Below, piece by piece: positions 1 to 64,000 of a stretch of DNA of 64,000 nucleotides; positions within the stretch are counted from its first letter, which is position 1, and each line of letters opens with the position of its first letter. The notes under the pieces were generated by a model that made no database searches, was not told the origin of the DNA, and saw only the letters and a program-made list of their open reading frames with translations. Made by a program: the position numbers and the translations under genes. Source of the DNA: Pseudophaeobacter sp. EL27 (GTDB lineage Bacteria; Pseudomonadota; Alphaproteobacteria; Rhodobacterales; Rhodobacteraceae); the NCBI RefSeq assembly GCF_900313025.1, contig NZ_OMPQ01000015.1, positions 381,775 to 445,774 of the forward strand, in the 5' to 3' direction.

Positions 1-207
1 AAGGCAAAAGGGCAACGTTTGTTTTTCACTGACTTCAATCAGAATATGCGCCTCAAAGAAGTGGTTATCGGATGTGAATCAAAAATTTCTTCCCAACAGA
101 TTAAAAAAGCCCTGTCAGACTATGAAGATGTAGCAGTGAAAACTGCCCGCCCAGCTTTTGAATCCTTCAAGATTGTTGAACAACAAAATTCAAACTTTCT
201 AAAGTGA
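1..207 (+). CDS. C-terminal end of an unidentified protein (partial)
   Basis: An open frame runs from the first base of the window to a TGA stop at 205-207, giving about 68 residues with no need for an internal start. The visible tail is polar and Lys/Glu-rich, ending in QQNSNFLK, with no motif I recognise. It is noticeably more AT-rich than the genes that follow, and it is followed at once by a GC-rich hairpin and tandem repeats that could end its transcription. The true start lies outside the window. Function unknown. Confidence 0.5.
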   Translation, partial: KAKGQRLFFTDFNQNMRLKEVVIGCESKISSQQIKKALSDYEDVAVKTARPAFESFKIVEQQNSNFLK

Positions 208-228
208 CAACAATTTTCCGCCCCCCCA

Positions 229-293
229 AGGCCCGCGCCTGACCTTGGGGAGGCGTGAAGCGCCTTCCCGGGGGGAAGGTCAGGCGCGGGCCT
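229..293. terminator. GC-rich inverted repeat after the first gene
   Basis: An 18-bp perfect inverted repeat pairs 229-246 with 276-293. The 29-base loop holds a second small hairpin (GGAGGCG against CGCCTTCC). There is no T-run, so it may be a strong structured element rather than a classic terminator. Its right arm is also the first 18 bases of the tandem repeat that follows. Confidence 0.5.
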
Positions 294-672
294 GACGGCC
301 CAGAGAAACACCTGCAACTGTCACCTTCCAAAGCTGCGGACACCTGCGAAGGGCTCCGCCCGTCCTCGCCTCAAACAGTCCCCCGGACTGTTTGTCCCTA
401 CGGGAACCGGCGTGAACTCCCGAAGGGAAGGTCAGGCGCGGGCCTGACGGCCCAGAGAAACACCTGCAACTGTCACCTTCCAAAGCTGCGGACACCTGCG
501 AAGGGCTCCGCCCGTCCTCGCCTCAAACAGTCCCCCAGACTGTTTGTCCCTGCGGGAACCGGCTTGAACTCCACGGGGGGAAGGTCAGGCGCGGGCCTGG
601 CGGCCCAGGGGTTCGCTCACAACTGTTGCCTTCCAAAGCGGCGAACGTCAGCGAAGGGCTCCGAAATCCCTG
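275..672. repeat. ~152-bp tandem repeat, two full copies and one degenerate partial copy
   Basis: Copy 1 is 275-426, copy 2 is 427-579, and a diverged third copy starts at 580 and fades near 672. The first ~110 bases of copies 1 and 2 are essentially identical and differences gather at the ends. Each full copy carries a hairpin, CAAACAGTCC paired with GGACTGTTTG (372-394; 524-546, where one base pair is lost). The 600-base interval between the first gene and 808 holds nothing else I can support. A 172-codon open frame crosses the repeat but looks like a GC artefact. It resembles intergenic structured repeats, not a CRISPR array. Confidence 0.8.
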
Positions 673-807
673 CGCCGCTACCTGCCTTGGTGATCCTCCT
701 ATCAAACCAACGCAGACCTGGGGTGATCACGTTTCCTTCACCCCTGTTGCATGACCCCCTGCAGGCTTCTTAGTGTTGCGACAGATGCCTTGCCCCAAGG
801 AGCCGCC

Positions 808-1572
808 ATGATTTTTATCGCCGACAACCAGCTCTTTTTGATCCTGGCCTGCTTTTGCATTGGCTTGGTCGGGACGGGTTTCCTGCTGCGCAAACCTGCG
901 GGTCATAGGGCCTGGAAGTTTGCTGATCTGGTCTGGGTTCTTTTGGGCGGAATTGGCGCGCTGGCCGCGGTGATCGCCGGGATCTACAAATCCGACAGCA
1001 GCCATCTGGAGCGCCAGATTGACGTGGCCTATGCCGCGACATCCGCCTTTGACCGCGACGCGGCGCGGTTTCGCCTTCGCTTTTGTGACCCGGCCTATGA
1101 CACGGATATCGCGGTGCTTTGTGACAAGGTCGAATTCCTGTCCGCCTCAACCGCCGGCAATGCTGAGCTGCCCCTGTTTATTGCGGTCACAGATGAGGTC
1201 GCGCCTTTGCAGGGGATCTCCTTTCTCGCCGGGTCCAAAAGTGCCGCCCAGGAAATGACCGCCAAGGCCGCCACTGCCGATGCCTTTGACCCGGAGGCCT
1301 TTTTGATCTTTACCGCCCTGGATGAGCCCACAGAGGCCGCTGTGGAAAACCTGCGCCGCCGGATCCCCACCATTGCGGGTGATTTTGTCATTCTGGCGCA
1401 GGCCTATGAGGATCTGATTGCCCAGATCCAGCGGTTGAAGCAGGAATGGGACTATCTGCAGGACAATGCCTATATCCTGGTCCTGCAGCTCTTTGCGCTT
1501 TGCCTGGTAGGGTTTGCGGCTCCGTTCCGATTGGGCAAATCTGTGGTGGAGTTGCGCCAATCAGGTCGTTAG
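808..1572 (+). CDS. Hypothetical membrane protein with N- and C-terminal transmembrane segments
   Basis: A 254-residue protein of unknown function. The start at ATG 808 is chosen because AAGGAG lies at 797-802, 5 bases ahead; an upstream in-frame ATG at 751 has no ribosome site. Two hydrophobic segments occupy roughly residues 6-24 and 39-58, then a soluble stretch of about 150 residues, a short predicted coiled region (QIQRLKQEWDYLQ) and a third hydrophobic segment near residues 220-240. The topology suggests an inner-membrane protein with one large soluble domain. No enzyme motif is visible. The next gene follows after 32 bases and may be co-transcribed. Confidence 0.75.
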   Translation: MIFIADNQLFLILACFCIGLVGTGFLLRKPAGHRAWKFADLVWVLLGGIGALAAVIAGIYKSDSSHLERQIDVAYAATSAFDRDAARFRLRFCDPAYDTDIAVLCDKVEFLSASTAGNAELPLFIAVTDEVAPLQGISFLAGSKSAAQEMTAKAATADAFDPEAFLIFTALDEPTEAAVENLRRRIPTIAGDFVILAQAYEDLIAQIQRLKQEWDYLQDNAYILVLQLFALCLVGFAAPFRLGKSVVELRQSGR

Positions 1573-1604
1573 GCTCCCCTGACGGACAAGCAAAAGAGGC
1601 CGAG

Positions 1605-2027
1605 ATGACTTCCACCACAGCGCTGAGCATAAAAGATGGCCAGACCATATTGGACGAGAATTTTGCCGATTGGGTGCGGTCACTGGATCTGACGGTCACC
1701 GAGTTTTCGCCCGAAGCCGCCGTATTGCATATGCCGCTGGCGCCCCATCTGGCACGGGTGGGCGGCATCGTATCTGGTCAGGCGCTGGCCGCTTTGGCGG
1801 ATACCGCCATGGTCCTCGCGGCCGTTGCCCATGCCGGTGAGATGCGGATGTTTGCCACCACCGATCTGCACACGCAGTTCCTGCGCCCAGGTGTCGGCTC
1901 CGCGATCCTGTGCCGGGCCGAAGTTATCCGCGCAGGTAAGGCACTGGTCTTTGCCCGTGCCGAGATGCGCGAAGAGTCCAGCGACAAACTCGTCGCAACT
2001 GCCACCGCCACCTTTTACGCCCCCTAA
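1605..2027 (+). CDS. PaaI-family hotdog thioesterase
   Basis: A 140-residue protein of the size and pattern of the hotdog-fold PaaI/YiiD-like acyl-CoA thioesterases, which hydrolyse small or aromatic acyl-CoA esters in the cytoplasm. The family signature is seen in HLARVGGIVSGQALAALADTA, the loop and central helix region, with an active-site Asp/Ala helix and a later conserved TTDLHTQFLRP strand. The start at ATG 1605 follows AGGCCGAG; a longer frame to 1446 overlaps the previous gene and is less likely. It lies in a same-strand run with the genes at 808 and 2045. Substrate cannot be told from sequence. Confidence 0.85.
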   Translation: MTSTTALSIKDGQTILDENFADWVRSLDLTVTEFSPEAAVLHMPLAPHLARVGGIVSGQALAALADTAMVLAAVAHAGEMRMFATTDLHTQFLRPGVGSAILCRAEVIRAGKALVFARAEMREESSDKLVATATATFYAP

Positions 2028-2044
2028 CCCGCAGGAGCGGTTTC

Positions 2045-2704
2045 ATGCGCAGTTTCGACGAGATCTTTGACATTTCAGCTACCCGCCATGGCGGAGCCGA
2101 GGCCCTGGAAGCGAAGCTTCAACGCCCAGATCCCGCGGTAGCGAATTTGGCAGAGGACCGCTGGCTCTCCTTGATGACCAAATGTGTCTTTCAGGCCGGT
2201 TTCAGCTGGAAGGTAATTGAGAGCAAATGGCCCGGGTTCGAAGCGGCTTTTGATCAGTTTGATGTACCGCGAAACGCCTTTATGGATGAGGAAAAGCTGG
2301 ACGCCCTGCTGCGCAATACCGATATCGTGCGCAATGGAGCCAAGATCCAGACAGTGCGCGACAATGCGATTTTCCTGATGGAGCTGCGCCAGGAGGGCGG
2401 CGCGGCCAAGGTGTTTGCTGATTGGCCAGACACGGACTTCATCGGTCTGTTGGAGATGCTGAAAAAACGCGGTAGCCGATTGGGCGGCAATAGCGGCCAG
2501 ATGGTGATGCGTTTTGCCGGGCGCGACGGCTTTGTCCTGTCACGGGATGTCACCGCACGGCTGATCGCCGAAGGGGTGATCGACAAGCCCGCGACCTCAA
2601 AGACCGCACTGCGCCAGGTTCAAGCAGCCTTTAACTCTTGGCAGGAGCAGTCGGGACGCTCCCTGATGGAGATCAGCCGGGTTCTAGCGTTGAGTTGCGG
2701 ATAG
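2045..2704 (+). CDS. DNA-3-methyladenine glycosylase I-like protein
   Basis: A 219-residue protein similar to the Tag family (3-methyladenine-DNA glycosylase I, base-excision repair). Recognisable parts are RWLSLMTKCVFQAGFSWKVIESKWPGF, matching the Tag helix that carries the conserved FQ-GLSW pattern, and the RNGAKIQTVRDNA segment. The classic Tag zinc ligands (an N-terminal Cys/His pair and C-terminal His-Cys) are not apparent, so this is the zinc-free Tag-like branch. It starts 17 bases after the thioesterase stop, preceded by CAGGAGCGG, and is probably co-transcribed with it. Confidence 0.8.
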   Translation: MRSFDEIFDISATRHGGAEALEAKLQRPDPAVANLAEDRWLSLMTKCVFQAGFSWKVIESKWPGFEAAFDQFDVPRNAFMDEEKLDALLRNTDIVRNGAKIQTVRDNAIFLMELRQEGGAAKVFADWPDTDFIGLLEMLKKRGSRLGGNSGQMVMRFAGRDGFVLSRDVTARLIAEGVIDKPATSKTALRQVQAAFNSWQEQSGRSLMEISRVLALSCG

Positions 2705-2777
2705 GAAAACGGGGCCAGGATTTGATCTACGACATGCATTACCATTGCCATCAGCAACAAGCCGCCAGAGGCGCAGC

Positions 2778-3461
2778 ATGATCCTGCGCCTTGTTGTCAT
2801 TCTCTCCTTGCTTGCCGCCTGCGGACGACCACTGAGCGAGGCTGAACGCAGCTTTCTGTTCGATATTCACGGCGACAGCATCAATCATGACCGGGTGCGT
2901 CTGGTGCGGGGGGCGCCAGTTGCCGCCGTGACCTTTCGGCGCAAACCCCGCCCCCGCGTCACCTGCCGCGAGCGTATTCTGCCGCCGGTGAAGGAAGAGA
3001 AGGTTGTCACCTCCTCTCCTGCGGCTGTCGCCCTGTTCAACCGGATCTTTTTTGTCAAAGACTGGTACACCGAGGACTATATGCCTGCCTATCCAGACCG
3101 GCTGTATCTGGTCGAGGCGATGTTACTGGCCCATGAAATGACCCATGTCTGGCAATGGCAAAACCGCCGGGTCACCGGTTATCACCCGCTGCGGGCCGCC
3201 GCCGAACACAGTGCCAGCCCTGATCCCTACTTGTTTGAGTTGGACAATAGCCCCGATTTTCTAAGCTATGGCTTTGAACAACAGGGCGCCATTGTTGAAG
3301 AATACGTCTGCTGCCGCGCACTGGCGCCGCAGGCCGCCCGCAGCAAACGGCTGCATGAGATGCTCAAGGCGGTGATGCCCGTCACTGATCTGCCAAAGAC
3401 CCGGCAGAGCGACGTCTACCTACCGTGGAAAGACGCCGAGCTGACGGGAATCTGCACTTGA
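2778..3461 (+). CDS. Putative lipoprotein with HExxH metallopeptidase-like motif
   Basis: A 227-residue protein starting at ATG 2778. The N-terminus MILRLVVILSLLAACG is a lipoprotein signal with the lipobox LAAC, so the mature protein should be lipid-anchored. Near residues 117-125 lies LLAHEMTHVWQWQ, a textbook HExxH zinc-binding motif, with a downstream Glu-rich GAIVEEYVCC stretch that could provide the third ligand. Proteins with this signature near an LLAHE-type motif are usually uncharacterised peptidase-like domains. The gene is convergent with the cytochrome at 3488, 26 bases away. Catalytic activity is inferred only. Confidence 0.75.
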   Translation: MILRLVVILSLLAACGRPLSEAERSFLFDIHGDSINHDRVRLVRGAPVAAVTFRRKPRPRVTCRERILPPVKEEKVVTSSPAAVALFNRIFFVKDWYTEDYMPAYPDRLYLVEAMLLAHEMTHVWQWQNRRVTGYHPLRAAAEHSASPDPYLFELDNSPDFLSYGFEQQGAIVEEYVCCRALAPQAARSKRLHEMLKAVMPVTDLPKTRQSDVYLPWKDAELTGICT

Positions 3462-3487
3462 AGGCAGGAACTTTGACGGCGCTGGGG

Positions 3488-3895
3488 TCAGCGCTGGATG
3501 TCTTCCAGATAGGCCAGCAGTGCTGCCAGGGGGCGCGGTGTTGGCGTAAAGATCCCATCCACCTCGACAGGCACCAGATCCCCTTCGAGCAGGTTGCCAA
3601 ACTCCGGCATCTGTTCCTCACCTACGCGACCACGCCCATAGCCATCGATTTGTGACAGCATGGCAGCGCGCGGGAACACCCCTTTGTTGCGGGTCGCAAT
3701 ATGGCGCAGATCCGGAGCTCCAACGGACAGCTCCCGCGTGGTCGGATCGGCGTTTTCACCGTGGCAGGCAGAACAGTTCTGATTGAACAGCGCCGCGCCC
3801 TCGCTCGGCTCTGGCATATCCACATCCGCAGGCGCACAGTTTGACAGAGTAAGCACCAGCGCCGTCAGGCTCAAAACCACAAGTGGGGATTTCAT
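3488..3895 (-). CDS. c-type cytochrome lipoprotein
   Basis: A 135-residue monohaem cytochrome c. It begins MKSPLVVLSLTALVLTLSNC, a signal peptide ending in a lipobox-like LSNC, so it is probably exported and lipid-anchored. The haem attachment site is CSACH around residues 41-45, and the distal Met is likely in EQMPEFGNLL. The preceding TTG codon extends the frame by one residue, but ATG 3895 behind GAAGGAAG is the better start. It should act as a small electron carrier on the periplasmic face. No partner oxidase or dehydrogenase is adjacent. Confidence 0.88.
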   Translation of the reverse strand: MKSPLVVLSLTALVLTLSNCAPADVDMPEPSEGAALFNQNCSACHGENADPTTRELSVGAPDLRHIATRNKGVFPRAAMLSQIDGYGRGRVGEEQMPEFGNLLEGDLVPVEVDGIFTPTPRPLAALLAYLEDIQR

Positions 3896-4153
3896 CAATT
3901 GGCTTCCTTCTTCCTAGGTGGCGCTCTGGTCAGTGGCAATCCGGCGGTTTCCCTGTGAAGCCACAAGGCCCGGGGGAAATCTTTTGCACTGATCTGTATT
4001 TAAACACCAAATGAGGCTGGGTACGACAGGAAAACGCAACGTTGGCCCCCAGAACTTACCCTTGGCTCTTGCCCCGGTGCGCCGCTCCCGGGCACAGTCA
4101 CTCGAAATCATCGGTCCGCAAGAAATGGGCCACCCACCAGCCCCGGAGATCCC

Positions 4154-4588
4154 ATGCTTTCTTACGCGCTTATCATGTTGGCCGCAGGCCTTGGCATCCC
4201 GGTTCTTGCGGCTTTGAACGCCGCCCTGGGCCAGCACATCGGCTCCCCGGCGGCTTCGGGCGTGGTGCTCTTTGCCGTCGCCTTTGCCGCCGCGCTGACC
4301 TATTGCCTGATCAAGGGGCCCAGCGCCCTGATGCTGCTACCAACGGCGCCAAAACATCTGTTTCTGGCCGGGCTATTGGTGGCCTTTTATGTGCTGTCGA
4401 TCACCCATGTGGCACCGCATTTTGGCGTCGGAAATGCGGTCTTCTTTGTGCTGCTTGGGCAATTGGTCAGCGCCGCTTTGATTGACCATTTTGGCCTCTT
4501 TGGAGCACAGGCGACGCCGCTGACACTCATGCGCACCGCGGGCATCTCAGTCATGGCGCTGGGGGTCTGGATTACCCAGTTGGCCTAG
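4154..4588 (+). CDS. DMT-superfamily membrane protein (YdcZ/DUF606 type)
   Basis: A 144-residue, almost wholly hydrophobic protein with about five transmembrane segments. The conserved start (pattern G-P-L-A-A-L-N-A-L-G, here [18 protein letters not shown]) is typical of the YdcZ/DUF606 half-size drug/metabolite transporters. The start ATG 4154 follows CCGGAGATCCC. Its TAG stop shares the palindromic CTAG at 4585-4588 with the stop of lolD on the other strand. The substrate is unknown. Confidence 0.8.
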
Positions 4589-5268
4589 AGCTCAACCAGC
4601 CTGCCCTGTTCCAGTTTGACCCGGCGGTCCATCCGTGCGGCCAGCTCGTGATTATGGGTGGCAACCAGCGCCGACAGACCTGTTCCGGCCACCAGATCCA
4701 TCAATGCAGCAAAGACCTGATCCGAAGTACCGGGATCCAGATTGCCCGTGGGTTCATCCGCCAGCAGCACTCGGGGTTTATTTGCCAGCGCCCGACAAAA
4801 GGCCACCCGCTGCTGCTCACCGCCCGACAGGGCCGCAGGGCGGTGCCCGGCACGGTCTGACAAGCCCACCAGCGCCAAGAGTTCTTCTGCCCGCGCCTCT
4901 GCCCCCGCCTGCGAGATCCCATTGGCCAGCTGCGGCAGGACGATGTTCTCCAGCGCGGTGAATTCCGGCAGCAGGTGATGAAACTGATAGACAAAACCCA
5001 CATCGCGGCGGCGCAGGGTGGTGCGCATACCGTCGCCCTTGCCGCTGACCTCCTGCCCAGCGACCTTGACCGATCCACCATCCGGCGCATCCAGCAGCCC
5101 TGCGATGTGCAACAGGGTGGATTTCCCCGCCCCTGAAGGCGCCACCAGCGCCACCATTTCGCCGGGACTCAGCGTGAGATCAATCCCGCGCAGCACGTCA
5201 ATCTGGTTGGCAGTGCCTGTGTTGTAGGATTTGGTCACAGCCTTCAGGTCTAATACAGCTTCACTCAT
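4585..5268 (-). CDS. lolD: Lipoprotein-releasing ABC transporter ATP-binding protein LolD
   Basis: A 227-residue ATPase of the LolD/MacB class, which powers release of lipoproteins from the inner membrane to LolA. Walker A is APSGAGKST near residue 43, the ABC signature [15 protein letters not shown] near 145, Walker [12 protein letters not shown] near 168, and the switch His follows in [10 protein letters not shown]. The start overlaps the end of the permease gene by 8 bases, so the two are translationally coupled and make one complex. Length and motif spacing are normal. Confidence 0.95.
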
Positions 5269-6547
5269 AACGCAGGGCCTCCACCGGGTTCAGCCGGGCG
5301 GCACGCCGGGCGGGAAAGATTGTCACCACAAAGGAAAGCCCCAGCGATAGCCCAACTGCCGACATCACATCAGGCAGGTTCAGCTCGGCCGGCAGCGCAT
5401 AGATCCCCCGGATCGACGGATCCCAGACACCACCGCCCATGACAAAGTTCACGAAGGAAAAGATCGGATCGATATAGCTGGCAAAGAGGCAGCCGAGAAT
5501 GACGCCAAACAGTGTGCCCAAGACGCCGGTAAAGGCGCCGCAAATAAAGAAGACCCGCATCACCGAGCCTTCACTGAGGCCAATGGTGCGCAGGATGCCA
5601 ATGTCGCGGCCTTTGTTTTTCACCAGCATGATCAGACCCGAGACGATATTCATCGTCGCAATCAGCACCAGGATCGACAGGATGATGAACATCACATTGT
5701 CCTCAACCTCCAGCGCCCGCAAAAAGCCCCCCGAAGCATCCCGCCAGGTCCAGACCCCAACCGTACCTCCAGCGGCCCGCAACAGCGGAAGGACCTGCAG
5801 GTCCACCGCTTCGGGGTCTTCAATCATCACCTCGATCTCATCCGCCACACCTTCGCGGTTGAAAAAGCTCTGCGCCTCGGCAAAGGGCATATAGAGCCGG
5901 GTGCGATCAATATCATAACGTCCGGCGGTAAAAATATAGACCACCTCATAGGCCTTGACCCGGGGGCTGGTACCAAAGGGCGTTTTGACCCCATTGGGTG
6001 AAATCAGCTTGATGCGGTCGCCAACAGTGGCGCCCAACTCGCGCGCCACGCCAGAGCCAATCGCAACCCCCTCCTCGAACCGGTCGAGATCCCCCATGGC
6101 GCCGTCACTTTTGGCCACACCCGGAATGGTCAGAATGCCCGACTTGGCAATGCCAAAGACCTCAACCCCGGCATTGCGCTGACGGGCATTGGCCATGACC
6201 TGTCCCTTGACCAGAGGTGCAGCGCGGATCACGCCCGGCACCTCGGCCACCCGCGCCGCCATCTCGTCAAAATCCTTTAGGGTGCGCTCAAAATGCCCGG
6301 CCTCGTTCAGCTCCCCGTGGGAGTAGAGCGTCACATGGGCATTGGCGCCCAGGATGGTGCCGACAAATTCAGAGCGAAAGCCCGAGCGCACCGCAAGCGT
6401 CGCAATCAGCGCAAAGACCGCCAGGGTAATACCAATGAGGCTGATCCAGGTCATCACCGAGACGCCACCTTCGGCCCGGCGCGCCCGCAGGTACCGCCAG
6501 GCAATCATCCATTCAAATCGCGCAAAAGGCGCTGGGGTGCTGGCCAT
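5261..6547 (-). CDS. lolC: Lipoprotein-releasing ABC transporter permease LolC/LolE
   Basis: A 428-residue FtsX-type permease. One transmembrane segment follows the N-terminal motif [17 protein letters not shown], then a large periplasmic domain (about residues 55-280), then three C-terminal segments ending in [17 protein letters not shown], the standard C-terminus of the family. The start ATG 6547 is preceded by GCAGGAGCC. Many alphaproteobacteria have a single LolC/E-like permease that works as a homodimer; only one is present here. In related genomes it often sits next to proS, which here lies 53 kb away at 59.9-61.3 kb. Confidence 0.93.
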
Positions 6548-6715
6548 GTTGGCTCCTGCTCGCAGTTTTTCGCCAAAGTGAGGCTTCCGCCGTGCGGGGT
6601 CAAGTCGCTACCCCTCTTGTTTGGGTTGAGGACAGCTGATCTGCGCCGGATCGGCAAAAGACCGCACCCCTGCTTTCCCGCCGCCTGCAAGCAACAGAAC
6701 GCTGGGTCACTCTGG

Positions 6716-6734
6716 GTTTGACCTCAAGTCAAAC
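6716..6734. promoter_or_regulatory. Palindrome overlapping a -35-like box ahead of the flavin oxidoreductase
   Basis: GTTTGAC-CTCAA-GTCAAAC is a 7-5-7 inverted repeat located 93 bases before the Old Yellow Enzyme start. It contains TTGACC, a good -35 element, and the TTGACCTCAAGT core resembles operators of MerR-class regulators such as SoxR. No clear -10 hexamer is seen at the right distance, and no regulator gene is adjacent, so the role is inferred. Confidence 0.4.
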
Positions 6735-6827
6735 CTATCCCGGCACGGTCGACTGATGTTTGATGCCAGGCAAGGATGCGGCCCGTCGAGCGGCCTCAAC
6801 ACCATTAGTTATTAAAGGACCCGCGCA

Positions 6828-7937
6828 ATGGACCATGCCGATACCCTGTTTGCCCCTGTCGATCTTGGCAAGTTAAGCCTGAAAAACCGAATTGCCATGG
6901 CGCCAATGACACGCACCTATTCGCCCGGCAATATTCCCAACGATGCGGTGGTTTCCTACTATCAGCGCCGCGCACAAGGCGGTGTGGGACTGATCATCAC
7001 CGAAGGCACCTTTGTCAATCACGAGGCCGCCAGTGGTTATCCAAATGTTCCTGCCTTTTATGGCGAAGAGGCCCTGGCTGGCTGGAAGAAAGTTGTTGAC
7101 GCGGTTCATGCCGCTGGCGGCAAGATCGCGCCGCAGCTTTGGCATGTGGGCGCCATTCGCCGCCCAGGTGTGATGCCCGGTGGCGATACCCCCGGGCACA
7201 GCCCCAGCGGCATGGCCTTCCCCGGCAAGGTCACTGGCCACGCCATGACACAGGCCGACATTGACAATGTCGTTGCCGCCTTTGCCCAGGCCGCCGCCGA
7301 TGCCAAAGAAATCGGCTTTGATGCGATCGAACTACACGGCGCCCATGGCTATCTGATTGATCAGTTTTTCTGGGAGGGCACCAACCAGCGCGAGGACGGC
7401 TATGGCGGCGATCTGGCACAACGTTCGCGTTTTGCGCTGGAGATCATCCGCGCGGTCCGCGCCGCCGTTGGCGAGGACTTCCCGATCATCTTCCGCTATT
7501 CCCAGTGGAAGCAGCAAGACTACTCTGCCCGGCTCTGTGAAACGCCCGAGGCTTTGGAAGCCTTCCTCATGCCACTGGCCGAAGCTGGCGTTGATATCTT
7601 TCACTGCTCCACCCGCCGCTTCTGGGAGCCGGAATTTGAAGGCAGTGATCTGAACCTCGCCGGCTGGACCCGCAAGCTCACAGGCAAAGCCGCGATCACC
7701 GTCGGCAGCGTTGGTTTAAATGCGGACTTCCTACCCGAAGACGGAACCGCTGACTTCAAAGGCGCCGAGCCGGCCAGCCTGGATCGTCTGATGGAACGCG
7801 CCAAACGCGACGAGTTTGACCTTGTTGCCGTTGGCCGCGCCCTAATTGCAAACCCTGACTGGGTAAATCAGGTAGCCGCAGGGCAAACTGATGGGCTGAT
7901 CGCCTATGAGAAATCCATGCTGCACAAGCTGCGCTGA
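6828..7937 (+). CDS. Old Yellow Enzyme-type NADH:flavin oxidoreductase
   Basis: A 369-residue FMN TIM-barrel enzyme of the OYE family, which reduces activated C=C bonds of enones, nitro compounds and similar electrophiles. Seen are the N-terminal KLKNRIAMAPMTR-type FMN-binding segment, QLWHVG, the catalytic stretch GFDAIELHGAHGYLIDQFFWEGTNQR, and the phosphate-binding region near VGRALIANPDWV. The start ATG 6828 follows AAAGGACCCGCGCA. It stands alone, with a palindromic operator candidate upstream and a terminator downstream. Confidence 0.9.
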   Translation: MDHADTLFAPVDLGKLSLKNRIAMAPMTRTYSPGNIPNDAVVSYYQRRAQGGVGLIITEGTFVNHEAASGYPNVPAFYGEEALAGWKKVVDAVHAAGGKIAPQLWHVGAIRRPGVMPGGDTPGHSPSGMAFPGKVTGHAMTQADIDNVVAAFAQAAADAKEIGFDAIELHGAHGYLIDQFFWEGTNQREDGYGGDLAQRSRFALEIIRAVRAAVGEDFPIIFRYSQWKQQDYSARLCETPEALEAFLMPLAEAGVDIFHCSTRRFWEPEFEGSDLNLAGWTRKLTGKAAITVGSVGLNADFLPEDGTADFKGAEPASLDRLMERAKRDEFDLVAVGRALIANPDWVNQVAAGQTDGLIAYEKSMLHKLR

Positions 7938-7969
7938 TCTGGGTACAGCCCCAGCCTGCTCTGATTTTG

Positions 7970-8009
7970 CGCTCCCGCCCGGCCTCAGGTCCGTGCGGGA
8001 GCGTTCTTG
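7970..8009 (+). terminator. Terminator after the flavin oxidoreductase
   Basis: A 9-bp perfect stem (CGCTCCCGC at 7970-7978 with GCGGGAGCG at 7995-8003) with a 16-base loop, followed by TTCTTG. It lies 32 bases past the stop codon. Confidence 0.7.
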
Positions 8010-8085
8010 TCCTGACTGTAGTGATAGGTTTTGCAATCGCTTCTGCTGACTGTTAGCTTTTTAAAAACAGAGGCAGGCGCAGACC

Positions 8086-8922
8086 ATGACAAAATCAAAG
8101 CGCATTTCGAAACCCTTGAGAAGTCCGAAACCCAAGGTTACTCCAACAAAGACCAAATCTGTCAAAGCCAAAGATACAGCTGCGCCCGTTGTGTCTGCAC
8201 CCGAGATCCCAACCCAAGAAAGCCATCCGGCTGAGGTTGCTGAACTGCTGCCTCTGGGGGAACTGGACCAATTGGCCATCCAGGCTGAAACCGACAAGAG
8301 CTCAAAACGGCATGACTACATGCGATTTTATGAGCACCTTTTGACGCCCTACAAAGACAAATCCTTTTCCATGCTGGAGCTGGGCGTTGGCCTGCCCAGT
8401 CGCCGCGCGCCCTCGCTGCGCACCTGGAAGGCCTTTTTTCCGAAGGCACGGATTGTCGGTGTCGATATCAAAGGTGTCTCAAAGACCTTTGAAGAAGACC
8501 GGATCCATATCGAAATCGGCGATGCCTCGAAGCCTCGTTTCCTGAAGCGTGTCTTTCGGATCTATCAGCCTTCGGTCATTCTGGACGATGCCTCGCATTT
8601 CTGGTCGCATCAGATCATTGGCTTTCAGACTCTGTTTCCAATGTTGCCCCCTGGAGGCGTTTATATCGTTGAGGATGTGCACACCAGCTTCCTGGCCAAG
8701 GAAGAAGGCTCGCAATATGCCGATCACGAGGAATCCTTCTGGAGCTATTTCAGCCGCCTGCAGGCTGGGCTGGTCTGCTCCCAGCGCCACGGCCCCGAGC
8801 TCTCCACCCAGGAAAGCCGCCTGATTGCCTGGATCGACAGTATCTCGATTTCGCGCCGAACCGTTGCAATCGTCAAACGTCAAAAAATGCGCCGCCGCGA
8901 ACTGAGCCGGGCTGACAACTGA
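8086..8922 (+). CDS. Class I SAM-dependent methyltransferase with basic N-terminal tail
   Basis: A 278-residue protein. Residues 1-60 are a low-complexity Lys/Pro/Thr/Ser-rich tail. From about residue 70 it looks like the macrocin/mycinose-type O-methyltransferases: DKSSKRHDYMRFYEHLLTPY, then SAM motif I LELGVG (98-103), the acidic end of strand 2 GVDIKG (near 127), and VILDDASHFWSHQ, a His/Asp-rich segment that holds the metal in that family, then GGVYIVEDVHTS. It probably methylates a small hydroxylated or glycan-like substrate in a metal-dependent way. The basic tail is not part of the known fold and may bind nucleic acid or membrane. No neighbours hint at the substrate. Confidence 0.7.
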   Translation: MTKSKRISKPLRSPKPKVTPTKTKSVKAKDTAAPVVSAPEIPTQESHPAEVAELLPLGELDQLAIQAETDKSSKRHDYMRFYEHLLTPYKDKSFSMLELGVGLPSRRAPSLRTWKAFFPKARIVGVDIKGVSKTFEEDRIHIEIGDASKPRFLKRVFRIYQPSVILDDASHFWSHQIIGFQTLFPMLPPGGVYIVEDVHTSFLAKEEGSQYADHEESFWSYFSRLQAGLVCSQRHGPELSTQESRLIAWIDSISISRRTVAIVKRQKMRRRELSRADN

Positions 8923-8954
8923 ACTGGCAATATTAGCGAAGCAAAATTAGCAGA

Positions 8955-9055
8955 TTTGCAAAAATCTAAAAACCTTGCTTGCGTACCCATAATTCAAATG
9001 GGTTTGCAAAAATTTGCAGGGTTCATTGTGATCAGAGTGCAAATTTCTTGCGTCT
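8955..9055 (+). promoter_or_regulatory. Cluster of TTTGCAAA half-sites upstream of prpE (PccR/ScfR-type operator candidate)
   Basis: TTTGCAAA occurs at 8955-8962 and 9003-9010; the second is followed two bases later by TTTGCAGG (9013-9020). A degraded pair, AGTGCAAA and TTGCG, lies at 9036-9052. The known operator of PccR, the short-chain fatty acyl-CoA regulator of Rhodobacter sphaeroides, is a repeated TTTGCAAA. Spacing here is not exactly the published N4. A possible promoter is TTGCGT (9048-9053) with TATTAA (9070-9075). Placement before a propionate-activating gene supports the reading. Confidence 0.55.
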
Positions 9056-9141
9056 CTGTGACGCGGGGTTATTAAGATTACTTGCCCCAGGCGCAGGCTT
9101 GGGCATAACTCTTTTGAGAACAAAATGCGTGGAGGACGCCG

Positions 9142-11034
9142 ATGTCTTACAAAGAGATATATGCCAACTGGAAAGCCGATCCTGAAGCCTTCTGGATGCA
9201 GGCCGCCGAGGCAATTGATTGGGTGGAGGCCCCGACCAAAGCGCTGACCGACAAGGGTGAGGGCCTGTATGAGTGGTTCGCCGACACCAAGGTCAACACC
9301 TGCTACAACGCGGTGGACCGGCACGTAGAGGCCGGACGTGGAGAGCAGACGGCGATCATCTATGACAGCCCGATCACCCATACCAAACGTGAGATCTCTT
9401 ATGTGGAGCTGCGCAACCGCGTCGCCAATCTGGCCGGCGCATTGCGGGCCAAGGGCATCGAAAAGGGCGATCGCGTCATCATCTATATGCCGATGATCCC
9501 AGAGGCGCTTGAGGCCATGCTGGCCTGTGCCCGGATTGGCGCGGTGCATTCGGTTGTCTTTGGTGGCTTTGCCGCCAATGAACTGGCGGTTCGCATTGAT
9601 GACGCCACGCCCAAGGCGATTATCGCCGCCTCCTGCGGGTTGGAGCCAGGTCGGGTTGTGCATTACAAACCGCTGCTGGACGGCGCCATTGATATGGCTG
9701 AACACAAACCCGATTTCTGCGTTATTTTGCAGCGTGAGCAAGAGGTTGCAGAGCTTGTTGAGGGGCGTGACGTAAACTGGCACGGCTTCCAATATGGTGT
9801 TGAGCCCGCCGAATGTGTCGCGGTTGAGGGCAATCACCCCTCTTATATTCTCTATACATCAGGCACCACTGGCCAGCCCAAGGGCGTGATCCGCCATACT
9901 GCAGGTCAACTGGTGGCGCTGAACTGGACCATGAAGAACATCTATAACGTCGATCCCGGCGATGTGTTCTGGGCGGCCTCGGATGTGGGCTGGGTCGTGG
10001 GTCACAGTTATATCTGCTATGCACCATTGATCCATGGCAACACCACCATCGTCTTTGAAGGTAAGCCAATCGGCACACCGGATGCGGGCACCTTCTGGCG
10101 GGTGATTTCCGAACATGGGGTCAAGAGCTTCTTCACCGCCCCCACCGCGTTTCGCGCGGTGAAACGCGAAGATCCCAAGGGCGAATTTGTCGGCAAATAC
10201 GATCTCAGCTGCCTGGGTCAGGTTTATCTTGCGGGTGAGCGCGCCGACCCTGACACCATCACCTGGGCTCAGGACAAGCTGGGCGTTCCCATCGTCGACC
10301 ACTGGTGGCAAACTGAAACCGGTTGGTCGATTGCTGCAAACCCGCTTGGCATAGAAGAACTGCCAACCAAACTGGGTTCGCCTGCGGTGCCGATGCCCGG
10401 TTATGAGGTTGATATTCTGGACGAGGGCGGCCATCCCGTCGCCGCCGGAGAACTGGGCGCTATTGCCATCAAGCTGCCCCTGCCCCCCGGCACCCTGCCA
10501 ACCCTGTGGAACGCCGAGGCGCGCTTTAAGAAAAGCTATCTCAATACCTTCCCCGGCTATTATGAAACAGGGGATGCCGGTATGAAGGACGAGGACGGTT
10601 ATCTCTATATCATGGCGCGCACCGATGACGTGATCAATGTCGCCGGTCACCGCCTGTCAACCGGCGCCATGGAAGAAGTTCTGTCGGGTCACCCGGATGT
10701 GGCGGAATGCGCGGTGATCGGCGTGGCCGACCAGTTGAAAGGTCAGGCACCGCTGGGCTTCCTCTGCCTCAACGCTGGGGTTGATCGCGATCACGGCGAG
10801 ATCGTCAAAGAAGTGGTCAAGCTGGTGCGCGAAAAGATCGGCCCTGTAGCAGCCTTTAAATTGGCTGTGGTTGTTGAGCGCCTGCCCAAGACGCGCTCGG
10901 GCAAAATCCTGCGTGGCACCATGGTCAACATCGCAGATGGCACCGCCTGGAAGATGCCCGCAACCATTGATGACCCGGTGATTCTGGACGAAATCACCGC
11001 GGCCCTTCAGGGCCTTGGCTTTGCAAAGGGCTGA
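9142..11034 (+). CDS. prpE: Propionyl-CoA synthetase PrpE
   Basis: A 630-residue AMP-forming acyl-CoA synthetase, of normal PrpE length. It activates propionate with ATP and CoA. Visible are the N-terminal ACS-type extension starting MSYKEIYANWKADPEAFW, the P-loop-like YTSGTTGQPKGV near residue 240, the WWQTETGW motif near 390, the YETGDAG and RTDDVINVAGHRLS hinge region, and the catalytic lysine in KTRSGKILRGTM near residue 588. The start ATG follows GGAGGACGCC. It lies downstream of TTTGCAAA half-sites, so propionyl-CoA-dependent control is likely. The amidase that follows is 171 bases away and need not be co-transcribed. Confidence 0.93.
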   Translation: MSYKEIYANWKADPEAFWMQAAEAIDWVEAPTKALTDKGEGLYEWFADTKVNTCYNAVDRHVEAGRGEQTAIIYDSPITHTKREISYVELRNRVANLAGALRAKGIEKGDRVIIYMPMIPEALEAMLACARIGAVHSVVFGGFAANELAVRIDDATPKAIIAASCGLEPGRVVHYKPLLDGAIDMAEHKPDFCVILQREQEVAELVEGRDVNWHGFQYGVEPAECVAVEGNHPSYILYTSGTTGQPKGVIRHTAGQLVALNWTMKNIYNVDPGDVFWAASDVGWVVGHSYICYAPLIHGNTTIVFEGKPIGTPDAGTFWRVISEHGVKSFFTAPTAFRAVKREDPKGEFVGKYDLSCLGQVYLAGERADPDTITWAQDKLGVPIVDHWWQTETGWSIAANPLGIEELPTKLGSPAVPMPGYEVDILDEGGHPVAAGELGAIAIKLPLPPGTLPTLWNAEARFKKSYLNTFPGYYETGDAGMKDEDGYLYIMARTDDVINVAGHRLSTGAMEEVLSGHPDVAECAVIGVADQLKGQAPLGFLCLNAGVDRDHGEIVKEVVKLVREKIGPVAAFKLAVVVERLPKTRSGKILRGTMVNIADGTAWKMPATIDDPVILDEITAALQGLGFAKG

Positions 11035-11205
11035 TATGCTTGTGATGAGGTCGAAGGGTAGCAGCTGTCTTTTGACCTCATAACGCACAACTCAGCCAAA
11101 ACTCTGGCTGATGGGGCGAATATTCTAAAGGAAACCGGGTTCACGTCTGGTTTTCCTTGCAAGCCTCAATTGCCGCTCTACCCTGCCGCGCAGGAGATGA
11201 GCATT

Positions 11206-12636
11206 ATGAACACAGACGAGATCTGGCGCCTGAGCGCCACTGAGCTATCCACCCTGACTCGCACCGGTGATGTTTCCGCAGAAACGGCGGTTCAGGCTTC
11301 GATAGACCGGATGAGGGCGGTGAACCCGGGCCTGAACGCGGTTGTCGAAGACCTGAGCCTTGAGGCTTTGAGCCGCGCCCGGGAACTCGACAAGGCCCGC
11401 GCCGACGGTGCCGCTCCGGGACCACTTCAAGGGGTGCCTGTCACCATCAAAATCAACGTCGATCAGGCAGGCCATGCCACCTCCAACGGGGTGACGGCAT
11501 TGAAAGACCTGATTGCGCCAGGTGACGCCCCGGTAGTGGCCAATCTGGAGAAGGCCGGTGCGGTGGTGATTGGCCGGACCAATACGCCCGAGTTCTCCTT
11601 TCGCGCCGATACCGACAACCCGCTGCATGGCCGCACCCATAACCCATGGGGGCGCCATATCTCCCCCGGCGGCTCCTCTGGCGGTGCCGGGTCTGCAGTG
11701 ATGGCCGGGATTGGCGCGCTGGCCCATGGCAATGACATTGGCGGCTCGCTGCGGTTTCCGGCGGCGGCCAATGGCGCGGTGACGGTCAAGCCGGGTCTTG
11801 GCCGGGTGCCCGCCTGGAATCCCAGCCAAAAAGCCGAGCGCGGACTGCTGGCGCAATCCATGTCGGTGCAGGGGGTGATCACCCGCTCGGCGGCAGATCT
11901 GCATCTGGCAATGCCTTCGCTGATTGCGCCGGATGCGCGCGATCCGTTCCATGTCCCCCTGCCCTGGCGTGGCGAGCCGCTGGAGGGTCCAATCAAAGTT
12001 GCCTTTACCCGCAATACCTTTGGCTATGATCTACATCCAGAGGTCAATCTGGCGCTGGAGACGGCCCGCGACGCACTGGTTGAGGCCGGCTATGTCGTTG
12101 AAGACGTTGAACCCCCCAATGTCTTTGAGGCCGGACGCACTGGCTATCGCGCCCTGATGGGTGAAGTCTATGCGATGATGAAACAGGATGTCGACGCAGC
12201 GGGCTCTGACACCGTTCAACAGATCTTTGAGGTCTATTTTCAGGAATTCCCGCCCTTTGCCGGGGTGGAGCTGCTGCAGATGATGGCCAAGCGCAGCCAT
12301 TACGCCCGTGAATGGTCCCTGTTCATGCAGGACTACCCGCTGGTTCTCACGCCGTTTCTACCGCAGCCGTTTTTCAAACCCGACCGCGACACCGAAGGCG
12401 CCGAGGGCGTGCATGAGGTACTGGGCTGCGCCGTCTACTCCTATGCGGTGAACTATCTTGGCCTGCCTGCTGGCTGCGTCCCGGCCCGACTTGCGCCGCT
12501 GGCAAGCGGCCCTCAACCAATCAATGTGCAGATCGTTGCCCGACGCTGGCGCGAAGATATGGCGGTAGATGCCTGTATTGCTATCGAACAGAGGGTGGGC
12601 CGTTTCAGCCCGCATCTGTGGGATCTTATGACCTAG
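11206..12636 (+). CDS. Amidase (amidase-signature family)
   Basis: A 476-residue amidase-signature hydrolase that cleaves C-N amide bonds. The Ser-cisSer-Lys triad is visible: Lys82 in PVTIKINVD, cis-Ser158 in SPGGSSGGAGSA, and nucleophile Ser181 in NDIGGSLRFP. ATG 11206 is chosen because AGGAG (11192-11196) sits 9 bases ahead; ATG 11197 and TTG 11170 are also in frame. A small hairpin (TCAGCCA with TGGCTGA, 11092-11111) lies in the 171-base gap to prpE. The substrate cannot be told; the sequence lacks the GatA features of the transamidosome and no gatB/C is present. Confidence 0.88.
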   Translation: MNTDEIWRLSATELSTLTRTGDVSAETAVQASIDRMRAVNPGLNAVVEDLSLEALSRARELDKARADGAAPGPLQGVPVTIKINVDQAGHATSNGVTALKDLIAPGDAPVVANLEKAGAVVIGRTNTPEFSFRADTDNPLHGRTHNPWGRHISPGGSSGGAGSAVMAGIGALAHGNDIGGSLRFPAAANGAVTVKPGLGRVPAWNPSQKAERGLLAQSMSVQGVITRSAADLHLAMPSLIAPDARDPFHVPLPWRGEPLEGPIKVAFTRNTFGYDLHPEVNLALETARDALVEAGYVVEDVEPPNVFEAGRTGYRALMGEVYAMMKQDVDAAGSDTVQQIFEVYFQEFPPFAGVELLQMMAKRSHYAREWSLFMQDYPLVLTPFLPQPFFKPDRDTEGAEGVHEVLGCAVYSYAVNYLGLPAGCVPARLAPLASGPQPINVQIVARRWREDMAVDACIAIEQRVGRFSPHLWDLMT

Positions 12637-13010
12637 ATCTGGTGATCGGGATGTCAGCCCATCGGGGAGATGAAACCGCTGGGGGTGTTTTATGGCAGAA
12701 AGGAAACCGGGAGATGGATCACTCCATTCCCGGCACCTTTCGTACCATGAAAACTCGCTCACGCGCGACTGCCTTCCGCCAAAGGGCCAAATTTGTCGCT
12801 CAATACAGGGATAGCTTCGGCCAAAAATAAAGTAAGACACTAAAAACAGAAGCTATCTTACGGCCAGAATGCCCCAACCTTTGAGGGTTAGACCAGCCCC
12901 CTCACAGAAACGTGATCGCATTTCGCACAACACAATGTCTAGCAGGATCGACCAAATAGCAGGATAGCTGATTGATTTTTATCAGAAACTCCCTGCCTCA
13001 CACAGACGCT
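12637..13010. other. Intergenic region between amidase and nadK
   Basis: 374 bases between convergent genes. A 9-bp inverted repeat (GATAGCTTC at 12810-12818 with GAAGCTATC at 12849-12857, 30-base loop) is the only structure I see; it has no T-run, and no credible open frame is present. It could help end transcription from either side. Confidence 0.4.
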
Positions 13011-13766
13011 TTAAGTGAATTGCTCAGAAATGAGCCGTTCTTCCAGCCCATGCCCCGGGTCAAACAGGATCTTATGGCAGATGCTGGGCTCGGTCTGGAT
13101 TTCCACCCATTGAATGTCTGGGCAGGAAATGGAATCCGCATCCGCCATCACTGGACGCTTGTCCGCCTCCAGCACATCAAAGCGCACCTTGGCGCTGCTG
13201 GGCAGCAAGGCCCCCTGCCAGCGGCGGGGACGAAAAGCGGCAATTGCTGTCAGCGCCAGTACATCCGACCCAATCGGCAGGATTGGCCCATGGGCGGAGT
13301 AGTTATAGGCTGTTGAACCCGCAGGCGTAGAGACCAGCGCCCCATCACAGACCAGCTCTGCCAGCCGCTGACGGCCATCCACAGAAATTTTCAACCGCGC
13401 CGCCTGCGGGCCAGCCCGCAGTAGAGAGACCTCATTGATCGCCAGCGCCTTGTGACAGAGGCCATTGCGGTCCATCGCAGTCATAGACAGTGGATTGATG
13501 ATTTCTTCTTCGGCCGCCTCTAGCCGGGCAAGCAGACCGTCTTCATGGTATTCATTCATCAAGAACCCAACTGTGCCCCGGTTCATGCCATAGACCGGCA
13601 GGGCCAGATCGACGGCGTCGTGCAAGGTCTGCAGCATAAAACCATCGCCGCCAAGGGCCACAATCACCTCAGCGTTCTGCGGCTCAGCATTGCCATGACG
13701 TTTCACCAGAGCGTCACAGGCCGATTGCGCAACGGGGGCGTCGCTGGCCAAAAAGGCGATTCTCAT
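13011..13766 (-). CDS. nadK: NAD kinase
   Basis: A 251-residue cytosolic enzyme that phosphorylates NAD to NADP. The diagnostic GGDG motif is at residues 39-42 (VALGGDGFML), followed by MNRGTVGFLMNEY, the NE motif in ALAINEVSLLR, and the glycine-rich STPAGSTAYNYSAHGPI segment that binds NAD. The start at ATG 13766 (MRIAFLAS) is preferred to the longer frame because it matches the family N-terminus. It is divergent from glyA, sharing a 186-base intergenic region. Confidence 0.93.
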   Translation of the reverse strand: MRIAFLASDAPVAQSACDALVKRHGNAEPQNAEVIVALGGDGFMLQTLHDAVDLALPVYGMNRGTVGFLMNEYHEDGLLARLEAAEEEIINPLSMTAMDRNGLCHKALAINEVSLLRAGPQAARLKISVDGRQRLAELVCDGALVSTPAGSTAYNYSAHGPILPIGSDVLALTAIAAFRPRRWQGALLPSSAKVRFDVLEADKRPVMADADSISCPDIQWVEIQTEPSICHKILFDPGHGLEERLISEQFT

Positions 13767-13952
13767 TATTACTAAACCCTGTTTCCGGTGTGAGCCATTT
13801 TGTTCCGAAACAAGCACAGCTGAACCACAAAGACCAGAGTTGCCGCTCTATGATTGGTGATTGCCGCTTTACAGCCTTTAAGAACCATGAAGTTTCCGAT
13901 AGGAAATCCCCAGATCACCCAACCCTGCCACTTCCTACCAAACGGAGCCACC

Positions 13953-15248
13953 ATGACCGCGAACACCCGTGACCCCGGATTTTTCACCGAAGCCCTAGCC
14001 GAACGTGACCCCGAACTCTTTGGCGCAATGACCGACGAGCTGCATCGCCAGCGCGACGAGATCGAGCTGATTGCCTCTGAGAATATCGTCTCTGCCGCCG
14101 TTATGGAAGCGCAGGGCTCGGTGCTCACCAACAAATACGCCGAAGGCTATCCAGGTCGCCGCTACTATGGCGGTTGCCAGCACGTGGATGTTGCCGAGAA
14201 CCTCGCCATTGATCGCGCCAAGCAGCTGTTTGGCTGTGACTTTGCCAATGTGCAGCCCAACTCCGGCTCGCAGGCCAACCAGGGTGTGTTCCAGGCACTG
14301 ATCCAGCCCGGCGATACCATTCTTGGCATGGACCTGTCTGCTGGTGGTCACCTGACCCACGGCGCGCGCCCCAACCAGTCGGGCAAATGGTTCAACGCCG
14401 TGCATTACGGTGTCCGGGAAGACGACAACCTGATCGATTACGATCAGATTCAGGCTCTGGCCACTGAGCACCAGCCCAAGCTGATCATCGCTGGTGGTTC
14501 TGCCATTCCGCGTCAGATCGACTTTGCCCGCTTCCGTGAAATCGCCGATAGTGTTGGCGCCTATTTCATGGTCGACATGGCGCATATCGCCGGCCTGATC
14601 GCCGCAGGCGAGCACCCCTCGCCCTTCCCCCATGCCCATGTGGCCACCACCACCACGCACAAGACCCTGCGCGGCCCCCGTGGTGGTATGATCGTCACCA
14701 ATGACGAGGCCATCGCCAAGAAGGTCAACTCGGCCATCTTCCCTGGTATCCAGGGCGGCCCCCTGATGCACGTCATCGCAGGCAAGGCTGTCGCCTTTGG
14801 CGAAGCGCTGCGCCCCGAGTTCAAAGACTATCAAAAGCAGGTTCGTGCCAATGCGGTTGCCCTGGCAGATCAGCTGATCAAAGGTGGTCTGGACATCGTC
14901 ACCGGCGGCACCGACACCCATGTCATGCTGGTCGATCTGCGTCCCAAAGGCGTGACTGGCAATATCGTCGACAAGGCCCTGGGTCGTGCTCATATCACCA
15001 CCAACAAGAACGGCATCCCGTTCGACCCGGAAAAGCCCACGGTGACCTCCGGTATCCGTCTGGGCACCCCTGCGGGCACCACCCGTGGCTTTGGTGAGGC
15101 TGAGTTCCGTCAGATTGCCGATCTGATTGTCGAAGTGGTCGATGGTCTGGCTGCCAATGGCGAAGAGAGCAACGGCGAAGTCGAAGCAGCGGTACGCGGT
15201 AAGGTCGCCGATCTCTGCGCCAAATTCCCACTCTATCCAAACCTCTAA
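13953..15248 (+). CDS. glyA: Serine hydroxymethyltransferase
   Basis: A 431-residue PLP enzyme converting serine and tetrahydrofolate to glycine and 5,10-methylene-THF, the main one-carbon entry point. Key stretches are [48 protein letters not shown], the PLP-lysine segment [16 protein letters not shown], and LRIGTPA-like [14 protein letters not shown] near the end. The start at ATG 13953 follows ACGGAGCCACC. A strong terminator follows. Codon use appears strongly biased to C-ending codons, as for a highly expressed gene. Confidence 0.97.
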
Positions 15249-15274
15249 GACCTGGATCAGCAAGGTATAACGGG

Positions 15275-15308
15275 GAGCGCCGCTGGATTTTCCAGCGGCG
15301 CTCTTTTA
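15275..15308 (+). terminator. Rho-independent terminator after glyA
   Basis: GAGCGCCGCTGG (15275-15286) pairs with CCAGCGGCGCTC (15292-15303) around a 5-base loop and is followed by TTTTAAT. A 12-bp GC-rich stem makes this a strong terminator. It ends only about 10 bases before the kptA start codon. Confidence 0.92.
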
Positions 15309-15318
15309 ATATCTGCTT

Positions 15319-15849
15319 ATGAGCAAAGATATTTTAAAGACCACCAGCAAGTTCCTCAGTTTCGTTCTGCGTCATCGCCCTGAGAGCATTGGCCTGACCC
15401 TTGATGGCAATGGTTGGGCAGAGATTGAAGTGCTGATTGCCAAAGCCTCGATTCCCCTCAACCATGCGCTGATTGCGGAAGTTGTCGCCAGCAGTGACAA
15501 AAAGCGCTTTGCTTTGAGCGAAGACGGTCTGTGGATCCGTGCTAATCAGGGCCATTCTGTACAGGTCGATCTGCAACTGGCCTCACAGACCCCACCCGAA
15601 ATCCTGTTTCATGGCACGGCTGAGGGTTCAGTGGCGGCAATACAGCGTCTAGGTTTGCTAAAGGGCAGCCGACAGCATGTGCATTTGTCCCCGGATCCTG
15701 AAACAGCGCGCAGAGTTGGCCAACGACACGGGCGTCCCACTGTGTTGCGCGTCTACAGCGCCCAAATGCATGCCGCGGGCTATCAGTTTCTTTTGTCAGA
15801 GAATGGCGTTTGGCTCTGTGATCATGTGCCGCCAGCCTATCTTGAGTAA
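15319..15849 (+). CDS. kptA: RNA 2'-phosphotransferase KptA/Tpt1
   Basis: A 176-residue protein of the Tpt1/KptA family, which moves a 2'-phosphate from RNA to NAD, giving ADP-ribose 1'',2''-cyclic phosphate. Visible family blocks are SKFLSFVLRHRPESIGLTLDGNGWA at the start, the RFALSEDGLWIRANQGHS segment, and LFHGTAEGSVAAI, HVHLSPDPETARRVGQRHGRPTVLRV with the Arg/His catalytic pattern. The role in bacteria, which lack this tRNA splicing step, is unclear. The start codon is about 10 bases past the glyA terminator and has no obvious Shine-Dalgarno sequence. Confidence 0.92.
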   Translation: MSKDILKTTSKFLSFVLRHRPESIGLTLDGNGWAEIEVLIAKASIPLNHALIAEVVASSDKKRFALSEDGLWIRANQGHSVQVDLQLASQTPPEILFHGTAEGSVAAIQRLGLLKGSRQHVHLSPDPETARRVGQRHGRPTVLRVYSAQMHAAGYQFLLSENGVWLCDHVPPAYLE

Positions 15850-15899
15850 GCGACGGAACGAAGCCCTTCCTCACTTAAGGACGGCGAGCCGCCCGCAGT

Positions 15900-16265
15900 T
15901 CAGATAAAGCCACGCCAACGCAGAACGATGATAAGCAGCACAAAAACCACCAGTACAGAAAAGGCGATACTGCCAAGAATGTCCAGCAACCGCCCCTTGC
16001 GGCGATCGGCGGTATCAATAGCCTTCAGGTGATTTTTCACCTCCAGTGCCGCCTTATGCAGGGACTTTTCGTCCTGGGTCTGACGCAGTTTGGGATGCTC
16101 TAGCATCGGCAAAGCATCCGCCAGTCGCATCCCCTGTTTATAGATCCGGCGCGGCAGATGACGCCGCGCTTTGCCCAGAGCAGAAGCCAGATCCCCCGAA
16201 ACTTCGGCATGGGACTTCAACAACTCCTGAACCTCTTCAATATCGGCAAAGATGTCTTGGGCCAT
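15900..16265 (-). CDS. Small tail-anchored membrane protein of unknown function
   Basis: A 121-residue protein. Residues 1-90 are charged and probably helical (EEVQELLKSHAEVSGDLASAL; KSLHKAALEVKNHLKAIDT), and the last 25 residues form one hydrophobic segment (ILGSIAFSVLVVFVLLIIVL) ending in RWRGFI, so it is likely tail-anchored in the inner membrane. I do not recognise a named family. It diverges from the esterase at 16393 with a 127-base gap. Confidence 0.6.
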   Translation of the reverse strand: MAQDIFADIEEVQELLKSHAEVSGDLASALGKARRHLPRRIYKQGMRLADALPMLEHPKLRQTQDEKSLHKAALEVKNHLKAIDTADRRKGRLLDILGSIAFSVLVVFVLLIIVLRWRGFI

Positions 16266-16392
16266 GGCTCTGTGCTCCGCGATTAGAGGCGCTGCGCCGC
16301 CCCCGGTGTTTTCCTGCCCCAGTAGTTACCGCAAGCGCCCCTGCGCCTCAATGGGTCTGGCCACGCCCCGCGCCGGAGGCTATCACTGCCCC

Positions 16393-17151
16393 ATGCTGAA
16401 CTACATCCTACATGGTACCCCCACCGATAAACCCGCCCTGCTGGTTGCGCATGGTCTTTATGGCTCTGCCCGCAATTGGGGGGTGATCTGCAAAAGACTC
16501 TCGGATGAACGACAAGTGGTGGCCGTCGACCTGCGCAATCACGGTCAAAGCCCCTGGACCGAGAGCCACAGCTACCCTGAAATGGCCGAGGATCTGGCTG
16601 AGGTCATCGCTGCAAATGGCGGCCAGATGGATGTGATCGGCCATTCCATGGGCGGCAAGACCGCCATGATGCTGGCGCTGAACCATCCGGAAATGGTGCA
16701 CCGCTTGATCGTCGCTGACATTGCGCCTGTGCCCTATACCCACAGCCAAATTCAGTTCATCGAGGCGATGCGATCGGTGGATTTTGACAAGGTGGAACGG
16801 CGCCCGGATGTTGAGGCACAACTGGCCGAGGTCGGTGTCGACCCTGCACTCCAGAGCTTTTTCACCCAGTCGCTGGATATTCCCAACAAGGGATGGCGGC
16901 TCAATCTGGACACCCTGGCGCGGCATATGCCGGACATCATGTCCTTCCCCGAGACCACGGCGCAATGGCAAGGCTCTGCGCTATTTTTGTCTGGTAGCAA
17001 CTCGGATTATGTGCGCCGCGAAGACCGCGAGACCATTCTGGCCCGCTTCCCCAATGCCCGCTTCGCCAAGATACCCGGCGCGGGGCACTGGCTTCATGCA
17101 GAAAAACCGCGCGAGTTCGAGGCCAATGCCCGCGTCTTTCTGAACGCCTGA
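16393..17151 (+). CDS. Alpha/beta-hydrolase, YbfF-type esterase
   Basis: A 252-residue alpha/beta hydrolase. The oxyanion region is LLVAHGLYGSARNW (near residue 17), the nucleophile elbow GHSMGGKTAM is near residue 87, and the catalytic His is in IPGAGHWLHAEKP near 232; the acid probably lies in the segment around FLSGSNSDYV. The pattern matches the YbfF-like acyl-CoA/ester hydrolases. ATG 16393 is chosen because homology begins there; the longer frame upstream has no recognisable content. A bidirectional terminator follows. Confidence 0.88.
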   Translation: MLNYILHGTPTDKPALLVAHGLYGSARNWGVICKRLSDERQVVAVDLRNHGQSPWTESHSYPEMAEDLAEVIAANGGQMDVIGHSMGGKTAMMLALNHPEMVHRLIVADIAPVPYTHSQIQFIEAMRSVDFDKVERRPDVEAQLAEVGVDPALQSFFTQSLDIPNKGWRLNLDTLARHMPDIMSFPETTAQWQGSALFLSGSNSDYVRREDRETILARFPNARFAKIPGAGHWLHAEKPREFEANARVFLNA

Positions 17152-17242
17152 TTTTCCTAACACCCCTGACCCAGACACGATCTATTCCCCCTGACTTGTC
17201 TGGGGCTGACCTGTCTAAGGTGCGATGTTGACCGTCACAACC

Positions 17243-17289
17243 AAAGCCAAAACCCGGAAGACAGGGTCTTTCCGGGTTTTGGCTTTATA
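17243..17289. terminator. Bidirectional terminator between convergent genes
   Basis: A 17-bp perfect inverted repeat: AAAGCCAAAACCCGGAA (17243-17259) with TTCCGGGTTTTGGCTTT (17270-17286), 10-base loop. It sits between the stops of the esterase (+) and the small membrane protein (-), and its A/T-rich ends suit both directions. Confidence 0.88.
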
Positions 17290-17295
17290 CGCCGG

Positions 17296-17487
17296 TCAGT
17301 GCGCCGAGTTTTGATAGAGCTGACGTGCCACCAACCAGGCCACTGGCAGACCCAAAACGGCTCCGGCAGCGGCCGCAAGCAAAATTGCTTTTACCGAGAC
17401 AAATCCGGCCACCAGCACTGCGATGACACCAACCCCGGCAAGGGAGCTACCAATGAGAGAATAGAGAATGGATGCAAGGCGCAACAT
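17296..17487 (-). CDS. Small two-helix membrane protein conserved in Rhodobacterales
   Basis: A 63-residue protein, MLRLASILYSLIGSSLAG at the start, with two hydrophobic helices and a short charged tail (VARQLYQNSAH). ATG 17487 is preceded by an excellent ribosome site, GAGGAGGCCCGC; a TTG start 13 codons earlier is not needed. From memory, near-identical short proteins in Rhodobacterales are often labelled 'CTP synthetase', which is plainly wrong for this length. Function unknown. Confidence 0.75.
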   Translation of the reverse strand: MLRLASILYSLIGSSLAGVGVIAVLVAGFVSVKAILLAAAAGAVLGLPVAWLVARQLYQNSAH

Positions 17488-17574
17488 GCGGGCCTCCTCG
17501 GGTATCTGGTTTGAAATATGAATCAATTCCTACCCAAAACTGCAGCCCTCCACTTTGATCCGGATCAGTTCGCC

Positions 17575-17973
17575 TCAGGACGTCATGCCGCGATCCACAG
17601 GTTCTTCTACCGCAGCACCCGCCTCTTTCCATTCGGCAAAGCCGCCAACATTGTAAACCTCGCTAAATCCCATATCGATGAGCAGCTTGCCCGCAAGGGC
17701 GGCACGGCCACCGCTGGCACAATGCAGCACTACCGGACGGTCCCGACGCAGGGCGGTATCGTGAAAAGGGCTGTTGGGATCGGCGCGAAACTCCAGCATG
17801 CCGCGCGGAACGTGATGGGATCCCGTGGCACGCCCCTGGGCTTCCAACTCAGGCGCATCGCGCACATCCAGCAACAAAGCGCCCTGTGCAACCAATTCCT
17901 GTGCCTTCTCAACAGGGATGCGTGCCACTGCCGCGTTTGCTTCTGCCATCATCTCTTGCAAGGAAATTGCCAT
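17575..17973 (-). CDS. Single-domain rhodanese-like protein
   Basis: A 132-residue rhodanese fold. LLLDVRDAPELEAQGRATGSHHVPRGML is the typical first half, and the active-site loop is HCASGGRAALAGKLL, with Cys near residue 88 able to carry a persulfide. It ends with GFSEVYNVGGFAEWKEAG, a standard close. The start ATG 17973 follows AGGAGTGACAG. Likely cytoplasmic sulfur transfer; no partner gene is adjacent. Confidence 0.9.
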   Translation of the reverse strand: MAISLQEMMAEANAAVARIPVEKAQELVAQGALLLDVRDAPELEAQGRATGSHHVPRGMLEFRADPNSPFHDTALRRDRPVVLHCASGGRAALAGKLLIDMGFSEVYNVGGFAEWKEAGAAVEEPVDRGMTS

Positions 17974-18714
17974 CTGTCACTCCTGAGATTCATCCGGCAC
18001 CACAGGATGCCTGCCGACTTGTTGCAAGATGACGCGGTTCGAAACCGGAGAAAAGCCCTGTTCAAGATGATGTGACTATTTGGCTAAGACCAGCCAGCCC
18101 GTTCAATGCACTCGCCAGTCATACAAAACGACTCTCGCCTGAAGACAGATTGTATAGGGGTTTGCTCTCGTGTCTCACAAGAGACTTGTAGCGCCCAGGA
18201 GAGGACTCTAATAGCCAAACTAACACTTTGTAAATATATATTTTTCTTTATCATTTTGTTCAAGGTCACCTCTGAGGCCACCCTTGGAACTAATACCTAC
18301 CAAACTGGGTTTCAGTTTTTTACTTACAAAAGCAGGCAAGGAAACGTGGTTAAACTTCTCGCTTCCGTTCTCTCTCATGTGAAAGATGATCTAGGCGCTT
18401 TTTGGAGAGCGTCGGTGCTGTCCGAGCTGTTGCTCAGAGCCTCTCGGGTTTTGGCCAGGGCCACATCCTGTCTCTGAGTTTTGGTACGACCTAGAACACT
18501 CTTTCATTTGATTGCGTGACAATTGCCAATTTCGACCAAGCAGATGTTCTAGCCAACTATCTACCCGGAAGTGAGTTTATATAACCACTTAGATTGCCTG
18601 CTCCGCACGAGCCAGTTGAATTCAACTGTACGAAAAATGTTAAAAAGACGTCCAATTTCCTAAAGATTACTTTCAAAGGTCGCTTAGTCTTCTTCCAACT
18701 TAGGGAGGGATAAC
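17974..18714. other. AT-rich intergenic region holding the left island boundary
   Basis: 741 bases with no convincing gene. The left part (to about 18190) has ordinary composition. After the 16-base tRNA-Leu match at 18193-18208 it becomes markedly AT-rich (for example TAAATATATATTTTTCTTTATC near 18231). A possible tiny frame, GTG 18346 to 18477 (43 codons) behind AAGGAAAC, has no homology I know. The last 90 bases should carry the promoter of the operon beginning at 18715. Confidence 0.55.
18193..18208 (+). other. 16-bp tRNA-Leu 3'-end copy: candidate att site (island left end)
   Basis: GCCCAGGAGAGGACTC here is identical to 56945-56960, which is the 3' end (T-arm and acceptor stem) of the tRNA-Leu gene on the opposite strand. 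Both copies are in the same orientation, as expected for att repeats that flank an integrated element. A chance 16-base match in 64 kb is very unlikely, and it sits exactly where composition and gene content change. Confidence 0.75.
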
Positions 18715-19836
18715 ATGACAAATACGGACTCAATTTCCTTTGGCTATGATCCTGACCCGGCGCGGTCAAACTCATTGCGGGCAGAGGCCTATACCCAAGA
18801 GAAGTGGTTTGATGCTGATCTGAAATCAGTCATCTCAAAGACTTGGCAATGGGTGTGTCATGTGGAGAAAACAAGGACACCCGGATCCTATGTCACGGTG
18901 GATATTGCCAACCAACCTATCGCGGTTGTCCGCGACAAGGAGGGCAAGCTGCGGGCTTTTTACAATGTGTGCAAACATCGCGCCCATGAATTGCTGTCGG
19001 GCGAAGGCAATACCACGCGGATAATGTGCCCTTATCATGCCTGGGTTTACAAACTGGACGGACAGCTGGCACGTGCGCCGCACACGGAAAATCTGGAAGG
19101 GTTCAGTACCGGTGAGATTTGCCTGGACGAAGTGCAGGTTGAAGAATTTTGCGGGTTCGTCTTTGTCAATCTAGACCCAAATGCAGCACCCCTATCGGAA
19201 CAGTCCGGGGATCTGGAAACCGAGGTCCGCCACTGGGCGCCGGATGTGGACCAGCTCACCTTTGGGCATCGGCTGACCTATGACATCAAATCCAATTGGA
19301 AGAATGTCGTGGATAACTTTCTTGAGTGTTATCACTGCCCCACCGCCCATAAGGATTTCTGCGACCTTGTGGATATGGACACCTACAAGGTGACGACCTA
19401 CGGCATCTATTCCAGCCATATGGCAGATGCGGGGCAGACGACCAACAGCGCCTACGACGTCTCCAACGCCACGGTGAAAACTCACGCGGTTTGGTGGCTC
19501 TATCCCACTACCTGCCTGATGCGTTACCCTGGGCGCTCCAGCATGATTGTGCTCAACATTATTCCCGTCGGGCCAGACCGGACTCTTGAAACCTATGATT
19601 TCTTTCTGGAAACGCCTGACCCCGACCCGATGGAGCTGGATGCCATCCGGTATCTGGACGAGGTCTTGCAAGTCGAAGACATCGGTCTGGTCGAAAGTGT
19701 GCAACGCGGCATGAACACCCCGGCCTTTACCCAGGGCCGCATCGTCAATGACCCGGACGGATCAGGCAAATCCGAACATGCCGTGCATCATTTCCACGGG
19801 TTGGTTCTGGGCTCTTATGACAAAGGTGCGGCGTGA
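18715..19836 (+). CDS. Rieske non-haem iron oxygenase, alpha subunit (CntA/GbcA-like)
   Basis: A 373-residue terminal oxygenase. The Rieske [2Fe-2S] ligands are Cys86, His88, Cys105 and His108 (CKHRAH ... CPYHAW). The mononuclear iron site is in NFLECYHCPTAH: His207 and His212, with Glu204 at the position that bridges the two centres (Asp in most ring hydroxylases). A Glu there is known from carnitine and betaine monooxygenases (CntA, GbcA), which suggests oxidation of a quaternary ammonium compound. The start follows GGGAGGGATAAC. Its TGA overlaps the sulfatase GTG start. No reductase component is encoded nearby. Confidence 0.85.
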   Translation: MTNTDSISFGYDPDPARSNSLRAEAYTQEKWFDADLKSVISKTWQWVCHVEKTRTPGSYVTVDIANQPIAVVRDKEGKLRAFYNVCKHRAHELLSGEGNTTRIMCPYHAWVYKLDGQLARAPHTENLEGFSTGEICLDEVQVEEFCGFVFVNLDPNAAPLSEQSGDLETEVRHWAPDVDQLTFGHRLTYDIKSNWKNVVDNFLECYHCPTAHKDFCDLVDMDTYKVTTYGIYSSHMADAGQTTNSAYDVSNATVKTHAVWWLYPTTCLMRYPGRSSMIVLNIIPVGPDRTLETYDFFLETPDPDPMELDAIRYLDEVLQVEDIGLVESVQRGMNTPAFTQGRIVNDPDGSGKSEHAVHHFHGLVLGSYDKGAA

Positions 19837-21368
19837 CGCGGCCCAACATCCTGGTGATCATGGCAGATCAGCTGGCGCCCCAGTTTACGGGTGCTTACGG
19901 ACATCCTGTCGCCAAAACTCCGCACCTTGATGCCCTCGCGGCGCGTGGTATGAGGTTTGACGCTTCTTATTGCAACTCACCGCTCTGTGCACCCTCCCGT
20001 TTTGCCTTCATGTCGGGACAACATATCAGCCGTATTGCGGCCTATGATAACGCCTCCGAATTCAAGGCCTCGGTGCCAACCTTTGCGCATTATCTGAAAT
20101 CATTGGGCTACCGGACCTGCCTGGCTGGTAAAATGCACTTTGTTGGTCCTGACCAAATGCACGGGTTTGAGGATCGGATTACCACAGATATTTACCCCGC
20201 TGACTTTGCCTGGACGCCTGATTGGGAAGCCCCGGATGAGCGGATCGACAAATGGTACCACAACATGCAGACCGTCAAGGAGAGCGGTCTGGCCCAGGCA
20301 ACCTTTCAGATTGATTATGATGATGAAGTTGCCTTTGCCGCCAAGCGTTGGCTGTTTGATGTGGCGCGGGACAAGGCGCTCGGCAACGATGCGCCCTTTG
20401 CAATGGTTGCAAGTTTCATCCACCCGCATGACCCTTATGTTGCGCGGCCTGAGTGGTGGCATCTCTATTGTGATGATGAGATCGACATGCCCGCCTTTGT
20501 ACCCACGCTGGAAGATCAGGATCCTTTCTCACGCCGCTTGATGGATGGGATAGAGGCCTCCTATGTGCCTCTAACGGAGGAAGAAGTGCGCCGAGCCCGC
20601 CACGCATATCTGGCAAATGTCAGCTACTTCGACAGTCAGATCGGCGCTCTGGTTCAAACCCTGGAAGAGACAGGTGAGTTGGACAACACCATCGTGATTG
20701 TCACAGCCGACCACGGCGACATGCTGGGTGAACGTGGCCTGTGGTACAAGATGAACTTCTTTGAACACTCCGCCCGTGTACCGCTGGTGATGGCAGGTCC
20801 AAATATTGCAACCGGTACGGCACAGAACGCCGTCTCCTTGGTGGATATGTTGCCAACCTTTATCGACATCGGTGGCGGCGATCCGGCGATGATCGGAGAA
20901 CCAATTGATGGGCGCAGTCTGATGCCGCTGGCGCGCGGTGAAGACGACCCCATCGATGAAGCCATCGGGGAATACTGCGCTGAAATGACCGGCTATCCTG
21001 TCATCATGATCCGGCGCGGCTCTTTGAAATACATTCATTGCGACAGCGACCCGGCCCAGCTTTATGACCTCAGCGTGGACCCTTTGGAGACCAGCAATCT
21101 GGCAACGGATGCAGGCTACGCTGATGTGGCCGCAGGTTTTGCAGCAGAAGTGGCCGCCCGGTGGGATGGGGAGGCTCTGCGACAGAAGATCATCGCAACC
21201 CAGAAATCCCGCCGAACCCTGCATGCCGCAATGGAAGCGGGTGCAAGTGAGCCCTGGGACTACAACCCGCCCTCCGACGCAAGCCAGCACTATGTGCGCA
21301 ACCACATGGATTGGACAGTGGCCGCCAACCGCTATCGCTATCCACCTATGAAGGACCATGACCAATGA
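19833..21368 (+). CDS. betC: Choline-sulfatase-like arylsulfatase (BetC family)
   Basis: A 511-residue cytoplasmic sulfatase without signal peptide, closely patterned on choline-O-sulfatase BetC: MADQLAPQFTGAYGHPVAKTPHLDALAARG at the start, the formylglycine motif Cys52-Ala-Pro-Ser-Arg56, GKMHFVGPDQMHGFE, the metal-binding TADHGDMLGERGLWYKMNFFE, and the BetC-specific C-terminal domain ending PWDYNPPSDASQHYVRNHMDWT. It should release sulfate from choline-O-sulfate or a related ester after Cys52 is converted to formylglycine; an FGE gene lies 21 kb downstream. It starts with GTG inside a GTGA overlap with the Rieske gene. Its setting, without betA/betB/betI, is unlike usual betC loci. Confidence 0.88.
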   Translation: MTRPNILVIMADQLAPQFTGAYGHPVAKTPHLDALAARGMRFDASYCNSPLCAPSRFAFMSGQHISRIAAYDNASEFKASVPTFAHYLKSLGYRTCLAGKMHFVGPDQMHGFEDRITTDIYPADFAWTPDWEAPDERIDKWYHNMQTVKESGLAQATFQIDYDDEVAFAAKRWLFDVARDKALGNDAPFAMVASFIHPHDPYVARPEWWHLYCDDEIDMPAFVPTLEDQDPFSRRLMDGIEASYVPLTEEEVRRARHAYLANVSYFDSQIGALVQTLEETGELDNTIVIVTADHGDMLGERGLWYKMNFFEHSARVPLVMAGPNIATGTAQNAVSLVDMLPTFIDIGGGDPAMIGEPIDGRSLMPLARGEDDPIDEAIGEYCAEMTGYPVIMIRRGSLKYIHCDSDPAQLYDLSVDPLETSNLATDAGYADVAAGFAAEVAARWDGEALRQKIIATQKSRRTLHAAMEAGASEPWDYNPPSDASQHYVRNHMDWTVAANRYRYPPMKDHDQ

Positions 21369-22159
21369 TGCTGAACGGAAAGATCGCCCTTGTCACAGGA
21401 GCACGCGGGGGGATCGGCCGCGCAATTGTCGCCCGCTTTGTAAAGGAAGGGGCCACAGTTTTTGCCGCTGACCTCACGGCTGAGGGATCTATGGATCGCC
21501 ATGACGATGATGGCAGCCATTTTGTAAAGCTGGACGTGACCCAGGAAGCCGACGCCATTGCCGCGATGGACCATGTTCGCGAACGGCACGGCAAGCTGGA
21601 TATCTTGGTGAATGCCGCAGGCATTGAGATCGAAAAGACGGTCGAGGAAACCACGCTTGAAGAATGGAACCAGAGCTTTGCGGTGAATTCAACGGGCACT
21701 TTCTTGACCTCGAAATACGCCATTCCGCTGATGCGTGAAGCTGCCAAATCCGGCAGCAGCGCCAGCCTGATCAACTTTGGTTCTTATGATGGGTTTATTG
21801 CAGATCCTGGGCTTGCCGCCTATTGCGCGACCAAGGGCGCGGTGCATGCCCTGACCCGCGCGATGGCCTGTGATCATGGTCCCGAAGGTATCCGGGTCAA
21901 CGCTATTTGCCCCGGCTATATCGACACACCGATGCTGCAGAGCTTCTTTAACGGCGATGGATCCGGCGGTGGCGGCGGCAATATTGAAACGCTACAAAAG
22001 GCCGTGCGGGATGTGCATCCGATGCGCACCTATGGCACGCCGACGGATATTGCCAACCTGGTAAATTGGTTGGCCTCGGATGAGGCCCGCTATGCCTCTG
22101 GCCAGTTGTGGGTCTTGGACGGGGGGCTGTCTGCACAAGTGCAACAGATGAAACTCTGA
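21365..22159 (+). CDS. Short-chain dehydrogenase/reductase
   Basis: A 264-residue classical SDR. The nucleotide-binding motif is TGARGGIG at residues 11-18, NAAG near 86, the catalytic Ser in INFGSYDG, and YCATK (Tyr-x-x-x-Lys) near 157-161, followed by IRVNAICPGYIDTPM. It likely oxidises a secondary alcohol with NAD(P). The start overlaps the sulfatase stop (ATGA), so translation is coupled. Within this operon it could oxidise a hydroxyl group freed by the sulfatase or one made by the oxygenase. Confidence 0.88.
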   Translation: MMLNGKIALVTGARGGIGRAIVARFVKEGATVFAADLTAEGSMDRHDDDGSHFVKLDVTQEADAIAAMDHVRERHGKLDILVNAAGIEIEKTVEETTLEEWNQSFAVNSTGTFLTSKYAIPLMREAAKSGSSASLINFGSYDGFIADPGLAAYCATKGAVHALTRAMACDHGPEGIRVNAICPGYIDTPMLQSFFNGDGSGGGGGNIETLQKAVRDVHPMRTYGTPTDIANLVNWLASDEARYASGQLWVLDGGLSAQVQQMKL

Positions 22160-23091
22160 TGGCCAAATCTGTTATCATCACATGCGCCCCGACGGGTGGC
22201 ATCCACACCCCATCCATGTCGCCCCACTTGCCGATCACCCCGGCTGAAATCGCAACCGCCAGCATCGAGGCGGCAGAGGCCGGGGCCTCAATCATCCATC
22301 TGCACGCACGCCACCCCGAGACCGGAAAACCAGATCCACGTCCCGAATTGTTTGCGCAGTTCCTGCCCGTCATCAAGCAATCCACCGAGGCCGTGATCAA
22401 TGTCTCAACCGGTGGTGGACTTGGCATGTCGATGGATGATCGCCTGTTGGCGGCGACCTCAACCAGTCCGGAAATGGCTTCGCTCAACATGGGGTCCATG
22501 AATTTTGGCATTTTCCCGATGCTGCAGAAATACACCGAGTTTCAGCACGACTGGGAACGCCCCTTTCTCGAGATGACCGAGGACTTTATTTTCCCCAACA
22601 CCTTCAAGACCATTCGCTACGCTATTGAAAAACTAGGGGGCGAGCATGGGACAAAGTTCGAATTTGAATGCTACGACCTTGGCCATCTCTACAATATCAA
22701 ATGGTTTGTGGACCAGGGCGTGATCAAGCCCCCCTTTTTCATTCAGATGGTGTTTGGCATCCTGGGCGGTGTCGCCGCTGATCCCGACCATCTGACACAT
22801 ATGCACAACACAGCCAATAAGCTGTTTGGGGCAGAGAACTACGAATGGTCGGTCCTGGCCGCCGGGCGACATCAGATGCAATTTGCGACCCATAGCGCCA
22901 TGCGTGGCGGCAACCTGCGGGTGGGGCTTGAAGATAGCCTGTTCATTGGCAAAGGGGAATTGGCCCAGTCCAATGCAGAACAAGTCTTACGCATTCGCAC
23001 TATCATTGAAAATCTTGGCCTTACGGTCGCCACTCCTGCCGAAGCGCGGGAGAGACTGGCGCTGAAGGGCGGCGATCAGGTCGGGTTTTAG
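22159..23091 (+). CDS. Beta-keto acid cleavage enzyme (BKACE, DUF849)
   Basis: A 310-residue zinc TIM-barrel enzyme. BKACEs condense a beta-keto acid with acetyl-CoA to yield acetoacetyl-CoA and a shorter acid or amine. The N-terminal ITCAPTGGIHTPSMSPHLPITPAEIA, the zinc ligands in IHLHAR (His46, His48), NVSTGGG and the C-terminal GGNLRVGLEDSL with the catalytic Glu are all present. In carnitine degradation this step turns 3-dehydrocarnitine into glycine betaine. A carnitine-dehydrogenase-like gene in the same operon supports that role here. ATG 22159 overlaps the preceding stop (TGATG). Confidence 0.88.
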   Translation: MAKSVIITCAPTGGIHTPSMSPHLPITPAEIATASIEAAEAGASIIHLHARHPETGKPDPRPELFAQFLPVIKQSTEAVINVSTGGGLGMSMDDRLLAATSTSPEMASLNMGSMNFGIFPMLQKYTEFQHDWERPFLEMTEDFIFPNTFKTIRYAIEKLGGEHGTKFEFECYDLGHLYNIKWFVDQGVIKPPFFIQMVFGILGGVAADPDHLTHMHNTANKLFGAENYEWSVLAAGRHQMQFATHSAMRGGNLRVGLEDSLFIGKGELAQSNAEQVLRIRTIIENLGLTVATPAEARERLALKGGDQVGF

Positions 23092-23101
23092 GGAGGACCA
23101 C

Positions 23102-24520
23102 ATGCAGACAAAAATGTTGATCAACGGCGAATTGGTTACGGGCACTGGCGCCGCACTGGATGTGCTCAACCCCGCTACAGGCGAGCTGATCGGCAAGGTC
23201 AATGAGGCCAGCCCGGAGCAGGTTGAGGCGGCGGTGAAGGGATCAGAGGAAGCCTTTGAGATCTTTTCGGCCAGCCCCCCTTCTGAGCGCGCAGCATTGC
23301 TTTTGCAGATTGCCGATGTGATCGAGGCAAACAGTCATGAGCTCGCTGAGCTTGAAAGCCTTGATGTCGGCAAACCCTGGCCCTCGGCTCATGATGACGA
23401 GATGCCGTTGACCATTGATGTGTTCCGGTTCTTTGCCGGGGCGGCACGTACAATGATGGGCTCTGCCGCGGGTGAATATGTTGCTGGACATACCTCCATG
23501 ATCCGGCGCGATCCCGTTGGCCCTGTTGCAGCCATTGCGCCTTGGAACTACCCGCTGATGATGGCGTCCTGGAAATTGGCTGCTCCGATCGCAGCCGGCT
23601 GCTCAGTGGTTTTGAAGCCCTCGGAACTAACACCTTTGTCCACGCTCCGGCTGGCAGAGCTGTTGCAGGATGTGTTGCCAAAGGGAGTGCTGAACGTTCT
23701 GCACGGGGGTGGCCTGAATGTTGGAGACGCGCTGATTAACAGTCCGCAAATGGAAGCGATCAGCGTGACAGGATCGCCTGCAACCGGCATGGCTGCAATG
23801 CGGGCGGCCTCTCAGCAGATCCGGCAAGTGCATCTTGAACTGGGCGGCAAGGCGCCAGTCATTGTGTTTGAGGATGCCGATCTGGAAGCCGTGGCTGAAA
23901 CCATCCGCTATGGCAGCTATTTCAACGCCGGTCAGGACTGTGCACAGCCCTGCCGGGTGATGGTGGCTGACAGTGTCTATGATCAGCTTGTTGCCCTGAT
24001 CGCGGATCAGGTTGGCCAGATCCAGATCGGCGCCCCCAGGGCTGAAGGCACCGAGATGGGTCCCCTTGTTTCCGTCGCACAAAGAGATCGCGTTGCGGGC
24101 TTTGTCGACCGCGCCCGTGCATCCGCTGAAATCGTCTCAGGCGGGGAAATGGGGGATGGCGCGGGGTTCTATTATCGCCCCACGGTGATCGCAAATGTCG
24201 ACAATGATGCCGAGGTCGCCAGTAAAGAGATCTTTGGTCCCGTGGTTACCGTCTCTCGTTTCTCGGATGCGGATCAGGCGCTTAAAATAGCCAACGCGGG
24301 CCCCTATGGTCTAGCCTCTTCAGTTTGGACCCTTGACGTTGGGCGCGCGATGCAGATGACCTCAAAACTGCGATATGGCTTTACCTGGGTGAACACCCAT
24401 GGCGTTGCCACCCCTGAAATGCCCTGGGCCGCGATGAAAGGCTCTGGCACCGGAAGCGATATGTCGGTCTATGCGCTGGACGCCTATACGGCAGTCCGCC
24501 ATGTGATGGTTGCGCACTGA
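23102..24520 (+). CDS. NAD(P)-dependent aldehyde dehydrogenase (PatD/betaine-aldehyde type)
   Basis: A 472-residue ALDH. The Asn of the active site is in APWNYPLMMA, the general base Glu in LELGGKAP (near 253), and the catalytic Cys in FNAGQDCAQPCR (near 287); the EIFGPV motif follows near 380. The NAGQDC version is typical of gamma-aminobutyraldehyde and related omega-aminoaldehyde dehydrogenases, so a betaine aldehyde or trimethylammonio-aldehyde is a fair guess. The start follows GGGAGGACCAC, the only clear internal ribosome site in the operon. Its stop overlaps the next start. Confidence 0.9.
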   Translation: MQTKMLINGELVTGTGAALDVLNPATGELIGKVNEASPEQVEAAVKGSEEAFEIFSASPPSERAALLLQIADVIEANSHELAELESLDVGKPWPSAHDDEMPLTIDVFRFFAGAARTMMGSAAGEYVAGHTSMIRRDPVGPVAAIAPWNYPLMMASWKLAAPIAAGCSVVLKPSELTPLSTLRLAELLQDVLPKGVLNVLHGGGLNVGDALINSPQMEAISVTGSPATGMAAMRAASQQIRQVHLELGGKAPVIVFEDADLEAVAETIRYGSYFNAGQDCAQPCRVMVADSVYDQLVALIADQVGQIQIGAPRAEGTEMGPLVSVAQRDRVAGFVDRARASAEIVSGGEMGDGAGFYYRPTVIANVDNDAEVASKEIFGPVVTVSRFSDADQALKIANAGPYGLASSVWTLDVGRAMQMTSKLRYGFTWVNTHGVATPEMPWAAMKGSGTGSDMSVYALDAYTAVRHVMVAH

Positions 24521-25260
24521 TGCGGTTGGCAGGAAAGCGCGCCTTCGTGACTGGCGGAAGGCAAGGTATCGGGCGTGGCATTGTGGATGCGTTTATGGCC
24601 GAAGGGGCTACGGTTACAGCCTGTGGCCGCGGGGCCCGTCCTGAGGGGTTGCCGGAGTGTGTGATCTGGCACTGTCTCGATGTGTCCGATCCGCAGGCGG
24701 TTGAGGAAATTGTCGGGGCCACTGGCGGCACTGAAATCTTAGTGAATAACGCCGGAGTACAGGTCGAAAGAACCGTCACTGACAGCTCTGATGAGGACTG
24801 GGACTTGGTGATGGGAGTGAATGCACGCGGCGTGTTCAACATCTGTCGTGCCTTCATCCCTATCATGTCAGCGGGATCGTCTATCATCAACATCGGCTCG
24901 ATCTCGGGAAATGTCGCAGACCCCTCCATGGCGCTGTACAATGCTTCCAAGGCATTTGTGCACGGGCTCACCCGCTCCATTGCCGTGGATCACGGGCCGG
25001 ATGTGCGCTGCAACGCGATATGCCCCGGCTGGATCGAAACCGGGATGCTGGATGCAGGCTTTGATCTTGCCACTGATCCGGCCAAGGCCAAATCGGATGC
25101 CTTGGCCCGTCATGCGGTCAACCGCTTTGGCAAACCTGCCGATATTGCAGCTATGGCTGTTTGGCTGGCTTCAGATGAGTCTGCCTTTGCGACGGGACAA
25201 TTGTTCACTATTGACGGCGGCATGACTGCGGCCTCGCCTCTCAATCCAGGGTTATTCTAA
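24520..25260 (+). CDS. Short-chain dehydrogenase/reductase
   Basis: A 246-residue classical SDR, distinct from the one at 21365. TGGRQGIGRG is the cofactor motif, NNAG near residue 79, catalytic Ser in NIGSISGN, and YNASK near 145-149, then CNAICPGWIETGM. It overlaps the ALDH stop by one base and its own stop overlaps the next start by one base. Two SDRs in one operon suggest either two alcohol oxidation steps or handling of two stereoisomers. Substrate not known. Confidence 0.88.
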   Translation: MRLAGKRAFVTGGRQGIGRGIVDAFMAEGATVTACGRGARPEGLPECVIWHCLDVSDPQAVEEIVGATGGTEILVNNAGVQVERTVTDSSDEDWDLVMGVNARGVFNICRAFIPIMSAGSSIINIGSISGNVADPSMALYNASKAFVHGLTRSIAVDHGPDVRCNAICPGWIETGMLDAGFDLATDPAKAKSDALARHAVNRFGKPADIAAMAVWLASDESAFATGQLFTIDGGMTAASPLNPGLF

Positions 25261-26192
25261 TGGTCCATATTGAAAGAACCGCCATTCTCGGGGCCGGAGT
25301 CATTGGCGCAAGCTGGGCTTCGCTGTTCCTCGCCTCGGGGCGTAGTGTCGCTGTGTTTGATCCTGAGCCGAATGTCGAAAAATCCGTGCGTAGCTATATT
25401 GATAAGGCCTGGCCTGCGCTGGAAGAATTGGGGCTCTCAGATCGTGCAACCCCTGATGCCATTCGGTTTTTCTCAACAGCCGGAGAGGCGGTAAAGGAGG
25501 CACAGTTTGTGCAGGAAAACGTGCCTGAGCGTTTGCCGATCAAGTTTGCCACCTACCAAGAGATCGAACCTGTACTGGATGCCGAGGCGATTGTGTCCAG
25601 CTCGACATCCGGTCTGACGCTTGAAGCCCTACAAGAGGGCTGGACACATCCTGCAAGGCTGATCCTGGGGCATCCGTTCAACCCCCCTCACCTGATCCCA
25701 CTCGTAGAGCTGACCGCCAATGATGCCACAGCCGCGCAGGTTCTGGACCGGACCGAAGCCTTTTACAAAGATATCGGCAAGGTCACGATCCGGATCAACA
25801 AGGGGCTGCCCGGACATGTTGCAAACCGTTTGCAGGCTGCCGTCTGGCGCGAGGCAGTCCATATGGCCGTCGAGGGCGTTGCCAGTGTCGAAGATATCGA
25901 TAAGGCCATGTGGGCAGGCCCTGGGCTGCGCTGGGCCGCCATGGGGCCAACAACGCTCTTTCACCTGGGCGCCGGTGAAGGTGGGCTGAAAGCCTTTTGC
26001 GACCATTTCAAAGACACGTTTAACGGATGGTGGGATGATCTGGGCGATCCCCGGCTGGATGAGCAAGTGATCAAACTATTGGTAGATGGCATGGCCTCGC
26101 AGGCACAGGGACAAAGCCCCCATGAGCTCGCTTCCCAGCGGGATAAAATGCTCACTGCCATGCAAAAAGCTACCCGGCATCTGCGCTCTTAA
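25260..26192 (+). CDS. L-carnitine dehydrogenase-like 3-hydroxyacyl-CoA dehydrogenase family protein
   Basis: A 310-residue NAD-dependent enzyme of the 3-hydroxyacyl-CoA dehydrogenase fold. GAGVIGASWASLFLASG is the Rossmann motif (residues 11-27), QENVPERLPIK, SSSTSGL and LGHPFNPPHLIPLVEL match carnitine 3-dehydrogenase (CdhA/LcdH), including the catalytic His in GHPFNP. It would oxidise the 3-hydroxyl of carnitine or a similar betaine to the beta-keto acid cleaved by the BKACE at 22159. Last gene of the operon; its 3' end overlaps the regulator on the other strand by 23 bases. Confidence 0.8.
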   Translation: MVHIERTAILGAGVIGASWASLFLASGRSVAVFDPEPNVEKSVRSYIDKAWPALEELGLSDRATPDAIRFFSTAGEAVKEAQFVQENVPERLPIKFATYQEIEPVLDAEAIVSSSTSGLTLEALQEGWTHPARLILGHPFNPPHLIPLVELTANDATAAQVLDRTEAFYKDIGKVTIRINKGLPGHVANRLQAAVWREAVHMAVEGVASVEDIDKAMWAGPGLRWAAMGPTTLFHLGAGEGGLKAFCDHFKDTFNGWWDDLGDPRLDEQVIKLLVDGMASQAQGQSPHELASQRDKMLTAMQKATRHLRS

Positions 26193-27201
26193 TACCTGGG
26201 TTGAACATCGGCCAAGCACGGAACTCAAAGGGCACACGCCCCTCAACCCGATCCGTGCTTGGCGGCAACCCAAAACGTTGACTATAGGCCCGGCTGAAAT
26301 GCACCTGGCTATTGAACCCGGAGGCCGCCGCAATCTCGCTGAGTTTTAGCTCGGTCTGCGTGACCAACCCCCGCGCGCGGTCAAGTCGAATATCGCGGTA
26401 ATAGGCGACCGGGGATTTTTGGGCATATTGCTGAAACAAGCGACCAAGCTGACGCTGAGAAACACCCAGGTTTTGGGAAATCTCGGGGATCGACACAGGC
26501 GTTTCCAGATTGGCTTCCATCTGATCAATGGCGTCGCGCACGACCCCGGATGTGACATAGCCCAACGGCTCAACCCATTTTGGGTTTTGCGACCGTTCTT
26601 CCCCTCTGACATCGTGATGAAAGAGGTAGCGGGCAGTGGCATTGGCGAGGCTTTCACCCGCGACGGAATGGACAAACCGAAGCCCAAGATCCGTTGACGC
26701 CGTCCCGCCACAACAGGTGAATATCCGCCCATCCAGCACAAACATGTTTTCCGAAACATCGGTGTCAGCTGCGATCTCGATAAAGGCATCGATATGCTCA
26801 TAGTGAACGGTGGCGGTCTTACCTTTCAACAGGCCAGCGTTTGCAAGCACAATTGCACCTGTGTCCAGGCCACCTAAGATGGCGCCACTAGACTCCCATT
26901 TCTGCAGGGCAGCCTTCAGATGCGGCGAACTGTGCCGTTCGGGCGTCCAGCTTGTACTGACCACAACCAGCCAGGGATTGTGATTTACCACTTGCCCAAG
27001 CGTCGCGGTCTCGATGACCAACCCGCTGCTGGTTTCCACAGGCCCACCAGCTTCAGAAACATAGGTCCATGAAAACCTAGCAGTTCCTGACAGATAGTTT
27101 GCAATTCTAAACGGATCTACAAACGAGGTGGTCGCAGAAACATTGAAGTGTGGTGTCACCAACACGACAATTTCCAGTTTAGGGGCAATAGCATCAGACA
27201 T
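26170..27201 (-). CDS. GlxA/CdhR-type AraC-family transcriptional regulator
   Basis: A 343-residue regulator with an N-terminal DJ-1/PfpI-like domain (about residues 5-190, with the YEHIDAFIEI and VLDGRIFTCCGGTASTDLGL segments) and a C-terminal double helix-turn-helix (SIPEISQNLGVSQRQLGRLFQQY ... LKLSEIAAASGFNSQVHFSRAYSQRFG). This GlxA/CdhR/GbdR architecture controls carnitine and betaine catabolism in pseudomonads. It is convergent with, and overlaps, the catabolic operon, which it probably controls. ATG 27201 is preferred to TTG 27207. It may be read with the upstream transporter genes on the same strand. Confidence 0.88.
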   Translation of the reverse strand: MSDAIAPKLEIVVLVTPHFNVSATTSFVDPFRIANYLSGTARFSWTYVSEAGGPVETSSGLVIETATLGQVVNHNPWLVVVSTSWTPERHSSPHLKAALQKWESSGAILGGLDTGAIVLANAGLLKGKTATVHYEHIDAFIEIAADTDVSENMFVLDGRIFTCCGGTASTDLGLRFVHSVAGESLANATARYLFHHDVRGEERSQNPKWVEPLGYVTSGVVRDAIDQMEANLETPVSIPEISQNLGVSQRQLGRLFQQYAQKSPVAYYRDIRLDRARGLVTQTELKLSEIAAASGFNSQVHFSRAYSQRFGLPPSTDRVEGRVPFEFRAWPMFNPGIKSADAG

Positions 27202-27406
27202 GACCAAACTTGTAAAACCATGTTCGAATTGTCAATTCATGGAAGCCCGCGCCACTACCCGATTCTGATGATGCTCAATGTCTTTGCGGCTATACCAATT
27301 TGCCTGTTCGTTGAATCCTCTCAGCAGCGTTCGTTCACCCGCGATGCCTATGTGATGGACAAATCCCTTCATGATTTCATTAAACACGACAGGCCCGGTG
27401 TCATGT

Positions 27407-28315
27407 TCAAATGGGGGCGCTTGCATCAGATGTCTTCTTTTGGGTCATCGCCATGAGGATGCCTGAAATCAGGATCACGGCGATCCCCGTCCAGGCTAGT
27501 GTGTTGGTTGCCGTGCCCCAAAGCAGATAGCCCCAGAGACAGGCGAAGATCAGGAAGGAGTATTCAAACACGGAAATGAATGCCGGGGGGCCAATCCTGT
27601 ATGCCTGCGCAATCAGTGAAACAGCAATTACTGCCCCGCCTGCCTGGAACAGGGTCAACAATAGAAATCGACCGCTCGGAGCCACCCAGGGCATTGAGAT
27701 GAAGGCCTCTCCGGGCCATAAGGTAGCAACACCCAACATGATCAGCCCGGCCAGTCCGATAGCCAGAAATATCCCAATGGCAAGCGAGATTGGACTTTCA
27801 TCGGCGCACCAATGGCGGGTTAGCATCATGCCCAACCCATAGAAAAACCCTGCACCAAGCGGCATGGCAGACAGGAGGTTCAGGTTCTGAAGATCGGGTT
27901 GCAACAACATCAGTGCCCCAGCAAAACCAAGCATGACTGCAAAGGCGCCTATCCGTCCAATCCGCTGGCGAAACAATAGGACCGACAAAAGCGCGACCCA
28001 CAATGGGGCGCTAAACAGACCAGCACCCGCCTGGGCAACCGGAAGTGTTCCCAGTGCCGCAAAATAGATCAACAAACCTATCGACACCGCTAAACTGCGC
28101 AAAGCAAGTCCGCGCAGGTTAACCGGGCGGATGCGTTGGCGCAGGATGCGAGCAGCGACCATAAGGATTGGCACCGCAAACAACGATCGAAAGACCTGGA
28201 ACTGCCATAGGCCCGCTTCCTGGCTCACGGCAAAGACAAAATTGTCGATGAAGCTGAGAATAGCTGAGGCGGCCAATGCCAGACCAGCCGCGGTGATGTT
28301 TGGTGTCGCTTGCAT
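27407..28315 (-). CDS. EamA-family (DMT) membrane transporter
   Basis: A 302-residue protein with ten predicted transmembrane helices in two EamA repeats; the conserved GAGLFSAPLWVALLSVLLFRQR segment ends the first repeat and VFEYSFLIFACLWGYLLWG lies in the second. It probably exports or imports a small metabolite. It starts 13 bases after the isochorismatase-like gene and so belongs to the ABC transporter operon. The 205 bases after it, up to the GlxA-type regulator, hold no gene. Confidence 0.85.
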   Translation of the reverse strand: MQATPNITAAGLALAASAILSFIDNFVFAVSQEAGLWQFQVFRSLFAVPILMVAARILRQRIRPVNLRGLALRSLAVSIGLLIYFAALGTLPVAQAGAGLFSAPLWVALLSVLLFRQRIGRIGAFAVMLGFAGALMLLQPDLQNLNLLSAMPLGAGFFYGLGMMLTRHWCADESPISLAIGIFLAIGLAGLIMLGVATLWPGEAFISMPWVAPSGRFLLLTLFQAGGAVIAVSLIAQAYRIGPPAFISVFEYSFLIFACLWGYLLWGTATNTLAWTGIAVILISGILMAMTQKKTSDASAPI

Positions 28316-28328
28316 CGGGCAGCTCGGA

Positions 28329-28964
28329 TCAGGTCACGTTCTCGGACACAGTCATTGCTTCGACAACCTCGTCCAGAGACCGGATCGCGCCGTGCTGCAG
28401 GTATTCCATGGCATTGAGAGAAGCCTGATGGGCTTCAAAGCTGGATCCGGCGACACAGTCTTCGATCACCCGACAGAAGTAATCGCCCTGATGACTGTCG
28501 ACAAAAGTATAGTGCACACATACATCGGTCAGCCCCCCCACGAGGATCAGGGTTTCAGCCTTCAATCCCTTCAGCAGGATTTCCAGATCTGTGCCGTAAA
28601 ATGCAGAATAGCGGCGTTTTGAGATGCGGTAATCGTCGGGACGCATGCCCAGTTCTTCCTCGGCGAAGGCGGTCAAAGGGTTGCTGTCCAGGCAATGAAT
28701 TTCTTCGTCACCATCCAGTTCCCGTCCAAAATCCACCAAATCCGCCCGATGAATTTCCTGAATAAAGATCACCGGGATACCGACCTCGCGCGCCTTGTCG
28801 ATGGCCACTTTCGACCGTGCCATCCGATCTGCATAGTCCGGCATATGGGCGATGGAGCGTTCATCGTCCGGGATCGGCGAAAAAGTCGACTTCTGGATGT
28901 CAATCACGATCAGCGCGGCACGGCCCTCGATCAAATTACGTTTCTTGGAGTTAGGATTGGTCAT
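28329..28964 (-). CDS. Isochorismatase-family cysteine hydrolase
   Basis: A 211-residue protein with the family triad: Asp in ALIVIDIQ (near residue 22), Lys in ISKRRYSAFYGT, and Cys in LVGGLTDVCVHYTFVDS. The pattern fits amidohydrolases such as N-carbamoylsarcosine amidase or nicotinamidase more than isochorismatase itself. ATG 28964 follows GAAAGGCACACAG. It is encoded between ABC permeases and an EamA transporter, so it probably acts on the imported compound. N-carbamoylsarcosine amidase activity would link to methylglycine metabolism, but this is speculation. Confidence 0.82.
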   Translation of the reverse strand: MTNPNSKKRNLIEGRAALIVIDIQKSTFSPIPDDERSIAHMPDYADRMARSKVAIDKAREVGIPVIFIQEIHRADLVDFGRELDGDEEIHCLDSNPLTAFAEEELGMRPDDYRISKRRYSAFYGTDLEILLKGLKAETLILVGGLTDVCVHYTFVDSHQGDYFCRVIEDCVAGSSFEAHQASLNAMEYLQHGAIRSLDEVVEAMTVSENVT

Positions 28965-29025
28965 CTGTGTGCCTTTCAAAAGGAAAATGAGGGGAGAGTG
29001 CAAAGAGGTGGCTTGTGGGCAGCCA

Positions 29026-29811
29026 TCAGGCCGCCGCAGCTTTGGCCTCTGGTTTTGATGTTTCGCGTGGTCGTAAATGCCCCAGATAGCGGCCTTCAGC
29101 CATTTTGAACGCAGCCGAGATCAGGAAGACGATGGCCATGTAGAACACCATCGCCGTGATGAAACCTTCGTAGGCAAGATAGTAGCGACCGTTCAGCCAA
29201 CGGCCAACGCCCAGTAGGTCCTGAAGTGTCACAGTGCTGGCAATAACGGAGCCATGCAGGGTGAAGATCACCTCGTTTGAATAGGCCGGCAGGGCGCGGC
29301 GGAAAGCGTTGGGAAGGACAACCAGCCGCATTCTGATCCAAGGTGACATTCCGCAGGCTTTGGATGCTTCGATTTCGCCCAATGGGGTCGCTTCGATCGA
29401 GCCTCTGAGAAACTCGGTGGTGTAGGCCGCCGTGTTGAGCGTGAAAGCGATCAAAACACACCACCAGGGGTCACTCAGGATTGGCCCCCAGAGAAAGCTG
29501 CTGCGGACGGTTTCAAATTGGCCAAGGCCAAAATAAAACAGATAGACCTGAACCAGCAGGGGCGTGCCACGAAAAGCATAAGTATAGACCCAGATAATCT
29601 GGTTCCAGACGGGCGCCTTGTAGGCGCGGGCAAGTGCCAGTGGTATGGCGATCAGGCCACCAACAAACAGGGCAAGAACGGTCAATTGCAGGGTGACCAG
29701 CGCACCCTCAAAGAACCGTCCAAGATTGTCATAGATCAGGACAAAATCCAGCGGCGAAGAGGTTTCGCTGAAATCTCGTAGGTACTGAAAGAATGTGCGT
29801 TCATTTTCCAT
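29026..29811 (-). CDS. Polar amino acid ABC transporter permease
   Basis: A 261-residue HisM/ArtM-type permease with about five membrane segments. The EAA loop is SIEATPLGEIEASKACGMSPWIRMRLVVLPNAFRRALPAYSNE, which contacts the ATPase. The N-terminus (MENERTFFQYLRDFSETSSP) is cytoplasmic, as in the family. It pairs with the permease at 29816, separated by only four bases, to form the channel of one importer. Confidence 0.92.
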   Translation of the reverse strand: MENERTFFQYLRDFSETSSPLDFVLIYDNLGRFFEGALVTLQLTVLALFVGGLIAIPLALARAYKAPVWNQIIWVYTYAFRGTPLLVQVYLFYFGLGQFETVRSSFLWGPILSDPWWCVLIAFTLNTAAYTTEFLRGSIEATPLGEIEASKACGMSPWIRMRLVVLPNAFRRALPAYSNEVIFTLHGSVIASTVTLQDLLGVGRWLNGRYYLAYEGFITAMVFYMAIVFLISAAFKMAEGRYLGHLRPRETSKPEAKAAAA

Positions 29812-29815
29812 TGCT

Positions 29816-30505
29816 TCAGGCCCTTCTCACGCCGGCGCTGTATTTTCGGTCAACCCGGCGCAGAGCAACATCGGAAATAGCGGTGATCACTAGGTAGATA
29901 AGCAATACAGCAATCATGAAGGTGAAGAGTTTGTGGGTCGAGCGCCCGGCGGAGAACGCATTCCAGACGAGGTCATGCAACCCAATTACAGAAACCAATG
30001 CAGTGGATTTGACCAGAACCAGCCAATTATTGGTAAAGCTGGGCAAGGCATAGCGCACCATCTGAGGCCAAGTGACCAGCTGAAATACCTGGCGAGAGCT
30101 CATCCCGACGGACATTGCGGCCTCGATCTGCCCACGGGGAATGGCCAGAATGGCGCCGCGGAACGTTTCCGCCATGTAGCCACCAAAGATGACCCCCAGG
30201 GTCACAACACCCGCAACAAACTGGTTCACATCAACATAGGACCACAACCCAGTCATAAGTCCGAAGTCGTTGACCAGCTTTTGCCCGCCATAGAAAATGA
30301 GCATCATCAAAACAAGATCAGGCACGCTGCGCACAAACGTGGTGTAGAGATTGCCGATCCGCCGAACCTTGCGAGACTGCGATAGCTTTGCAAAGGCGCC
30401 AAGCAATCCGCATACAATCGACAATAGCAGAGACAGGACGGCCAGAGAAACCGTAACGAGAGTGCCCTCCATCAAGATTTGCCTATATTCAAAAATCAGA
30501 TCCAT
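29816..30505 (-). CDS. Polar amino acid ABC transporter permease
   Basis: A 229-residue HisQ/ArtQ-type permease. The family segment FVRSVPDLVLMMLIFYGGQ and the EAA loop IPRGQIEAAMSVGMSSRQVFQLVTWPQMVRYALPSFTNNW are clear, with five membrane spans. It lies 86 bases downstream of the binding-protein gene and directly before the second permease; these are subunits of one importer. Confidence 0.92.
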   Translation of the reverse strand: MDLIFEYRQILMEGTLVTVSLAVLSLLLSIVCGLLGAFAKLSQSRKVRRIGNLYTTFVRSVPDLVLMMLIFYGGQKLVNDFGLMTGLWSYVDVNQFVAGVVTLGVIFGGYMAETFRGAILAIPRGQIEAAMSVGMSSRQVFQLVTWPQMVRYALPSFTNNWLVLVKSTALVSVIGLHDLVWNAFSAGRSTHKLFTFMIAVLLIYLVITAISDVALRRVDRKYSAGVRRA

Positions 30506-30591
30506 AAGCCATTGTCCAATTGAAGAGGTTTATCTTGGGGGAAGATGAACAGAGGAGAGCCCCCCTCCTCTGTCCTGTCACGACGGCTTGA

Positions 30592-31365
30592 TCAGTTGCC
30601 GTAGATGTCGATCGAGAAGTACTTGTCGTTGATCGTCATGTAGGTGCCGTCTGTACGGATCGCCGCGATGGCCGCAGTCAGTTCATCGGCAAGCGGATCA
30701 CCTTTACGCACGGCAATTCCGGTGCCTTCCCCCAGGCAGGCAACGTCGTCCAGATCTTCGCCAAGGAAAGCAAAACCCTGGCCTTGATCGGTGTTCAAAA
30801 AGCCGTCTATTGCCTGCAGTGTGTTGTTCACCTGCATGTCCAGACGCCCGGCAACAAGATCGGCGTAGACATCTTCTTGTGTGTTGTAGAGTTTGATATC
30901 CGCATCCGGGAAATGCTTTTCGACATAGCATTGCATCGTCGTGCCACGCAGCAGGCCAATCTTCAGCCCGGCGGTTCCTTCCCGTGTCATTTCAAAAGAC
31001 GCACCTTCCTTGGCAATAAAGCGGGTGGGCGTGAAATAGTATTTCTCGGAGAAATCGACCTTTCTTCTGCGGTCTTCGGTGATCGACATAGAGGCGACGA
31101 TTGCGTCGTATTTATTCGCCATCAGGGCCGGAATCATGCCATCCCATTCTTGCTCCACCAGCTCGCATTCGCGCTTCAACTGGGCGCACAGCGCCAGTGC
31201 CATATCAATATCAAACCCCGACAGGCTCCCGTCTGCTTCTTTTCTGGAGAAGGGAGGATAGGCACCTTCAACGCCAATGCGCAAAGTGTCGGCCACGAGG
31301 GATTGTCCCGCGAAAAGGGTCATTGCGCCGACAACAGAGGCGAGGATGGTTTTCTTGAAGGTCAT
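30592..31365 (-). CDS. Periplasmic amino-acid-type substrate-binding protein (HisJ/ArgT family)
   Basis: A 257-residue exported protein with a signal peptide (about residues 1-25, ending AGQSLVADT) followed by LRIGVEGAYPPFSRKEADGSLSGFDIDMALALC, the standard start of polar amino acid binding proteins. MSITEDRRRKVDFSEKYY is the second family block, and paired cysteines in ALCAQLKREC suggest a disulfide as in HisJ. The GAYPPF-type pocket favours cationic amino acids; a quaternary ammonium ligand is possible given the neighbouring operon. Start preceded by AGGGAGATACCAAC. Confidence 0.92.
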   Translation of the reverse strand: MTFKKTILASVVGAMTLFAGQSLVADTLRIGVEGAYPPFSRKEADGSLSGFDIDMALALCAQLKRECELVEQEWDGMIPALMANKYDAIVASMSITEDRRRKVDFSEKYYFTPTRFIAKEGASFEMTREGTAGLKIGLLRGTTMQCYVEKHFPDADIKLYNTQEDVYADLVAGRLDMQVNNTLQAIDGFLNTDQGQGFAFLGEDLDDVACLGEGTGIAVRKGDPLADELTAAIAAIRTDGTYMTINDKYFSIDIYGN

Positions 31366-31425
31366 GTTGGTATCTCCCTGATTGTTTTAGTCGAGGTGTC
31401 TGGCAGGTCCGCGGTCTGCGTGATG

Positions 31426-32220
31426 TCAGTGCCGGGTATTCGACAGGAACTCCTTGAACCGTGTCGATTCCGGATTGCGGAAAATCTGTCTTGGGTCCCC
31501 CTGCTCTGCGATCAATCCCTGATGCAGGAAGATCACCTTGGAAGAGACGTCACGGGCAAAGGCCATCTCGTGGGTCACAACAACCATGGTGCGGCCCTCT
31601 TCTGCCAGCGAGCGGATGACCTTCAGGACTTCCCCAACAAGCTCGGGGTCAAGCGCTGATGTCGGCTCGTCAAACAGCATGACTTCGGGCTCCATCGCCA
31701 GAGCGCGGGCAATTGCGGCGCGTTGCTGCTGACCGCCAGAAATATGTGACGGGTAGTAGTCACGACGCTCGTACATGCCGACACGATGCAGCATGGCTTC
31801 GGCCTTTTCGATCGCCTCGGCGCGGGGCTGTTTCAGCACATGGATTGGTCCGGCAATGACATTTTCCAGAATGGTCATGTGCGACCATAGATTGAACGAT
31901 TGGAACACCATCGCCAGGCGAGAACGGATGCGTTCAACCTGTTTGGCATCAACGGGTTGAAAGGATCCCAAGCGGTTTGTTGCCATTCTGATGTCTTCAC
32001 CATGAACAGAAATCATTCCAGAATTGGGCGTTTCCAACAGGTTGATGCAGCGTAGAAAGGTGCTTTTACCTGACCCCGAAGATCCGACCATCGAGATGAC
32101 ATCGCCTTCTTGGGCCGCCAAAGAAACGCCCTTCAGGACTTCTAACGCCCCATAAGATTTGTGGAGATCAACCACCCGAAGAGAGAGCTCTACATTGGTA
32201 TCTGCATCGATTGCGACCAT
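31426..32220 (-). CDS. Polar amino acid ABC transporter ATP-binding protein
   Basis: A 264-residue ATPase of the HisP/GlnQ class. Walker [10 protein letters not shown] near residue 54, signature [15 protein letters not shown] near 163, Walker [16 protein letters not shown] near 183 and the switch His in [15 protein letters not shown] 32220 is chosen, giving the usual length; a TTG at 32274 would add 18 residues without homology. First gene of an operon reading binding protein, two permeases, cysteine hydrolase, EamA transporter. Divergent from the LysR gene at 32336. Confidence 0.92.
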
Positions 32221-32335
32221 TGGGTTTCCAATCCATCCTTCTAACGCTTCGTCTGTTAAAACGGTAACGGGCAAAAAGAGTTTGGAAAAACAGGAATAAC
32301 TGGCGCTGAGCGACGGTTTTTACTACGCTACCCCC

Positions 32336-33235
32336 ATGATCTCTTCGCTTCGCCATCTAAATGCCTTGCGCGCCTTCGAGGCCGCTGCCAGACATCAGAG
32401 CATCGCCAAGGCCGCTGTTGAGCTGAATGTCAGCCACAGCGTAGTAAGCCAGCATGTGAAGAACCTTGAACTCTGGTTTGGGACGGATCTGTTCATCCGC
32501 CACGGCAATCGAATTGAGCTGAGTGAGAATGGGCGCGCATTGCTGCCGCGGATCTCAGGCGGGTTTCATACTTTGAATGATGCCTGCAATTCGCTCCTGC
32601 GAACCACACAGAAGGGAACCCTGATCGTCAGCGCAGAACCTGCTTTGGCCTCTCTTTGGCTCCGAAAACGCATCACAGAATTTGCCAGCGAATTTCCCAA
32701 AATTGACATTGATCTTCGCCCAGCATGGAAGCCTCCCCAACTTGGTGAAGGCCATGCGGATATGATCCTCCACTTTGAAACGCGAATGCCGACATCTGGC
32801 GCCAACCATCATCGGCTGTTTCCGATTGACGGCTACCCGGCATGTGCGCCGAAAATGCGGGATAAATTACTTGCGAAGGATGGCCAGGTGAACTGGGATA
32901 CTGTCCCCCTGATCCATGACAATGGGCATGAGATTTGGCACCAGTGGTATGCAACCCACGAGGCAGGAAACGAACAATGGAAAAACGGTCGCGTCCATTC
33001 CGACCTCTCCTTAGCCATTGATGCGGCCGTGGACGGCGAAGGCGTCATTCTAGCTGATAACATTCTTTGCGCAAAAGAGGTTGGCCTGGGCGCGCTTGTT
33101 CCGCTTGATACCCGTCAGATCAGATGTGTCTGGTATTCCCTGGCGACGCCCCGAAAGTCATCCCGGAAACCCGCAGCAGATACTTTCAAGAGTTGGCTAT
33201 TGAACAAGATATCTGTGGAAACAGAAACGTCCTAG
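32336..33235 (+). CDS. LysR-family regulator (GcvA-like)
   Basis: A 299-residue LysR regulator. The N-terminus LRHLNALRAFEAAARHQSIAKAAVELNVSHSVVSQHVKNLE is the GcvA-subgroup helix-turn-helix, and the C-terminal effector domain starts near residue 93 (GTLIVSAEPALASLWL). It is divergent from the ABC importer operon with a 115-base shared region, so it most likely controls that operon and itself. The effector is unknown, perhaps the imported compound. Confidence 0.9.
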   Translation: MISSLRHLNALRAFEAAARHQSIAKAAVELNVSHSVVSQHVKNLELWFGTDLFIRHGNRIELSENGRALLPRISGGFHTLNDACNSLLRTTQKGTLIVSAEPALASLWLRKRITEFASEFPKIDIDLRPAWKPPQLGEGHADMILHFETRMPTSGANHHRLFPIDGYPACAPKMRDKLLAKDGQVNWDTVPLIHDNGHEIWHQWYATHEAGNEQWKNGRVHSDLSLAIDAAVDGEGVILADNILCAKEVGLGALVPLDTRQIRCVWYSLATPRKSSRKPAADTFKSWLLNKISVETETS

Positions 33236-33278
33236 TAAACGCCTGCCAAAGCTCTGAACTGCGAAACCCGTCATCGCT

Positions 33279-34202
33279 TTAGATTTCGGACCTGGGAGCT
33301 TTGCGCACTACATTCGCGCGGCCGAGGTGGTCTATAAGGAAATCCATGAACACACGCACTTTCGCCGAGACAACATTGCTCTTGGGGTAGATCAGCCACA
33401 AGGCCGGTTTGTTGGCCAACTCGTAGTCCGGCAATACATGGGACAGCGTTCCGCTCTCTATCTCATCCTGCACCGCCCAAACCGAATTGATCGAGATCCC
33501 GGCCCCATCGAGCGTCGTAAGTTTCTGGGTCAGCCCATCGTTTAAGATCAGATATTGGGCGGCGCGCTTGGGGGCAAACAGGGCTTGCGTACCAGCAGTT
33601 GAAACGAGCGTCCTTGGCTCAAGTTCTCTGAAGGCAAGCAATCTGTGTTTCGCCAAATCTTCTGGGTCAACCGGGGTGCCAAAACGTTCAAGATAGGCAG
33701 GCGACGCACAGAGGATACGGGTATCATCAGCCAGTTTACGCGCGGTGAGGCTGCTATCCGCAAGAACCGAGTTGCGTAGTGCAAGGTCGTAGCTGCCCTC
33801 GATCAGATCGAATTGGGTGTCGGATAGGTGCAGGTCGAGCCGAAGATCTGGGTACTTGTCCATAAAAATAGGCAAAAGCGGCGCGAGGTAGAGCTGCGCA
33901 AAGGTACTCGGGGCTGCAAAACGCAATGTCCCGCTGACCTTTGTCCGGCCCTTACCCAAAGCCGCAAGCGCGGCTTCCTCCTGGGCGATCATCTCACGCG
34001 CATAGGGCAGAAAATCCTGCCCCTCCAAGGACAACGAAACCTTACGGGTTGAACGATGCAGCAGGTCCGCGCCGACAAGACGCTCCAGTTTTGCGATACG
34101 TGTGCTGGCGACCGCAGGTGCCATGCCCAGCGTACGACCCGCAGCGCTGATGTTCAGCGTTTCGCAGGCAAGTACAAAAAGGCGCAGGGTTTGAGTGTCC
34201 AT
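33279..34202 (-). CDS. LysR-family regulator
   Basis: A 307-residue LysR regulator of the CrgA/DsdC-like branch: MDTQTLRLFVLACETLNISAAGRTLGMAPAVASTRIAKLE at the N-terminus and GTLRFAAPSTFAQLYLAPLL beginning the effector domain. It is divergent from the oxygenase gene at 34301 across an AT-rich 98-base region (TTTATATAGTATGCG near 34242), which probably carries both promoters. It converges with the GcvA-like regulator at 32336, 43 bases apart. Confidence 0.9.
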   Translation of the reverse strand: MDTQTLRLFVLACETLNISAAGRTLGMAPAVASTRIAKLERLVGADLLHRSTRKVSLSLEGQDFLPYAREMIAQEEAALAALGKGRTKVSGTLRFAAPSTFAQLYLAPLLPIFMDKYPDLRLDLHLSDTQFDLIEGSYDLALRNSVLADSSLTARKLADDTRILCASPAYLERFGTPVDPEDLAKHRLLAFRELEPRTLVSTAGTQALFAPKRAAQYLILNDGLTQKLTTLDGAGISINSVWAVQDEIESGTLSHVLPDYELANKPALWLIYPKSNVVSAKVRVFMDFLIDHLGRANVVRKAPRSEI

Positions 34203-34300
34203 ATCATTTACTTTTTCGGAATAGTGAAATCAAATCAACCTTCTTTATATAGTATGCGAAAGTGATAAATCTGTTTGCGAGACGAGAACAGGAGCAACCA

Positions 34301-35086
34301 ATGGCCCAGATCGCGACCGTAAACTATCATGTCCACAAACCAGAACGGCAATCCTTTGAGTTGGATGCTGGTGGGATTGTCGGCAACCTTGTTTCACCCG
34401 AGCTCGCACCAAAGCAGATGGCGGTGCGGGATGTGCGTAGCTTTGATGCGAGTCTATCGTTTCAGGAGCATTCCGTTGGCTTCGCAACACTCCCCACCAA
34501 TGTGCAGTGCTTTGACGCTGGAAGTGATTGGCAAGACACCTACGGTAAGGAACTCTCCAAGCTGCTGAGGGCTGAAATTGGTGCGCAGGAGATCATAATT
34601 TTTGACCATACTCTGCGCGTGGATGACCCAAATGCAGTTCGCGCACCAGCCCGCAATGTGCACAGCGATTACAGCGCGGATGGCGCCCAACAGCGCCTGA
34701 TCGACATTCTGGGCGAAGACAAAGCCGCCGAATGGTCCAAGGGGCACTTTGCCTTTATCAACACCTGGCGGCCTATTGGCGCGGCGATCAACTCGGCTCC
34801 GCTGGGGTTTATCCGCCCGACCAGTGTCGCCGATGACGATTGGATCCTGCTTGATCTGATCTATCCGGATCGCAGGGGCCAGATCATGGGGGTTGCAGCA
34901 AACCCTGAACATGATTGGTTCTATATGTCCAAAATGACACCTGATGAGGTGGCATTCTTCAATATCTTTGACAATCGTGGCCTGCCTTCAGTGGCCCACA
35001 GCGCCTTGGACATGGTCGAGGACCCAAAGGTCCAGACCGTCCGGCGCAGCATTGAGAGCCGAACTTTGGTTCGTTACGCGGCCTAA
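34301..35086 (+). CDS. CmcJ/NvfI-family iron oxygenase-like protein
   Basis: A 261-residue protein resembling the CmcJ/NvfI/AsaB family, non-haem iron (often 2-oxoglutarate dependent) enzymes best known from cephamycin and fungal natural-product pathways. The putative iron motif is NVHSDYSADGA (His-x-Asp near residue 115), with HFAFINTWRPIG and SPLLLDLIYPDR-like DWILLDLIYPDRRG segments shared by the family, and a possible distal His near PSVAHSALD. ATG 34301 follows ACAGGAGCAACC. First gene of a four-gene operon with SDR, crotonase and a 2OG oxygenase. Substrate unknown. Confidence 0.7.
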   Translation: MAQIATVNYHVHKPERQSFELDAGGIVGNLVSPELAPKQMAVRDVRSFDASLSFQEHSVGFATLPTNVQCFDAGSDWQDTYGKELSKLLRAEIGAQEIIIFDHTLRVDDPNAVRAPARNVHSDYSADGAQQRLIDILGEDKAAEWSKGHFAFINTWRPIGAAINSAPLGFIRPTSVADDDWILLDLIYPDRRGQIMGVAANPEHDWFYMSKMTPDEVAFFNIFDNRGLPSVAHSALDMVEDPKVQTVRRSIESRTLVRYAA

Positions 35087-35122
35087 CTCCCAAACTGGGA
35101 TCAACAAGAGAAAGATCATGCA

Positions 35123-35911
35123 ATGACCAAGACAATTCTCATCACGGGTGCTACCGATGGCATCGGCCTTTTGACCGCGCAAGCCCTTGCGGCGGAAGGA
35201 CACAGAGTACTCCTACATGGTCGCAACGCGGCCAAACTGGAGGCGGCGGCAAAAACTGTCGGCGGAACCACAGAGCAATACATAGCGGACCTGTCGAAGC
35301 GGGCTGACGTAGATGCATTGGCTGCGGCCCTCCGCAAAAACCACAGTCAGATCGATGTGGTTATCAATAACGCGGGAATACTGAAGGCGCCAAACCCGGT
35401 GACCAAAGAGGGCTATGATATCAGGTTTGAGGTCAATACCTTTGCCCCCTATGCGCTGACGTGCGACCTGCTACCGATCCTCGCAAAAGACGGTCGTGTC
35501 GTGAACCTGTCCTCAGCTGCCCAGGCCCCGGTTGATCGGGAGGCGCTGCTTGGGCGTAAAATGCTGGACGATATGGGCGCCTATGCCCAAAGCAAACTGG
35601 CCCTCACAATCTGGTCCCGCGAGATGGCAAAAGAACTGCCCGAAGGCCCAGTGATTGTCGCCGTGAACCCAGGCTCTTTGCTGGCGTCAAAAATGGTTAA
35701 AGAGGGCTTTGGCATCGCCGGCAATGATCTGAGCATCGGCGTAAATATTCTGCGCGAAGCCGCACTCGGGGATTCTTTTGCAGATGCCAGCGGCAAGTAT
35801 TTCGACAACGACAGCGGGCAGTTTGCCCAGCCACATTCTGCTGCGCTGGATGCGGCGCATAGCGCCGATGTGATGCAGGCCATCCAGGATGCGCTGACCC
35901 CACAGGCCTAA
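35123..35911 (+). CDS. Short-chain dehydrogenase/reductase
   Basis: A 262-residue SDR similar to the retinol-dehydrogenase-like group: TGATDGIGLLTAQAL at the N-terminus, NNAG near residue 89, NLSSAAQAP with the catalytic Ser, and YAQSKLAL (Tyr-x-x-x-Lys near 154-158), then VNPGSLLASKM. It starts 36 bases after the CmcJ-like gene. Probably oxidises or reduces an alcohol/carbonyl made by the neighbouring oxygenases. Confidence 0.88.
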   Translation: MTKTILITGATDGIGLLTAQALAAEGHRVLLHGRNAAKLEAAAKTVGGTTEQYIADLSKRADVDALAAALRKNHSQIDVVINNAGILKAPNPVTKEGYDIRFEVNTFAPYALTCDLLPILAKDGRVVNLSSAAQAPVDREALLGRKMLDDMGAYAQSKLALTIWSREMAKELPEGPVIVAVNPGSLLASKMVKEGFGIAGNDLSIGVNILREAALGDSFADASGKYFDNDSGQFAQPHSAALDAAHSADVMQAIQDALTPQA

Positions 35912-36012
35912 ACAGCATCGGCTCGGCTGAAACCGGGCCTTTGCCCCGCTCCCCCATCAGAACCAAAGCAATCCGCCAGATAATTCTGCGCGGGGCCAAG
36001 AAAGGCAAACCA

Positions 36013-36858
36013 ATGAAATATGAAAATTTCACCACATTTGACGTCAAAGTCGAAAACGCAATTGCCACTGTCACCTTTGATTTTGGGACTGTGAATGTGC
36101 AGGGCCAGGAAATGCTGGCCGATCTCAACAGCCTTGCCATGCGGTTGGAACGCGACCGCGACACAAAGGTGGTCATCTTCCAATCGGCCAACCCGGAAAT
36201 CTGGGTTTGCCACTATGACACTGAACTTCTGAAGGACATGTCCACCGAAGCCGTGTCGCGTGAAGAGGCGCAGCTGCTTGATCTGCAATCGGTCTGCGAG
36301 CGCATCAGCAGAGTGCCCCAGGCCACGATTGCCAAGCTGGAAGGCTTTGCGCGCGGCGGCGGGCACGAGTTGGCGCTGGCGCTCGATATGCGCTTTGCCG
36401 TGCGGGGCAAATACAAATTCATGCAGATGGAAGTTGGCATGGGCATTCTGCCCTGTGGTGGCGGTGCCTCCCGCATGGCGCGTCAAACTGGCCTGGGGCG
36501 TGCGCTGGAGATCATCCTAAGCGCAAGGGATTTTAGCGCTGATGAGGCCGAAGCGATGGGGACCATCAACAAGGCTTTTGAGGCGGATGAGATTGATGAT
36601 TACGTCAACACGCTTGCCAACCGCATTGCCAGGTTCCCGGCGGACTCGATCAATGCCTGCAAGCAGATGGTCTATGAATCGATCGACAAACCGATTGAGG
36701 ACGCCCTGAAGGCCGAGGCCTATTGGCTGTATCAAGCAACCAGCAAAACACCTGCCGTGAAACGCTTTACCATCGCGGATGAGCAAGGGCTGGAGCATGA
36801 CATCGAAAACCAGCGCAATTGGAACAACCTGGTCATGGATGTCCAAGACATCCAATAG
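36013..36858 (+). CDS. Enoyl-CoA hydratase/isomerase-family protein
   Basis: A 281-residue crotonase-fold protein. KLEGFARGGGHELALALDMRFA is the oxyanion-hole and helix signature and MEVGMGILPCGGGASRMARQTG the second catalytic region. Such proteins hydrate, isomerise or cleave acyl-CoA thioesters. ATG 36013 follows AAGAAAGGCAAACCA; the 101-base gap after the SDR holds no gene. No acyl-CoA ligase or transferase is in this operon, so the CoA ester must come from elsewhere, or the fold does a CoA-free reaction. Confidence 0.85.
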   Translation: MKYENFTTFDVKVENAIATVTFDFGTVNVQGQEMLADLNSLAMRLERDRDTKVVIFQSANPEIWVCHYDTELLKDMSTEAVSREEAQLLDLQSVCERISRVPQATIAKLEGFARGGGHELALALDMRFAVRGKYKFMQMEVGMGILPCGGGASRMARQTGLGRALEIILSARDFSADEAEAMGTINKAFEADEIDDYVNTLANRIARFPADSINACKQMVYESIDKPIEDALKAEAYWLYQATSKTPAVKRFTIADEQGLEHDIENQRNWNNLVMDVQDIQ

Positions 36859-37011
36859 CAGCCCCTGGCCGTCAGGGCATCCCAGGTGAAACTTGGAGTG
36901 CCCAATGGGTCACCTACCTCCAAACCTTAAACCAGCCCTATGGGTCCGGTTTCTTTTAGCGAAAGGCGCAGTGCCCACAGGCAGCGCTTCAGTCACGAGG
37001 AGTGACAAGAG

Positions 37012-37920
37012 ATGAGACATACTTCACTTCAACACGCGCGGTCGCTGAAACGGCCCACGCGTGAAGAGATGCTTCACCGCACGCCGACAGTCCAACAGTT
37101 TTGGACCCAAAACAAAGACCTGTTTGAGGGTGCCTGGAAGGAATGGGAGGGCGGAGATGCGCTGAAACCCGTTTTGGACAGCAGCCTTTACGCCCCTAAA
37201 CTGCGTGCGGCCGTCGAGCAGGCCTGGCAGGATCCAAGCACAGAAATTGCGGTCAAAGATCTGTGGGAAGAGGTCTTTCCCGGCGTCTATGAGGCGCAGT
37301 TCTTTGATCCCGCACGGCTCGCGAGTTTGCGCGAATATCTTGAAAGCGCCGCCGCTGCGGATATCCCCCTGCGCCCGCCCTACGGGATTTCGCTGAATCG
37401 CGGGGGCGCGATGCTGGACCGCCGCTCACCCGGCTACCTTGCTGCTCCGGGTTTTCAGAGCTTCTACCGCGACCTCATGGAGAGTTACATGCGGCCAATT
37501 TCGCGGCTGCTGTTCCCTGATATTGTTGGCTTTGACACTCAGACCTTTGGGTTTTCAATCCAATGGCAGGCGGATGCGGATACCTCCTTGCGGGCCCATA
37601 CTGACGCCTCCTCTGTCACGCTGAACCTGAACTTGAACCTGCCCGGAGAGGAATTCTCCGGATCCGGTGTGCGGTTCTTTGACCGGGAAACCCGGCAGGT
37701 GGCGGAGCTGAGCTTTGCCCCTGGGACCGCGTTGATTCATCATGGCAGCGTGCCCCATGAATCCATGCCGATCACAAAGGGCGAGCGATCAAACCTGGTG
37801 CTCTGGCTCTATGGAGATCAAGGTGAGGTGCCCCGTTTTGGTGGGGCTCAGACAGAGCTTGATGCGAGGCAGCGCTGGAGTGTGCCGACAACACCCGACG
37901 ACGGGTTTGCCCCATTCTAA
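37012..37920 (+). CDS. 2-oxoglutarate/Fe(II)-dependent oxygenase-like protein
   Basis: A 302-residue protein with a double-stranded beta-helix signature of 2OG oxygenases: AHTDASSVTLNLNLNLP supplies His-x-Asp (near residues 199-201), GTALIHHGSVPHESMPI the distal His (near 243-249), and KGERSNLVLWLYG the Arg that binds 2OG. The pattern resembles prolyl-4-hydroxylase and OGFOD-like proteins. Start preceded by GAGGAGTGACAAGAG. Last gene of the operon, followed by a terminator. With the CmcJ-like protein this makes two iron oxygenases in one unit. Confidence 0.75.
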   Translation: MRHTSLQHARSLKRPTREEMLHRTPTVQQFWTQNKDLFEGAWKEWEGGDALKPVLDSSLYAPKLRAAVEQAWQDPSTEIAVKDLWEEVFPGVYEAQFFDPARLASLREYLESAAAADIPLRPPYGISLNRGGAMLDRRSPGYLAAPGFQSFYRDLMESYMRPISRLLFPDIVGFDTQTFGFSIQWQADADTSLRAHTDASSVTLNLNLNLPGEEFSGSGVRFFDRETRQVAELSFAPGTALIHHGSVPHESMPITKGERSNLVLWLYGDQGEVPRFGGAQTELDARQRWSVPTTPDDGFAPF

Positions 37921-37950
37921 GGTCCGCCACGCGCCATCTATGAAAGTTTA

Positions 37951-37984
37951 CGAGGGTCGCCAAAACTGGTGGCCCTCGTTTTGC
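37951..37984 (+). terminator. Terminator after the 2OG oxygenase gene
   Basis: CGAGGGTCGCCA pairs with TGGTGGCCCTCG (two wobble pairs) around a short AAAC loop and is followed by TTTTG. It separates the 34.3-37.9 kb operon from the reductase gene at 38.1 kb. Confidence 0.75.
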
Positions 37985-38097
37985 CGTCCGGGACACTGTA
38001 TCTAATTATATGCAAAATCGGAAAACTGAACTTATATTCCGGTCAATTTACTACAATACAGAATACTATATCTCCTGCACATCACTTACTCTTTAGG

Positions 38098-39093
38098 ATG
38101 TGCACAATTAAAGCCATGACCCTCACCGCTTACGGTGAAACCGCAAAATTCGAAGCTGCCGACCTACCCAAACCAGAGCCGATCTCCGGCCATGTTGTGG
38201 TCCGCATTGCAGCCAGCAGCGTGAACACAGTTGACACAATGATCCGCGCAATGGGCAGTGACCTGCCGCTCTCCCCGGCTTTGCCTGCGGTATTGGGCAT
38301 GGATTTCGCAGGGGTCGTTGAGGCCGTTGGCGAAGGCGTGAGCGCCTTTGCCGTTGGTGACGAGGTCTACGGCTGCGCCGGTGGGCTGGCTGATCTACAG
38401 GGCGCCTTGGCTGAATTCATGCTCGCCGATGCGCGCTTGATCGCTCACAAACCCAAATCCATCTCGATGCGCGAGGCCGCCGCCATGCCCCTGGTTGGCA
38501 TCACCGCCTTTGAGGGACTGGAACGTGCAGGCATCACGGCTGGCCAAAAGGTTCTGGTGCAGGGTGGCGCTGGTGGTGTGGGCCACCTAGCTGTGCAATT
38601 GGCCAAACACTTTGGTGCAGAGGTCTATGCCACTGGCACAGGCGAAACCCAGATGGATGTGATCCAGGGATATGGCGCGACGCCAATTGATTTTGCTGCC
38701 GAAAAGATCGCCGATTATGTCGCGGAATACACCGACGGTGCAGGTTTTGATCTGGTCTTTGATACCGTTGGCGGCGCCAATATGACCAATTCCTTCGAGG
38801 CCGCAGCGCTCAACGCCAATATCGCCTCAACAGTCGCGCTGCTGGAAATTGACCTGTCACCTGCACATTTTAAAGGACTGTCGCTGCACATCGTTTTCAT
38901 GCTGTTGCCAATGCTTGCCAACAAAGGCCGTGAAAAGCATGGAGAGATTTTGGCGCAGCTGGCAGAAATTGTGGACGCAGGCGCACTAAAGCCCTTGCTG
39001 GATGGTGAGGTATTCGGTCTCGACAATGTCGGTGGGGCCTATGATCGCCTGACAAGCGGCAAGGCCATCGGCAAGGTGGTGGTTGAGGTCTGA
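38098..39093 (+). CDS. Zinc-free medium-chain reductase (quinone oxidoreductase-like)
   Basis: A 331-residue MDR-superfamily protein. VLGMDFAGVVEAVGEGVSAFAVGDEVYG is the N-terminal catalytic fold, and VLVQGGAGGVGHLAVQLAKHFGAEVYATG the NADPH Rossmann domain (near residue 145); zinc-ligand cysteines are absent, as in quinone reductases. Starts at ATG 38098 or 38116 are both possible; neither has a strong ribosome site. The upstream 110 bases are AT-rich and should hold its own promoter. A strong terminator follows. Physically close to the oxygenase operon but separately transcribed. Confidence 0.85.
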   Translation: MCTIKAMTLTAYGETAKFEAADLPKPEPISGHVVVRIAASSVNTVDTMIRAMGSDLPLSPALPAVLGMDFAGVVEAVGEGVSAFAVGDEVYGCAGGLADLQGALAEFMLADARLIAHKPKSISMREAAAMPLVGITAFEGLERAGITAGQKVLVQGGAGGVGHLAVQLAKHFGAEVYATGTGETQMDVIQGYGATPIDFAAEKIADYVAEYTDGAGFDLVFDTVGGANMTNSFEAAALNANIASTVALLEIDLSPAHFKGLSLHIVFMLLPMLANKGREKHGEILAQLAEIVDAGALKPLLDGEVFGLDNVGGAYDRLTSGKAIGKVVVEV

Positions 39094-39106
39094 TAAGATC
39101 AGAATT

Positions 39107-39160
39107 CCGCATGAGCGGCTGCCAAGCTAAAGCGCAAAGGCAGCCGCTCATGCGGTCTTA
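39107..39160 (+). terminator. Terminator after the quinone-reductase-like gene
   Basis: A 17-bp perfect inverted repeat, CCGCATGAGCGGCTGCC (39107-39123) with GGCAGCCGCTCATGCGG (39139-39155), 15-base loop, followed by TCTTAG. It starts 13 bases after the stop codon. Confidence 0.85.
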
Positions 39161-39697
39161 GGTTCAATCAACACAGACGGAAGATCATGGTTCGATTTGA
39201 GACGCTTTCAGGAAAGTGAGCCTGAACCGAAACCAACCCACTTCGCAAAAAATCTCCTCCCCGCAAAAGCAGACCTTCGTCCAAAACGAAGCGTGTGTTC
39301 GATCTGCGTCCACTTGATCATTTGGTCGATCTCGGTACGGGCATTTAGATGATCTGGGTTCAATCGACAAAGCATCAGGGCGCCGATGGTCTTTGCAGCT
39401 GCGCTGGAAGCACCCAGGCTAGAGATCATTATTCAGTTGGACTAACTGCCAGCCATTCACTAGCATCTTACGATAGGTGGCGGCGTAAATCTGGCCGTCA
39501 CTACACGGCCGTTCGTTGATCCAAGGGGTGACATGTTTTGCCTTCAAAGAAAGACAAACTGATAAGATTACCAGCACCTATCTCATTGAGACCCGTCACG
39601 TTTTTTGAAACAGGTTCCATCCCAACCGCCGCCTTTGCCTTCCTCCCTGACTGTCATGGCTCTTCGTAAGCCGTTCTTCACCTTCGGCTCCAAGTTT
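39161..39697. other. Intergenic region before the AbrB-type gene
   Basis: About 540 bases with no gene I can support. Two short reverse-strand frames (39185-39370 and 39208-39429) overlap each other and show no known family. A short dyad, CGGCCGT near 39491-39510, is the only other structure. The region may hold a degraded gene and the promoter of the AbrB-type/FGE pair. Confidence 0.4.
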
Positions 39698-40780
39698 ATG
39701 CAAAATAAAACTGCACAATACCTGCAACTGGCGCTGATCCTTGGCGCAGGAGTGATTGGCGCCATGGCCGCGCAGTGGCTAGGCCTGCCGATCCCATATC
39801 TCCTCGGCAGCATGTCCGCTTCGGCGATCGTCTCTCTGACGACCTATTCGCGCAGCGGAGAAAAACTGTGGTTTCCGGTTCAACTGCGTCACGTCTTTAT
39901 AGCCATCATCGGCATCATGATCGGGACTACATTTAGCCCAGAAGCACTTAAGACCGCGCCAATCCTGGCCATTACTCTTTGCGCTATGATGCTGTTTGTT
40001 TGCGCGGCGCAAATACTAAACTTTGGCATTTTTCATCACATCGGCGGCTATGACAGGGTGACTGCCAAATATGCTGCCATGCCCGGTGGATTGATCGAAG
40101 CTGTCACTCTTGGTGAAAAAGCCGGCGGTGATGTGGAGACCATGAGTATTCAGCATTTTGTGCGGATCGTGTTGGTCATCATGTTTGTGCCAACCCTGTT
40201 TCAGATCTTTTCTGGTGAAACGGTAGGGAGCGCGGCAGGCCAGACACTGGAAAGTTCTCCGTCGGATTGGACTGACTGGCTTTTCTGCGCAGTATTTGCC
40301 CCGGTTGGGATTTGGCTCGGTGCACGGCTAAAGTTACCGGCCAGCCATCTCATGGGGCCTTTGCTGCTGACAGCGCTTCTTCATGCGGTCATGGCCGTTG
40401 ATATTCAGGGCCCCAGCGCCTTGTTGAATTTGGCGCAACTCATCGTTGGCGCGGGCCTCGGTGTTAACTTTGCCCGTTCCACGCTGCGCCATCTTTTGTC
40501 GGCCTTTGCACTGGGCTTTTTGTCCGTTGCCACGACCTTGATCATGGCCTCTGGGTTTGCCTATTTGCTCGCAGGTGTGGTGCCGATGTCTTTCACGGCA
40601 CTGCTTATCAGCTTTGCCCCAGGGGGCGTGACCGAGATGAGCCTGGTTGCGCTTAGTCTCGGCGTGGCGCCCGTTTTGGTCACCACACACCATCTGTTTC
40701 GCATCATCTTTACTGTGACAATAGCCGGCATAGTGACTGCGAGGGCTGAACGCCTTGGCAAGGGCAATCCCGGATCTTAA
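39698..40780 (+). CDS. AbrB-duplication-family membrane protein
   Basis: A ~360-residue integral membrane protein of the AbrB/'ammonia monooxygenase' (misnamed) family, built of two repeats of about five helices; LGLPIPYLLGSMSASAIV in repeat 1 and LKLPASHLMGPLLLTALLHAV in repeat 2 are the family hallmarks. Function in this family is unsettled, but transport is likely. ATG 39698 gives the usual N-terminus; ATG 39656 and TTG 39605 are also in frame and no start has a clear ribosome site. It ends 8 bases before the FGE gene, so the two are co-transcribed. Confidence 0.82.
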   Translation: MQNKTAQYLQLALILGAGVIGAMAAQWLGLPIPYLLGSMSASAIVSLTTYSRSGEKLWFPVQLRHVFIAIIGIMIGTTFSPEALKTAPILAITLCAMMLFVCAAQILNFGIFHHIGGYDRVTAKYAAMPGGLIEAVTLGEKAGGDVETMSIQHFVRIVLVIMFVPTLFQIFSGETVGSAAGQTLESSPSDWTDWLFCAVFAPVGIWLGARLKLPASHLMGPLLLTALLHAVMAVDIQGPSALLNLAQLIVGAGLGVNFARSTLRHLLSAFALGFLSVATTLIMASGFAYLLAGVVPMSFTALLISFAPGGVTEMSLVALSLGVAPVLVTTHHLFRIIFTVTIAGIVTARAERLGKGNPGS

Positions 40781-40788
40781 GGTGCCTC

Positions 40789-41739
40789 ATGGCTGAATCA
40801 CCACATCCCAAAAGCTGCTGTATTCCCCAAAGGGACGGCACCTCAGACAGCAATCCAACACCTGTTTTTGCTGGCAAACCAAAGCTTCGCCCGGCGCCGG
40901 ATGCTGTGCTTATACCCGGCGGTGCTTCGCTGCTAGGGACAGCCGCCCCCCAAATCCCCGATGATGGCGAAGACCCATTGCGCAAGACGCGGATCAAACC
41001 CTTTCGAATGGGGGCGACCAGCGTGACCAATGCCCAATTCAAAGCCTTTGTCGAGGCAACTGGCTATGTCACCGAAGCCGAACGATTTGGCTGGTCCTTT
41101 GTGTTTTGGGCCCAGGTTCCTGAAACCCTGGGAGCAACTCAAGGCGTGGTCGATGTTGAATGGTGGCGCCGCGTTGACGGAGCCAACTGGCGTGACATCA
41201 ACGGGCCCGGCACCATGGCCGAACACTGGCATCCGGACCATCCGGTGGTGCAGGTGTCCTGGAATGACGCACGGGCCTATGCGGAATGGGTGGGCGGGCG
41301 CCTTCCAACCGAGGCAGAATGGGAACATGCAGCCCGCGGCGGCAAGGGCGATGTCAGATACCCCTGGGGTGATCAAGAACCCAATGATACGGATTTCCAG
41401 CCCTGTAACATCTGGCAGGGCCAGTTCCCCAAAGTGAATACCGCCAAAGATGGCTTTGCAGCTACGGCTCCGGCACAGTTCTATGAACCCAATGGCTATG
41501 GATTGTACAATCTGGTGGGCAATGTCTGGGAATGGACGGCCGAAGCCTACCGGATCAAGTCACTCAAGAAACATGTGCGCCTGCGTCTTGCCGGGATGAA
41601 GGGCTATAAGCTGAGCAAGGGCGGGTCCTTCCTGTGCCATAAGTCCTATTGCTACCGCTACAGGATCGCCGCGCGGTCCGGCACCTCGCCGGATAGCGCG
41701 ACAACACATCAGGGGTTTCGCGTAGTTTGGCCTACGTGA
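40789..41739 (+). CDS. Aerobic formylglycine-generating enzyme (sulfatase-modifying factor)
   Basis: A 316-residue SUMF1/FGE. It converts the active-site Cys of sulfatases to formylglycine with O2 and copper. The catalytic cysteine pair is Cys283 and Cys288 in GGSFLCHKSYCYRYR, followed by ARSGTSPDSATTHQGFRV; the middle domain has HPVVQVSWNDARAYAEWVGGRLPTEAEWEHAARGG and GNVWEW. Having both cysteines marks a true FGE rather than an EgtB-like relative. It should activate the sulfatases at 43073 and 19833, both of which carry Cys-x-Pro-x-Arg. Its 3' end overlaps a truncated sulfatase on the other strand by 31 bases. Confidence 0.92.
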   Translation: MAESPHPKSCCIPQRDGTSDSNPTPVFAGKPKLRPAPDAVLIPGGASLLGTAAPQIPDDGEDPLRKTRIKPFRMGATSVTNAQFKAFVEATGYVTEAERFGWSFVFWAQVPETLGATQGVVDVEWWRRVDGANWRDINGPGTMAEHWHPDHPVVQVSWNDARAYAEWVGGRLPTEAEWEHAARGGKGDVRYPWGDQEPNDTDFQPCNIWQGQFPKVNTAKDGFAATAPAQFYEPNGYGLYNLVGNVWEWTAEAYRIKSLKKHVRLRLAGMKGYKLSKGGSFLCHKSYCYRYRIAARSGTSPDSATTHQGFRVVWPT

Positions 41740-41942
41740 CTGCCTTGCGCTAAACGCTTTGCTGTCCTGAGACTGGCGATAACGCTGCTTGCCAATCGAG
41801 TCGCCGCAAATGCATCAAGATTGGGTGTCTGCACAACAGCATGATTTTCACAGGACATTGCCTGCACCTGATGTTGGTCAGACAGGATGACCAGCAGGTT
41901 GAGGGGCTCTTGTTCAAGCGTCAGACCCGGAAGAATAGACAT
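41709..41942 (-). pseudogene. Truncated sulfatase with ruined active-site motif
   Basis: A 77-codon frame from ATG 41942, behind a good ribosome site (GGCAGGAGTG). Residues 15-49 (LNLLVILSDQHQVQAMS ... VQTPNLDAFAAT) are a clear sulfatase N-terminus with the first metal-binding Asp. Where a formylglycine motif such as LCTPSR is expected, the frame reads LRTAKR (58-63), so the Cys, Pro and Ser are lost, and it stops soon after; about 400 residues are missing. Its start overlaps the end of the hydroxy-acid dehydrogenase gene by 29 bases, so it was once the last gene of the sulfatase operon. Confidence 0.7.
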
Positions 41943-43059
41943 CACTCCTGCCGATTGAAGCAAGGTTGTTTTTCCCCGCGAGTCCCATGGTGGTACGCAG
42001 CTCTTTTTGCAGAATTTCAAGCAGATGCGAAATTCCCGGCTGCCCCATAGCGCCCAGCGCATAAACCATTGCACGTCCCAAAAGAACGCCAGAAGCACCC
42101 TGCGCGCGGGCCCGGAAAATGTCCATTCCGGTGCGCACCCCGGAATCCAGCATCAATTCCATGTCATCCCCCACGGCGTCCGCGATCCTTGGCAGCCAGG
42201 AAATAGAGCTGCCTGCCCCGTCCAATTGGCGACCGCCATGATTGGAGACAACGATGGTTTCAATCCCCATGCCCGCGGCAATCTTGGCGTCTTCAGCGTC
42301 CATGATGCCCTTCAGGATGATGGGGCCATCCCATTCCCTGCGGATCCATTCGACATCTGCCCAGTCCAACGAGGGGTCCACCATCTCCACCGCCCAGGTC
42401 AGCAGGCTGCTGAGGTCATCAATGCCTTTGGCATGGCCGATGACATTGCCAAAGCTCTTGTAGGGCGTGGTGGCCATTTCCATCGCCCAACGGGGTTTGG
42501 TCGCGATATTGAGCATGTTTTTCAGGTTGGGCCGGATCGACAGCTGGTTTTTCACATCCTTGTGGCGTTGCCCCAACATGGAAAGATCCATGGTGACCAC
42601 CAGCTTGGAACACCCTGCAGCCTTGGCGCGATGAATCAGATCCCGGACAAAATCCCTATCCTTGACCACATAGAGCTGAAACCAAAAGGGCTGCCCCGTG
42701 GCCTCGGCCACCTGTTCAATCGAGCAGATCGACATGGTGGACAGAATGAAGGGTACGCCAAAATCGCGCGCAGCTTTGGCCACCTTGATCTCGCCCCCGG
42801 CATTCTGAATTCCCAGCATGCCAACCGGTGCAAAGGCCACGGGCAGGTTGGCGGTCTCCCCCGCCAAAAGGGCCGAGGTGTCGATATCCGTGATATCCCT
42901 GCCGACCCTTTGGCGGATGTTCAGGTTCTGAAAATCGGCCTCGTTCCGGCGAAAGGTCGTCTCGGTGTAAGAGCCGCTTTCCGCATAGTCATAAAACATC
43001 TTCGGAACGCGGCGTTTGTACAGCTGGCGGAAGTCTTCAACGCAGGTGATGGGTGGCAT
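41914..43059 (-). CDS. FMN-dependent alpha-hydroxy-acid dehydrogenase (L-lactate dehydrogenase/glycolate oxidase family)
   Basis: A 381-residue TIM-barrel flavoprotein that oxidises L-2-hydroxy acids to 2-keto acids. Seen are the N-terminal RVPKMFYDYAESGSYTETTFRRNEADF, PVAFAPVGM, the QLYVVKDR and TMDLSMLGQRHKDV segments, and the catalytic VVSNHGGRQLDGAGSS with the His-Gly-Gly-Arg signature. ATG 43059 follows GGGAGAGCTCAGCA and lies 13 bases after the sulfatase stop. The coupling suggests that the hydroxy acid freed by the sulfatase is its substrate. Confidence 0.9.
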   Translation of the reverse strand: MPPITCVEDFRQLYKRRVPKMFYDYAESGSYTETTFRRNEADFQNLNIRQRVGRDITDIDTSALLAGETANLPVAFAPVGMLGIQNAGGEIKVAKAARDFGVPFILSTMSICSIEQVAEATGQPFWFQLYVVKDRDFVRDLIHRAKAAGCSKLVVTMDLSMLGQRHKDVKNQLSIRPNLKNMLNIATKPRWAMEMATTPYKSFGNVIGHAKGIDDLSSLLTWAVEMVDPSLDWADVEWIRREWDGPIILKGIMDAEDAKIAAGMGIETIVVSNHGGRQLDGAGSSISWLPRIADAVGDDMELMLDSGVRTGMDIFRARAQGASGVLLGRAMVYALGAMGQPGISHLLEILQKELRTTMGLAGKNNLASIGRSDVYSSGSDA

Positions 43060-43072
43060 TGCTGAGCTCTCC

Positions 43073-44599
43073 CTATGCCATGCCAACAGGCGTCTGATTG
43101 GGACGCATGTCATCTGGGCGTGTCATCAGGATCAGGGTCAGATCAGATTTCAATGCGGCATATTCCGGGTCATCAAACACATTGGTCAGCTCATCCGGAT
43201 CGTTTTCCAGATCGTACATTTCCCCGGCACCGGACTTCAGATCCACCGTCAGTTTGGCGGTTTTGCTCCGGACTGTGCGCAGGGACAGACCCACACCAAC
43301 TCGTCCAGGCAGCAGCTCCCATTCGCTGAGCGCGCCCTCGCGGGTGCCGTCGCCACTGATAACGTCGCGCATGGAGCGCCCGTGGATCTCCATCAGGCTG
43401 TCGGCATCGGCCCAATCCATAAAGGTGGCCCCCAGATCCAGCGTCGAGAGCGGCTCGTGGCTGACCTTGCCCACCGGAACATCCGGGCCTTTGACAATGG
43501 CACGTACGTTCAGAAGGCCTTCAAAGGGCATCGGCCCCTTTAGCACCAGGCCGTGATCCCCCAACCAATCGCCATGGTCGGCCGTGTAGACAATATAAGT
43601 GTTCTCCGCGAGGCCCTGGGCTTCGAGCTCGGCAATGATACGTCCAACCGAATGGTCAATCAGCGAGAGCTGCCCATAGGTATTGGCAATGATCTCGCGC
43701 AGATGCTCATCCGAGACCTCAGGGAAGCGCGAGTAGCTGGTCCGGATCTCCGCTCCCTTACCTTCGATCTTGGTTTCCACCGCAGCCTGATGCCACCAGG
43801 GGCGGCCCTCAAAGTCACGGGTGCGATGCTCCGGCAGATCGACGTCTTCAGGCTTATGAAGCGAGGCCCAGGGTTCGGGGCAGTCAAAGGGATGATGCGG
43901 ATCGGGAAATGAGACCCACATGCAGAAGGGCTTGTCATGATCCTGTTTCAGGAAATCAATCGCCCGGTCAGCGATCCAGGTCGAGTTATGCCAGGCCACC
44001 GGCAGCTTTGAGGTCCAGACCTGCGGTGCCCCGTTGTGGTCCTTGTGGCTTTCCCACAGCAGTTTGTTTTTCTGCTCCCCGCGCCCATCGCCATAGTACC
44101 ATTCCTCATAGGCCAACCCATGCGGGGGCTTTTCAGGCAGCCACCAGTTGTGGCCGATATGGACCAGCTCGGCATGGTCAAACCCCATGTAGGGGCCGCG
44201 CCAGCCTTCTGGCACCCTGGCCGAACCGGGAATGGATTCCACCGTGTCGTGGTCCTCAAACACATGGTAGGTGGCAAAATGTGCCTTGCCGATTTTGGCG
44301 GTATGATAGCCCGCTGCCGACAGGGATGCGGCAAAGCCCTTTTCGCCGATCTCAGGGTCCAGATCGATGCCATTGTCATGCACCCCGTGAGTACGCGGCA
44401 GCAGCCCGGTCAGGATCGAGGCCCGTGCGGGCTGGCAGACCACGCAGGGCGTGACCACGGTTTCCAGACTGGTGCCCTCGCTGGCCAGCATATCCAGATG
44501 CGGGGTGTAGACATTACGCCCACGAAACCCATAGCAATCGCCGCGCTGCTGGTCCGAGGTGATGAACAGAATATTGGGTTTGGAAGCTGCATCAGTCAT
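43073..44599 (-). CDS. Cytoplasmic sulfatase (Cys-type, alkaline phosphatase superfamily)
   Basis: A 508-residue sulfatase with no signal peptide. SKPNILFITSDQQRGDCYGFRG holds the first metal-binding Asp; Cys55-Gln-Pro-Ala-Arg59 is the formylglycine motif; KIGKAHF, SFPDPHHPFDCPEPW and YTADHGDWLGDHGLVLKG are the remaining catalytic blocks. It lies between TctA and an alpha-hydroxy-acid dehydrogenase on the same strand, with 37 and 13 base gaps. Most sulfatases of this type are exported, so a cytoplasmic one paired with an importer points to use of an imported sulfate ester. Start follows CGGAGACAAAA. Confidence 0.92.
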   Translation of the reverse strand: MTDAASKPNILFITSDQQRGDCYGFRGRNVYTPHLDMLASEGTSLETVVTPCVVCQPARASILTGLLPRTHGVHDNGIDLDPEIGEKGFAASLSAAGYHTAKIGKAHFATYHVFEDHDTVESIPGSARVPEGWRGPYMGFDHAELVHIGHNWWLPEKPPHGLAYEEWYYGDGRGEQKNKLLWESHKDHNGAPQVWTSKLPVAWHNSTWIADRAIDFLKQDHDKPFCMWVSFPDPHHPFDCPEPWASLHKPEDVDLPEHRTRDFEGRPWWHQAAVETKIEGKGAEIRTSYSRFPEVSDEHLREIIANTYGQLSLIDHSVGRIIAELEAQGLAENTYIVYTADHGDWLGDHGLVLKGPMPFEGLLNVRAIVKGPDVPVGKVSHEPLSTLDLGATFMDWADADSLMEIHGRSMRDVISGDGTREGALSEWELLPGRVGVGLSLRTVRSKTAKLTVDLKSGAGEMYDLENDPDELTNVFDDPEYAALKSDLTLILMTRPDDMRPNQTPVGMA

Positions 44600-44636
44600 T
44601 TTTGTCTCCGTTGACAGGGGCAGTTGCCCCGTTCGG

Positions 44637-46217
44637 TTATTTCAGTTTGGGGCCACCGCGCAGCCAGCCCGCGCCGGAGATGATGGCGGTGGCCAGGATC
44701 AGGAAGACCACGGAAATCGGGCTGCGGAACAGGAACCAGGGATCGCTGCCCGTGGCCTCGAATGCGCTACGGATAGTTGTTTCCAGCGGACCAGCCAGGA
44801 TATAGGCGATGACAAAGGGTAGGATCGGTATATCGGTGGACCGCATGAGGTACCCAAGTGCGCCAAAGAACAGCAGCACATAGACGTCGCTCATATTGCT
44901 GCCCTGCACATAGACCGAGGTCAGCGTCAGCAGCAGAACAATCGGCAACAGGATCTGTTTGGGCACATGGATCAGCCCGCCCAAAAGGCGCATGAACCAG
45001 GCCCCCGTTGTCCAGTTCAACAGATTGGCCGCCACCATCAGGGTGAACAGCGCAAAGGCCACCACCAGCTCGGGATTGACCTCATCCGCGGAAAAACGGA
45101 ACACCGATGGGCCGGGATTGAAGCCGCCGATAGTGTCAGCCGCCAAAATGATGAATACGGCCGCTACATTGCCCGGAATACCGAGGCTGAGCGCCGGGAT
45201 CAGATTGGCGCCCGACACCGCCGAGTTCGCAGCTTCGGTCGCAGCGATACCTTCGGGCGCACCTTTGCCAAAATCAGTCTCCCCTTGGTACATCTTGCGC
45301 CCAGCCGTATAGCCAAGGGCTGCGGCCAGCGTCGTGCCGATCCCTGGCAGCGCGCCAATGACCGTGCCAATGCTCATGGAGACACCGATAAAGGGCAGCA
45401 GTTTACGTCGCTCACCCATGCTGAGCGAGGTATCCCCCGGTGCGATTTTGGGCGGGGCTTTCTGCTTTTCGCGGGCAGAACGCCACATGTCTTCAAAGCT
45501 GACAAAGATCTCGCCAACCACCAGGACGCCGATCACAACCGCAATTGTTGGCAGGCCAGAAGCAAGCACATCGCTGCCCATCGACAGACGCGGATAAGAG
45601 TCGGTGCCCGTGGCGATCGAAGCTACCAGGAGACCAAAACAGGCGGCTAAAATGCCCTTGAAGGTATCGTTCCCGACGACCACGGCGACAAAGGACAGCG
45701 AGAGGATCATCAGCGCGGATTTCTCCGGCAGGCCAAGAAAGGCCTCGATCGAAATCGCCAGAAACGGCGCGCAGACAAAGAGCACGATGTCAGAAAACGT
45801 ATCGCCACTGACGGAGGCAAAATGCGCAACCCGCAGGGCCTTGCCGCCCTGGCCGTTTTTGGCCATCGGATGACCATCCAAGGTGGTCATAAAGGCATCA
45901 GGGGTGCCCGGCGTATTGAACAGGATGGCAGGCACGGCACCGCCAACCGTTGCCCCCTTCATCACTCCGACCAGAAAGCCAAGCACCGGCAGCAGTGCAT
46001 CTGGTGTGAAGCCAAAGATCGAAATCAGGATCGGCAGCGCCAGTGCCATGGCAAAGGGGCCGGATAAACCCGGTGTGGCACCAATCAAGACCCCGATAAA
46101 GAAGCCCAGGGCCACCAGTAGGATCGGCCAGGACAGAACAATCGGGCCTAGAACGATGGCCGGATTGCCAAAGAGGGCCTCCATGACGCCTGCCAGGATA
46201 TACTCTAGCACGCCCAT
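44637..46217 (-). CDS. tctA: Tripartite tricarboxylate transporter, large permease TctA
   Basis: A 526-residue membrane protein with about 11-12 helices. GVLIGATPGLSGPFAMALALPI (near residue 40) and ALPGIGTTLAAALGYTAGRKMY (near 290) are the two internal-repeat signatures of TctA, and GVPAI/NTPGTPDAFMTTLDGHPM is also typical. It forms the channel with TctB and uses TctC for ligand delivery. Its ATG overlaps the TctB stop by one base. Confidence 0.93.
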   Translation of the reverse strand: MGVLEYILAGVMEALFGNPAIVLGPIVLSWPILLVALGFFIGVLIGATPGLSGPFAMALALPILISIFGFTPDALLPVLGFLVGVMKGATVGGAVPAILFNTPGTPDAFMTTLDGHPMAKNGQGGKALRVAHFASVSGDTFSDIVLFVCAPFLAISIEAFLGLPEKSALMILSLSFVAVVVGNDTFKGILAACFGLLVASIATGTDSYPRLSMGSDVLASGLPTIAVVIGVLVVGEIFVSFEDMWRSAREKQKAPPKIAPGDTSLSMGERRKLLPFIGVSMSIGTVIGALPGIGTTLAAALGYTAGRKMYQGETDFGKGAPEGIAATEAANSAVSGANLIPALSLGIPGNVAAVFIILAADTIGGFNPGPSVFRFSADEVNPELVVAFALFTLMVAANLLNWTTGAWFMRLLGGLIHVPKQILLPIVLLLTLTSVYVQGSNMSDVYVLLFFGALGYLMRSTDIPILPFVIAYILAGPLETTIRSAFEATGSDPWFLFRSPISVVFLILATAIISGAGWLRGGPKLK

Positions 46218-46777
46218 CAGATGTCACCGTTGGGGGGCAGAAGAAGGTTGTCAAAAGGCAGATCATAGATCAGCGCGATCAGCACTGTTGAAACCAGAGC
46301 CAGAAGGACAAACTTCCAGCTGAACCTGTGGCTTGTCAGGGCAGTAAAACAGAAAATCATAAAGCTGCCTCCGATGACAAAACCAATGTATTTCCAGGGT
46401 GCGGTGTCCAGCAGCAGGCGATAAGGGGTCTCGCCGAAAAACCAGAGCCAAACAATCAAGGGTCCACTCACCTGCATAAGGGTCAGCCCCAGTGCCATAA
46501 CAAGGCAACTCGTTACCAAAAAAACGGGGGAGATCACGCGGTGGAGGCCATTGGGCACAAGGACAATGGCCCGCACCAGCATTACCAAACCAGCCAGCAG
46601 CATTCCTGCGGCGGCAAAACTCGGCAACATGGCATCCCCGATGCGGATGGTCCGGCGCCAGACATCGACAACACCGGTGTCAATATCTGCAGGTATCCAA
46701 ACCCCTAGGGCGACGAGGGCAGAGCCTATTGCGGCGAGGCCAAGCACGATTTCACGTAATTTACCTGGATGATCCAT
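46217..46777 (-). CDS. tctB: Tripartite tricarboxylate transporter, small permease TctB
   Basis: A 186-residue membrane protein with four predicted helices, typical TctB topology, and a soluble N-terminal stretch including FPAADIDTG-like IPADIDTGVVDVWRRTIRIGDAMLP. Sequence conservation in this family is weak, so the call rests on size, topology and place between TctC and TctA. Start preceded by GGGGGAGCA. Confidence 0.85.
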   Translation of the reverse strand: MDHPGKLREIVLGLAAIGSALVALGVWIPADIDTGVVDVWRRTIRIGDAMLPSFAAAGMLLAGLVMLVRAIVLVPNGLHRVISPVFLVTSCLVMALGLTLMQVSGPLIVWLWFFGETPYRLLLDTAPWKYIGFVIGGSFMIFCFTALTSHRFSWKFVLLALVSTVLIALIYDLPFDNLLLPPNGDI

Positions 46778-46803
46778 TGCTCCCCCCTCGTGTTTTCAGG
46801 TGA

Positions 46804-47745
46804 TCATTCGGCAGTCGCGTTCAGCAAGGCTTCGGCATCCGCCAATTCGCCTTCGACATAGCTGCGTGCCTCTTCTCCGGTCATGACCTTGATGGTCAAA
46901 GCCTTTGAAATGAAGGCATTGGATTTGGTGCCATCCTTCTGAACCACGGTTGAAATGGCATCGGACAGCGCCAGTCTCGCGTCATCCGGCAGACCCGCCG
47001 GGGCAATGGCCACGAAGGTTGCACCAAAGAAGAAGTCGACACCGATGTCGGCCAAAGGCTGCGCGTCAGGAGAGACCATAAGCGGCTTGTCTTCACCATT
47101 GGCCAGGTTGAGCAGATCACCGGCGGCAACCCCTGATTTTTGCGGGCCGGCCACCCAGCCGATGTCCACGTCTGATGCATTGACCGCATTCAGAACCGCT
47201 TTGCCGCCTTTGTAGCTGGAAACGATGTTGAATTCGACGCCGTTCATCTTGCCGATGTAATAGGCACCATCAGCCAATCGGGGGGTCATCGCGCCAAAGG
47301 AGATTTCCTCCCCGGCCTTTGCTGCTGCAATCACGTCAGACATGGTTTTCCAGCCGCGATCAGATTTGGCGACGATGCCCATCTGGGTGCCTGCCAGGGT
47401 GCTGAGGTATTCAAAATCACTGGTTGCATAACCAGGATCACGCGCCGCCAGGACGCCGTAAGCAAATGTATCGGTAATACCAACGCCGATGGTCAGCCCA
47501 TCAGCTGCGGAGTCTTTCACCGAACGTGCCATCACGCCACCACCAGCGCCGGTGACATTCTCAGGCAGCAGGGTCCAGCCATATTCGGCCTGGATATCTT
47601 CAGCGATCAGGCGCGCCATGGTGTCAGCACCACCGCCGGCCTTAAAACCAATCTGGAGCTTGATCGGGCCCGATGGAGCCCAGTCCGCATAGGCTGCAGA
47701 CACGGATAGTATCGCTGCGGCAGCAGCGCTCAATAGCGTTTTCAT
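46804..47745 (-). CDS. tctC: Tripartite tricarboxylate transporter substrate-binding protein TctC
   Basis: A 313-residue exported protein with signal peptide MKTLLSAAAAAILSVSAAYA and the Bug/TctC fold: APSGPIKLQIGFKAGGGADTMARLIAEDI and LPENVTGAGGGVMARSVKDSAADG carry the two carboxylate-binding loops. The ligand should be an organic acid. First gene of the operon tctC-tctB-tctA-sulfatase-dehydrogenase-(sulfatase remnant), divergent from a LysR regulator. Start follows AGGGAGGAAAC. Confidence 0.92.
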   Translation of the reverse strand: MKTLLSAAAAAILSVSAAYADWAPSGPIKLQIGFKAGGGADTMARLIAEDIQAEYGWTLLPENVTGAGGGVMARSVKDSAADGLTIGVGITDTFAYGVLAARDPGYATSDFEYLSTLAGTQMGIVAKSDRGWKTMSDVIAAAKAGEEISFGAMTPRLADGAYYIGKMNGVEFNIVSSYKGGKAVLNAVNASDVDIGWVAGPQKSGVAAGDLLNLANGEDKPLMVSPDAQPLADIGVDFFFGATFVAIAPAGLPDDARLALSDAISTVVQKDGTKSNAFISKALTIKVMTGEEARSYVEGELADAEALLNATAE

Positions 47746-47834
47746 GTTTCCTCCCTTTCGCTCAACAAGGTTGAACTGACCTCAGCTTACGAGAAGAAAT
47801 ATAGACCCGGAAATATTACTTGCATATGCTAGCC

Positions 47835-47850
47835 ATAACCTAATGGTTAT
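47835..47850. promoter_or_regulatory. Dyad between tctC and its LysR regulator
   Basis: ATAACC-TAAT-GGTTAT, a 6-4-6 inverted repeat, ends 14 bases before the regulator start and lies in the 118-base divergent region. Its position and T-N11-A-like form fit a LysR operator used for autoregulation and control of the TTT/sulfatase operon. Confidence 0.45.
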
Positions 47851-47863
47851 TGGAGAGCCTGAA

Positions 47864-48793
47864 ATGCGCCCAAGGCAGTTGTATCAGTTCCTGGCTATTT
47901 GCCGACATGGATCTATGTCGGCTGCCGCCCATGAACTGGGCATCGCGCAGCCAGCGCTCAGCAAACAGATCCTGCAGTTGGAACATGAGCTACAGGTCGA
48001 ACTGTTTGAGCGCCATTCGCGCGGGGTTACCCTGACCAAACCCGGAGAGAGATTGAGGTCGGAAGCCACCGAGTTGATCCGCCGTATTGAGGCAATCAAA
48101 ACCTCGATCCTGCGGCAAGACGACAATATCACCGGTACCGTCAATGTTGCAGTTATCGCCTCGCTTGCCCCTGTTCTGGCTGTCGAGCTCTATCCGCGCA
48201 TGGAGCAGCACTACCCTGGAATTACCCTGCATATTGCCGACCACTCCTCAGAACAGGCTGGCCAGGCCCTGTTAAACCAGGAGGCCGAGCTCGCCGTTAC
48301 CTCCAACGCTGCGACTGATCTGCCGCAGGCCCAGACGCACCCTCTGTTTGAGGAAAGTTTCTTTTTTGTCAGCCGGACAACGCCGCACGGACGTACAAAA
48401 CCTATGTCACTCGCAGAGGCCGCAGCCCAGCCTTTGGTCTTGCCCTTTCACAACCATGACCTGCGCCGCCGCCTCGAGGACGCAGCCCGCGGCATCGGTG
48501 TGTCACTGAATGTCAAATATGAAACCAGCAGTATCAATGTTCTTGGTGCAATTGTTGAACAGGGTCTGGCGGCCAGCATCGTGCCTGTGACCTATTGGCT
48601 GGACCGAATTGCCGCCGGCCGCATTGGCGCTCAGCTGGTTGTTGACCCCAGCGTCACACGGGTGCACTCCCTGTGCTGGATGCCGAAGCGGCCGATGTCG
48701 GCTGCAACCAAGGTTGTCCACGACACGCTGATCATGGAAATCCAATCACTGATTTCAGGCGGCAAACTCTCTGGAAAACTGATCCAGGTCTGA
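47864..48793 (+). CDS. LysR-family regulator of the TTT/sulfatase operon
   Basis: A 309-residue LysR regulator: MRPRQLYQFLAICRHGSMSAAAHELGIAQPALSKQILQLE is the winged HTH and the effector domain begins near residue 90 (GTVNVAVIASLAPVLAVEL), similar to the NAC/Cbl-like group. ATG 47864 is chosen since GGAGAG sits 6 bases ahead and ATG 47843 lies inside the dyad. Divergent from tctC, so it is the likely regulator. Confidence 0.9.
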   Translation: MRPRQLYQFLAICRHGSMSAAAHELGIAQPALSKQILQLEHELQVELFERHSRGVTLTKPGERLRSEATELIRRIEAIKTSILRQDDNITGTVNVAVIASLAPVLAVELYPRMEQHYPGITLHIADHSSEQAGQALLNQEAELAVTSNAATDLPQAQTHPLFEESFFFVSRTTPHGRTKPMSLAEAAAQPLVLPFHNHDLRRRLEDAARGIGVSLNVKYETSSINVLGAIVEQGLAASIVPVTYWLDRIAAGRIGAQLVVDPSVTRVHSLCWMPKRPMSAATKVVHDTLIMEIQSLISGGKLSGKLIQV

Positions 48794-48819
48794 GGCTTTC
48801 AAACGGCTTATCCAACCTT

Positions 48820-49671
48820 CTAACCGGCCAGAGCGAGAGCGGCAAAATACGCCTCCCAGCTTTGGTGCTTGCGACCTGCCGCTGCCTCAAAATCGCTAGG
48901 GGCTTCGTAGATGCCAAGGCGTATTCCCTCATAAATCCCGCCGATGATCGGCCCGATGAAGTCACCAAGTTCAGCCGACCGGTCTGCGATAAACGCCTCT
49001 GGGGTCATCTCGCGGTAGCTGAGAGCGGTTCCGAAGGTCTCATTCAAAAAGGAGACCAGTTGAGTTTGCGATATTGGCTCACCATATAGGTTAAGGGTTT
49101 GCCCATTCTGCGCCTCATGGGTGAGAAGCTGCGCATAGGCATGGGCCAGTTCGGAGCGGGTGGTGTAGCCACACCTGCCGGTGCCTGCGCTATTGGCAAT
49201 TTCGCCGCGCGCCTTGTAGCTCTCGATATAGTCCACATCCGGTTCGATATAGATCCCGTTGCGACCGATCACAAAGTCGAGCCCGCTGTTGCGGATGTCG
49301 GCCTCGGTTTGGCGATTGCTTTGCACAACCGCGGAAAAAGCCGTGCCCTCCTCTACACCCTGGATACTGGTGTAGACGATCTTTTGAACCCCCGCGGATT
49401 TGGCAGCTTCAATAACATTCCGGTGCTGCTGAATGCGCAGGTCCGGGGCATCCATTCCGGACACCAACAGCAGAGTGTCGACCCCCTGCAAAGCGGTCAG
49501 AATCTGTGCCGGATCACAGTAGTCCCCTGCCCGCACCTCGATGCCAAGATCCTGCCCTTTGGCGGGGGTCCTTGCGAGACCGACAATGGTCTCCCCTGTG
49601 TCCGCCAATATCAATTTGCGAGCAATCTCGCCACCCAATTGGCCGGATACGGCTGTTACTGCAATTGTCAT
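48820..49671 (-). CDS. NmrA-like NAD(P)H:quinone oxidoreductase (QorB type)
   Basis: A 283-residue atypical SDR with an N-terminal Rossmann fold (MTIAVTAVSGQLGGEIARKL) and typical QorB blocks VDTLLLVSGMDAPDLRIQQHRNVIEAAKSAGVQKIVYTS and VIGRNGIYIEP. Such proteins reduce quinones with NADPH or act as redox sensors. Start preceded by AAGGAGATGGATCT. In the same direction as the small exported protein at 49747, 75 bases away. Confidence 0.85.
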   Translation of the reverse strand: MTIAVTAVSGQLGGEIARKLILADTGETIVGLARTPAKGQDLGIEVRAGDYCDPAQILTALQGVDTLLLVSGMDAPDLRIQQHRNVIEAAKSAGVQKIVYTSIQGVEEGTAFSAVVQSNRQTEADIRNSGLDFVIGRNGIYIEPDVDYIESYKARGEIANSAGTGRCGYTTRSELAHAYAQLLTHEAQNGQTLNLYGEPISQTQLVSFLNETFGTALSYREMTPEAFIADRSAELGDFIGPIIGGIYEGIRLGIYEAPSDFEAAAGRKHQSWEAYFAALALAG

Positions 49672-49746
49672 AGATCCATCTCCTTGAATTGAGTTCGGCG
49701 ATAGAGACGCCGATGCCAGGTGGCACCGGCGAACGCGTGTGGAGGA

Positions 49747-50217
49747 TTATTTGCCCGAAAGCTGACGCAGGGCCCCGGCCCAATCCTCAACGTGATAGGT
49801 CTGAGCGATAACGCCATCCTCAAACTCGTGAATATCGATGGTCAAGATATCAAAACTGCGCCCCTGACCGTCGACCCCAAAAAGCGGTGCGACTGGGGTG
49901 CCAGTTGCGCGGCTGCGCACGATGACTGTGTCACCATCCTGGTGGATGTCCTGAATGGCCCAGTCCAGATCGGGAATGAGTTTTCCAAAGCCGCCAACCT
50001 GGCCAAGAAAGGCCTCGCGCGATTTTGTGGCGCCAGAGTAGTCCCCCAGGCTGACCCAATCCGGTGCGGTCGCTGCCTGAAAGGCCTCAACCTCTTCTTG
50101 GGCGCCAGGATTACTCAACAGGTCATAGAACGAACGGACTGTAGAGGCGTTATCGGCAAAAGCGCCGGTTGCAAATACCGCCAGCGCGGCGGAGGTGAGG
50201 ATGCTTTTGAGTGTCAT
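49747..50217 (-). CDS. Exported SnoaL/NTF2-like protein
   Basis: A 156-residue protein with a signal peptide (MTLKSILTSAALAVFATGAFA) followed by one NTF2-like alpha+beta domain of the SnoaL type (NASTVRSFYDLLSNPG ... DLDWAIQDIHQDGDTVIVRSRATGT ... IDIHEFEDGVIAQTYHVEDWAGALRQL). SnoaL-like domains range from polyketide cyclases to ligand-binding proteins; the periplasmic location suggests the latter. ATG 50217 is used since it starts the signal peptide. Probably co-transcribed with the QorB-like gene. Confidence 0.8.
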   Translation of the reverse strand: MTLKSILTSAALAVFATGAFADNASTVRSFYDLLSNPGAQEEVEAFQAATAPDWVSLGDYSGATKSREAFLGQVGGFGKLIPDLDWAIQDIHQDGDTVIVRSRATGTPVAPLFGVDGQGRSFDILTIDIHEFEDGVIAQTYHVEDWAGALRQLSGK

Positions 50218-50278
50218 TGTATCTTCCAGTTTTAAGTTCAGGGCAATAGTGAAAGCGCTTTGCCAAACTGTCCTGCCG

Positions 50279-50572
50279 CTATTCAGCTGTGGCGGCTTGC
50301 CAGACGACATTTGGGTTTTCTCGGAATGCAAACCGTTCCAGATGGCTGGCAATCACATCGCGGGCCTTGGTGAGCTCGGGTTGGCTTGTGGCTTTTACAG
50401 TCAGGTTCAGCCTGTCCCCTTCTGCCGCCAATTCGCACCGTCCAAAGGGCAGCTCGATTTGGCCGGATTGCGGGTCAAAATGCACTGGCACCTTGTGTCC
50501 AAAGTGTTTGCAAAGCTGCTGCAAATAGTTGCTCGCGCGCTCTGTTTCGATGATGGCGGTGCTTTCGAACAA
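50279..50572 (-). CDS. DUF2218 protein
   Basis: A 97-residue protein of the DUF2218 family: STAIIETERASNYLQQLCKHFGHKVPV, then GQIELPFGRCELAAEGDRLNLTV and a C-terminal helix ending ERFAF. Function unknown; members are often near siderophore, redox or LysR genes. The best start is TTG 50572 behind AAAGGAG; the frame can extend to ATG 50623 but the added residues do not fit the family. Divergent from the LysR gene at 50667. Confidence 0.75.
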   Translation of the reverse strand: MFESTAIIETERASNYLQQLCKHFGHKVPVHFDPQSGQIELPFGRCELAAEGDRLNLTVKATSQPELTKARDVIASHLERFAFRENPNVVWQAATAE

Positions 50573-50666
50573 AACGGTCTCCTTTCTGCTGGCACTAGAA
50601 TTAGACAGAAAGAGGCTTTTCAATTACCCCCTAGGTTCAGAAATCATTGTTACAGAAAGTAGAAAG

Positions 50667-51560
50667 ATGATTGACGACTATCGCAGCCTCGCCGTCTTCG
50701 TCGCAATTGCCGATACTGGCAGCCTCAGCGCTGCTGGGCGTCGGTTGAAGCTGTCCACTTCGGTCATCAGCCACCATCTTTCGCGGCTGGAAGACCGTCA
50801 AGGGGTAACGCTGTTCTTCCGCTCAACCCGTTCAATGTCGCTTACTCCAGAGGGGATTTTGGCCCTTGATCCAGCCCGCCGCATGGTCACTGCGGGTGAA
50901 GAAGCGTTGGATGCACTTCACACTGACACTGAGGAACCAGTTGGCACGCTGCGCGTCGCCATGCCCGCTTTTGGAGAGCAAAGTGCGATGCATCAAGTGC
51001 TTTGGGAATTCGCCAGCCTGCACCCAATGGTGTCCCTCTCTTTGCACTGCAGTGACACACCAACTGATCTGGTGAAAGAAGGGTATGATTTGGCGATCCG
51101 ACTGGGAACGCTGCGCAACAGCAATCTCAAAAGCAGGCGCATTGCAGATTTCAAACGGCTCTTGGTGGCATCCCCTAGCTACCTAGCAGAGCAGAGCAAG
51201 ATTGAGAGCCCGCAAGATCTCGCAGATAAGGACTTCATCGCCGTCACACAGATCCCACCTCGAATGACCTTGGCGCGCGCGGGGGACACTGTCGTTGTTG
51301 ACCCCAGCAATATGCGCGTAGAGGTCAACACGGTGAATGCCGCCAAGGCAGCGGTACTGGCCGGGCTTGGCCTTTGGCACCTGCCTTTAAGTGAGATCAC
51401 GAATGAGATCGCGGACGGCAGGCTCTTCCACGTATTGCCGGACTGGAACCTGCCCGAACTGGGGGTCTATGCGATCTGGCCGGACATCGGCCCGCAAAAG
51501 GCGCTCACGCGGCGTCTGCTTGACCATTTCCTTGAACACCGCACCGAGTTGACCCTCTGA
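50667..51560 (+). CDS. LysR-family regulator
   Basis: A 297-residue LysR protein of the CrgA-like group: YRSLAVFVAIADTGSLSAAGRRLKLSTSVISHHLSRLEDRQGVTLF at the N-terminus and GTLRVAMPAFGEQSAMHQVL starting the effector domain. ATG 50667 follows AGAAAG. It is divergent from DUF2218 and probably controls that small set. It ends one base before the stop of the convergent Rieske gene at 51562. Confidence 0.9.
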   Translation: MIDDYRSLAVFVAIADTGSLSAAGRRLKLSTSVISHHLSRLEDRQGVTLFFRSTRSMSLTPEGILALDPARRMVTAGEEALDALHTDTEEPVGTLRVAMPAFGEQSAMHQVLWEFASLHPMVSLSLHCSDTPTDLVKEGYDLAIRLGTLRNSNLKSRRIADFKRLLVASPSYLAEQSKIESPQDLADKDFIAVTQIPPRMTLARAGDTVVVDPSNMRVEVNTVNAAKAAVLAGLGLWHLPLSEITNEIADGRLFHVLPDWNLPELGVYAIWPDIGPQKALTRRLLDHFLEHRTELTL

Positions 51561-51561
51561 T

Positions 51562-52647
51562 CTAGCGCAGCGAACGCCCTTCGGCTGCCAGCTTCTTGTT
51601 CAGGATCTGACGCACCTTGATACCGGCTCCATCTGCCCCCAGCGTGACTTCGAGAAAATCGAGCCCACGCGGATCCGCCGCGACACTGGCCTGCAGCTTT
51701 TCCAGCAGGTTCTTGTCTTCATCAAAGGCCGCAGTAACGCTGGCCTTGGTTTTGACGGCAACATCCTCGCTTATTTCAGGCACGTCAAAAGCCGCAGCCC
51801 AAAAGTAATGCGTATGGCCGCGCGTAGAGGGCGTCACAATATGACAGCCGCGCATGATGAAATCGCTGCGACGCCCTGCCTCCGGCGCCGGATCATACAC
51901 GTTCCAATCCGAAAAAGAAATCGCCAAGGAGGGCATGCGCCCCTTCTGTACCCGCTTGATGGGCTTATCCTCGGGCAGGCCCATGCCAGCGCAGAACAGC
52001 GGTGAGAGTGGTGCCAGATCGAATTCCTGTTCATAGCAGACGGTCTCGCCTTCCATGTAGGTATCAGGCGCGGTGATCCAGTCGTCCTGCTTAAAAGTAT
52101 TCTTGTGCAGGAAGGCGATATGGGTCAGGTCAAGCACGTTTTCACGGATCAGAACCCAGTTGGCGGCAACCTCATAATAGCCGTTCACCACGCTCCAATT
52201 CGGATCAATCTGATAACCCACCTCAGGCGGATCACAGTCGATAGCCTCCTGATCGCCCATCCAGATCCAGATAAAGGCCCCCGCCTCACGCACCGTAAAC
52301 GAGGGGATTTGTGCCGTCTTCGGCATCATGGTTTGGGTGGGGGCTTTGACACATTGCCCGCCGGTATCAAACTCCATCCCGTGGTAGGGACAAATCAGCC
52401 TGTCTCGTTCTACATGGCCCTCAGATAGCGGCGCCCAGCGATGCGGGCAGCGATCATACAGCGCCGCCGGTGTGCCATCCGCCAGCCGGTATAGCACCAC
52501 CGGAACCTCCAGCAGCCAGCGTGCCAGAGGCTTGGTTGTGACCTCATCCCGGTGGGCGGCAACCCACCACATATTGCGGGGGTAGTTGTCTTCCAACATG
52601 CCGTTTGGAATGCGTTGCCCGTTTGGCTTGGGTGTCTGATCCGTCAT
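51562..52647 (-). CDS. Rieske oxygenase of the vanillate O-demethylase type
   Basis: A 361-residue terminal oxygenase. Rieske ligands are in CPHRWAPLSEGHVERDRLICPYHGMEF (Cys-x-His and Cys-x2-His), and the mononuclear iron site in ENVLDLTHIAFLHKNTF (Asp, His, His). The sequence N-PRNMWWVAAHRDEV and the LARWLLEVPVVLYRLADG opening match VanA-type O-demethylases, which turn a methoxy group into a hydroxyl and formaldehyde. Its start overlaps the PanB-like stop by 4 bases. No reductase (VanB) is nearby. The methoxylated or N-methylated substrate is unknown. Confidence 0.87.
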   Translation of the reverse strand: MTDQTPKPNGQRIPNGMLEDNYPRNMWWVAAHRDEVTTKPLARWLLEVPVVLYRLADGTPAALYDRCPHRWAPLSEGHVERDRLICPYHGMEFDTGGQCVKAPTQTMMPKTAQIPSFTVREAGAFIWIWMGDQEAIDCDPPEVGYQIDPNWSVVNGYYEVAANWVLIRENVLDLTHIAFLHKNTFKQDDWITAPDTYMEGETVCYEQEFDLAPLSPLFCAGMGLPEDKPIKRVQKGRMPSLAISFSDWNVYDPAPEAGRRSDFIMRGCHIVTPSTRGHTHYFWAAAFDVPEISEDVAVKTKASVTAAFDEDKNLLEKLQASVAADPRGLDFLEVTLGADGAGIKVRQILNKKLAAEGRSLR

Positions 52648-53504
52648 TGCGTATCCTTCCTGGCCAGAAGCGCGGAGAACCGTTCGATTTCCTCGGGCTT
52701 CATTTTGTAGCTGTGGTCCTCATCTGGGAACTGCCCGCTGCGCACATCTTCGGCGTAATCAGCAAAGGCTTTGGTCGCGATCTCGGCCATGTTTGCATAG
52801 CGTTTGGCGAACTTTGGCTTGAAGCTGTCAAAGGCGCCAAGCAGGTCGTAACCATTGAGCAATTGGCAGGTGCCAGCCGATCCGGCCCCAATCGAGAAGG
52901 TGAAAATCGATACGGCCTCATCCACCGCCTTAGCGACCTCATAAGGCATGGCCTCGATCTCCAGCCCAATAGCCCCCGCCGCTGCAATGGCACGCGCATT
53001 TTCAACGATCTCCAGGGCGGCTTCGGCGGTGCGCCCCTGCATCTTGAAGCCACCCAAAAGATGCACGCGATGCGGCAGCAGGCCAACATGGCTCATCACC
53101 GGAACCCCCGCATCTGCCAGGGCTTTGATGATATGCGCGCCTTCGCGGCCCAACTGCAGCTTCACCGCATCTGCGCCGCTTTCCTTCATCATACGAACCC
53201 CATTCACCACCGCCATTTCAGGAGTCGCGTAGGAGCCATAGGGCATCGAAACCAAGCACAACGTATTGGGGGCCCCACGGCGCACCGCCTGGGTGTGGAT
53301 GATCATCTGATCAACCGTCATCGCCAGGGTGTTGTCATGTCCATGCAGGGTCATGCCCAGGCTGTCGCCGACCCCAACAATATCCACGCCTGCACGTTCA
53401 GCCCAGGTCGCGGTCAAGACTTCTCCGACGGCAACCATGACAAGGCGCTCACCTGCTGCCTTCTTGGCTGCAAGATCGGGAATGGTGAGTTTTTCTTTGC
53501 TCAC
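52644..53504 (-). CDS. PanB-like ketopantoate hydroxymethyltransferase homologue, altered active site
   Basis: A 286-residue (beta/alpha)8 protein with clear PanB blocks: VGVGDSLGMTLHGHDNTL with the first metal Asp (Asp47), SHVGLLPHRVHLLGGFKMQGR, and IEAMPYEVAK with the catalytic Glu (184). However, the second metal-ligand Asp (Asp84 in E. coli) is Ser86 in LVSMPYGSY, and the nearby Glu (KIEG) is Gln117 (KLQL). PanB uses 5,10-methylene-THF as C1 donor. Its operon with a demethylase and opposite a DmdA-like protein suggests a catabolic C1 step, not pantothenate synthesis; no panC is present. Confidence 0.8.
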   Translation of the reverse strand: MSKEKLTIPDLAAKKAAGERLVMVAVGEVLTATWAERAGVDIVGVGDSLGMTLHGHDNTLAMTVDQMIIHTQAVRRGAPNTLCLVSMPYGSYATPEMAVVNGVRMMKESGADAVKLQLGREGAHIIKALADAGVPVMSHVGLLPHRVHLLGGFKMQGRTAEAALEIVENARAIAAAGAIGLEIEAMPYEVAKAVDEAVSIFTFSIGAGSAGTCQLLNGYDLLGAFDSFKPKFAKRYANMAEIATKAFADYAEDVRSGQFPDEDHSYKMKPEEIERFSALLARKDTQ

Positions 53505-53528
53505 TTCACTCGCCTCCAGCTGAATTTA

Positions 53529-53548
53529 GTTGTTCCATTTGGAACAAC
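53529..53548. promoter_or_regulatory. Perfect 20-bp palindrome: MarR operator candidate
   Basis: GTTGTTCCATTTGGAACAAC is a 9-2-9 perfect inverted repeat lying 25 bases upstream of the PanB-like gene and 50 bases upstream of the MarR gene. Size and symmetry are typical of MarR operators. One site in the divergent region could control both operons. Confidence 0.75.
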
Positions 53549-53597
53549 ATGCGTTACAACTGGATCCAATAGCAATGAGAATCTTTGGGGAGGGATC

Positions 53598-54083
53598 ATG
53601 GCAAAAGAGAAGCCCGCAGAGGCGGCACCTGATCTGACGCAGATCTTTGACAGCATCGAATACCCTGAGGCCTACCGTATTACCTACCTCGCCAATGCAA
53701 TCGTCTTTCCCGCCTATGCCGATATCAAACGGGACTTTGGGCTGGTGCGTGCGGAGTACATCCTGCTGGTGAGCCTGTCGCATTTTGACCGTCTCACCGC
53801 ACAAGATGTGGCCAAGATTTCGCGACGCCCCAGAAACACAATCAGCCGAGCCGTACACAGGATGTTGGCAGAGGGTTTTTTGAGCCGGGTGTCAGATCCG
53901 GGCGATGGGCGTCAGGCGCTGTTACAGATCACACCGGAGGGTCGGAAGATGCATACCAAAATCTCGGCCTATCTGGCGGACAGGCAAGAGAGAGTTCTTG
54001 GTGGGCTCAGCGCTGAGGAGCGCAAAACCCTGGCTACGATTTTGAAGAAGGCCGCGTTACACGCCGCCACATTGGACACCTGA
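53598..54083 (+). CDS. MarR-family transcriptional regulator
   Basis: A 161-residue MarR regulator. The winged HTH runs from about residue 55 to 115: LLVSLSHFDRLTAQDVAKISRRPRNTISRAVHRMLAEGFLSRVSDPGDGRQALLQITPEGR, including the DxRxx-type wing. ATG 53598 follows GGGGAGGGATC; a much longer open frame upstream is antisense to the PanB-like gene and is not real. Divergent from the PanB/Rieske operon and 35 bases ahead of the DmdA-like gene. Confidence 0.92.
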   Translation: MAKEKPAEAAPDLTQIFDSIEYPEAYRITYLANAIVFPAYADIKRDFGLVRAEYILLVSLSHFDRLTAQDVAKISRRPRNTISRAVHRMLAEGFLSRVSDPGDGRQALLQITPEGRKMHTKISAYLADRQERVLGGLSAEERKTLATILKKAALHAATLDT

Positions 54084-54118
54084 CCGCGGGCCCCCGCATT
54101 GCAAAAGAGAAACACACC

Positions 54119-55222
54119 ATGGCAGAAATCGGCCCCAATACTCGTCTCCGCGTCTCTCCATTTTACGAGGCAACACTCGCCGAAGGTGTGACCGCCTTTT
54201 CCCCCTATAACAACATGCTGATGCCGGTATCCTACGGGAACCCGCAGGCAGAGTATGATCGGTTGATGAACGGTGTGGCCCAATGGGATGTCTCGGTTCA
54301 GCGGCAGGTCGAAATCAAAGGCCCTGATGCAGCCACCCTGGTCCAGATCCTTTCGGTGCGGGACCTGTCGAACTGCGTGGTGGGCCAAGGGAAATACACC
54401 CCGATGTGCGATCATCGCGGCACATTGATCAACGACCCCGTGGTGCTGAAACTGGCCGAGGATCATTTCTGGCTCTCGATCGGTGATAACAACATCAGGA
54501 TGTGGGCCCGCGCCATTGCCGCAGAACGTGGGTTAATGGTGTCAATCGAAGAGCCAGATGTCTCCCCTATGGCAGTCCAAGGCCCAAAAGCCGAAGATGT
54601 CGTGGCCCATGTCTTTGGGGATTGGGTGCGCGATCTGAAATATTTCTGGTTTGCAGATGCCGAAATCAATGGCATCCCTCTGAAAATCCAGCGATCAGGC
54701 TATTCTAAACAGGGTGGGTTTGAGCTCTATCTGATGGATGGCGGTCGTGGCAGTGACCTGTGGAACATCATCCGCGAAGCAGGTCAGTCGCATGGCATTG
54801 GGCCTGGCAACCCAAACCCTGTCGAGCGGATTGAAAGCGGACTATTGTCCTATGGCGGTGATACCGATGATGCCACCAATCCTTTTGAAGTCCGACTTGG
54901 GAAATACGTGGACCTAGACCTCGACACCTCGGTGGTTGGCATTCCAGCCCTGCGCCAGATCAAGGAACAAGGCGTGCAGCGCCACCAGTTGGGTATCGTC
55001 CTTGATCACCAAGAGCCACAGCCTGGTCATGCCATCTGGTATGATGTCTTTAAGGACGGGCAATTGGTGGGGCAAATGACCAACGGCGGTTGGTCTCCGC
55101 GCCTGCAGACGGTGATTGGGTTTGTCCTTGTTTCAAACGATGTCGAGCTCGGCGACAGGGTTACCGTGCAGCGAAACAACACGCCAGAAGCTGCAACGGT
55201 CTGCGCCCTGCCGTTCTTCTAG
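54119..55222 (+). CDS. DmdA/GcvT-family tetrahydrofolate-dependent methyl- or aminomethyltransferase
   Basis: A 367-residue glycine-cleavage T-protein family member. The first part (RLRVSPFYEATLAEGVTAFSPYNNMLMPVSYG, VAQWDVSVQRQVEIKGPDAATLVQIL, CDHRGTLINDPVVLKLAEDHFWLSI) follows DMSP demethylase DmdA more than GcvT, and VSPMAVQGPKAEDV, SGYSKQGGFELY and VERIESGLLSYGGD are shared by both. DmdA moves a methyl group from DMSP to THF. A different S-, O- or N-methyl donor is possible here. Located on the opposite side of the operator from the demethylase and PanB-like genes. Confidence 0.85.
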   Translation: MAEIGPNTRLRVSPFYEATLAEGVTAFSPYNNMLMPVSYGNPQAEYDRLMNGVAQWDVSVQRQVEIKGPDAATLVQILSVRDLSNCVVGQGKYTPMCDHRGTLINDPVVLKLAEDHFWLSIGDNNIRMWARAIAAERGLMVSIEEPDVSPMAVQGPKAEDVVAHVFGDWVRDLKYFWFADAEINGIPLKIQRSGYSKQGGFELYLMDGGRGSDLWNIIREAGQSHGIGPGNPNPVERIESGLLSYGGDTDDATNPFEVRLGKYVDLDLDTSVVGIPALRQIKEQGVQRHQLGIVLDHQEPQPGHAIWYDVFKDGQLVGQMTNGGWSPRLQTVIGFVLVSNDVELGDRVTVQRNNTPEAATVCALPFF

Positions 55223-55683
55223 GCTCGGAGCCAGCGATATACCCGATGCTGCCCGAGAGGCACCTGCCCAGGGCTGCATTTCAATCACTCCAATCTCAGC
55301 TCAGCACCATTTTAGCTTAGTTTTGATATCGGCACGACAAAAGGCTAAAACTGGTTTGCTCTGAAGCGTCGAAGGTCATGTCTATCTTGTACTGCCCGAT
55401 CCCTCTCACCCATTTCAGGAAAGACATGACCTTCGCTCGAACTCGCCTTACCGGTTTCATCTTCCACGACGACTTCAGTGCTTCAACGGAAGTGTTGCCA
55501 GACGGTGCAATTCATCCATCATTCTAATCACTAGCCGAATACTCACCCCGTGAATGCCCCGGCGTTGTTCGTGCAACTATTTGACAAGGCATTCGGTATC
55601 GTCAGGCGACATGTTCCGACGAATGGCCTCCTTCTCAATAAAATGGCCAATGAACAGCAATGTTTAACCAAGGTTAAAGTTTG
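55223..55683. other. Non-coding stretch between DmdA-like gene and integrase remnant
   Basis: 461 bases without a credible gene. It contains the 13-bp inverted repeat at 55371-55434 and becomes AT-rich towards the integrase stop. It is probably debris of the mobile element. Confidence 0.45.
55371..55434. repeat. 13-bp inverted repeat near the integrase remnant
   Basis: GAAGGTCATGTCT (55371-55383) and AGACATGACCTTC (55422-55434) are perfect inverted repeats 38 bases apart. It may be a terminator for the DmdA-like gene, an accessory recombinase site or ends of a deleted small element; the sequence does not decide. Confidence 0.5.
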
Positions 55684-56355
55684 TTAAGAATTCTCCGCGA
55701 CAATCAAGTAGTTTGACCCTTTTTGCATGATTGGCGCCCGTTCTTGCAAGAAATCCTTTCGCAAATACGCCTTCTCAACACTCGTCAAATTTTGATGAGC
55801 CAGAACCATTTCAGCAACTTCATTTCTTGCATCAGTATTGTCATCGATCCAGGTTCGCAGGCTGCTTCGAAAGCCGTGAAGACGAGCCTCTAGGTTTTGA
55901 TCTCTCAGGAGATTGGTCATCGCCGTATCAGAGATCACCCCCCTTGTTAGGCCAGGAAACAGATAGTCGCCACGCTCGAGACAACGCGCAGCGTCAATGG
56001 CTTTTAGCGCTTCAGTTGACAGTGAGACTCGGAAATCTGGGGTACTTCCCTTTTTTCCTTTCATGTCCTCGCCAGGAATGGTCCATACGTTTCCATTGAT
56101 CTGGGTTAACTTGGCATGTCGAACAGGCTTTGCCCGCACTCCAGTCAAGATAAGGAAACGCACTGCAAGATGACTGACCGCTCTATCTTCGAGACCTTGA
56201 TAGAATTTCGGCACATCTTTCCAGTTCATCGCGGGAATGTTCTTTGAAACGTGGCCGGTTTCCCCAAGCAGGATAACCGCTAAGTCAACAGCTTGAATGT
56301 CGACTTCTAGTTTGGAGGCTGCTGAATACTTTATAATGTACCTCAATAAGAAGCG
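55684..56355 (-). pseudogene. Tyrosine integrase, C-terminal half (N-terminus lost)
   Basis: The frame carries the catalytic domain of a P4-type island integrase: Arg in LILTGVRAKPVRHAKLTQINGNVWTIPGEDMKGKKG, His-x-x-Arg in LHGFRSSLRTW, the second His in VLAHQNLTSVEKAY, and the nucleophile Tyr in AYLRKDF. Homology begins only at about RYIIKYSAASKLEVDIQ, so roughly 180-200 N-terminal residues (arm-binding and core-binding domains) are missing. The upstream part of the open frame is antisense to a serine recombinase fragment. It should be inactive. Confidence 0.8.
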
Positions 56356-56987
56356 GCACTGGCAAGCTATACCCCTACTTCTGGTGTCAGACACGTGATT
56401 GCTCAGAGTACCGCAAGAATATCCGCGCTGAGAAAGTTGAAGCTGGGTTTGAGAAAGTTCTGAGCGCCATGACGCCAACTGAGAATGTTCTCTCCGTGGC
56501 GATGTCGATGCTGAGTGACGCATCAAGCCAGCGCGATGAACAAACCAAACAGGCCAAAACTGCTCTAAAACGCAAAATCACCGAACTGGACAAGCAACAA
56601 GACGCCATGGTGGAGCGTTTGGTGGAGACATCAAACCCAAAGGTGATCGCGGCACTCGAAACCAAGATTGCAAAGCTGGGTGAAGACAAGCTGCGCCTGA
56701 GTGACAAAATCACGCAAAACACCAAACCGAAGGCGAGCATGGGTCAGATTTTCGAACTTTTGCGAGAGTTCCTGTCAAACCCTTGGAATATCTACAATAA
56801 AGGGCCACTTGCAGTGAAGAAAACCATCCTCAAAACGGCATTTAAAGCGCCTTTGGCCTATGACCGCCAAAACGGTTTTCGAACTCCGCAAGTATCTGTA
56901 ATATTTGAGTTTTTAGAATTTTTTACGTCTGAATGTAAAATGGTGCCCAGGAGAGGACTCGAACCTCCACATCGTTGCCAATACTAG
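56352..56987 (+). pseudogene. Large serine recombinase, C-terminal fragment
   Basis: Starting inside an open frame, GTGKLYPYFWCQTRDC and EYRKNIRAEKVEAGFEKVL form the zinc-ribbon domain typical of large serine recombinases, followed by a long coiled-coil (about 56511-56720, rich in K/E/Q) and a C-terminal tail. The catalytic N-terminal domain with the active Ser and most of the recombinase domain are absent. An ATG at 56469 is fortuitous. The frame runs on into the tRNA gene on the other strand, ending in VPRRGLEPPHRCQY, which is antisense tRNA. Confidence 0.75.
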
Positions 56988-57027
56988 CACCTGAAGCTAG
57001 CGCGTCTACCAATTCCGCCACCTGGGC
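56941..57027 (-). tRNA. tRNA-Leu (anticodon CAG)
   Basis: An 87-nt gene including an encoded CCA. Reading the minus strand: acceptor GCCCAGG pairs with CCTGGGC at the end, the D-arm contains GGCGGAATTGGTAGACGC, the anticodon stem/loop is GCTAGC-TTCAGGT-GCTAG- with anticodon CAG, a long variable arm (TTGGCAACGATG) marks a class II tRNA, and the T-arm is GTGGAGGTTCGAGTCC. Its 3' end faces the island. Confidence 0.96.
56945..56960 (+). other. Candidate att core at the tRNA-Leu 3' end (island right end)
   Basis: The 16 bases GCCCAGGAGAGGACTC at the tRNA 3' end are repeated at 18193-18208 in the same orientation. Integration at this position rebuilds an intact tRNA, as is usual for tRNA-directed islands. 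Confidence 0.75.
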
Positions 57028-57042
57028 AGGTGTCGTGTGGGG

Positions 57043-57071
57043 CGTATAAGACGATGTTCAGCGGTCGTCAA
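57043..57071 (-). promoter_or_regulatory. Promoter of tRNA-Leu
   Basis: On the minus strand, TTGACG (57066-57071) and TATACG (57043-57048) are separated by exactly 17 bases and end 16 bases before the mature tRNA 5' end, a near-ideal housekeeping-sigma promoter. Confidence 0.85.
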
Positions 57072-57217
57072 ACGGAAAAATGGAGCGAAGCAGCAAAATT
57101 TTCCAAAACCTCCGAGCACTGGGCAAAATCCGGCGAGACATCTTTCTTTTCAAAGGCTTAATTTCTTCACCCCGATAGTGTCGAAAGGCGTAACAAGGCG
57201 CAGATTTTCTGCTCTAT

Positions 57218-57231
57218 TTGATCCTGCGCAA
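57218..57231 (+). promoter_or_regulatory. Candidate FnrL site ahead of hemN
   Basis: TTGATCCTGCGCAA matches the FNR-family half-site TTGAT with a CGCAA second half at the right spacing (TTGAT-N4-NNCAA). hemN is a known FnrL target in Rhodobacteraceae. It is centred only about 41 bases before the start codon, which would leave almost no 5' leader if it acted as a class II activator site. Confidence 0.45.
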
Positions 57232-57265
57232 AGCGACGCCCTGCCATAAGGGACAAATGGGAGTC

Positions 57266-58621
57266 ATGAAACAGATTGATCGCCTCGCCGCGCTTGGGCT
57301 TTTTGAAAGCCGCGTGCCCCGCTATACATCCTATCCCACCGCGCCGGTGTTTAGTCCCAGTGTCGGGCTGGCTTCGCAACGACGTCAGCTGGCTGCCCTG
57401 GATCCGAAGGTTCCGGTCTCGGTCTATATTCACATCCCCTTTTGTGAACGCCTGTGCTGGTTCTGCGCCTGCCGCACTCAGGGCACGCAATCGCTGAGCC
57501 CGGTTGAAAGCTACATCGCCACCCTAGAGGCTGAACTGGACCTGCTTGCGGATGCGCTGCCGGCAGGGCTGCAGATGGGGCGCCTGCATTGGGGGGGCGG
57601 CACGCCAACCATTCTGCCGCCAGCCTTGATCCACCGCTTGTCCCGTGCGGTCAAAAATGTGTTTCCGCAGACCCCGGACTGGGAGTTCTCGGTTGAGATC
57701 GACCCCACACTGGTGGACCGGGACAAGATCGCGGCCCTTGCCGCAGAGGGCATGAACCGGGCCAGTATCGGTATTCAGGATTTTGACCCGCTGGTGCAAC
57801 AGGCCATTGGCCGTGAACAACCCTATGAGACAACTCTGGCCTGTGTGGAAGATCTGCGCGCCGCTGGAACTACCTCGCTCAATGCCGACCTGGTTTACGG
57901 GTTGCCGCATCAGACCCCGGCCCGCATGGCGGATACGCTGGAGAAGGTGCTCAGCCTCAAACCCGATCGCATCGCCCTGTTTGGCTACGCCCATGTGCCC
58001 TGGGTCGCCAAGCGCCAGCAACTAATCGATGAATCGGTCCTGCCAGATGACCCGGCACGCTATGATTTGGCTGTACAATCTGCCACAGCCTTCGCCGTGG
58101 CCGGGTTTGAGGCCATTGGCATCGACCATTTTGCCTTGCCTGAGGATGGATTGGCCAAGGCCGCCCGCACCGGCCATCTGCGACGCAACTTCCAGGGCTA
58201 TACCGAAGACACCTGCCCTGCCCTCATCGGCATTGGGGCCTCGTCTATCTCTCGGTTTCCTGGCGGCTATGTGCAAAATGCCGCTGCTACCCCGGCCTAT
58301 GTCAAACAGATCGAGGCCGGACATCTGGCCGGCGCCCGTGGCCATGAAATGACTGAAGAAGACCAGATGCGCGCCCGTGCCATCGAAATGATCATGTGCG
58401 ACTTTATCCTCGACAGGAGCGCCTTGCAGCAGCAGTTTGGCGCGCGCACTGCCGGGCTGGACGCGGACCTGGAAAAGGTGGTTGCGCGCTTTGGCGAGCT
58501 GGTCACCCTGACAGACGAAAAGCTGGAGATCACCCCTGAAGGTCGCCCCATGACCCGGATCATTGCCAGCCTGTTTGATGCCCATATGCCAGCGGATGCC
58601 AAATTCAGTCGTGCATCCTAA
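57266..58621 (+). CDS. hemN: Oxygen-independent coproporphyrinogen III dehydrogenase HemN
   Basis: A 451-residue radical-SAM enzyme that decarboxylates two propionates of coproporphyrinogen III when oxygen is scarce. The N-terminal VPRYTSYPTAPVF is the HemN-specific tip; the cluster motif is IPFCERLCWFCACRT (Cys-x3-Cys-x2-Cys, near residues 59-66), then HWGGGTPTIL and the second-SAM region. Length and N-terminus fit HemN rather than HemW. Starts at 57257 and 57266 are both possible. A terminator follows. Confidence 0.94.
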   Translation: MKQIDRLAALGLFESRVPRYTSYPTAPVFSPSVGLASQRRQLAALDPKVPVSVYIHIPFCERLCWFCACRTQGTQSLSPVESYIATLEAELDLLADALPAGLQMGRLHWGGGTPTILPPALIHRLSRAVKNVFPQTPDWEFSVEIDPTLVDRDKIAALAAEGMNRASIGIQDFDPLVQQAIGREQPYETTLACVEDLRAAGTTSLNADLVYGLPHQTPARMADTLEKVLSLKPDRIALFGYAHVPWVAKRQQLIDESVLPDDPARYDLAVQSATAFAVAGFEAIGIDHFALPEDGLAKAARTGHLRRNFQGYTEDTCPALIGIGASSISRFPGGYVQNAAATPAYVKQIEAGHLAGARGHEMTEEDQMRARAIEMIMCDFILDRSALQQQFGARTAGLDADLEKVVARFGELVTLTDEKLEITPEGRPMTRIIASLFDAHMPADAKFSRAS

Positions 58622-58647
58622 GCCTATCACTCAACTACAAACACAAT

Positions 58648-58675
58648 AGGCCCGAGCAACAGCCCGGGCCTTTTT
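58648..58675 (+). terminator. Rho-independent terminator after hemN
   Basis: AGGCCCG pairs with CGGGCCT around a short AGCAACAGCC loop, followed by TTTTT (58671-58675), 26 bases past the stop. It could also stop transcription of the convergent binding-protein gene. Confidence 0.85.
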
Positions 58676-58704
58676 CCTTCAGATCTGGTGCAAAGCGGGA
58701 CCGC

Positions 58705-59664
58705 TTAAGAGGTGGCGTCGTCCACAACCGGCTGCCAGACAAAATCATTCATGCTCATCCATTCCTTGACCACTTCCTCCACTGCGCGGCCCTCGACGTC
58801 GATTGAGCCCATCATAGGCTGCTGGTCTTCGATGTGCAGCGTGTAGGAGAACAGAATTTCAAAGGCAGCAGGCCATTTTTCTGCCAACTGGCCCCAACCT
58901 GCCTTGAAGATACGCGCGCTTTCAAAGCCACAGTCATTGACCGCATTGGGGTTTGGCCCCCAGGACGGATCCGTGAAGCAAGCTGGTTCTGCTGCAGGCA
59001 GTTGCACAAATTTCAGATCATACTCCGTCATCGCCCAATGGGGCTGCCAAAAGGTGGCCAGAATTGCTGTGTTGTTTTCAACTGCATCCCGCAGGGACTC
59101 GGTGAGCTCAGCCTCATCTGCAGCAGGCGTGTTCTGGAACGGCAGCGCCAGACCGGCGACCCGATCTGCCCCTGGGCTACTCCAGACCTCGGGGTAGCCC
59201 AACAAACGGCCCTGATCACCGGTATCCGCCGTCGCAAAAATCGCAGCACAGTCCCGCAGGGCTTCCCAGTTGGGCAGGCCTGGGCACAGGTCTGCCACAT
59301 GCGCAGGGTACACCAGACCTTCTTGCGCATAGAGTTCCAGATCCCCCAAATCCATCGCGCTGCCATCGGCGATAAAGCCCTCAAATTCCTCGGTTTGGCT
59401 GGTCGACCAGATCTCGACGTTTGCGTGGATGTCGCCCGCAACCATGGACTCCCAAACATTCAGATTGCTGGCCGTTACATATTCAACCTGATAGCCGGCC
59501 GCTTTCAGCATTTCACCCGCTACATAGGTGCTGACCTGATGGCCAGTCCAATCATTTAGGGCCAGACGGATCGGGGTATCCACATCCCCAAGTTCTGCAG
59601 CTCCCGCCATGCCGGCAACAAAAGTAGAGGCGGTAAGAACGGTCGTAAAAGATGCTTTCAACAA
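58705..59664 (-). CDS. Orphan glycine betaine/proline-type ABC substrate-binding protein
   Basis: A 319-residue exported protein of the ProX/OpuAC class. The signal peptide ends at about residue 22 (GMAGAAELG), then IRLALNDWTGHQVSTYVAGEMLKAAGYQVEYV is the standard opening, and several tryptophans (VWESM, EIWSTS, FWQPHW) could form the aromatic box for a quaternary ammonium ligand. Four cysteines (LCPG, DCAA, ACFT, DCGF) may form two disulfides. No permease or ATPase is adjacent, so it must work with a transporter encoded elsewhere. Confidence 0.88.
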   Translation of the reverse strand: MLKASFTTVLTASTFVAGMAGAAELGDVDTPIRLALNDWTGHQVSTYVAGEMLKAAGYQVEYVTASNLNVWESMVAGDIHANVEIWSTSQTEEFEGFIADGSAMDLGDLELYAQEGLVYPAHVADLCPGLPNWEALRDCAAIFATADTGDQGRLLGYPEVWSSPGADRVAGLALPFQNTPAADEAELTESLRDAVENNTAILATFWQPHWAMTEYDLKFVQLPAAEPACFTDPSWGPNPNAVNDCGFESARIFKAGWGQLAEKWPAAFEILFSYTLHIEDQQPMMGSIDVEGRAVEEVVKEWMSMNDFVWQPVVDDATS

Positions 59665-59893
59665 GTCGATTTCCTTCGGTTATTGCCAAGGGTCAGACTG
59701 AAGGGGGACGAGGTTCAATGCTCTTCCTTTCGGCACTCAAAACGTTCCCCTCAAACCCGAAATGGCTGAGTGACCCGGCAACAATGAGCGGCCAAAAGTT
59801 AATCAATCAAAAAAAAACCGCGATTAGATCGAATTACGCACGCTCGTTTTCCTTCAGTTTTAACTGCATCCGGAACAGCTGCCGCAAAACTAA

Positions 59894-59929
59894 AAAAAAG
59901 AGGCGGATCTTTCGATCCACCTCTTTTTT
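59894..59929 (-). terminator. Terminator of proS
   Basis: AAAAAAGAGGCGGATC (59894-59909) and GATCCACCTCTTTTTT (59914-59929) form a stem with one mismatch and a 4-base loop. Read on the minus strand it follows the proS stop by 20 bases and ends in a T-run. Confidence 0.88.
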
Positions 59930-59948
59930 ATCTCGGTTCGGACAGAAA

Positions 59949-61304
59949 TCAGAAACCGCGCGAGGACCTGTGCGGCGCATAGATTTCAGCGATTTTCTTC
60001 ACCGCCTCTTCCGGGCTCATCTCTTCGCTTTCACCAGTGCGGCGCGATGTAAGCTCAACCACACCGTTTTTCAGACCCCGTGGACCAACGGTAATGCGCC
60101 AGGGCAGACCGATCAGATCCATGGTGGCAAATTTGCCGCCCGCGCGTTCCTTGCGGTCATCATAGAGCGGCTCCAGGCCCAGCGCAGTCAAAGCAGCATA
60201 GAGTTGGTTACAGGCGGCATCAGCCTCGTCGTCGCCCTGCTTGAGGTTGACAATGCCACAGTGGAACGGCGTCACACCTTCGGGCCAGATGATGCCCTTG
60301 TCGTCGTGGCTGGCTTCGATAATGGCGCCCAACAGACGCGACACACCGATACCGTGGCTGCCCATGTGCACCGGGGTGGGTTTGCCATCGGGGCCCTGCA
60401 CGGTCGCATTCAGCGCTTCAGAGTATTTTGTACCAAAGTAAAAGATCTGGCCAACCTCGATACCGCGCGCAACGCGACGGCGCTCTTCAGGCACCTCATT
60501 GAACAGCGCCTCGTCATGGGTCTCATCTGTGCGGGCATATTTGGAGGTGAACTCCTCCAGCACGCCCTGGCACTGCGCGACATTGTCATAATCGATCTCA
60601 CGATCACCAAAGCTCAGATCGGTGACGGCACTGTCATAGAAGACCTCGGACTCGCCGGTTTCGGCCAGCACCAGGAATTCATGGGTATAGTCACCACCAA
60701 TGGGGCCGCCATCAGCACGCATTGGAATCGCCTGCAGCCCCATGCGCTCATAGGTGCGCAGATAGGTGACCAGGTGGCGGTTATAGGCGTGAAGCGCATC
60801 CTCTTTGGAGAGGTCGAAGTTGTAGCCATCCTTCATATAGAATTCACGCCCCCGCATCACCCCAAAGCGCGGGCGGATCTCATCGCGGAACTTCCACTGG
60901 ATCTGATACATGGTCAGCGGCAGGTCTTTGTAGCTGCTGACATGGGCGCGGAAGATATCTGTGATCAGCTCTTCTGCGGTTGGGGTGAACAGCATGTCGC
61001 GGCCATGACGATCCTCAACGCGCAGCATTTCCTGACCGTAGTCATCATAGCGACCGGATTCACGCCACAGATCGGCGCTCTGGATGGTGGGCATCAGCAT
61101 CGGCATGTGACCAGCGCGCTGCTGCTCCTCATGGACGATGCCTTCCAGCTTTTTCAGCACTTTGAAGCCAAGCGGCAACCAGGAATAAATCCCGGCAGAG
61201 GATTGCTTGATCATGCCGGCCCGCAGCATGTAGCGGTGGCTGACAATCTGGGCCTCAGAGGGGTTCTCTTTCAGAACAGGCAGGAAATAGCGGGACAGGC
61301 GCAT
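59949..61304 (-). CDS. proS: Prolyl-tRNA synthetase (short alphaproteobacterial type)
   Basis: A 451-residue class II synthetase that charges tRNA-Pro. Motif 1 and its surroundings are in [37 protein letters not shown], motif 2 in [26 protein letters not shown], and motif 3 near [16 protein letters not shown]. The ~180-residue editing insertion of the E. coli type is absent, which is normal for Rhodobacteraceae. Commonly followed by lolC in relatives, but not here. Confidence 0.96.
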
Positions 61305-61569
61305 GTCGGTCTCAATCTTACGAAGGGTTTCCCCAGCGGTCTAAGCCATCATTGCGCGCTATTCAATCATGGTTTGGTTTTGCCCATCACCCCTGCCAAG
61401 CTGCCACTGGGCGTCCACCCGGTGCTAGAGGCGCTATGAGGCAAAACGCATCTTCTGTTAGCGGAAACGCAGCGGAATGTCGTTTTTGAACCGATCTGCC
61501 GTTTTCTTTCTTGAATGCCGATACAAGTTTCTCAACATTGGGCGAAGTTTTACGTTAGGCGAGATCACC

Positions 61570-62934
61570 ATGCAGCAAACCATTCTGGAACCAGCCCGCG
61601 AAATTCCGGTCATCCATAACACCGAAGTGCTGGTTGTGGGCTCCGGTCCCGGTGGCTTGGCGGCAGCGCTGGCTGCGGCCCGCGCTGGCGTCGAGGTGAC
61701 GCTGCTGGACCGGTTTGGCTGCTTTGGTGGCAATATCACCACCGTCGGCGTCGAGGGCTTTGCCTGGTATCGCCATGAACAGACCGTCGAGGCCGGCGGT
61801 ATTGGCTGGGAATTTGAAGAACGCGCCAAATCCATGGGCGCCGCAGTGCCTGAAAGCCAGTCGCTGTCCTATGAGCTCGACAGCGAGGGTTTCAAGCTGG
61901 TGGCCGACAGGCTGGTCGAAGAGGCAGGCATTCACCCGATGTTGCATCGCGCCTTTGTGGCCCCCATCCGCGAGGGCAACCGGATCACCGGCGTCATCGT
62001 CGAGAGCAAGGCCGGCCGCGAGGCCATCCTGGCAAAACGGGTGATCGATGCGACAGGTGACGCCGATATCGCCCAGATGATGGGGGCACCAACGATCAAA
62101 ACCCCAGTTGAGGACATGCAGGCGGCGAGTGTGATGTTTCACATCGCGGGTGTCGACAAGCAGAAGTTCATGGAGGGGGTCAAAGCCGACCCACAAACCT
62201 ATGCCGATTGGTCGACAGGCGAATGGCAGGTCGAGACCTCGGGCAAGGAAGACGACATGTATTCGCCCTTCCTGGCCAAACCCTTTGGTCAGGCGATCCG
62301 TGACGGGGTGATCCCCGCACATCTCAACACCATTGGTGGCACCTGGGGCGCGGTGCATGACAGTGGCGAGATGACCTATATGAACCTGGTGCATCTTGCA
62401 GGTATCGACGGCACTGATCCCGACAGCATGACCCGTGGCGAAATCGAGGGGCGTTCGCAGGCAATGTTGGCGATCAAGGCGCTCAATGCCTATACGCCGG
62501 GCTGTGAGGCGGCGCGGCTGCGTAATTTTGGTATGACCATTGGTATTCGAGACACCCGCAAGATCGACGCCTTGCACAACATCACCGAAGATGAGACCCG
62601 CAATCAGGGCCGGTTTGACGATACCATCGGTATCTACCCCGAATTCATCGACGGCTACGGGGTGTTGATTCTACCCACAACGGGGCGCTACATGCAGATC
62701 CCCTATCGCTCTATGCTGCCAAAGGGCGTCGAGGGTCTGTTGGTGACGGGGCGCGCCATCGGCGGTGACAGGATTGCCCATGCCGCGACCCGCAACATGG
62801 CCTGTTGCGCTGTTGCCGGACAAGGTGCGGGCATTGCTGCAGCCCAATCGGTCAAATCCAACTGTGCGCTGGATGCGGTAGATATGACCGCCCTGCAAGG
62901 CGAGCTGAAACGCCAGGGTGTGAGGATCCACTGA
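61570..62934 (+). CDS. FAD-dependent oxidoreductase (FAD_oxidored family)
   Basis: A 454-residue flavoprotein. NTEVLVVGSGPGGLAAALAAARAGVEVTLLDRFGCFGGN is the dinucleotide-binding fold (residues 18-55), VIDATGDADIAQMMGAP the middle motif, and PYRSMLPKGVEGLLVTGRAIGGDRIAHAATRNMACCAVAGQGAGIAAA the C-terminal FAD motif, all typical of PF12831-type proteins. Substrates for this family are mostly unknown. ATG 61570 is used, 31 codons inside the open frame. Its stop overlaps the next start (TGATG), so the pair is coupled. The 265 bases before it show no gene. Confidence 0.88.
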   Translation: MQQTILEPAREIPVIHNTEVLVVGSGPGGLAAALAAARAGVEVTLLDRFGCFGGNITTVGVEGFAWYRHEQTVEAGGIGWEFEERAKSMGAAVPESQSLSYELDSEGFKLVADRLVEEAGIHPMLHRAFVAPIREGNRITGVIVESKAGREAILAKRVIDATGDADIAQMMGAPTIKTPVEDMQAASVMFHIAGVDKQKFMEGVKADPQTYADWSTGEWQVETSGKEDDMYSPFLAKPFGQAIRDGVIPAHLNTIGGTWGAVHDSGEMTYMNLVHLAGIDGTDPDSMTRGEIEGRSQAMLAIKALNAYTPGCEAARLRNFGMTIGIRDTRKIDALHNITEDETRNQGRFDDTIGIYPEFIDGYGVLILPTTGRYMQIPYRSMLPKGVEGLLVTGRAIGGDRIAHAATRNMACCAVAGQGAGIAAAQSVKSNCALDAVDMTALQGELKRQGVRIH

Positions 62935-63911
62935 TGCAGACCATCCCGACAATTGACATCTCGCCGCTGCGTGATCCGGAGCATCCGGATCACCACAGCA
63001 CCATAGAGGCCATTCTTGCCGCCTGTACCGATATTGGCTTTTTGTCGATCACCGGAACCGGCATCGCGCCAGAAAGCGTTGATCAGGTGCGCCAGACCTG
63101 CCGCGATATCTTTGCTGTCGAGGACGCCTCCAAATGGCAACAAGCCGTCACCCGTGAAAACTATCGCGGCTATATTCCAATGGGGTTCTTCACTCCCAAT
63201 GATGGTTCTGGAACTGCCGACAAATATGAAGGCTACAAACTGCATCACGAGGTCGCGCCTGACGCGCCGATCCGCCAGGACTGCCCGCTCTATGGTCCCA
63301 ATCTCTGGCCGGATGAGCTGCCCCAAGCCCGTGAGGTTATCTTGGGATATTGGCAAGAGCTAGACGCCGTTGCCGATCTCCTGCTCGCTGCGCTAGAGAC
63401 TGGCCTGGAGCTGCCCGCGCAATGTCTGCAACAGGCCTTTCGCCTACCGCTGACCAATATGTCACTGCTACATTACCCGCCACAGGCCCCGGATGAGCCG
63501 GGCTTTGGCATTCATCCCCACAAGGACACCGATGCGCTGACCATCATCGCCCCCGACCCGGTTGGCGGGCTGGAAGTGCAAACCCGTGATGGCACCTGGA
63601 TTACCCCGGACTGCCCTCCTGGCGGATTTGTTGTCAATATCGGCGACATGCTGGAACTGTGGTCCGGGGGACGCCTGGTCTCAACGCCCCATCGGGTGGT
63701 GAACCGAAGCGGTAAACAGCGCTACTCCTTTCCCTATTTTGCGGTACCGCGTCATGATGTGGTGGTACAGCCCCTCCTGCCCGCCCTGCCCGGCTTTGAG
63801 CGCCCTTCGGTGCATTGCGGCCATTGGTCGGCAGAAATCTGGCGCACCAATTGGCCGGATGAAGAGGCCAGTGAGGACACGCCAGAGCTCGGCACCCTTC
63901 ACGACAGCTGA
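62934..63911 (+). CDS. Isopenicillin-N-synthase-like 2OG-Fe(II) oxygenase
   Basis: A 325-residue oxygenase of the IPNS/ACC-oxidase/gibberellin-oxidase family. IPTIDISPLRDPEHP with CTDIGFLSITGTGI forms the N-terminal DIOX_N part; the iron ligands are His and Asp in GIHPHKDTDALTII and His in LVSTPHRVVNRS, and RYSFPYF supplies the Arg/Ser that bind 2OG. Bacterial members hydroxylate or desaturate small acids or amino-acid derivatives. Coupled by a one-base overlap to the FAD oxidoreductase, which may act on the same compound. The remaining 89 bases of the window hold nothing I can support. Confidence 0.88.
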   Translation: MQTIPTIDISPLRDPEHPDHHSTIEAILAACTDIGFLSITGTGIAPESVDQVRQTCRDIFAVEDASKWQQAVTRENYRGYIPMGFFTPNDGSGTADKYEGYKLHHEVAPDAPIRQDCPLYGPNLWPDELPQAREVILGYWQELDAVADLLLAALETGLELPAQCLQQAFRLPLTNMSLLHYPPQAPDEPGFGIHPHKDTDALTIIAPDPVGGLEVQTRDGTWITPDCPPGGFVVNIGDMLELWSGGRLVSTPHRVVNRSGKQRYSFPYFAVPRHDVVVQPLLPALPGFERPSVHCGHWSAEIWRTNWPDEEASEDTPELGTLHDS

Positions 63912-64000
63912 CCTCCCCCCGCAATAGCTGGGTGGTCGATACTGAAACTCTGTGCAAAAAACAGCTGAGATTCAAATCAGAGAGACCCGCCCCTCTTGCA

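Follow-up and report, generated by a model that had tools for sequence, protein, structure and literature searches.

Organization of the locus

The window, by which we mean the whole 64,000-nucleotide stretch of Pseudophaeobacter sp. EL27 DNA analyzed here, carries a minus-strand run of five genes, TctC-TctB-TctA-SULF1-HAD, which is met by convergent plus-strand genes for an AbrB-type protein and an FGE and flanked at its other end by a divergent plus-strand LysR gene. Open reading frames and Pfam matches, supplemented by relatives, gave the following features.

39698..40780, plus strand: AbrB-type (Gneg_AbrB_dup) membrane protein, possible accessory permease (PF05145, 240 bits; TIGR03082, above cut-off)
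40789..41739, plus strand: FGE (PF03781, 247 bits)
41772..41900, minus strand: SULF2 remnant, decayed (62% to SULF2 of locus L034, 56 bits)
41914..43059, minus strand: HAD, FMN-dependent L-2-hydroxy-acid dehydrogenase, LldD-like (PF01070, 422 bits)
43073..44599, minus strand: SULF1, cytosolic Cys-type S1 (formylglycine) sulfatase (PF00884, 134 bits)
44637..46217, minus strand: TctA, large permease of a tripartite tricarboxylate transporter (PF01970, 331 bits)
46217..46777, minus strand: TctB, small permease (position between TctC and TctA; relatives)
46804..47745, minus strand: TctC, periplasmic solute-binding protein with signal peptide (PF03401, 71 bits)
47746..47842: intergenic region between the divergent TctC and LysR genes, probably holding promoter/operator sequences for both the tct-sulfatase operon and LysR (position only)
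47843..48793, plus strand: LysR-family regulator (PF03466/PF00126)

From TctC to HAD, the genes are separated by 26 bases, a one-base overlap, 37 bases, and 13 bases. A sequence-only reading of this DNA had described a same-strand series of TctC, TctB, TctA, sulfatase, and FMN dehydrogenase with very short gaps, faced by AbrB and a true FGE and with LysR divergent at the far end; this was borne out by the open reading frames, the Pfam matches, and the FGE alignment. The SULF2 remnant at 41772-41900 is an extra element that it had missed.

All three components of a tripartite tricarboxylate transporter (TTT) are encoded in one operon. TctA and TctC were assigned by Pfam, and TctB, which gave no Pfam hit, by its position and by relatives of 34-93% identity at the corresponding place, the one in L165 being annotated as TctB. 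TctC has a signal peptide, as judged by eye, and matched Bug27 at 61 bits and 5oei, identified as AdpC in PMC5812351, at 48 bits. LysR relatives (48-98%) are divergent from TctC in L033, L039, L041, L043, L044, L046, L091, L162, and L163 and from SULF1 in L042, and MarR-type loci have a MarR gene in place of LysR. Relatives of AbrB at 59-69% were present in L034-L037, L040, L113, L164, and L165, while in L033 only a fragment was found.

Sulfatases and the formylglycine-generating enzyme

The N-terminus of SULF1, MTDAASKPNILFITSDQQ, has no signal-peptide-like stretch by eye, in agreement with the earlier description of the sulfatase as signal-less. The C-x-P-x-R motif is kept (C55, P57, and R59), as are D16, Q17, K105, H107, H235, D341, H342, and K354; all of these are invariant in 38 aligned sequences, and we take them to be the sulfatase motif and the metal, His, and Lys catalytic set. 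The predicted SULF1 model (pLDDT 92) has an S1 sulfatase fold, with at most 27% identity among the 50 PDB matches listed, and both motif (C/S-x-P-x-R) and catalytic set identify the protein as an S1 sulfatase. The fold search with this model only confirmed the fold and gave no pointer to a substrate.

The SULF2 remnant consists of ~45 residues near the N-terminus and is 62% identical over 45 residues to SULF2 of L034. A remnant also occurs at the corresponding place in L033 (74%, 34 residues), and the best SULF2 match among the sulfatases of the window's genome is 33%. The FGE scored 288 bits against solved FGEs, and the alignment shows an FGE domain in which both cysteines, presumably the active-site pair, are kept in ...SFLCHKSYCYRYR... 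The genome contains two FGE-family matches; the one at this locus is expected to convert Cys55 of SULF1 to formylglycine.

A dehydrogenase gene conserved behind SULF1

HAD scored 426 bits on NCBIfam PRK11197 (cut-off 376), is 43.5% identical to E. coli LldD, and reached 374 bits on the canonical LldD model NF033901, whose cut-off is 550. It thus appears to be a relative of LldD rather than LldD itself. Y25, Y130, D158, R165, K250, H274, and R277 match their E. coli LldD counterparts without exception in all 7 aligned rows, the LldD-like residue pattern, and we assume that these have the catalytic roles of their counterparts in the L-lactate dehydrogenase family. A housekeeping LldD role for HAD was considered and rejected, as another LldD-like paralogue (55% to HAD) is encoded elsewhere in the genome.

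A search for the same gene order in other genomes, which the sequence-only reading had proposed, found it again in other genera, and the arrangement is therefore not due to chance. Close relatives were assessed at 21 loci with SULF1 at 77% identity or more and sequence beyond SULF1, the window included; duplicate loci were counted once (L114 equals L046, and L168 equals L035), and L039, with 136 bases after SULF1, was left out. Gene content, conserved linkage, patterns of co-occurrence and loss, and intact catalytic motifs were all observed directly. An intact HAD gene lies directly behind SULF1, alike in order and strand, at 13 of the 21 loci including the window, with 14-35 bases between match ends (as annotated, the two genes are 11-12 bases apart in three plasmid records, and they are 13 apart in the window). 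At 4 of the 21, SULF2 is directly adjacent to LDHD, an FAD enzyme that matches solved D-lactate dehydrogenase at 479 bits; HAD persists only as a ~90-residue remnant at three of these four, and the LDHD loci with decayed HAD still have SULF1. Neither dehydrogenase was present at four close loci (L042, L047, L048, and L091). An LDHD-type gene is also present elsewhere in the window's genome, and its product is 55% identical to the LDHD beside SULF2, which is therefore a distinct paralogue. Within clade I, no locus among the 13 with HAD and the 4 with LDHD keeps both genes intact. Such mutual exclusion breaks down in L165, where the two enzyme types occur together, and we do not put it forward as a general rule.

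Beyond clade I, one Sulfitobacter plasmid locus carries both pairs, SULF2 (62%) followed by LDHD (71%) and SULF1 (58%) followed by an FMN hydroxy-acid oxidase (34% to HAD). This plasmid is that of Sulfitobacter sp. SK012, and its sulfatase beside the FAD enzyme (L177) is SULF2 by sequence, at 62% over its length. About four lineages of FMN dehydrogenase occur within about 3 kb of SULF1 relatives, namely, clade I HAD and those of L165, L054, and L077, with L080 resembling L077. A control over 14 genomes set 37 FMN_dh matches against 122 sulfatase places. Four of the 37 have a sulfatase within 10 kb, each of them a HAD beside SULF1, and the closest remaining FMN_dh-sulfatase pair is 31 kb apart. 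The FMN_dh matches were taken at 190 bits or more, which dropped 60 of 97 rows (54 bits or less), and 7 of 129 sulfatase rows were dropped (second pieces of split matches and one below cut-off).

Proposed pathway

We favor, at roughly even chances, an operon for the breakdown of a small alpha-hydroxy acid bearing a sulfate, most likely lactate-2-sulfate, which would be imported and desulfated in the cytosol, with SULF1-HAD as an L arm and SULF2-LDHD as a D arm. TctC would bind the sulfated anion in the periplasm and TctAB would import it, while the FGE would convert Cys55 of SULF1 to formylglycine. SULF1 would then cleave the sulfate ester in the cytoplasm, yielding sulfate and an alpha-hydroxy acid, which HAD would oxidize to a 2-keto acid with transfer of electrons to the respiratory chain; LysR would turn the operon on. 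The fuller form in relatives may have two arms for mirror forms of the substrate, one pairing SULF1 and the L-specific FMN enzyme, the other SULF2 and the D-lactate-dehydrogenase-type FAD enzyme; the window would have kept the L arm and lost SULF2. From lactate-2-sulfate, the most likely substrate, the product would be pyruvate; glycolate sulfate or a glycerate sulfate would be the next candidates.

We infer the direction of flow, the substrate, and the split by enantiomer from the genes and their comparison. An alpha-hydroxy acid as the sulfatase product fits because the SULF1-HAD pair is conserved, several FMN lineages lie near SULF1 relatives, and a D-2-hydroxy-acid dehydrogenase, non-homologous to HAD, stands beside SULF2 where HAD has decayed. 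To this extent, the comparison partly supports the import, desulfation, and oxidation proposed from the sequence; the proposal was incomplete in that relatives with the fuller set carry a second sulfatase and often MarR, the window holding a reduced form, and in that 31 related loci have no FMN dehydrogenase nearby. A class I sulfatase acts on secondary alkyl sulfates with retention, as reported in PMC5870055, so the chirality of the dehydrogenase should mirror that of the substrate. A strict split of one sulfatase per enantiomer does not by itself explain why SULF1 is kept in LDHD loci with decayed HAD. A further point against the favored pathway is the loss of SULF2 from the window despite the LDHD-type gene at another place in its genome.

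Alternative functions of the locus

The 31 loci with SULF1 at 59-64% (a band excluding loci at 58% and below, e.g., L052, L053, L055, L096, L165, and L166) bear on a possible but doubtful alternative, in which a core of TTT, two sulfatases, and often an MBL hydrolase imports an acid that is larger or carries several sulfates, for example a sulfated sugar acid, and HAD or LDHD is an accessory that recycles a downstream 2-hydroxy acid. None of the 31 has an FMN_dh match (in L119, the sequence ends 244 bases past SULF1), which places the dehydrogenase outside the universal core; TctA is present in 30, SULF2 in 23, and an MBL hydrolase, adjoining SULF2, in 22. LDHD relatives reach 82% in L167 and only 30% in L115 and 27% in L121. 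A row of three hydrolases points to more than one ester, DUF4432, MocA-type, and GD_AH_C proteins adjoin more distant SULF1 relatives, and a TTT system for galactarate/glucarate appears in Table 1 of PMC5812351. Some SULF1 relatives at 48-57% have ABC transporters of the sugar or peptide type and sugar-acid enzymes as neighbors, and L165, below the band, does have an FMN enzyme. Our preferred lactate-2-sulfate pathway accounts neither for the MBL hydrolase nor for a third sulfatase in L165 and L166. Against a sugar acid, however, the clade I dehydrogenase lies directly behind SULF1, and the window operon contains no sugar-acid enzyme. Some MAG records (L055, L079, and L086) are titled Bordetella parapertussis, which we doubt in view of their isolate names.

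An aromatic or bulky sulfate ester, such as sulfated mandelate or aryl-lactate, is an improbable substrate. Mandelate dehydrogenases do belong to the FMN family, but HAD groups with LldD and the genome paralogue in an 18-row tree (which holds no mandelate dehydrogenase), and its Met at the position aligned with a Trp of human hydroxyacid oxidase 1, presumably Trp110, suggests a pocket for a small side chain. Choline sulfatase, a relative, also hydrolyzes aryl sulfates according to PMC5870055, in keeping with a bulky ester.

It is quite improbable that the neighbors are functionally separate, the TTT importing a plain organic acid and the sulfatase serving some other purpose. TTT genes are common and varied (PMC5812351), and L042, L048, and L169 have SULF1 without TctA. 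Nevertheless, 20 of 22 clade I loci and 30 of 31 loci at 59-64% have TctA upstream of SULF1, even though two transporter subtypes, a LysR type and a MarR type, have replaced one another. It is very improbable that the formylglycine enzyme hydrolyzes phosphonate monoesters or phosphodiesters instead of sulfate esters. The fold matches do include solved phosphonate monoester hydrolases (22-24% identity), but several sulfatases (the exo-2S iota-carrageenan sulfatase, 7oz8, and 4upi) score higher by sequence and fold, and no phosphonate-named gene occurs in six annotated plasmid loci.

Comparison with known systems

Choline sulfatase BetC is likewise a formylglycine sulfatase for an alkyl sulfate and has the same fold class as SULF1. 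Choline-O-sulfate was rejected as the substrate, as SULF1 (175 bits) and SULF2 (249 bits) both fall below the choline-sulfatase equivalog cut-off of 433, whereas the window has its own BetC at 19833-21368, which scores 704 bits. HAD resembles the FMN dehydrogenase of the E. coli LldPRD system at the 43.5% given above, but that system relies on LldP for transport and its stretch has no sulfatase. In sister loci, the FAD enzyme that adjoins SULF2 resembles LDHD and other D-2-hydroxy-acid dehydrogenases. Sulfolactate is a C-S sulfonate and not a sulfate ester; the SlcHFG pathway for it therefore needs no sulfatase or FGE. This pathway, from Roseovarius nubinhibens and Chromohalobacter salexigens, shares with the window the uptake of a small sulfur-bearing hydroxy acid by a TTT transporter but has its tctB downstream of tctA (PMC5812351).

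C2-C3 organosulfates are often reported to rank in the top five organosulfates of PM2.5 by abundance, and at one Beijing site, glycolic acid sulfate made up 47% and lactic acid sulfate 11% of the quantified organosulfate mass (PMC12224290). In the open-licence literature searched, we found neither a paper on bacterial use of C2-C3 organosulfates nor a gene-level description of such a cluster. If correct, our reading would link marine Rhodobacterales to these compounds, and the paired sulfatase-dehydrogenase layout offers a simple test of stereo-matching between the two enzymes. We tentatively suggest, as an extension that we consider unlikely at present, a two-armed, stereo-matched lactate-2-sulfatase family, fed by TTT and sometimes carried on plasmids, that would let marine bacteria subsist on lactic acid sulfate, glycolic acid sulfate, and similar small organosulfates, compounds of which atmospheric aerosol holds abundant amounts.

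The nearest precedent is the D-lactate-2-sulphatase purified in 1984 from Pseudomonas syringae GG, which is named for desulfating a 2-sulfated hydroxy acid, lactate-2-sulfate. The pathway had been put forward from the sequence as undescribed; since this enzyme was already purified in 1984, any novelty would lie in the genes and not in the chemistry. According to a 2018 paper (PMC5870055), the enzyme was never sequenced; if our reading is right, SULF1 and SULF2 would be candidate genes for this lactate-2-sulfate-splitting activity.

Gene content of the window locus

Open reading frames and a Pfam profile search bore out the gene set that the sequence-only reading had described at 39698-48793 and assigned to uptake, desulfation and oxidation of a sulfated hydroxy acid. 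That inventory was incomplete, as it had overlooked the remains of a second sulfatase of a different kind (SULF2). The features are as follows:

39698-40780, facing the TctC-to-HAD genes, AbrB-type membrane protein
40789-41739, facing the TctC-to-HAD genes, formylglycine-generating enzyme (FGE)
41772-41900, minus strand, SULF2 remnant between HAD and FGE
41914-43059, minus strand, FMN-dependent hydroxy-acid dehydrogenase (HAD)
43073-44599, minus strand, sulfatase (SULF1)
44637-46217, minus strand, TctA
46217-46777, minus strand, TctB
46804-47745, minus strand, TctC
47843-48793, divergent from TctC, LysR

From TctC to HAD, successive minus-strand genes are spaced by 26 bases, a one-base overlap, 37 bases and 13 bases, with the HAD start set at 43059, which fits its relatives better than the longer reading frame. 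The S1 sulfatase signature of SULF1, Cys55 included, is conserved in 38/38 aligned sequences, as are ten other residues of catalytic type. The FGE scored 288 bits against solved FGEs, with both active-site cysteines present. HAD is 43.5% identical to Escherichia coli LldD and keeps in alignment all the residues that we take to be catalytic for its family.

The SULF2 remnant shares 62% identity over 45 residues with SULF2 of Lentibacter algarum, and the near relative Phaeobacter sp. 11ANDIMAR09 (locus L033) has one at the same place (74%, 34 residues). The best SULF2 counterpart among the genome's eight sulfatase matches, at 33%, is the window's own choline sulfatase. The latter scores 704 bits against TIGR03417 (cut-off 433), as expected of a true choline sulfatase, and lies in a separate cluster (18715-26192) with a Rieske oxygenase that is GbcA-like but below cut-off, SDRs, a beta-keto acid cleavage enzyme, an aldehyde dehydrogenase and a carnitine-dehydrogenase-like protein; the content of this cluster suggests catabolism of choline sulfate or of the carnitine type. 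Elsewhere in the genome (contig C8, 308000-327900), two further sulfatases flank a second FGE-family gene, 49% identical to that of the window.

Distribution of related loci

SULF1 relatives were collected from named genomes (80 loci; 70 used, L033-L101 and L108, with ten at ≤29% identity excluded), a family search (29 of 295 genomes at E 1e-80 or better), an order search (15 of 390 genomes at E 1e-140) and a plasmid collection (8 records at E 1e-100). Loci with SULF1 at 77% or more formed one clade of 19 rows (clade I, support 100/100); with L162-L164, added after this tree, clade I comprises 22 distinct loci including the window, 21 of which extend past SULF1. A second band, with SULF1 at 59-64%, comprises 31 loci (L049-L051, L097, L100, L115-L132, L167, L169-L175). 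SULF1 has TctA upstream of it in 20/22 clade I loci and in 30/31 loci of the second band. SULF2 is mostly accompanied by a MarR gene. Nine of the 22 clade I loci (L034-L038, L040, L047, L113, L164) carry SULF2 divergent from TctC; SULF2 also occurs in 23 of the 31 second-band loci, and as a cut piece in one more.

Window-type loci have LysR divergent from TctC, in place of SULF2/MarR. In the TctA tree, the window's LysR-type transporter fell in a 7-row subgroup (100/100) apart from the MarR-type transporter, although SULF1 proteins of both types were intermixed; the transporter and regulator were thus swapped around a retained SULF1-HAD pair. The gene set is sporadic, since at E 1e-140 SULF1 was not found in the two other listed genomes of the window's genus.

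Dehydrogenases beside the sulfatases

The gene-order search that the sequence-only reading had proposed gave a divided answer. An intact HAD stands directly behind SULF1 in 13/21 clade I loci (the window, L033, L038, L040, L041, L043-L046, L113, L162-L164), whereas none of the 31 second-band loci had an FMN_dh match (L119 offers only 244 bases beyond SULF1). Four other clade I loci (L034-L037) have a FAD-linked enzyme adjoining SULF2; that of L034 has a mitochondrial-type D-lactate dehydrogenase as its best solved match (479 bits). In three of the four, roughly the N-terminal 90 residues of HAD persist close behind SULF1 (L034, L037 and, weakly at 42% over 73 residues, L035); no such remnant was found in the 831 bases after SULF1 in L036. 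Neither enzyme was found in L042, L047, L048 and L091 (4/21), L047 having at that place a HIBADH-like dehydrogenase, named from sequence by eye.

Among the 70 named loci, 11 had an FMN_dh match: eight in clade I, plus L054, L077 and L080, at 1 to 3 kb from SULF1. FMN enzymes near SULF1 relatives fell into about four lineages, with long-branch placement unsure: HAD, together with LldD and one paralogue from the genome; the enzyme of L165, on a Sulfitobacter sp. SK012 plasmid, with another window-genome paralogue; L054; and L077. As a control, 37 FMN_dh matches of at least 190 bits were compared with 122 sulfatase places in 14 SULF1-holding genomes (4 clade I, 10 second band). Four had a sulfatase no more than 10 kb away, in each case HAD beside SULF1, and the next nearest pair on one contig was 31 kb apart; such adjacency is therefore not general in these genomes. 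The best argument that SULF1-type sulfatases would free an alpha-hydroxy acid is this repeated placement nearby of the same kind of oxidase, partly non-homologous.

Both sulfatase-dehydrogenase pairs are present on SK012 plasmid unnamed3, where one row holds MarR, SULF2 (62%) and the FAD enzyme (71%). TctCBA stands further on, followed by a universal stress protein, by SULF1 (58%) and by an FMN alpha-hydroxy acid oxidase that shares just 34% identity with HAD. At 39500-46500 of this plasmid, a second TctC (42%) is divergent from MarR-SULF2-LDHD (the D-lactate-dehydrogenase-type FAD enzyme), and an FGE-like stretch next to AbrB reads in two pieces; an unbroken FGE lies at L165:13280-14221. On a second SK012 plasmid (L167, SULF1 62%), the FAD enzyme (82%) is convergent with SULF1.

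In the second band, L167 has the LDHD-type enzyme, and L115 and L121 have only 30% and 27% relatives. An MBL-fold hydrolase instead adjoins SULF2 in 22/31 loci (e.g., L120:1909-2757); the one tested, from L120, had as its best solved match an enzyme named arylsulfatase, MBL type (8gyg, 67 bits). Transporter and sulfatases thus make up the common core, to which one clade frequently adds the dehydrogenase.

A third sulfatase is present in L165 and L166. SULF1 relatives at 48-57% occur with ABC transporters, DUF4432, MocA-like and galactarate-dehydratase-like genes. Two SAR116 single-cell loci (L092, L093) combine SULF1 relatives with further sulfatase-like genes and a transporter that by eye is ABC-type; they also hold a galactarate-dehydratase-like gene with a small neighbor and an Ldh_2 family dehydrogenase. 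Members of one gene cluster lie near the sulfatase set in L097 (3273-4805, an MTTB-family methyltransferase), L131 and L132.

Proposed pathway and relation to known systems

In the proposed pathway, the tripartite tricarboxylate transporter (TctCBA) would import a sulfated acid, the FGE-matured sulfatase would cleave its S-O bond in the cytosol, and the flavin enzyme would oxidize the freed hydroxy acid. One class I sulfatase is reported in a 2018 paper (PMC5870055) to hydrolyze secondary alkyl sulfates with retention. Because configuration would be kept, the dehydrogenases suggest two enantiomer arms, L-specific behind SULF1 and D-specific behind SULF2, of which the window would be the L-only form. 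Lactate-2-sulfate is the first candidate substrate, as both dehydrogenases come from families of the lactate type; less likely alternatives are glycolate sulfate and the glycerate sulfates.

The sequence-only reading knew of no described pathway with this set. Within open-licence papers, our literature search likewise found no description of the gene set, but the activity has precedent: D-lactate-2-sulphatase was known from P. syringae GG in 1984, its sequence never having been determined according to the 2018 paper (PMC5870055). Sulfolactate uptake by this transporter type is listed in a review (PMC5812351), and lactic and glycolic acid sulfates are abundant aerosol organosulfates (PMC12224290). 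The interest of the gene set is that it opens a long-standing question to direct testing.
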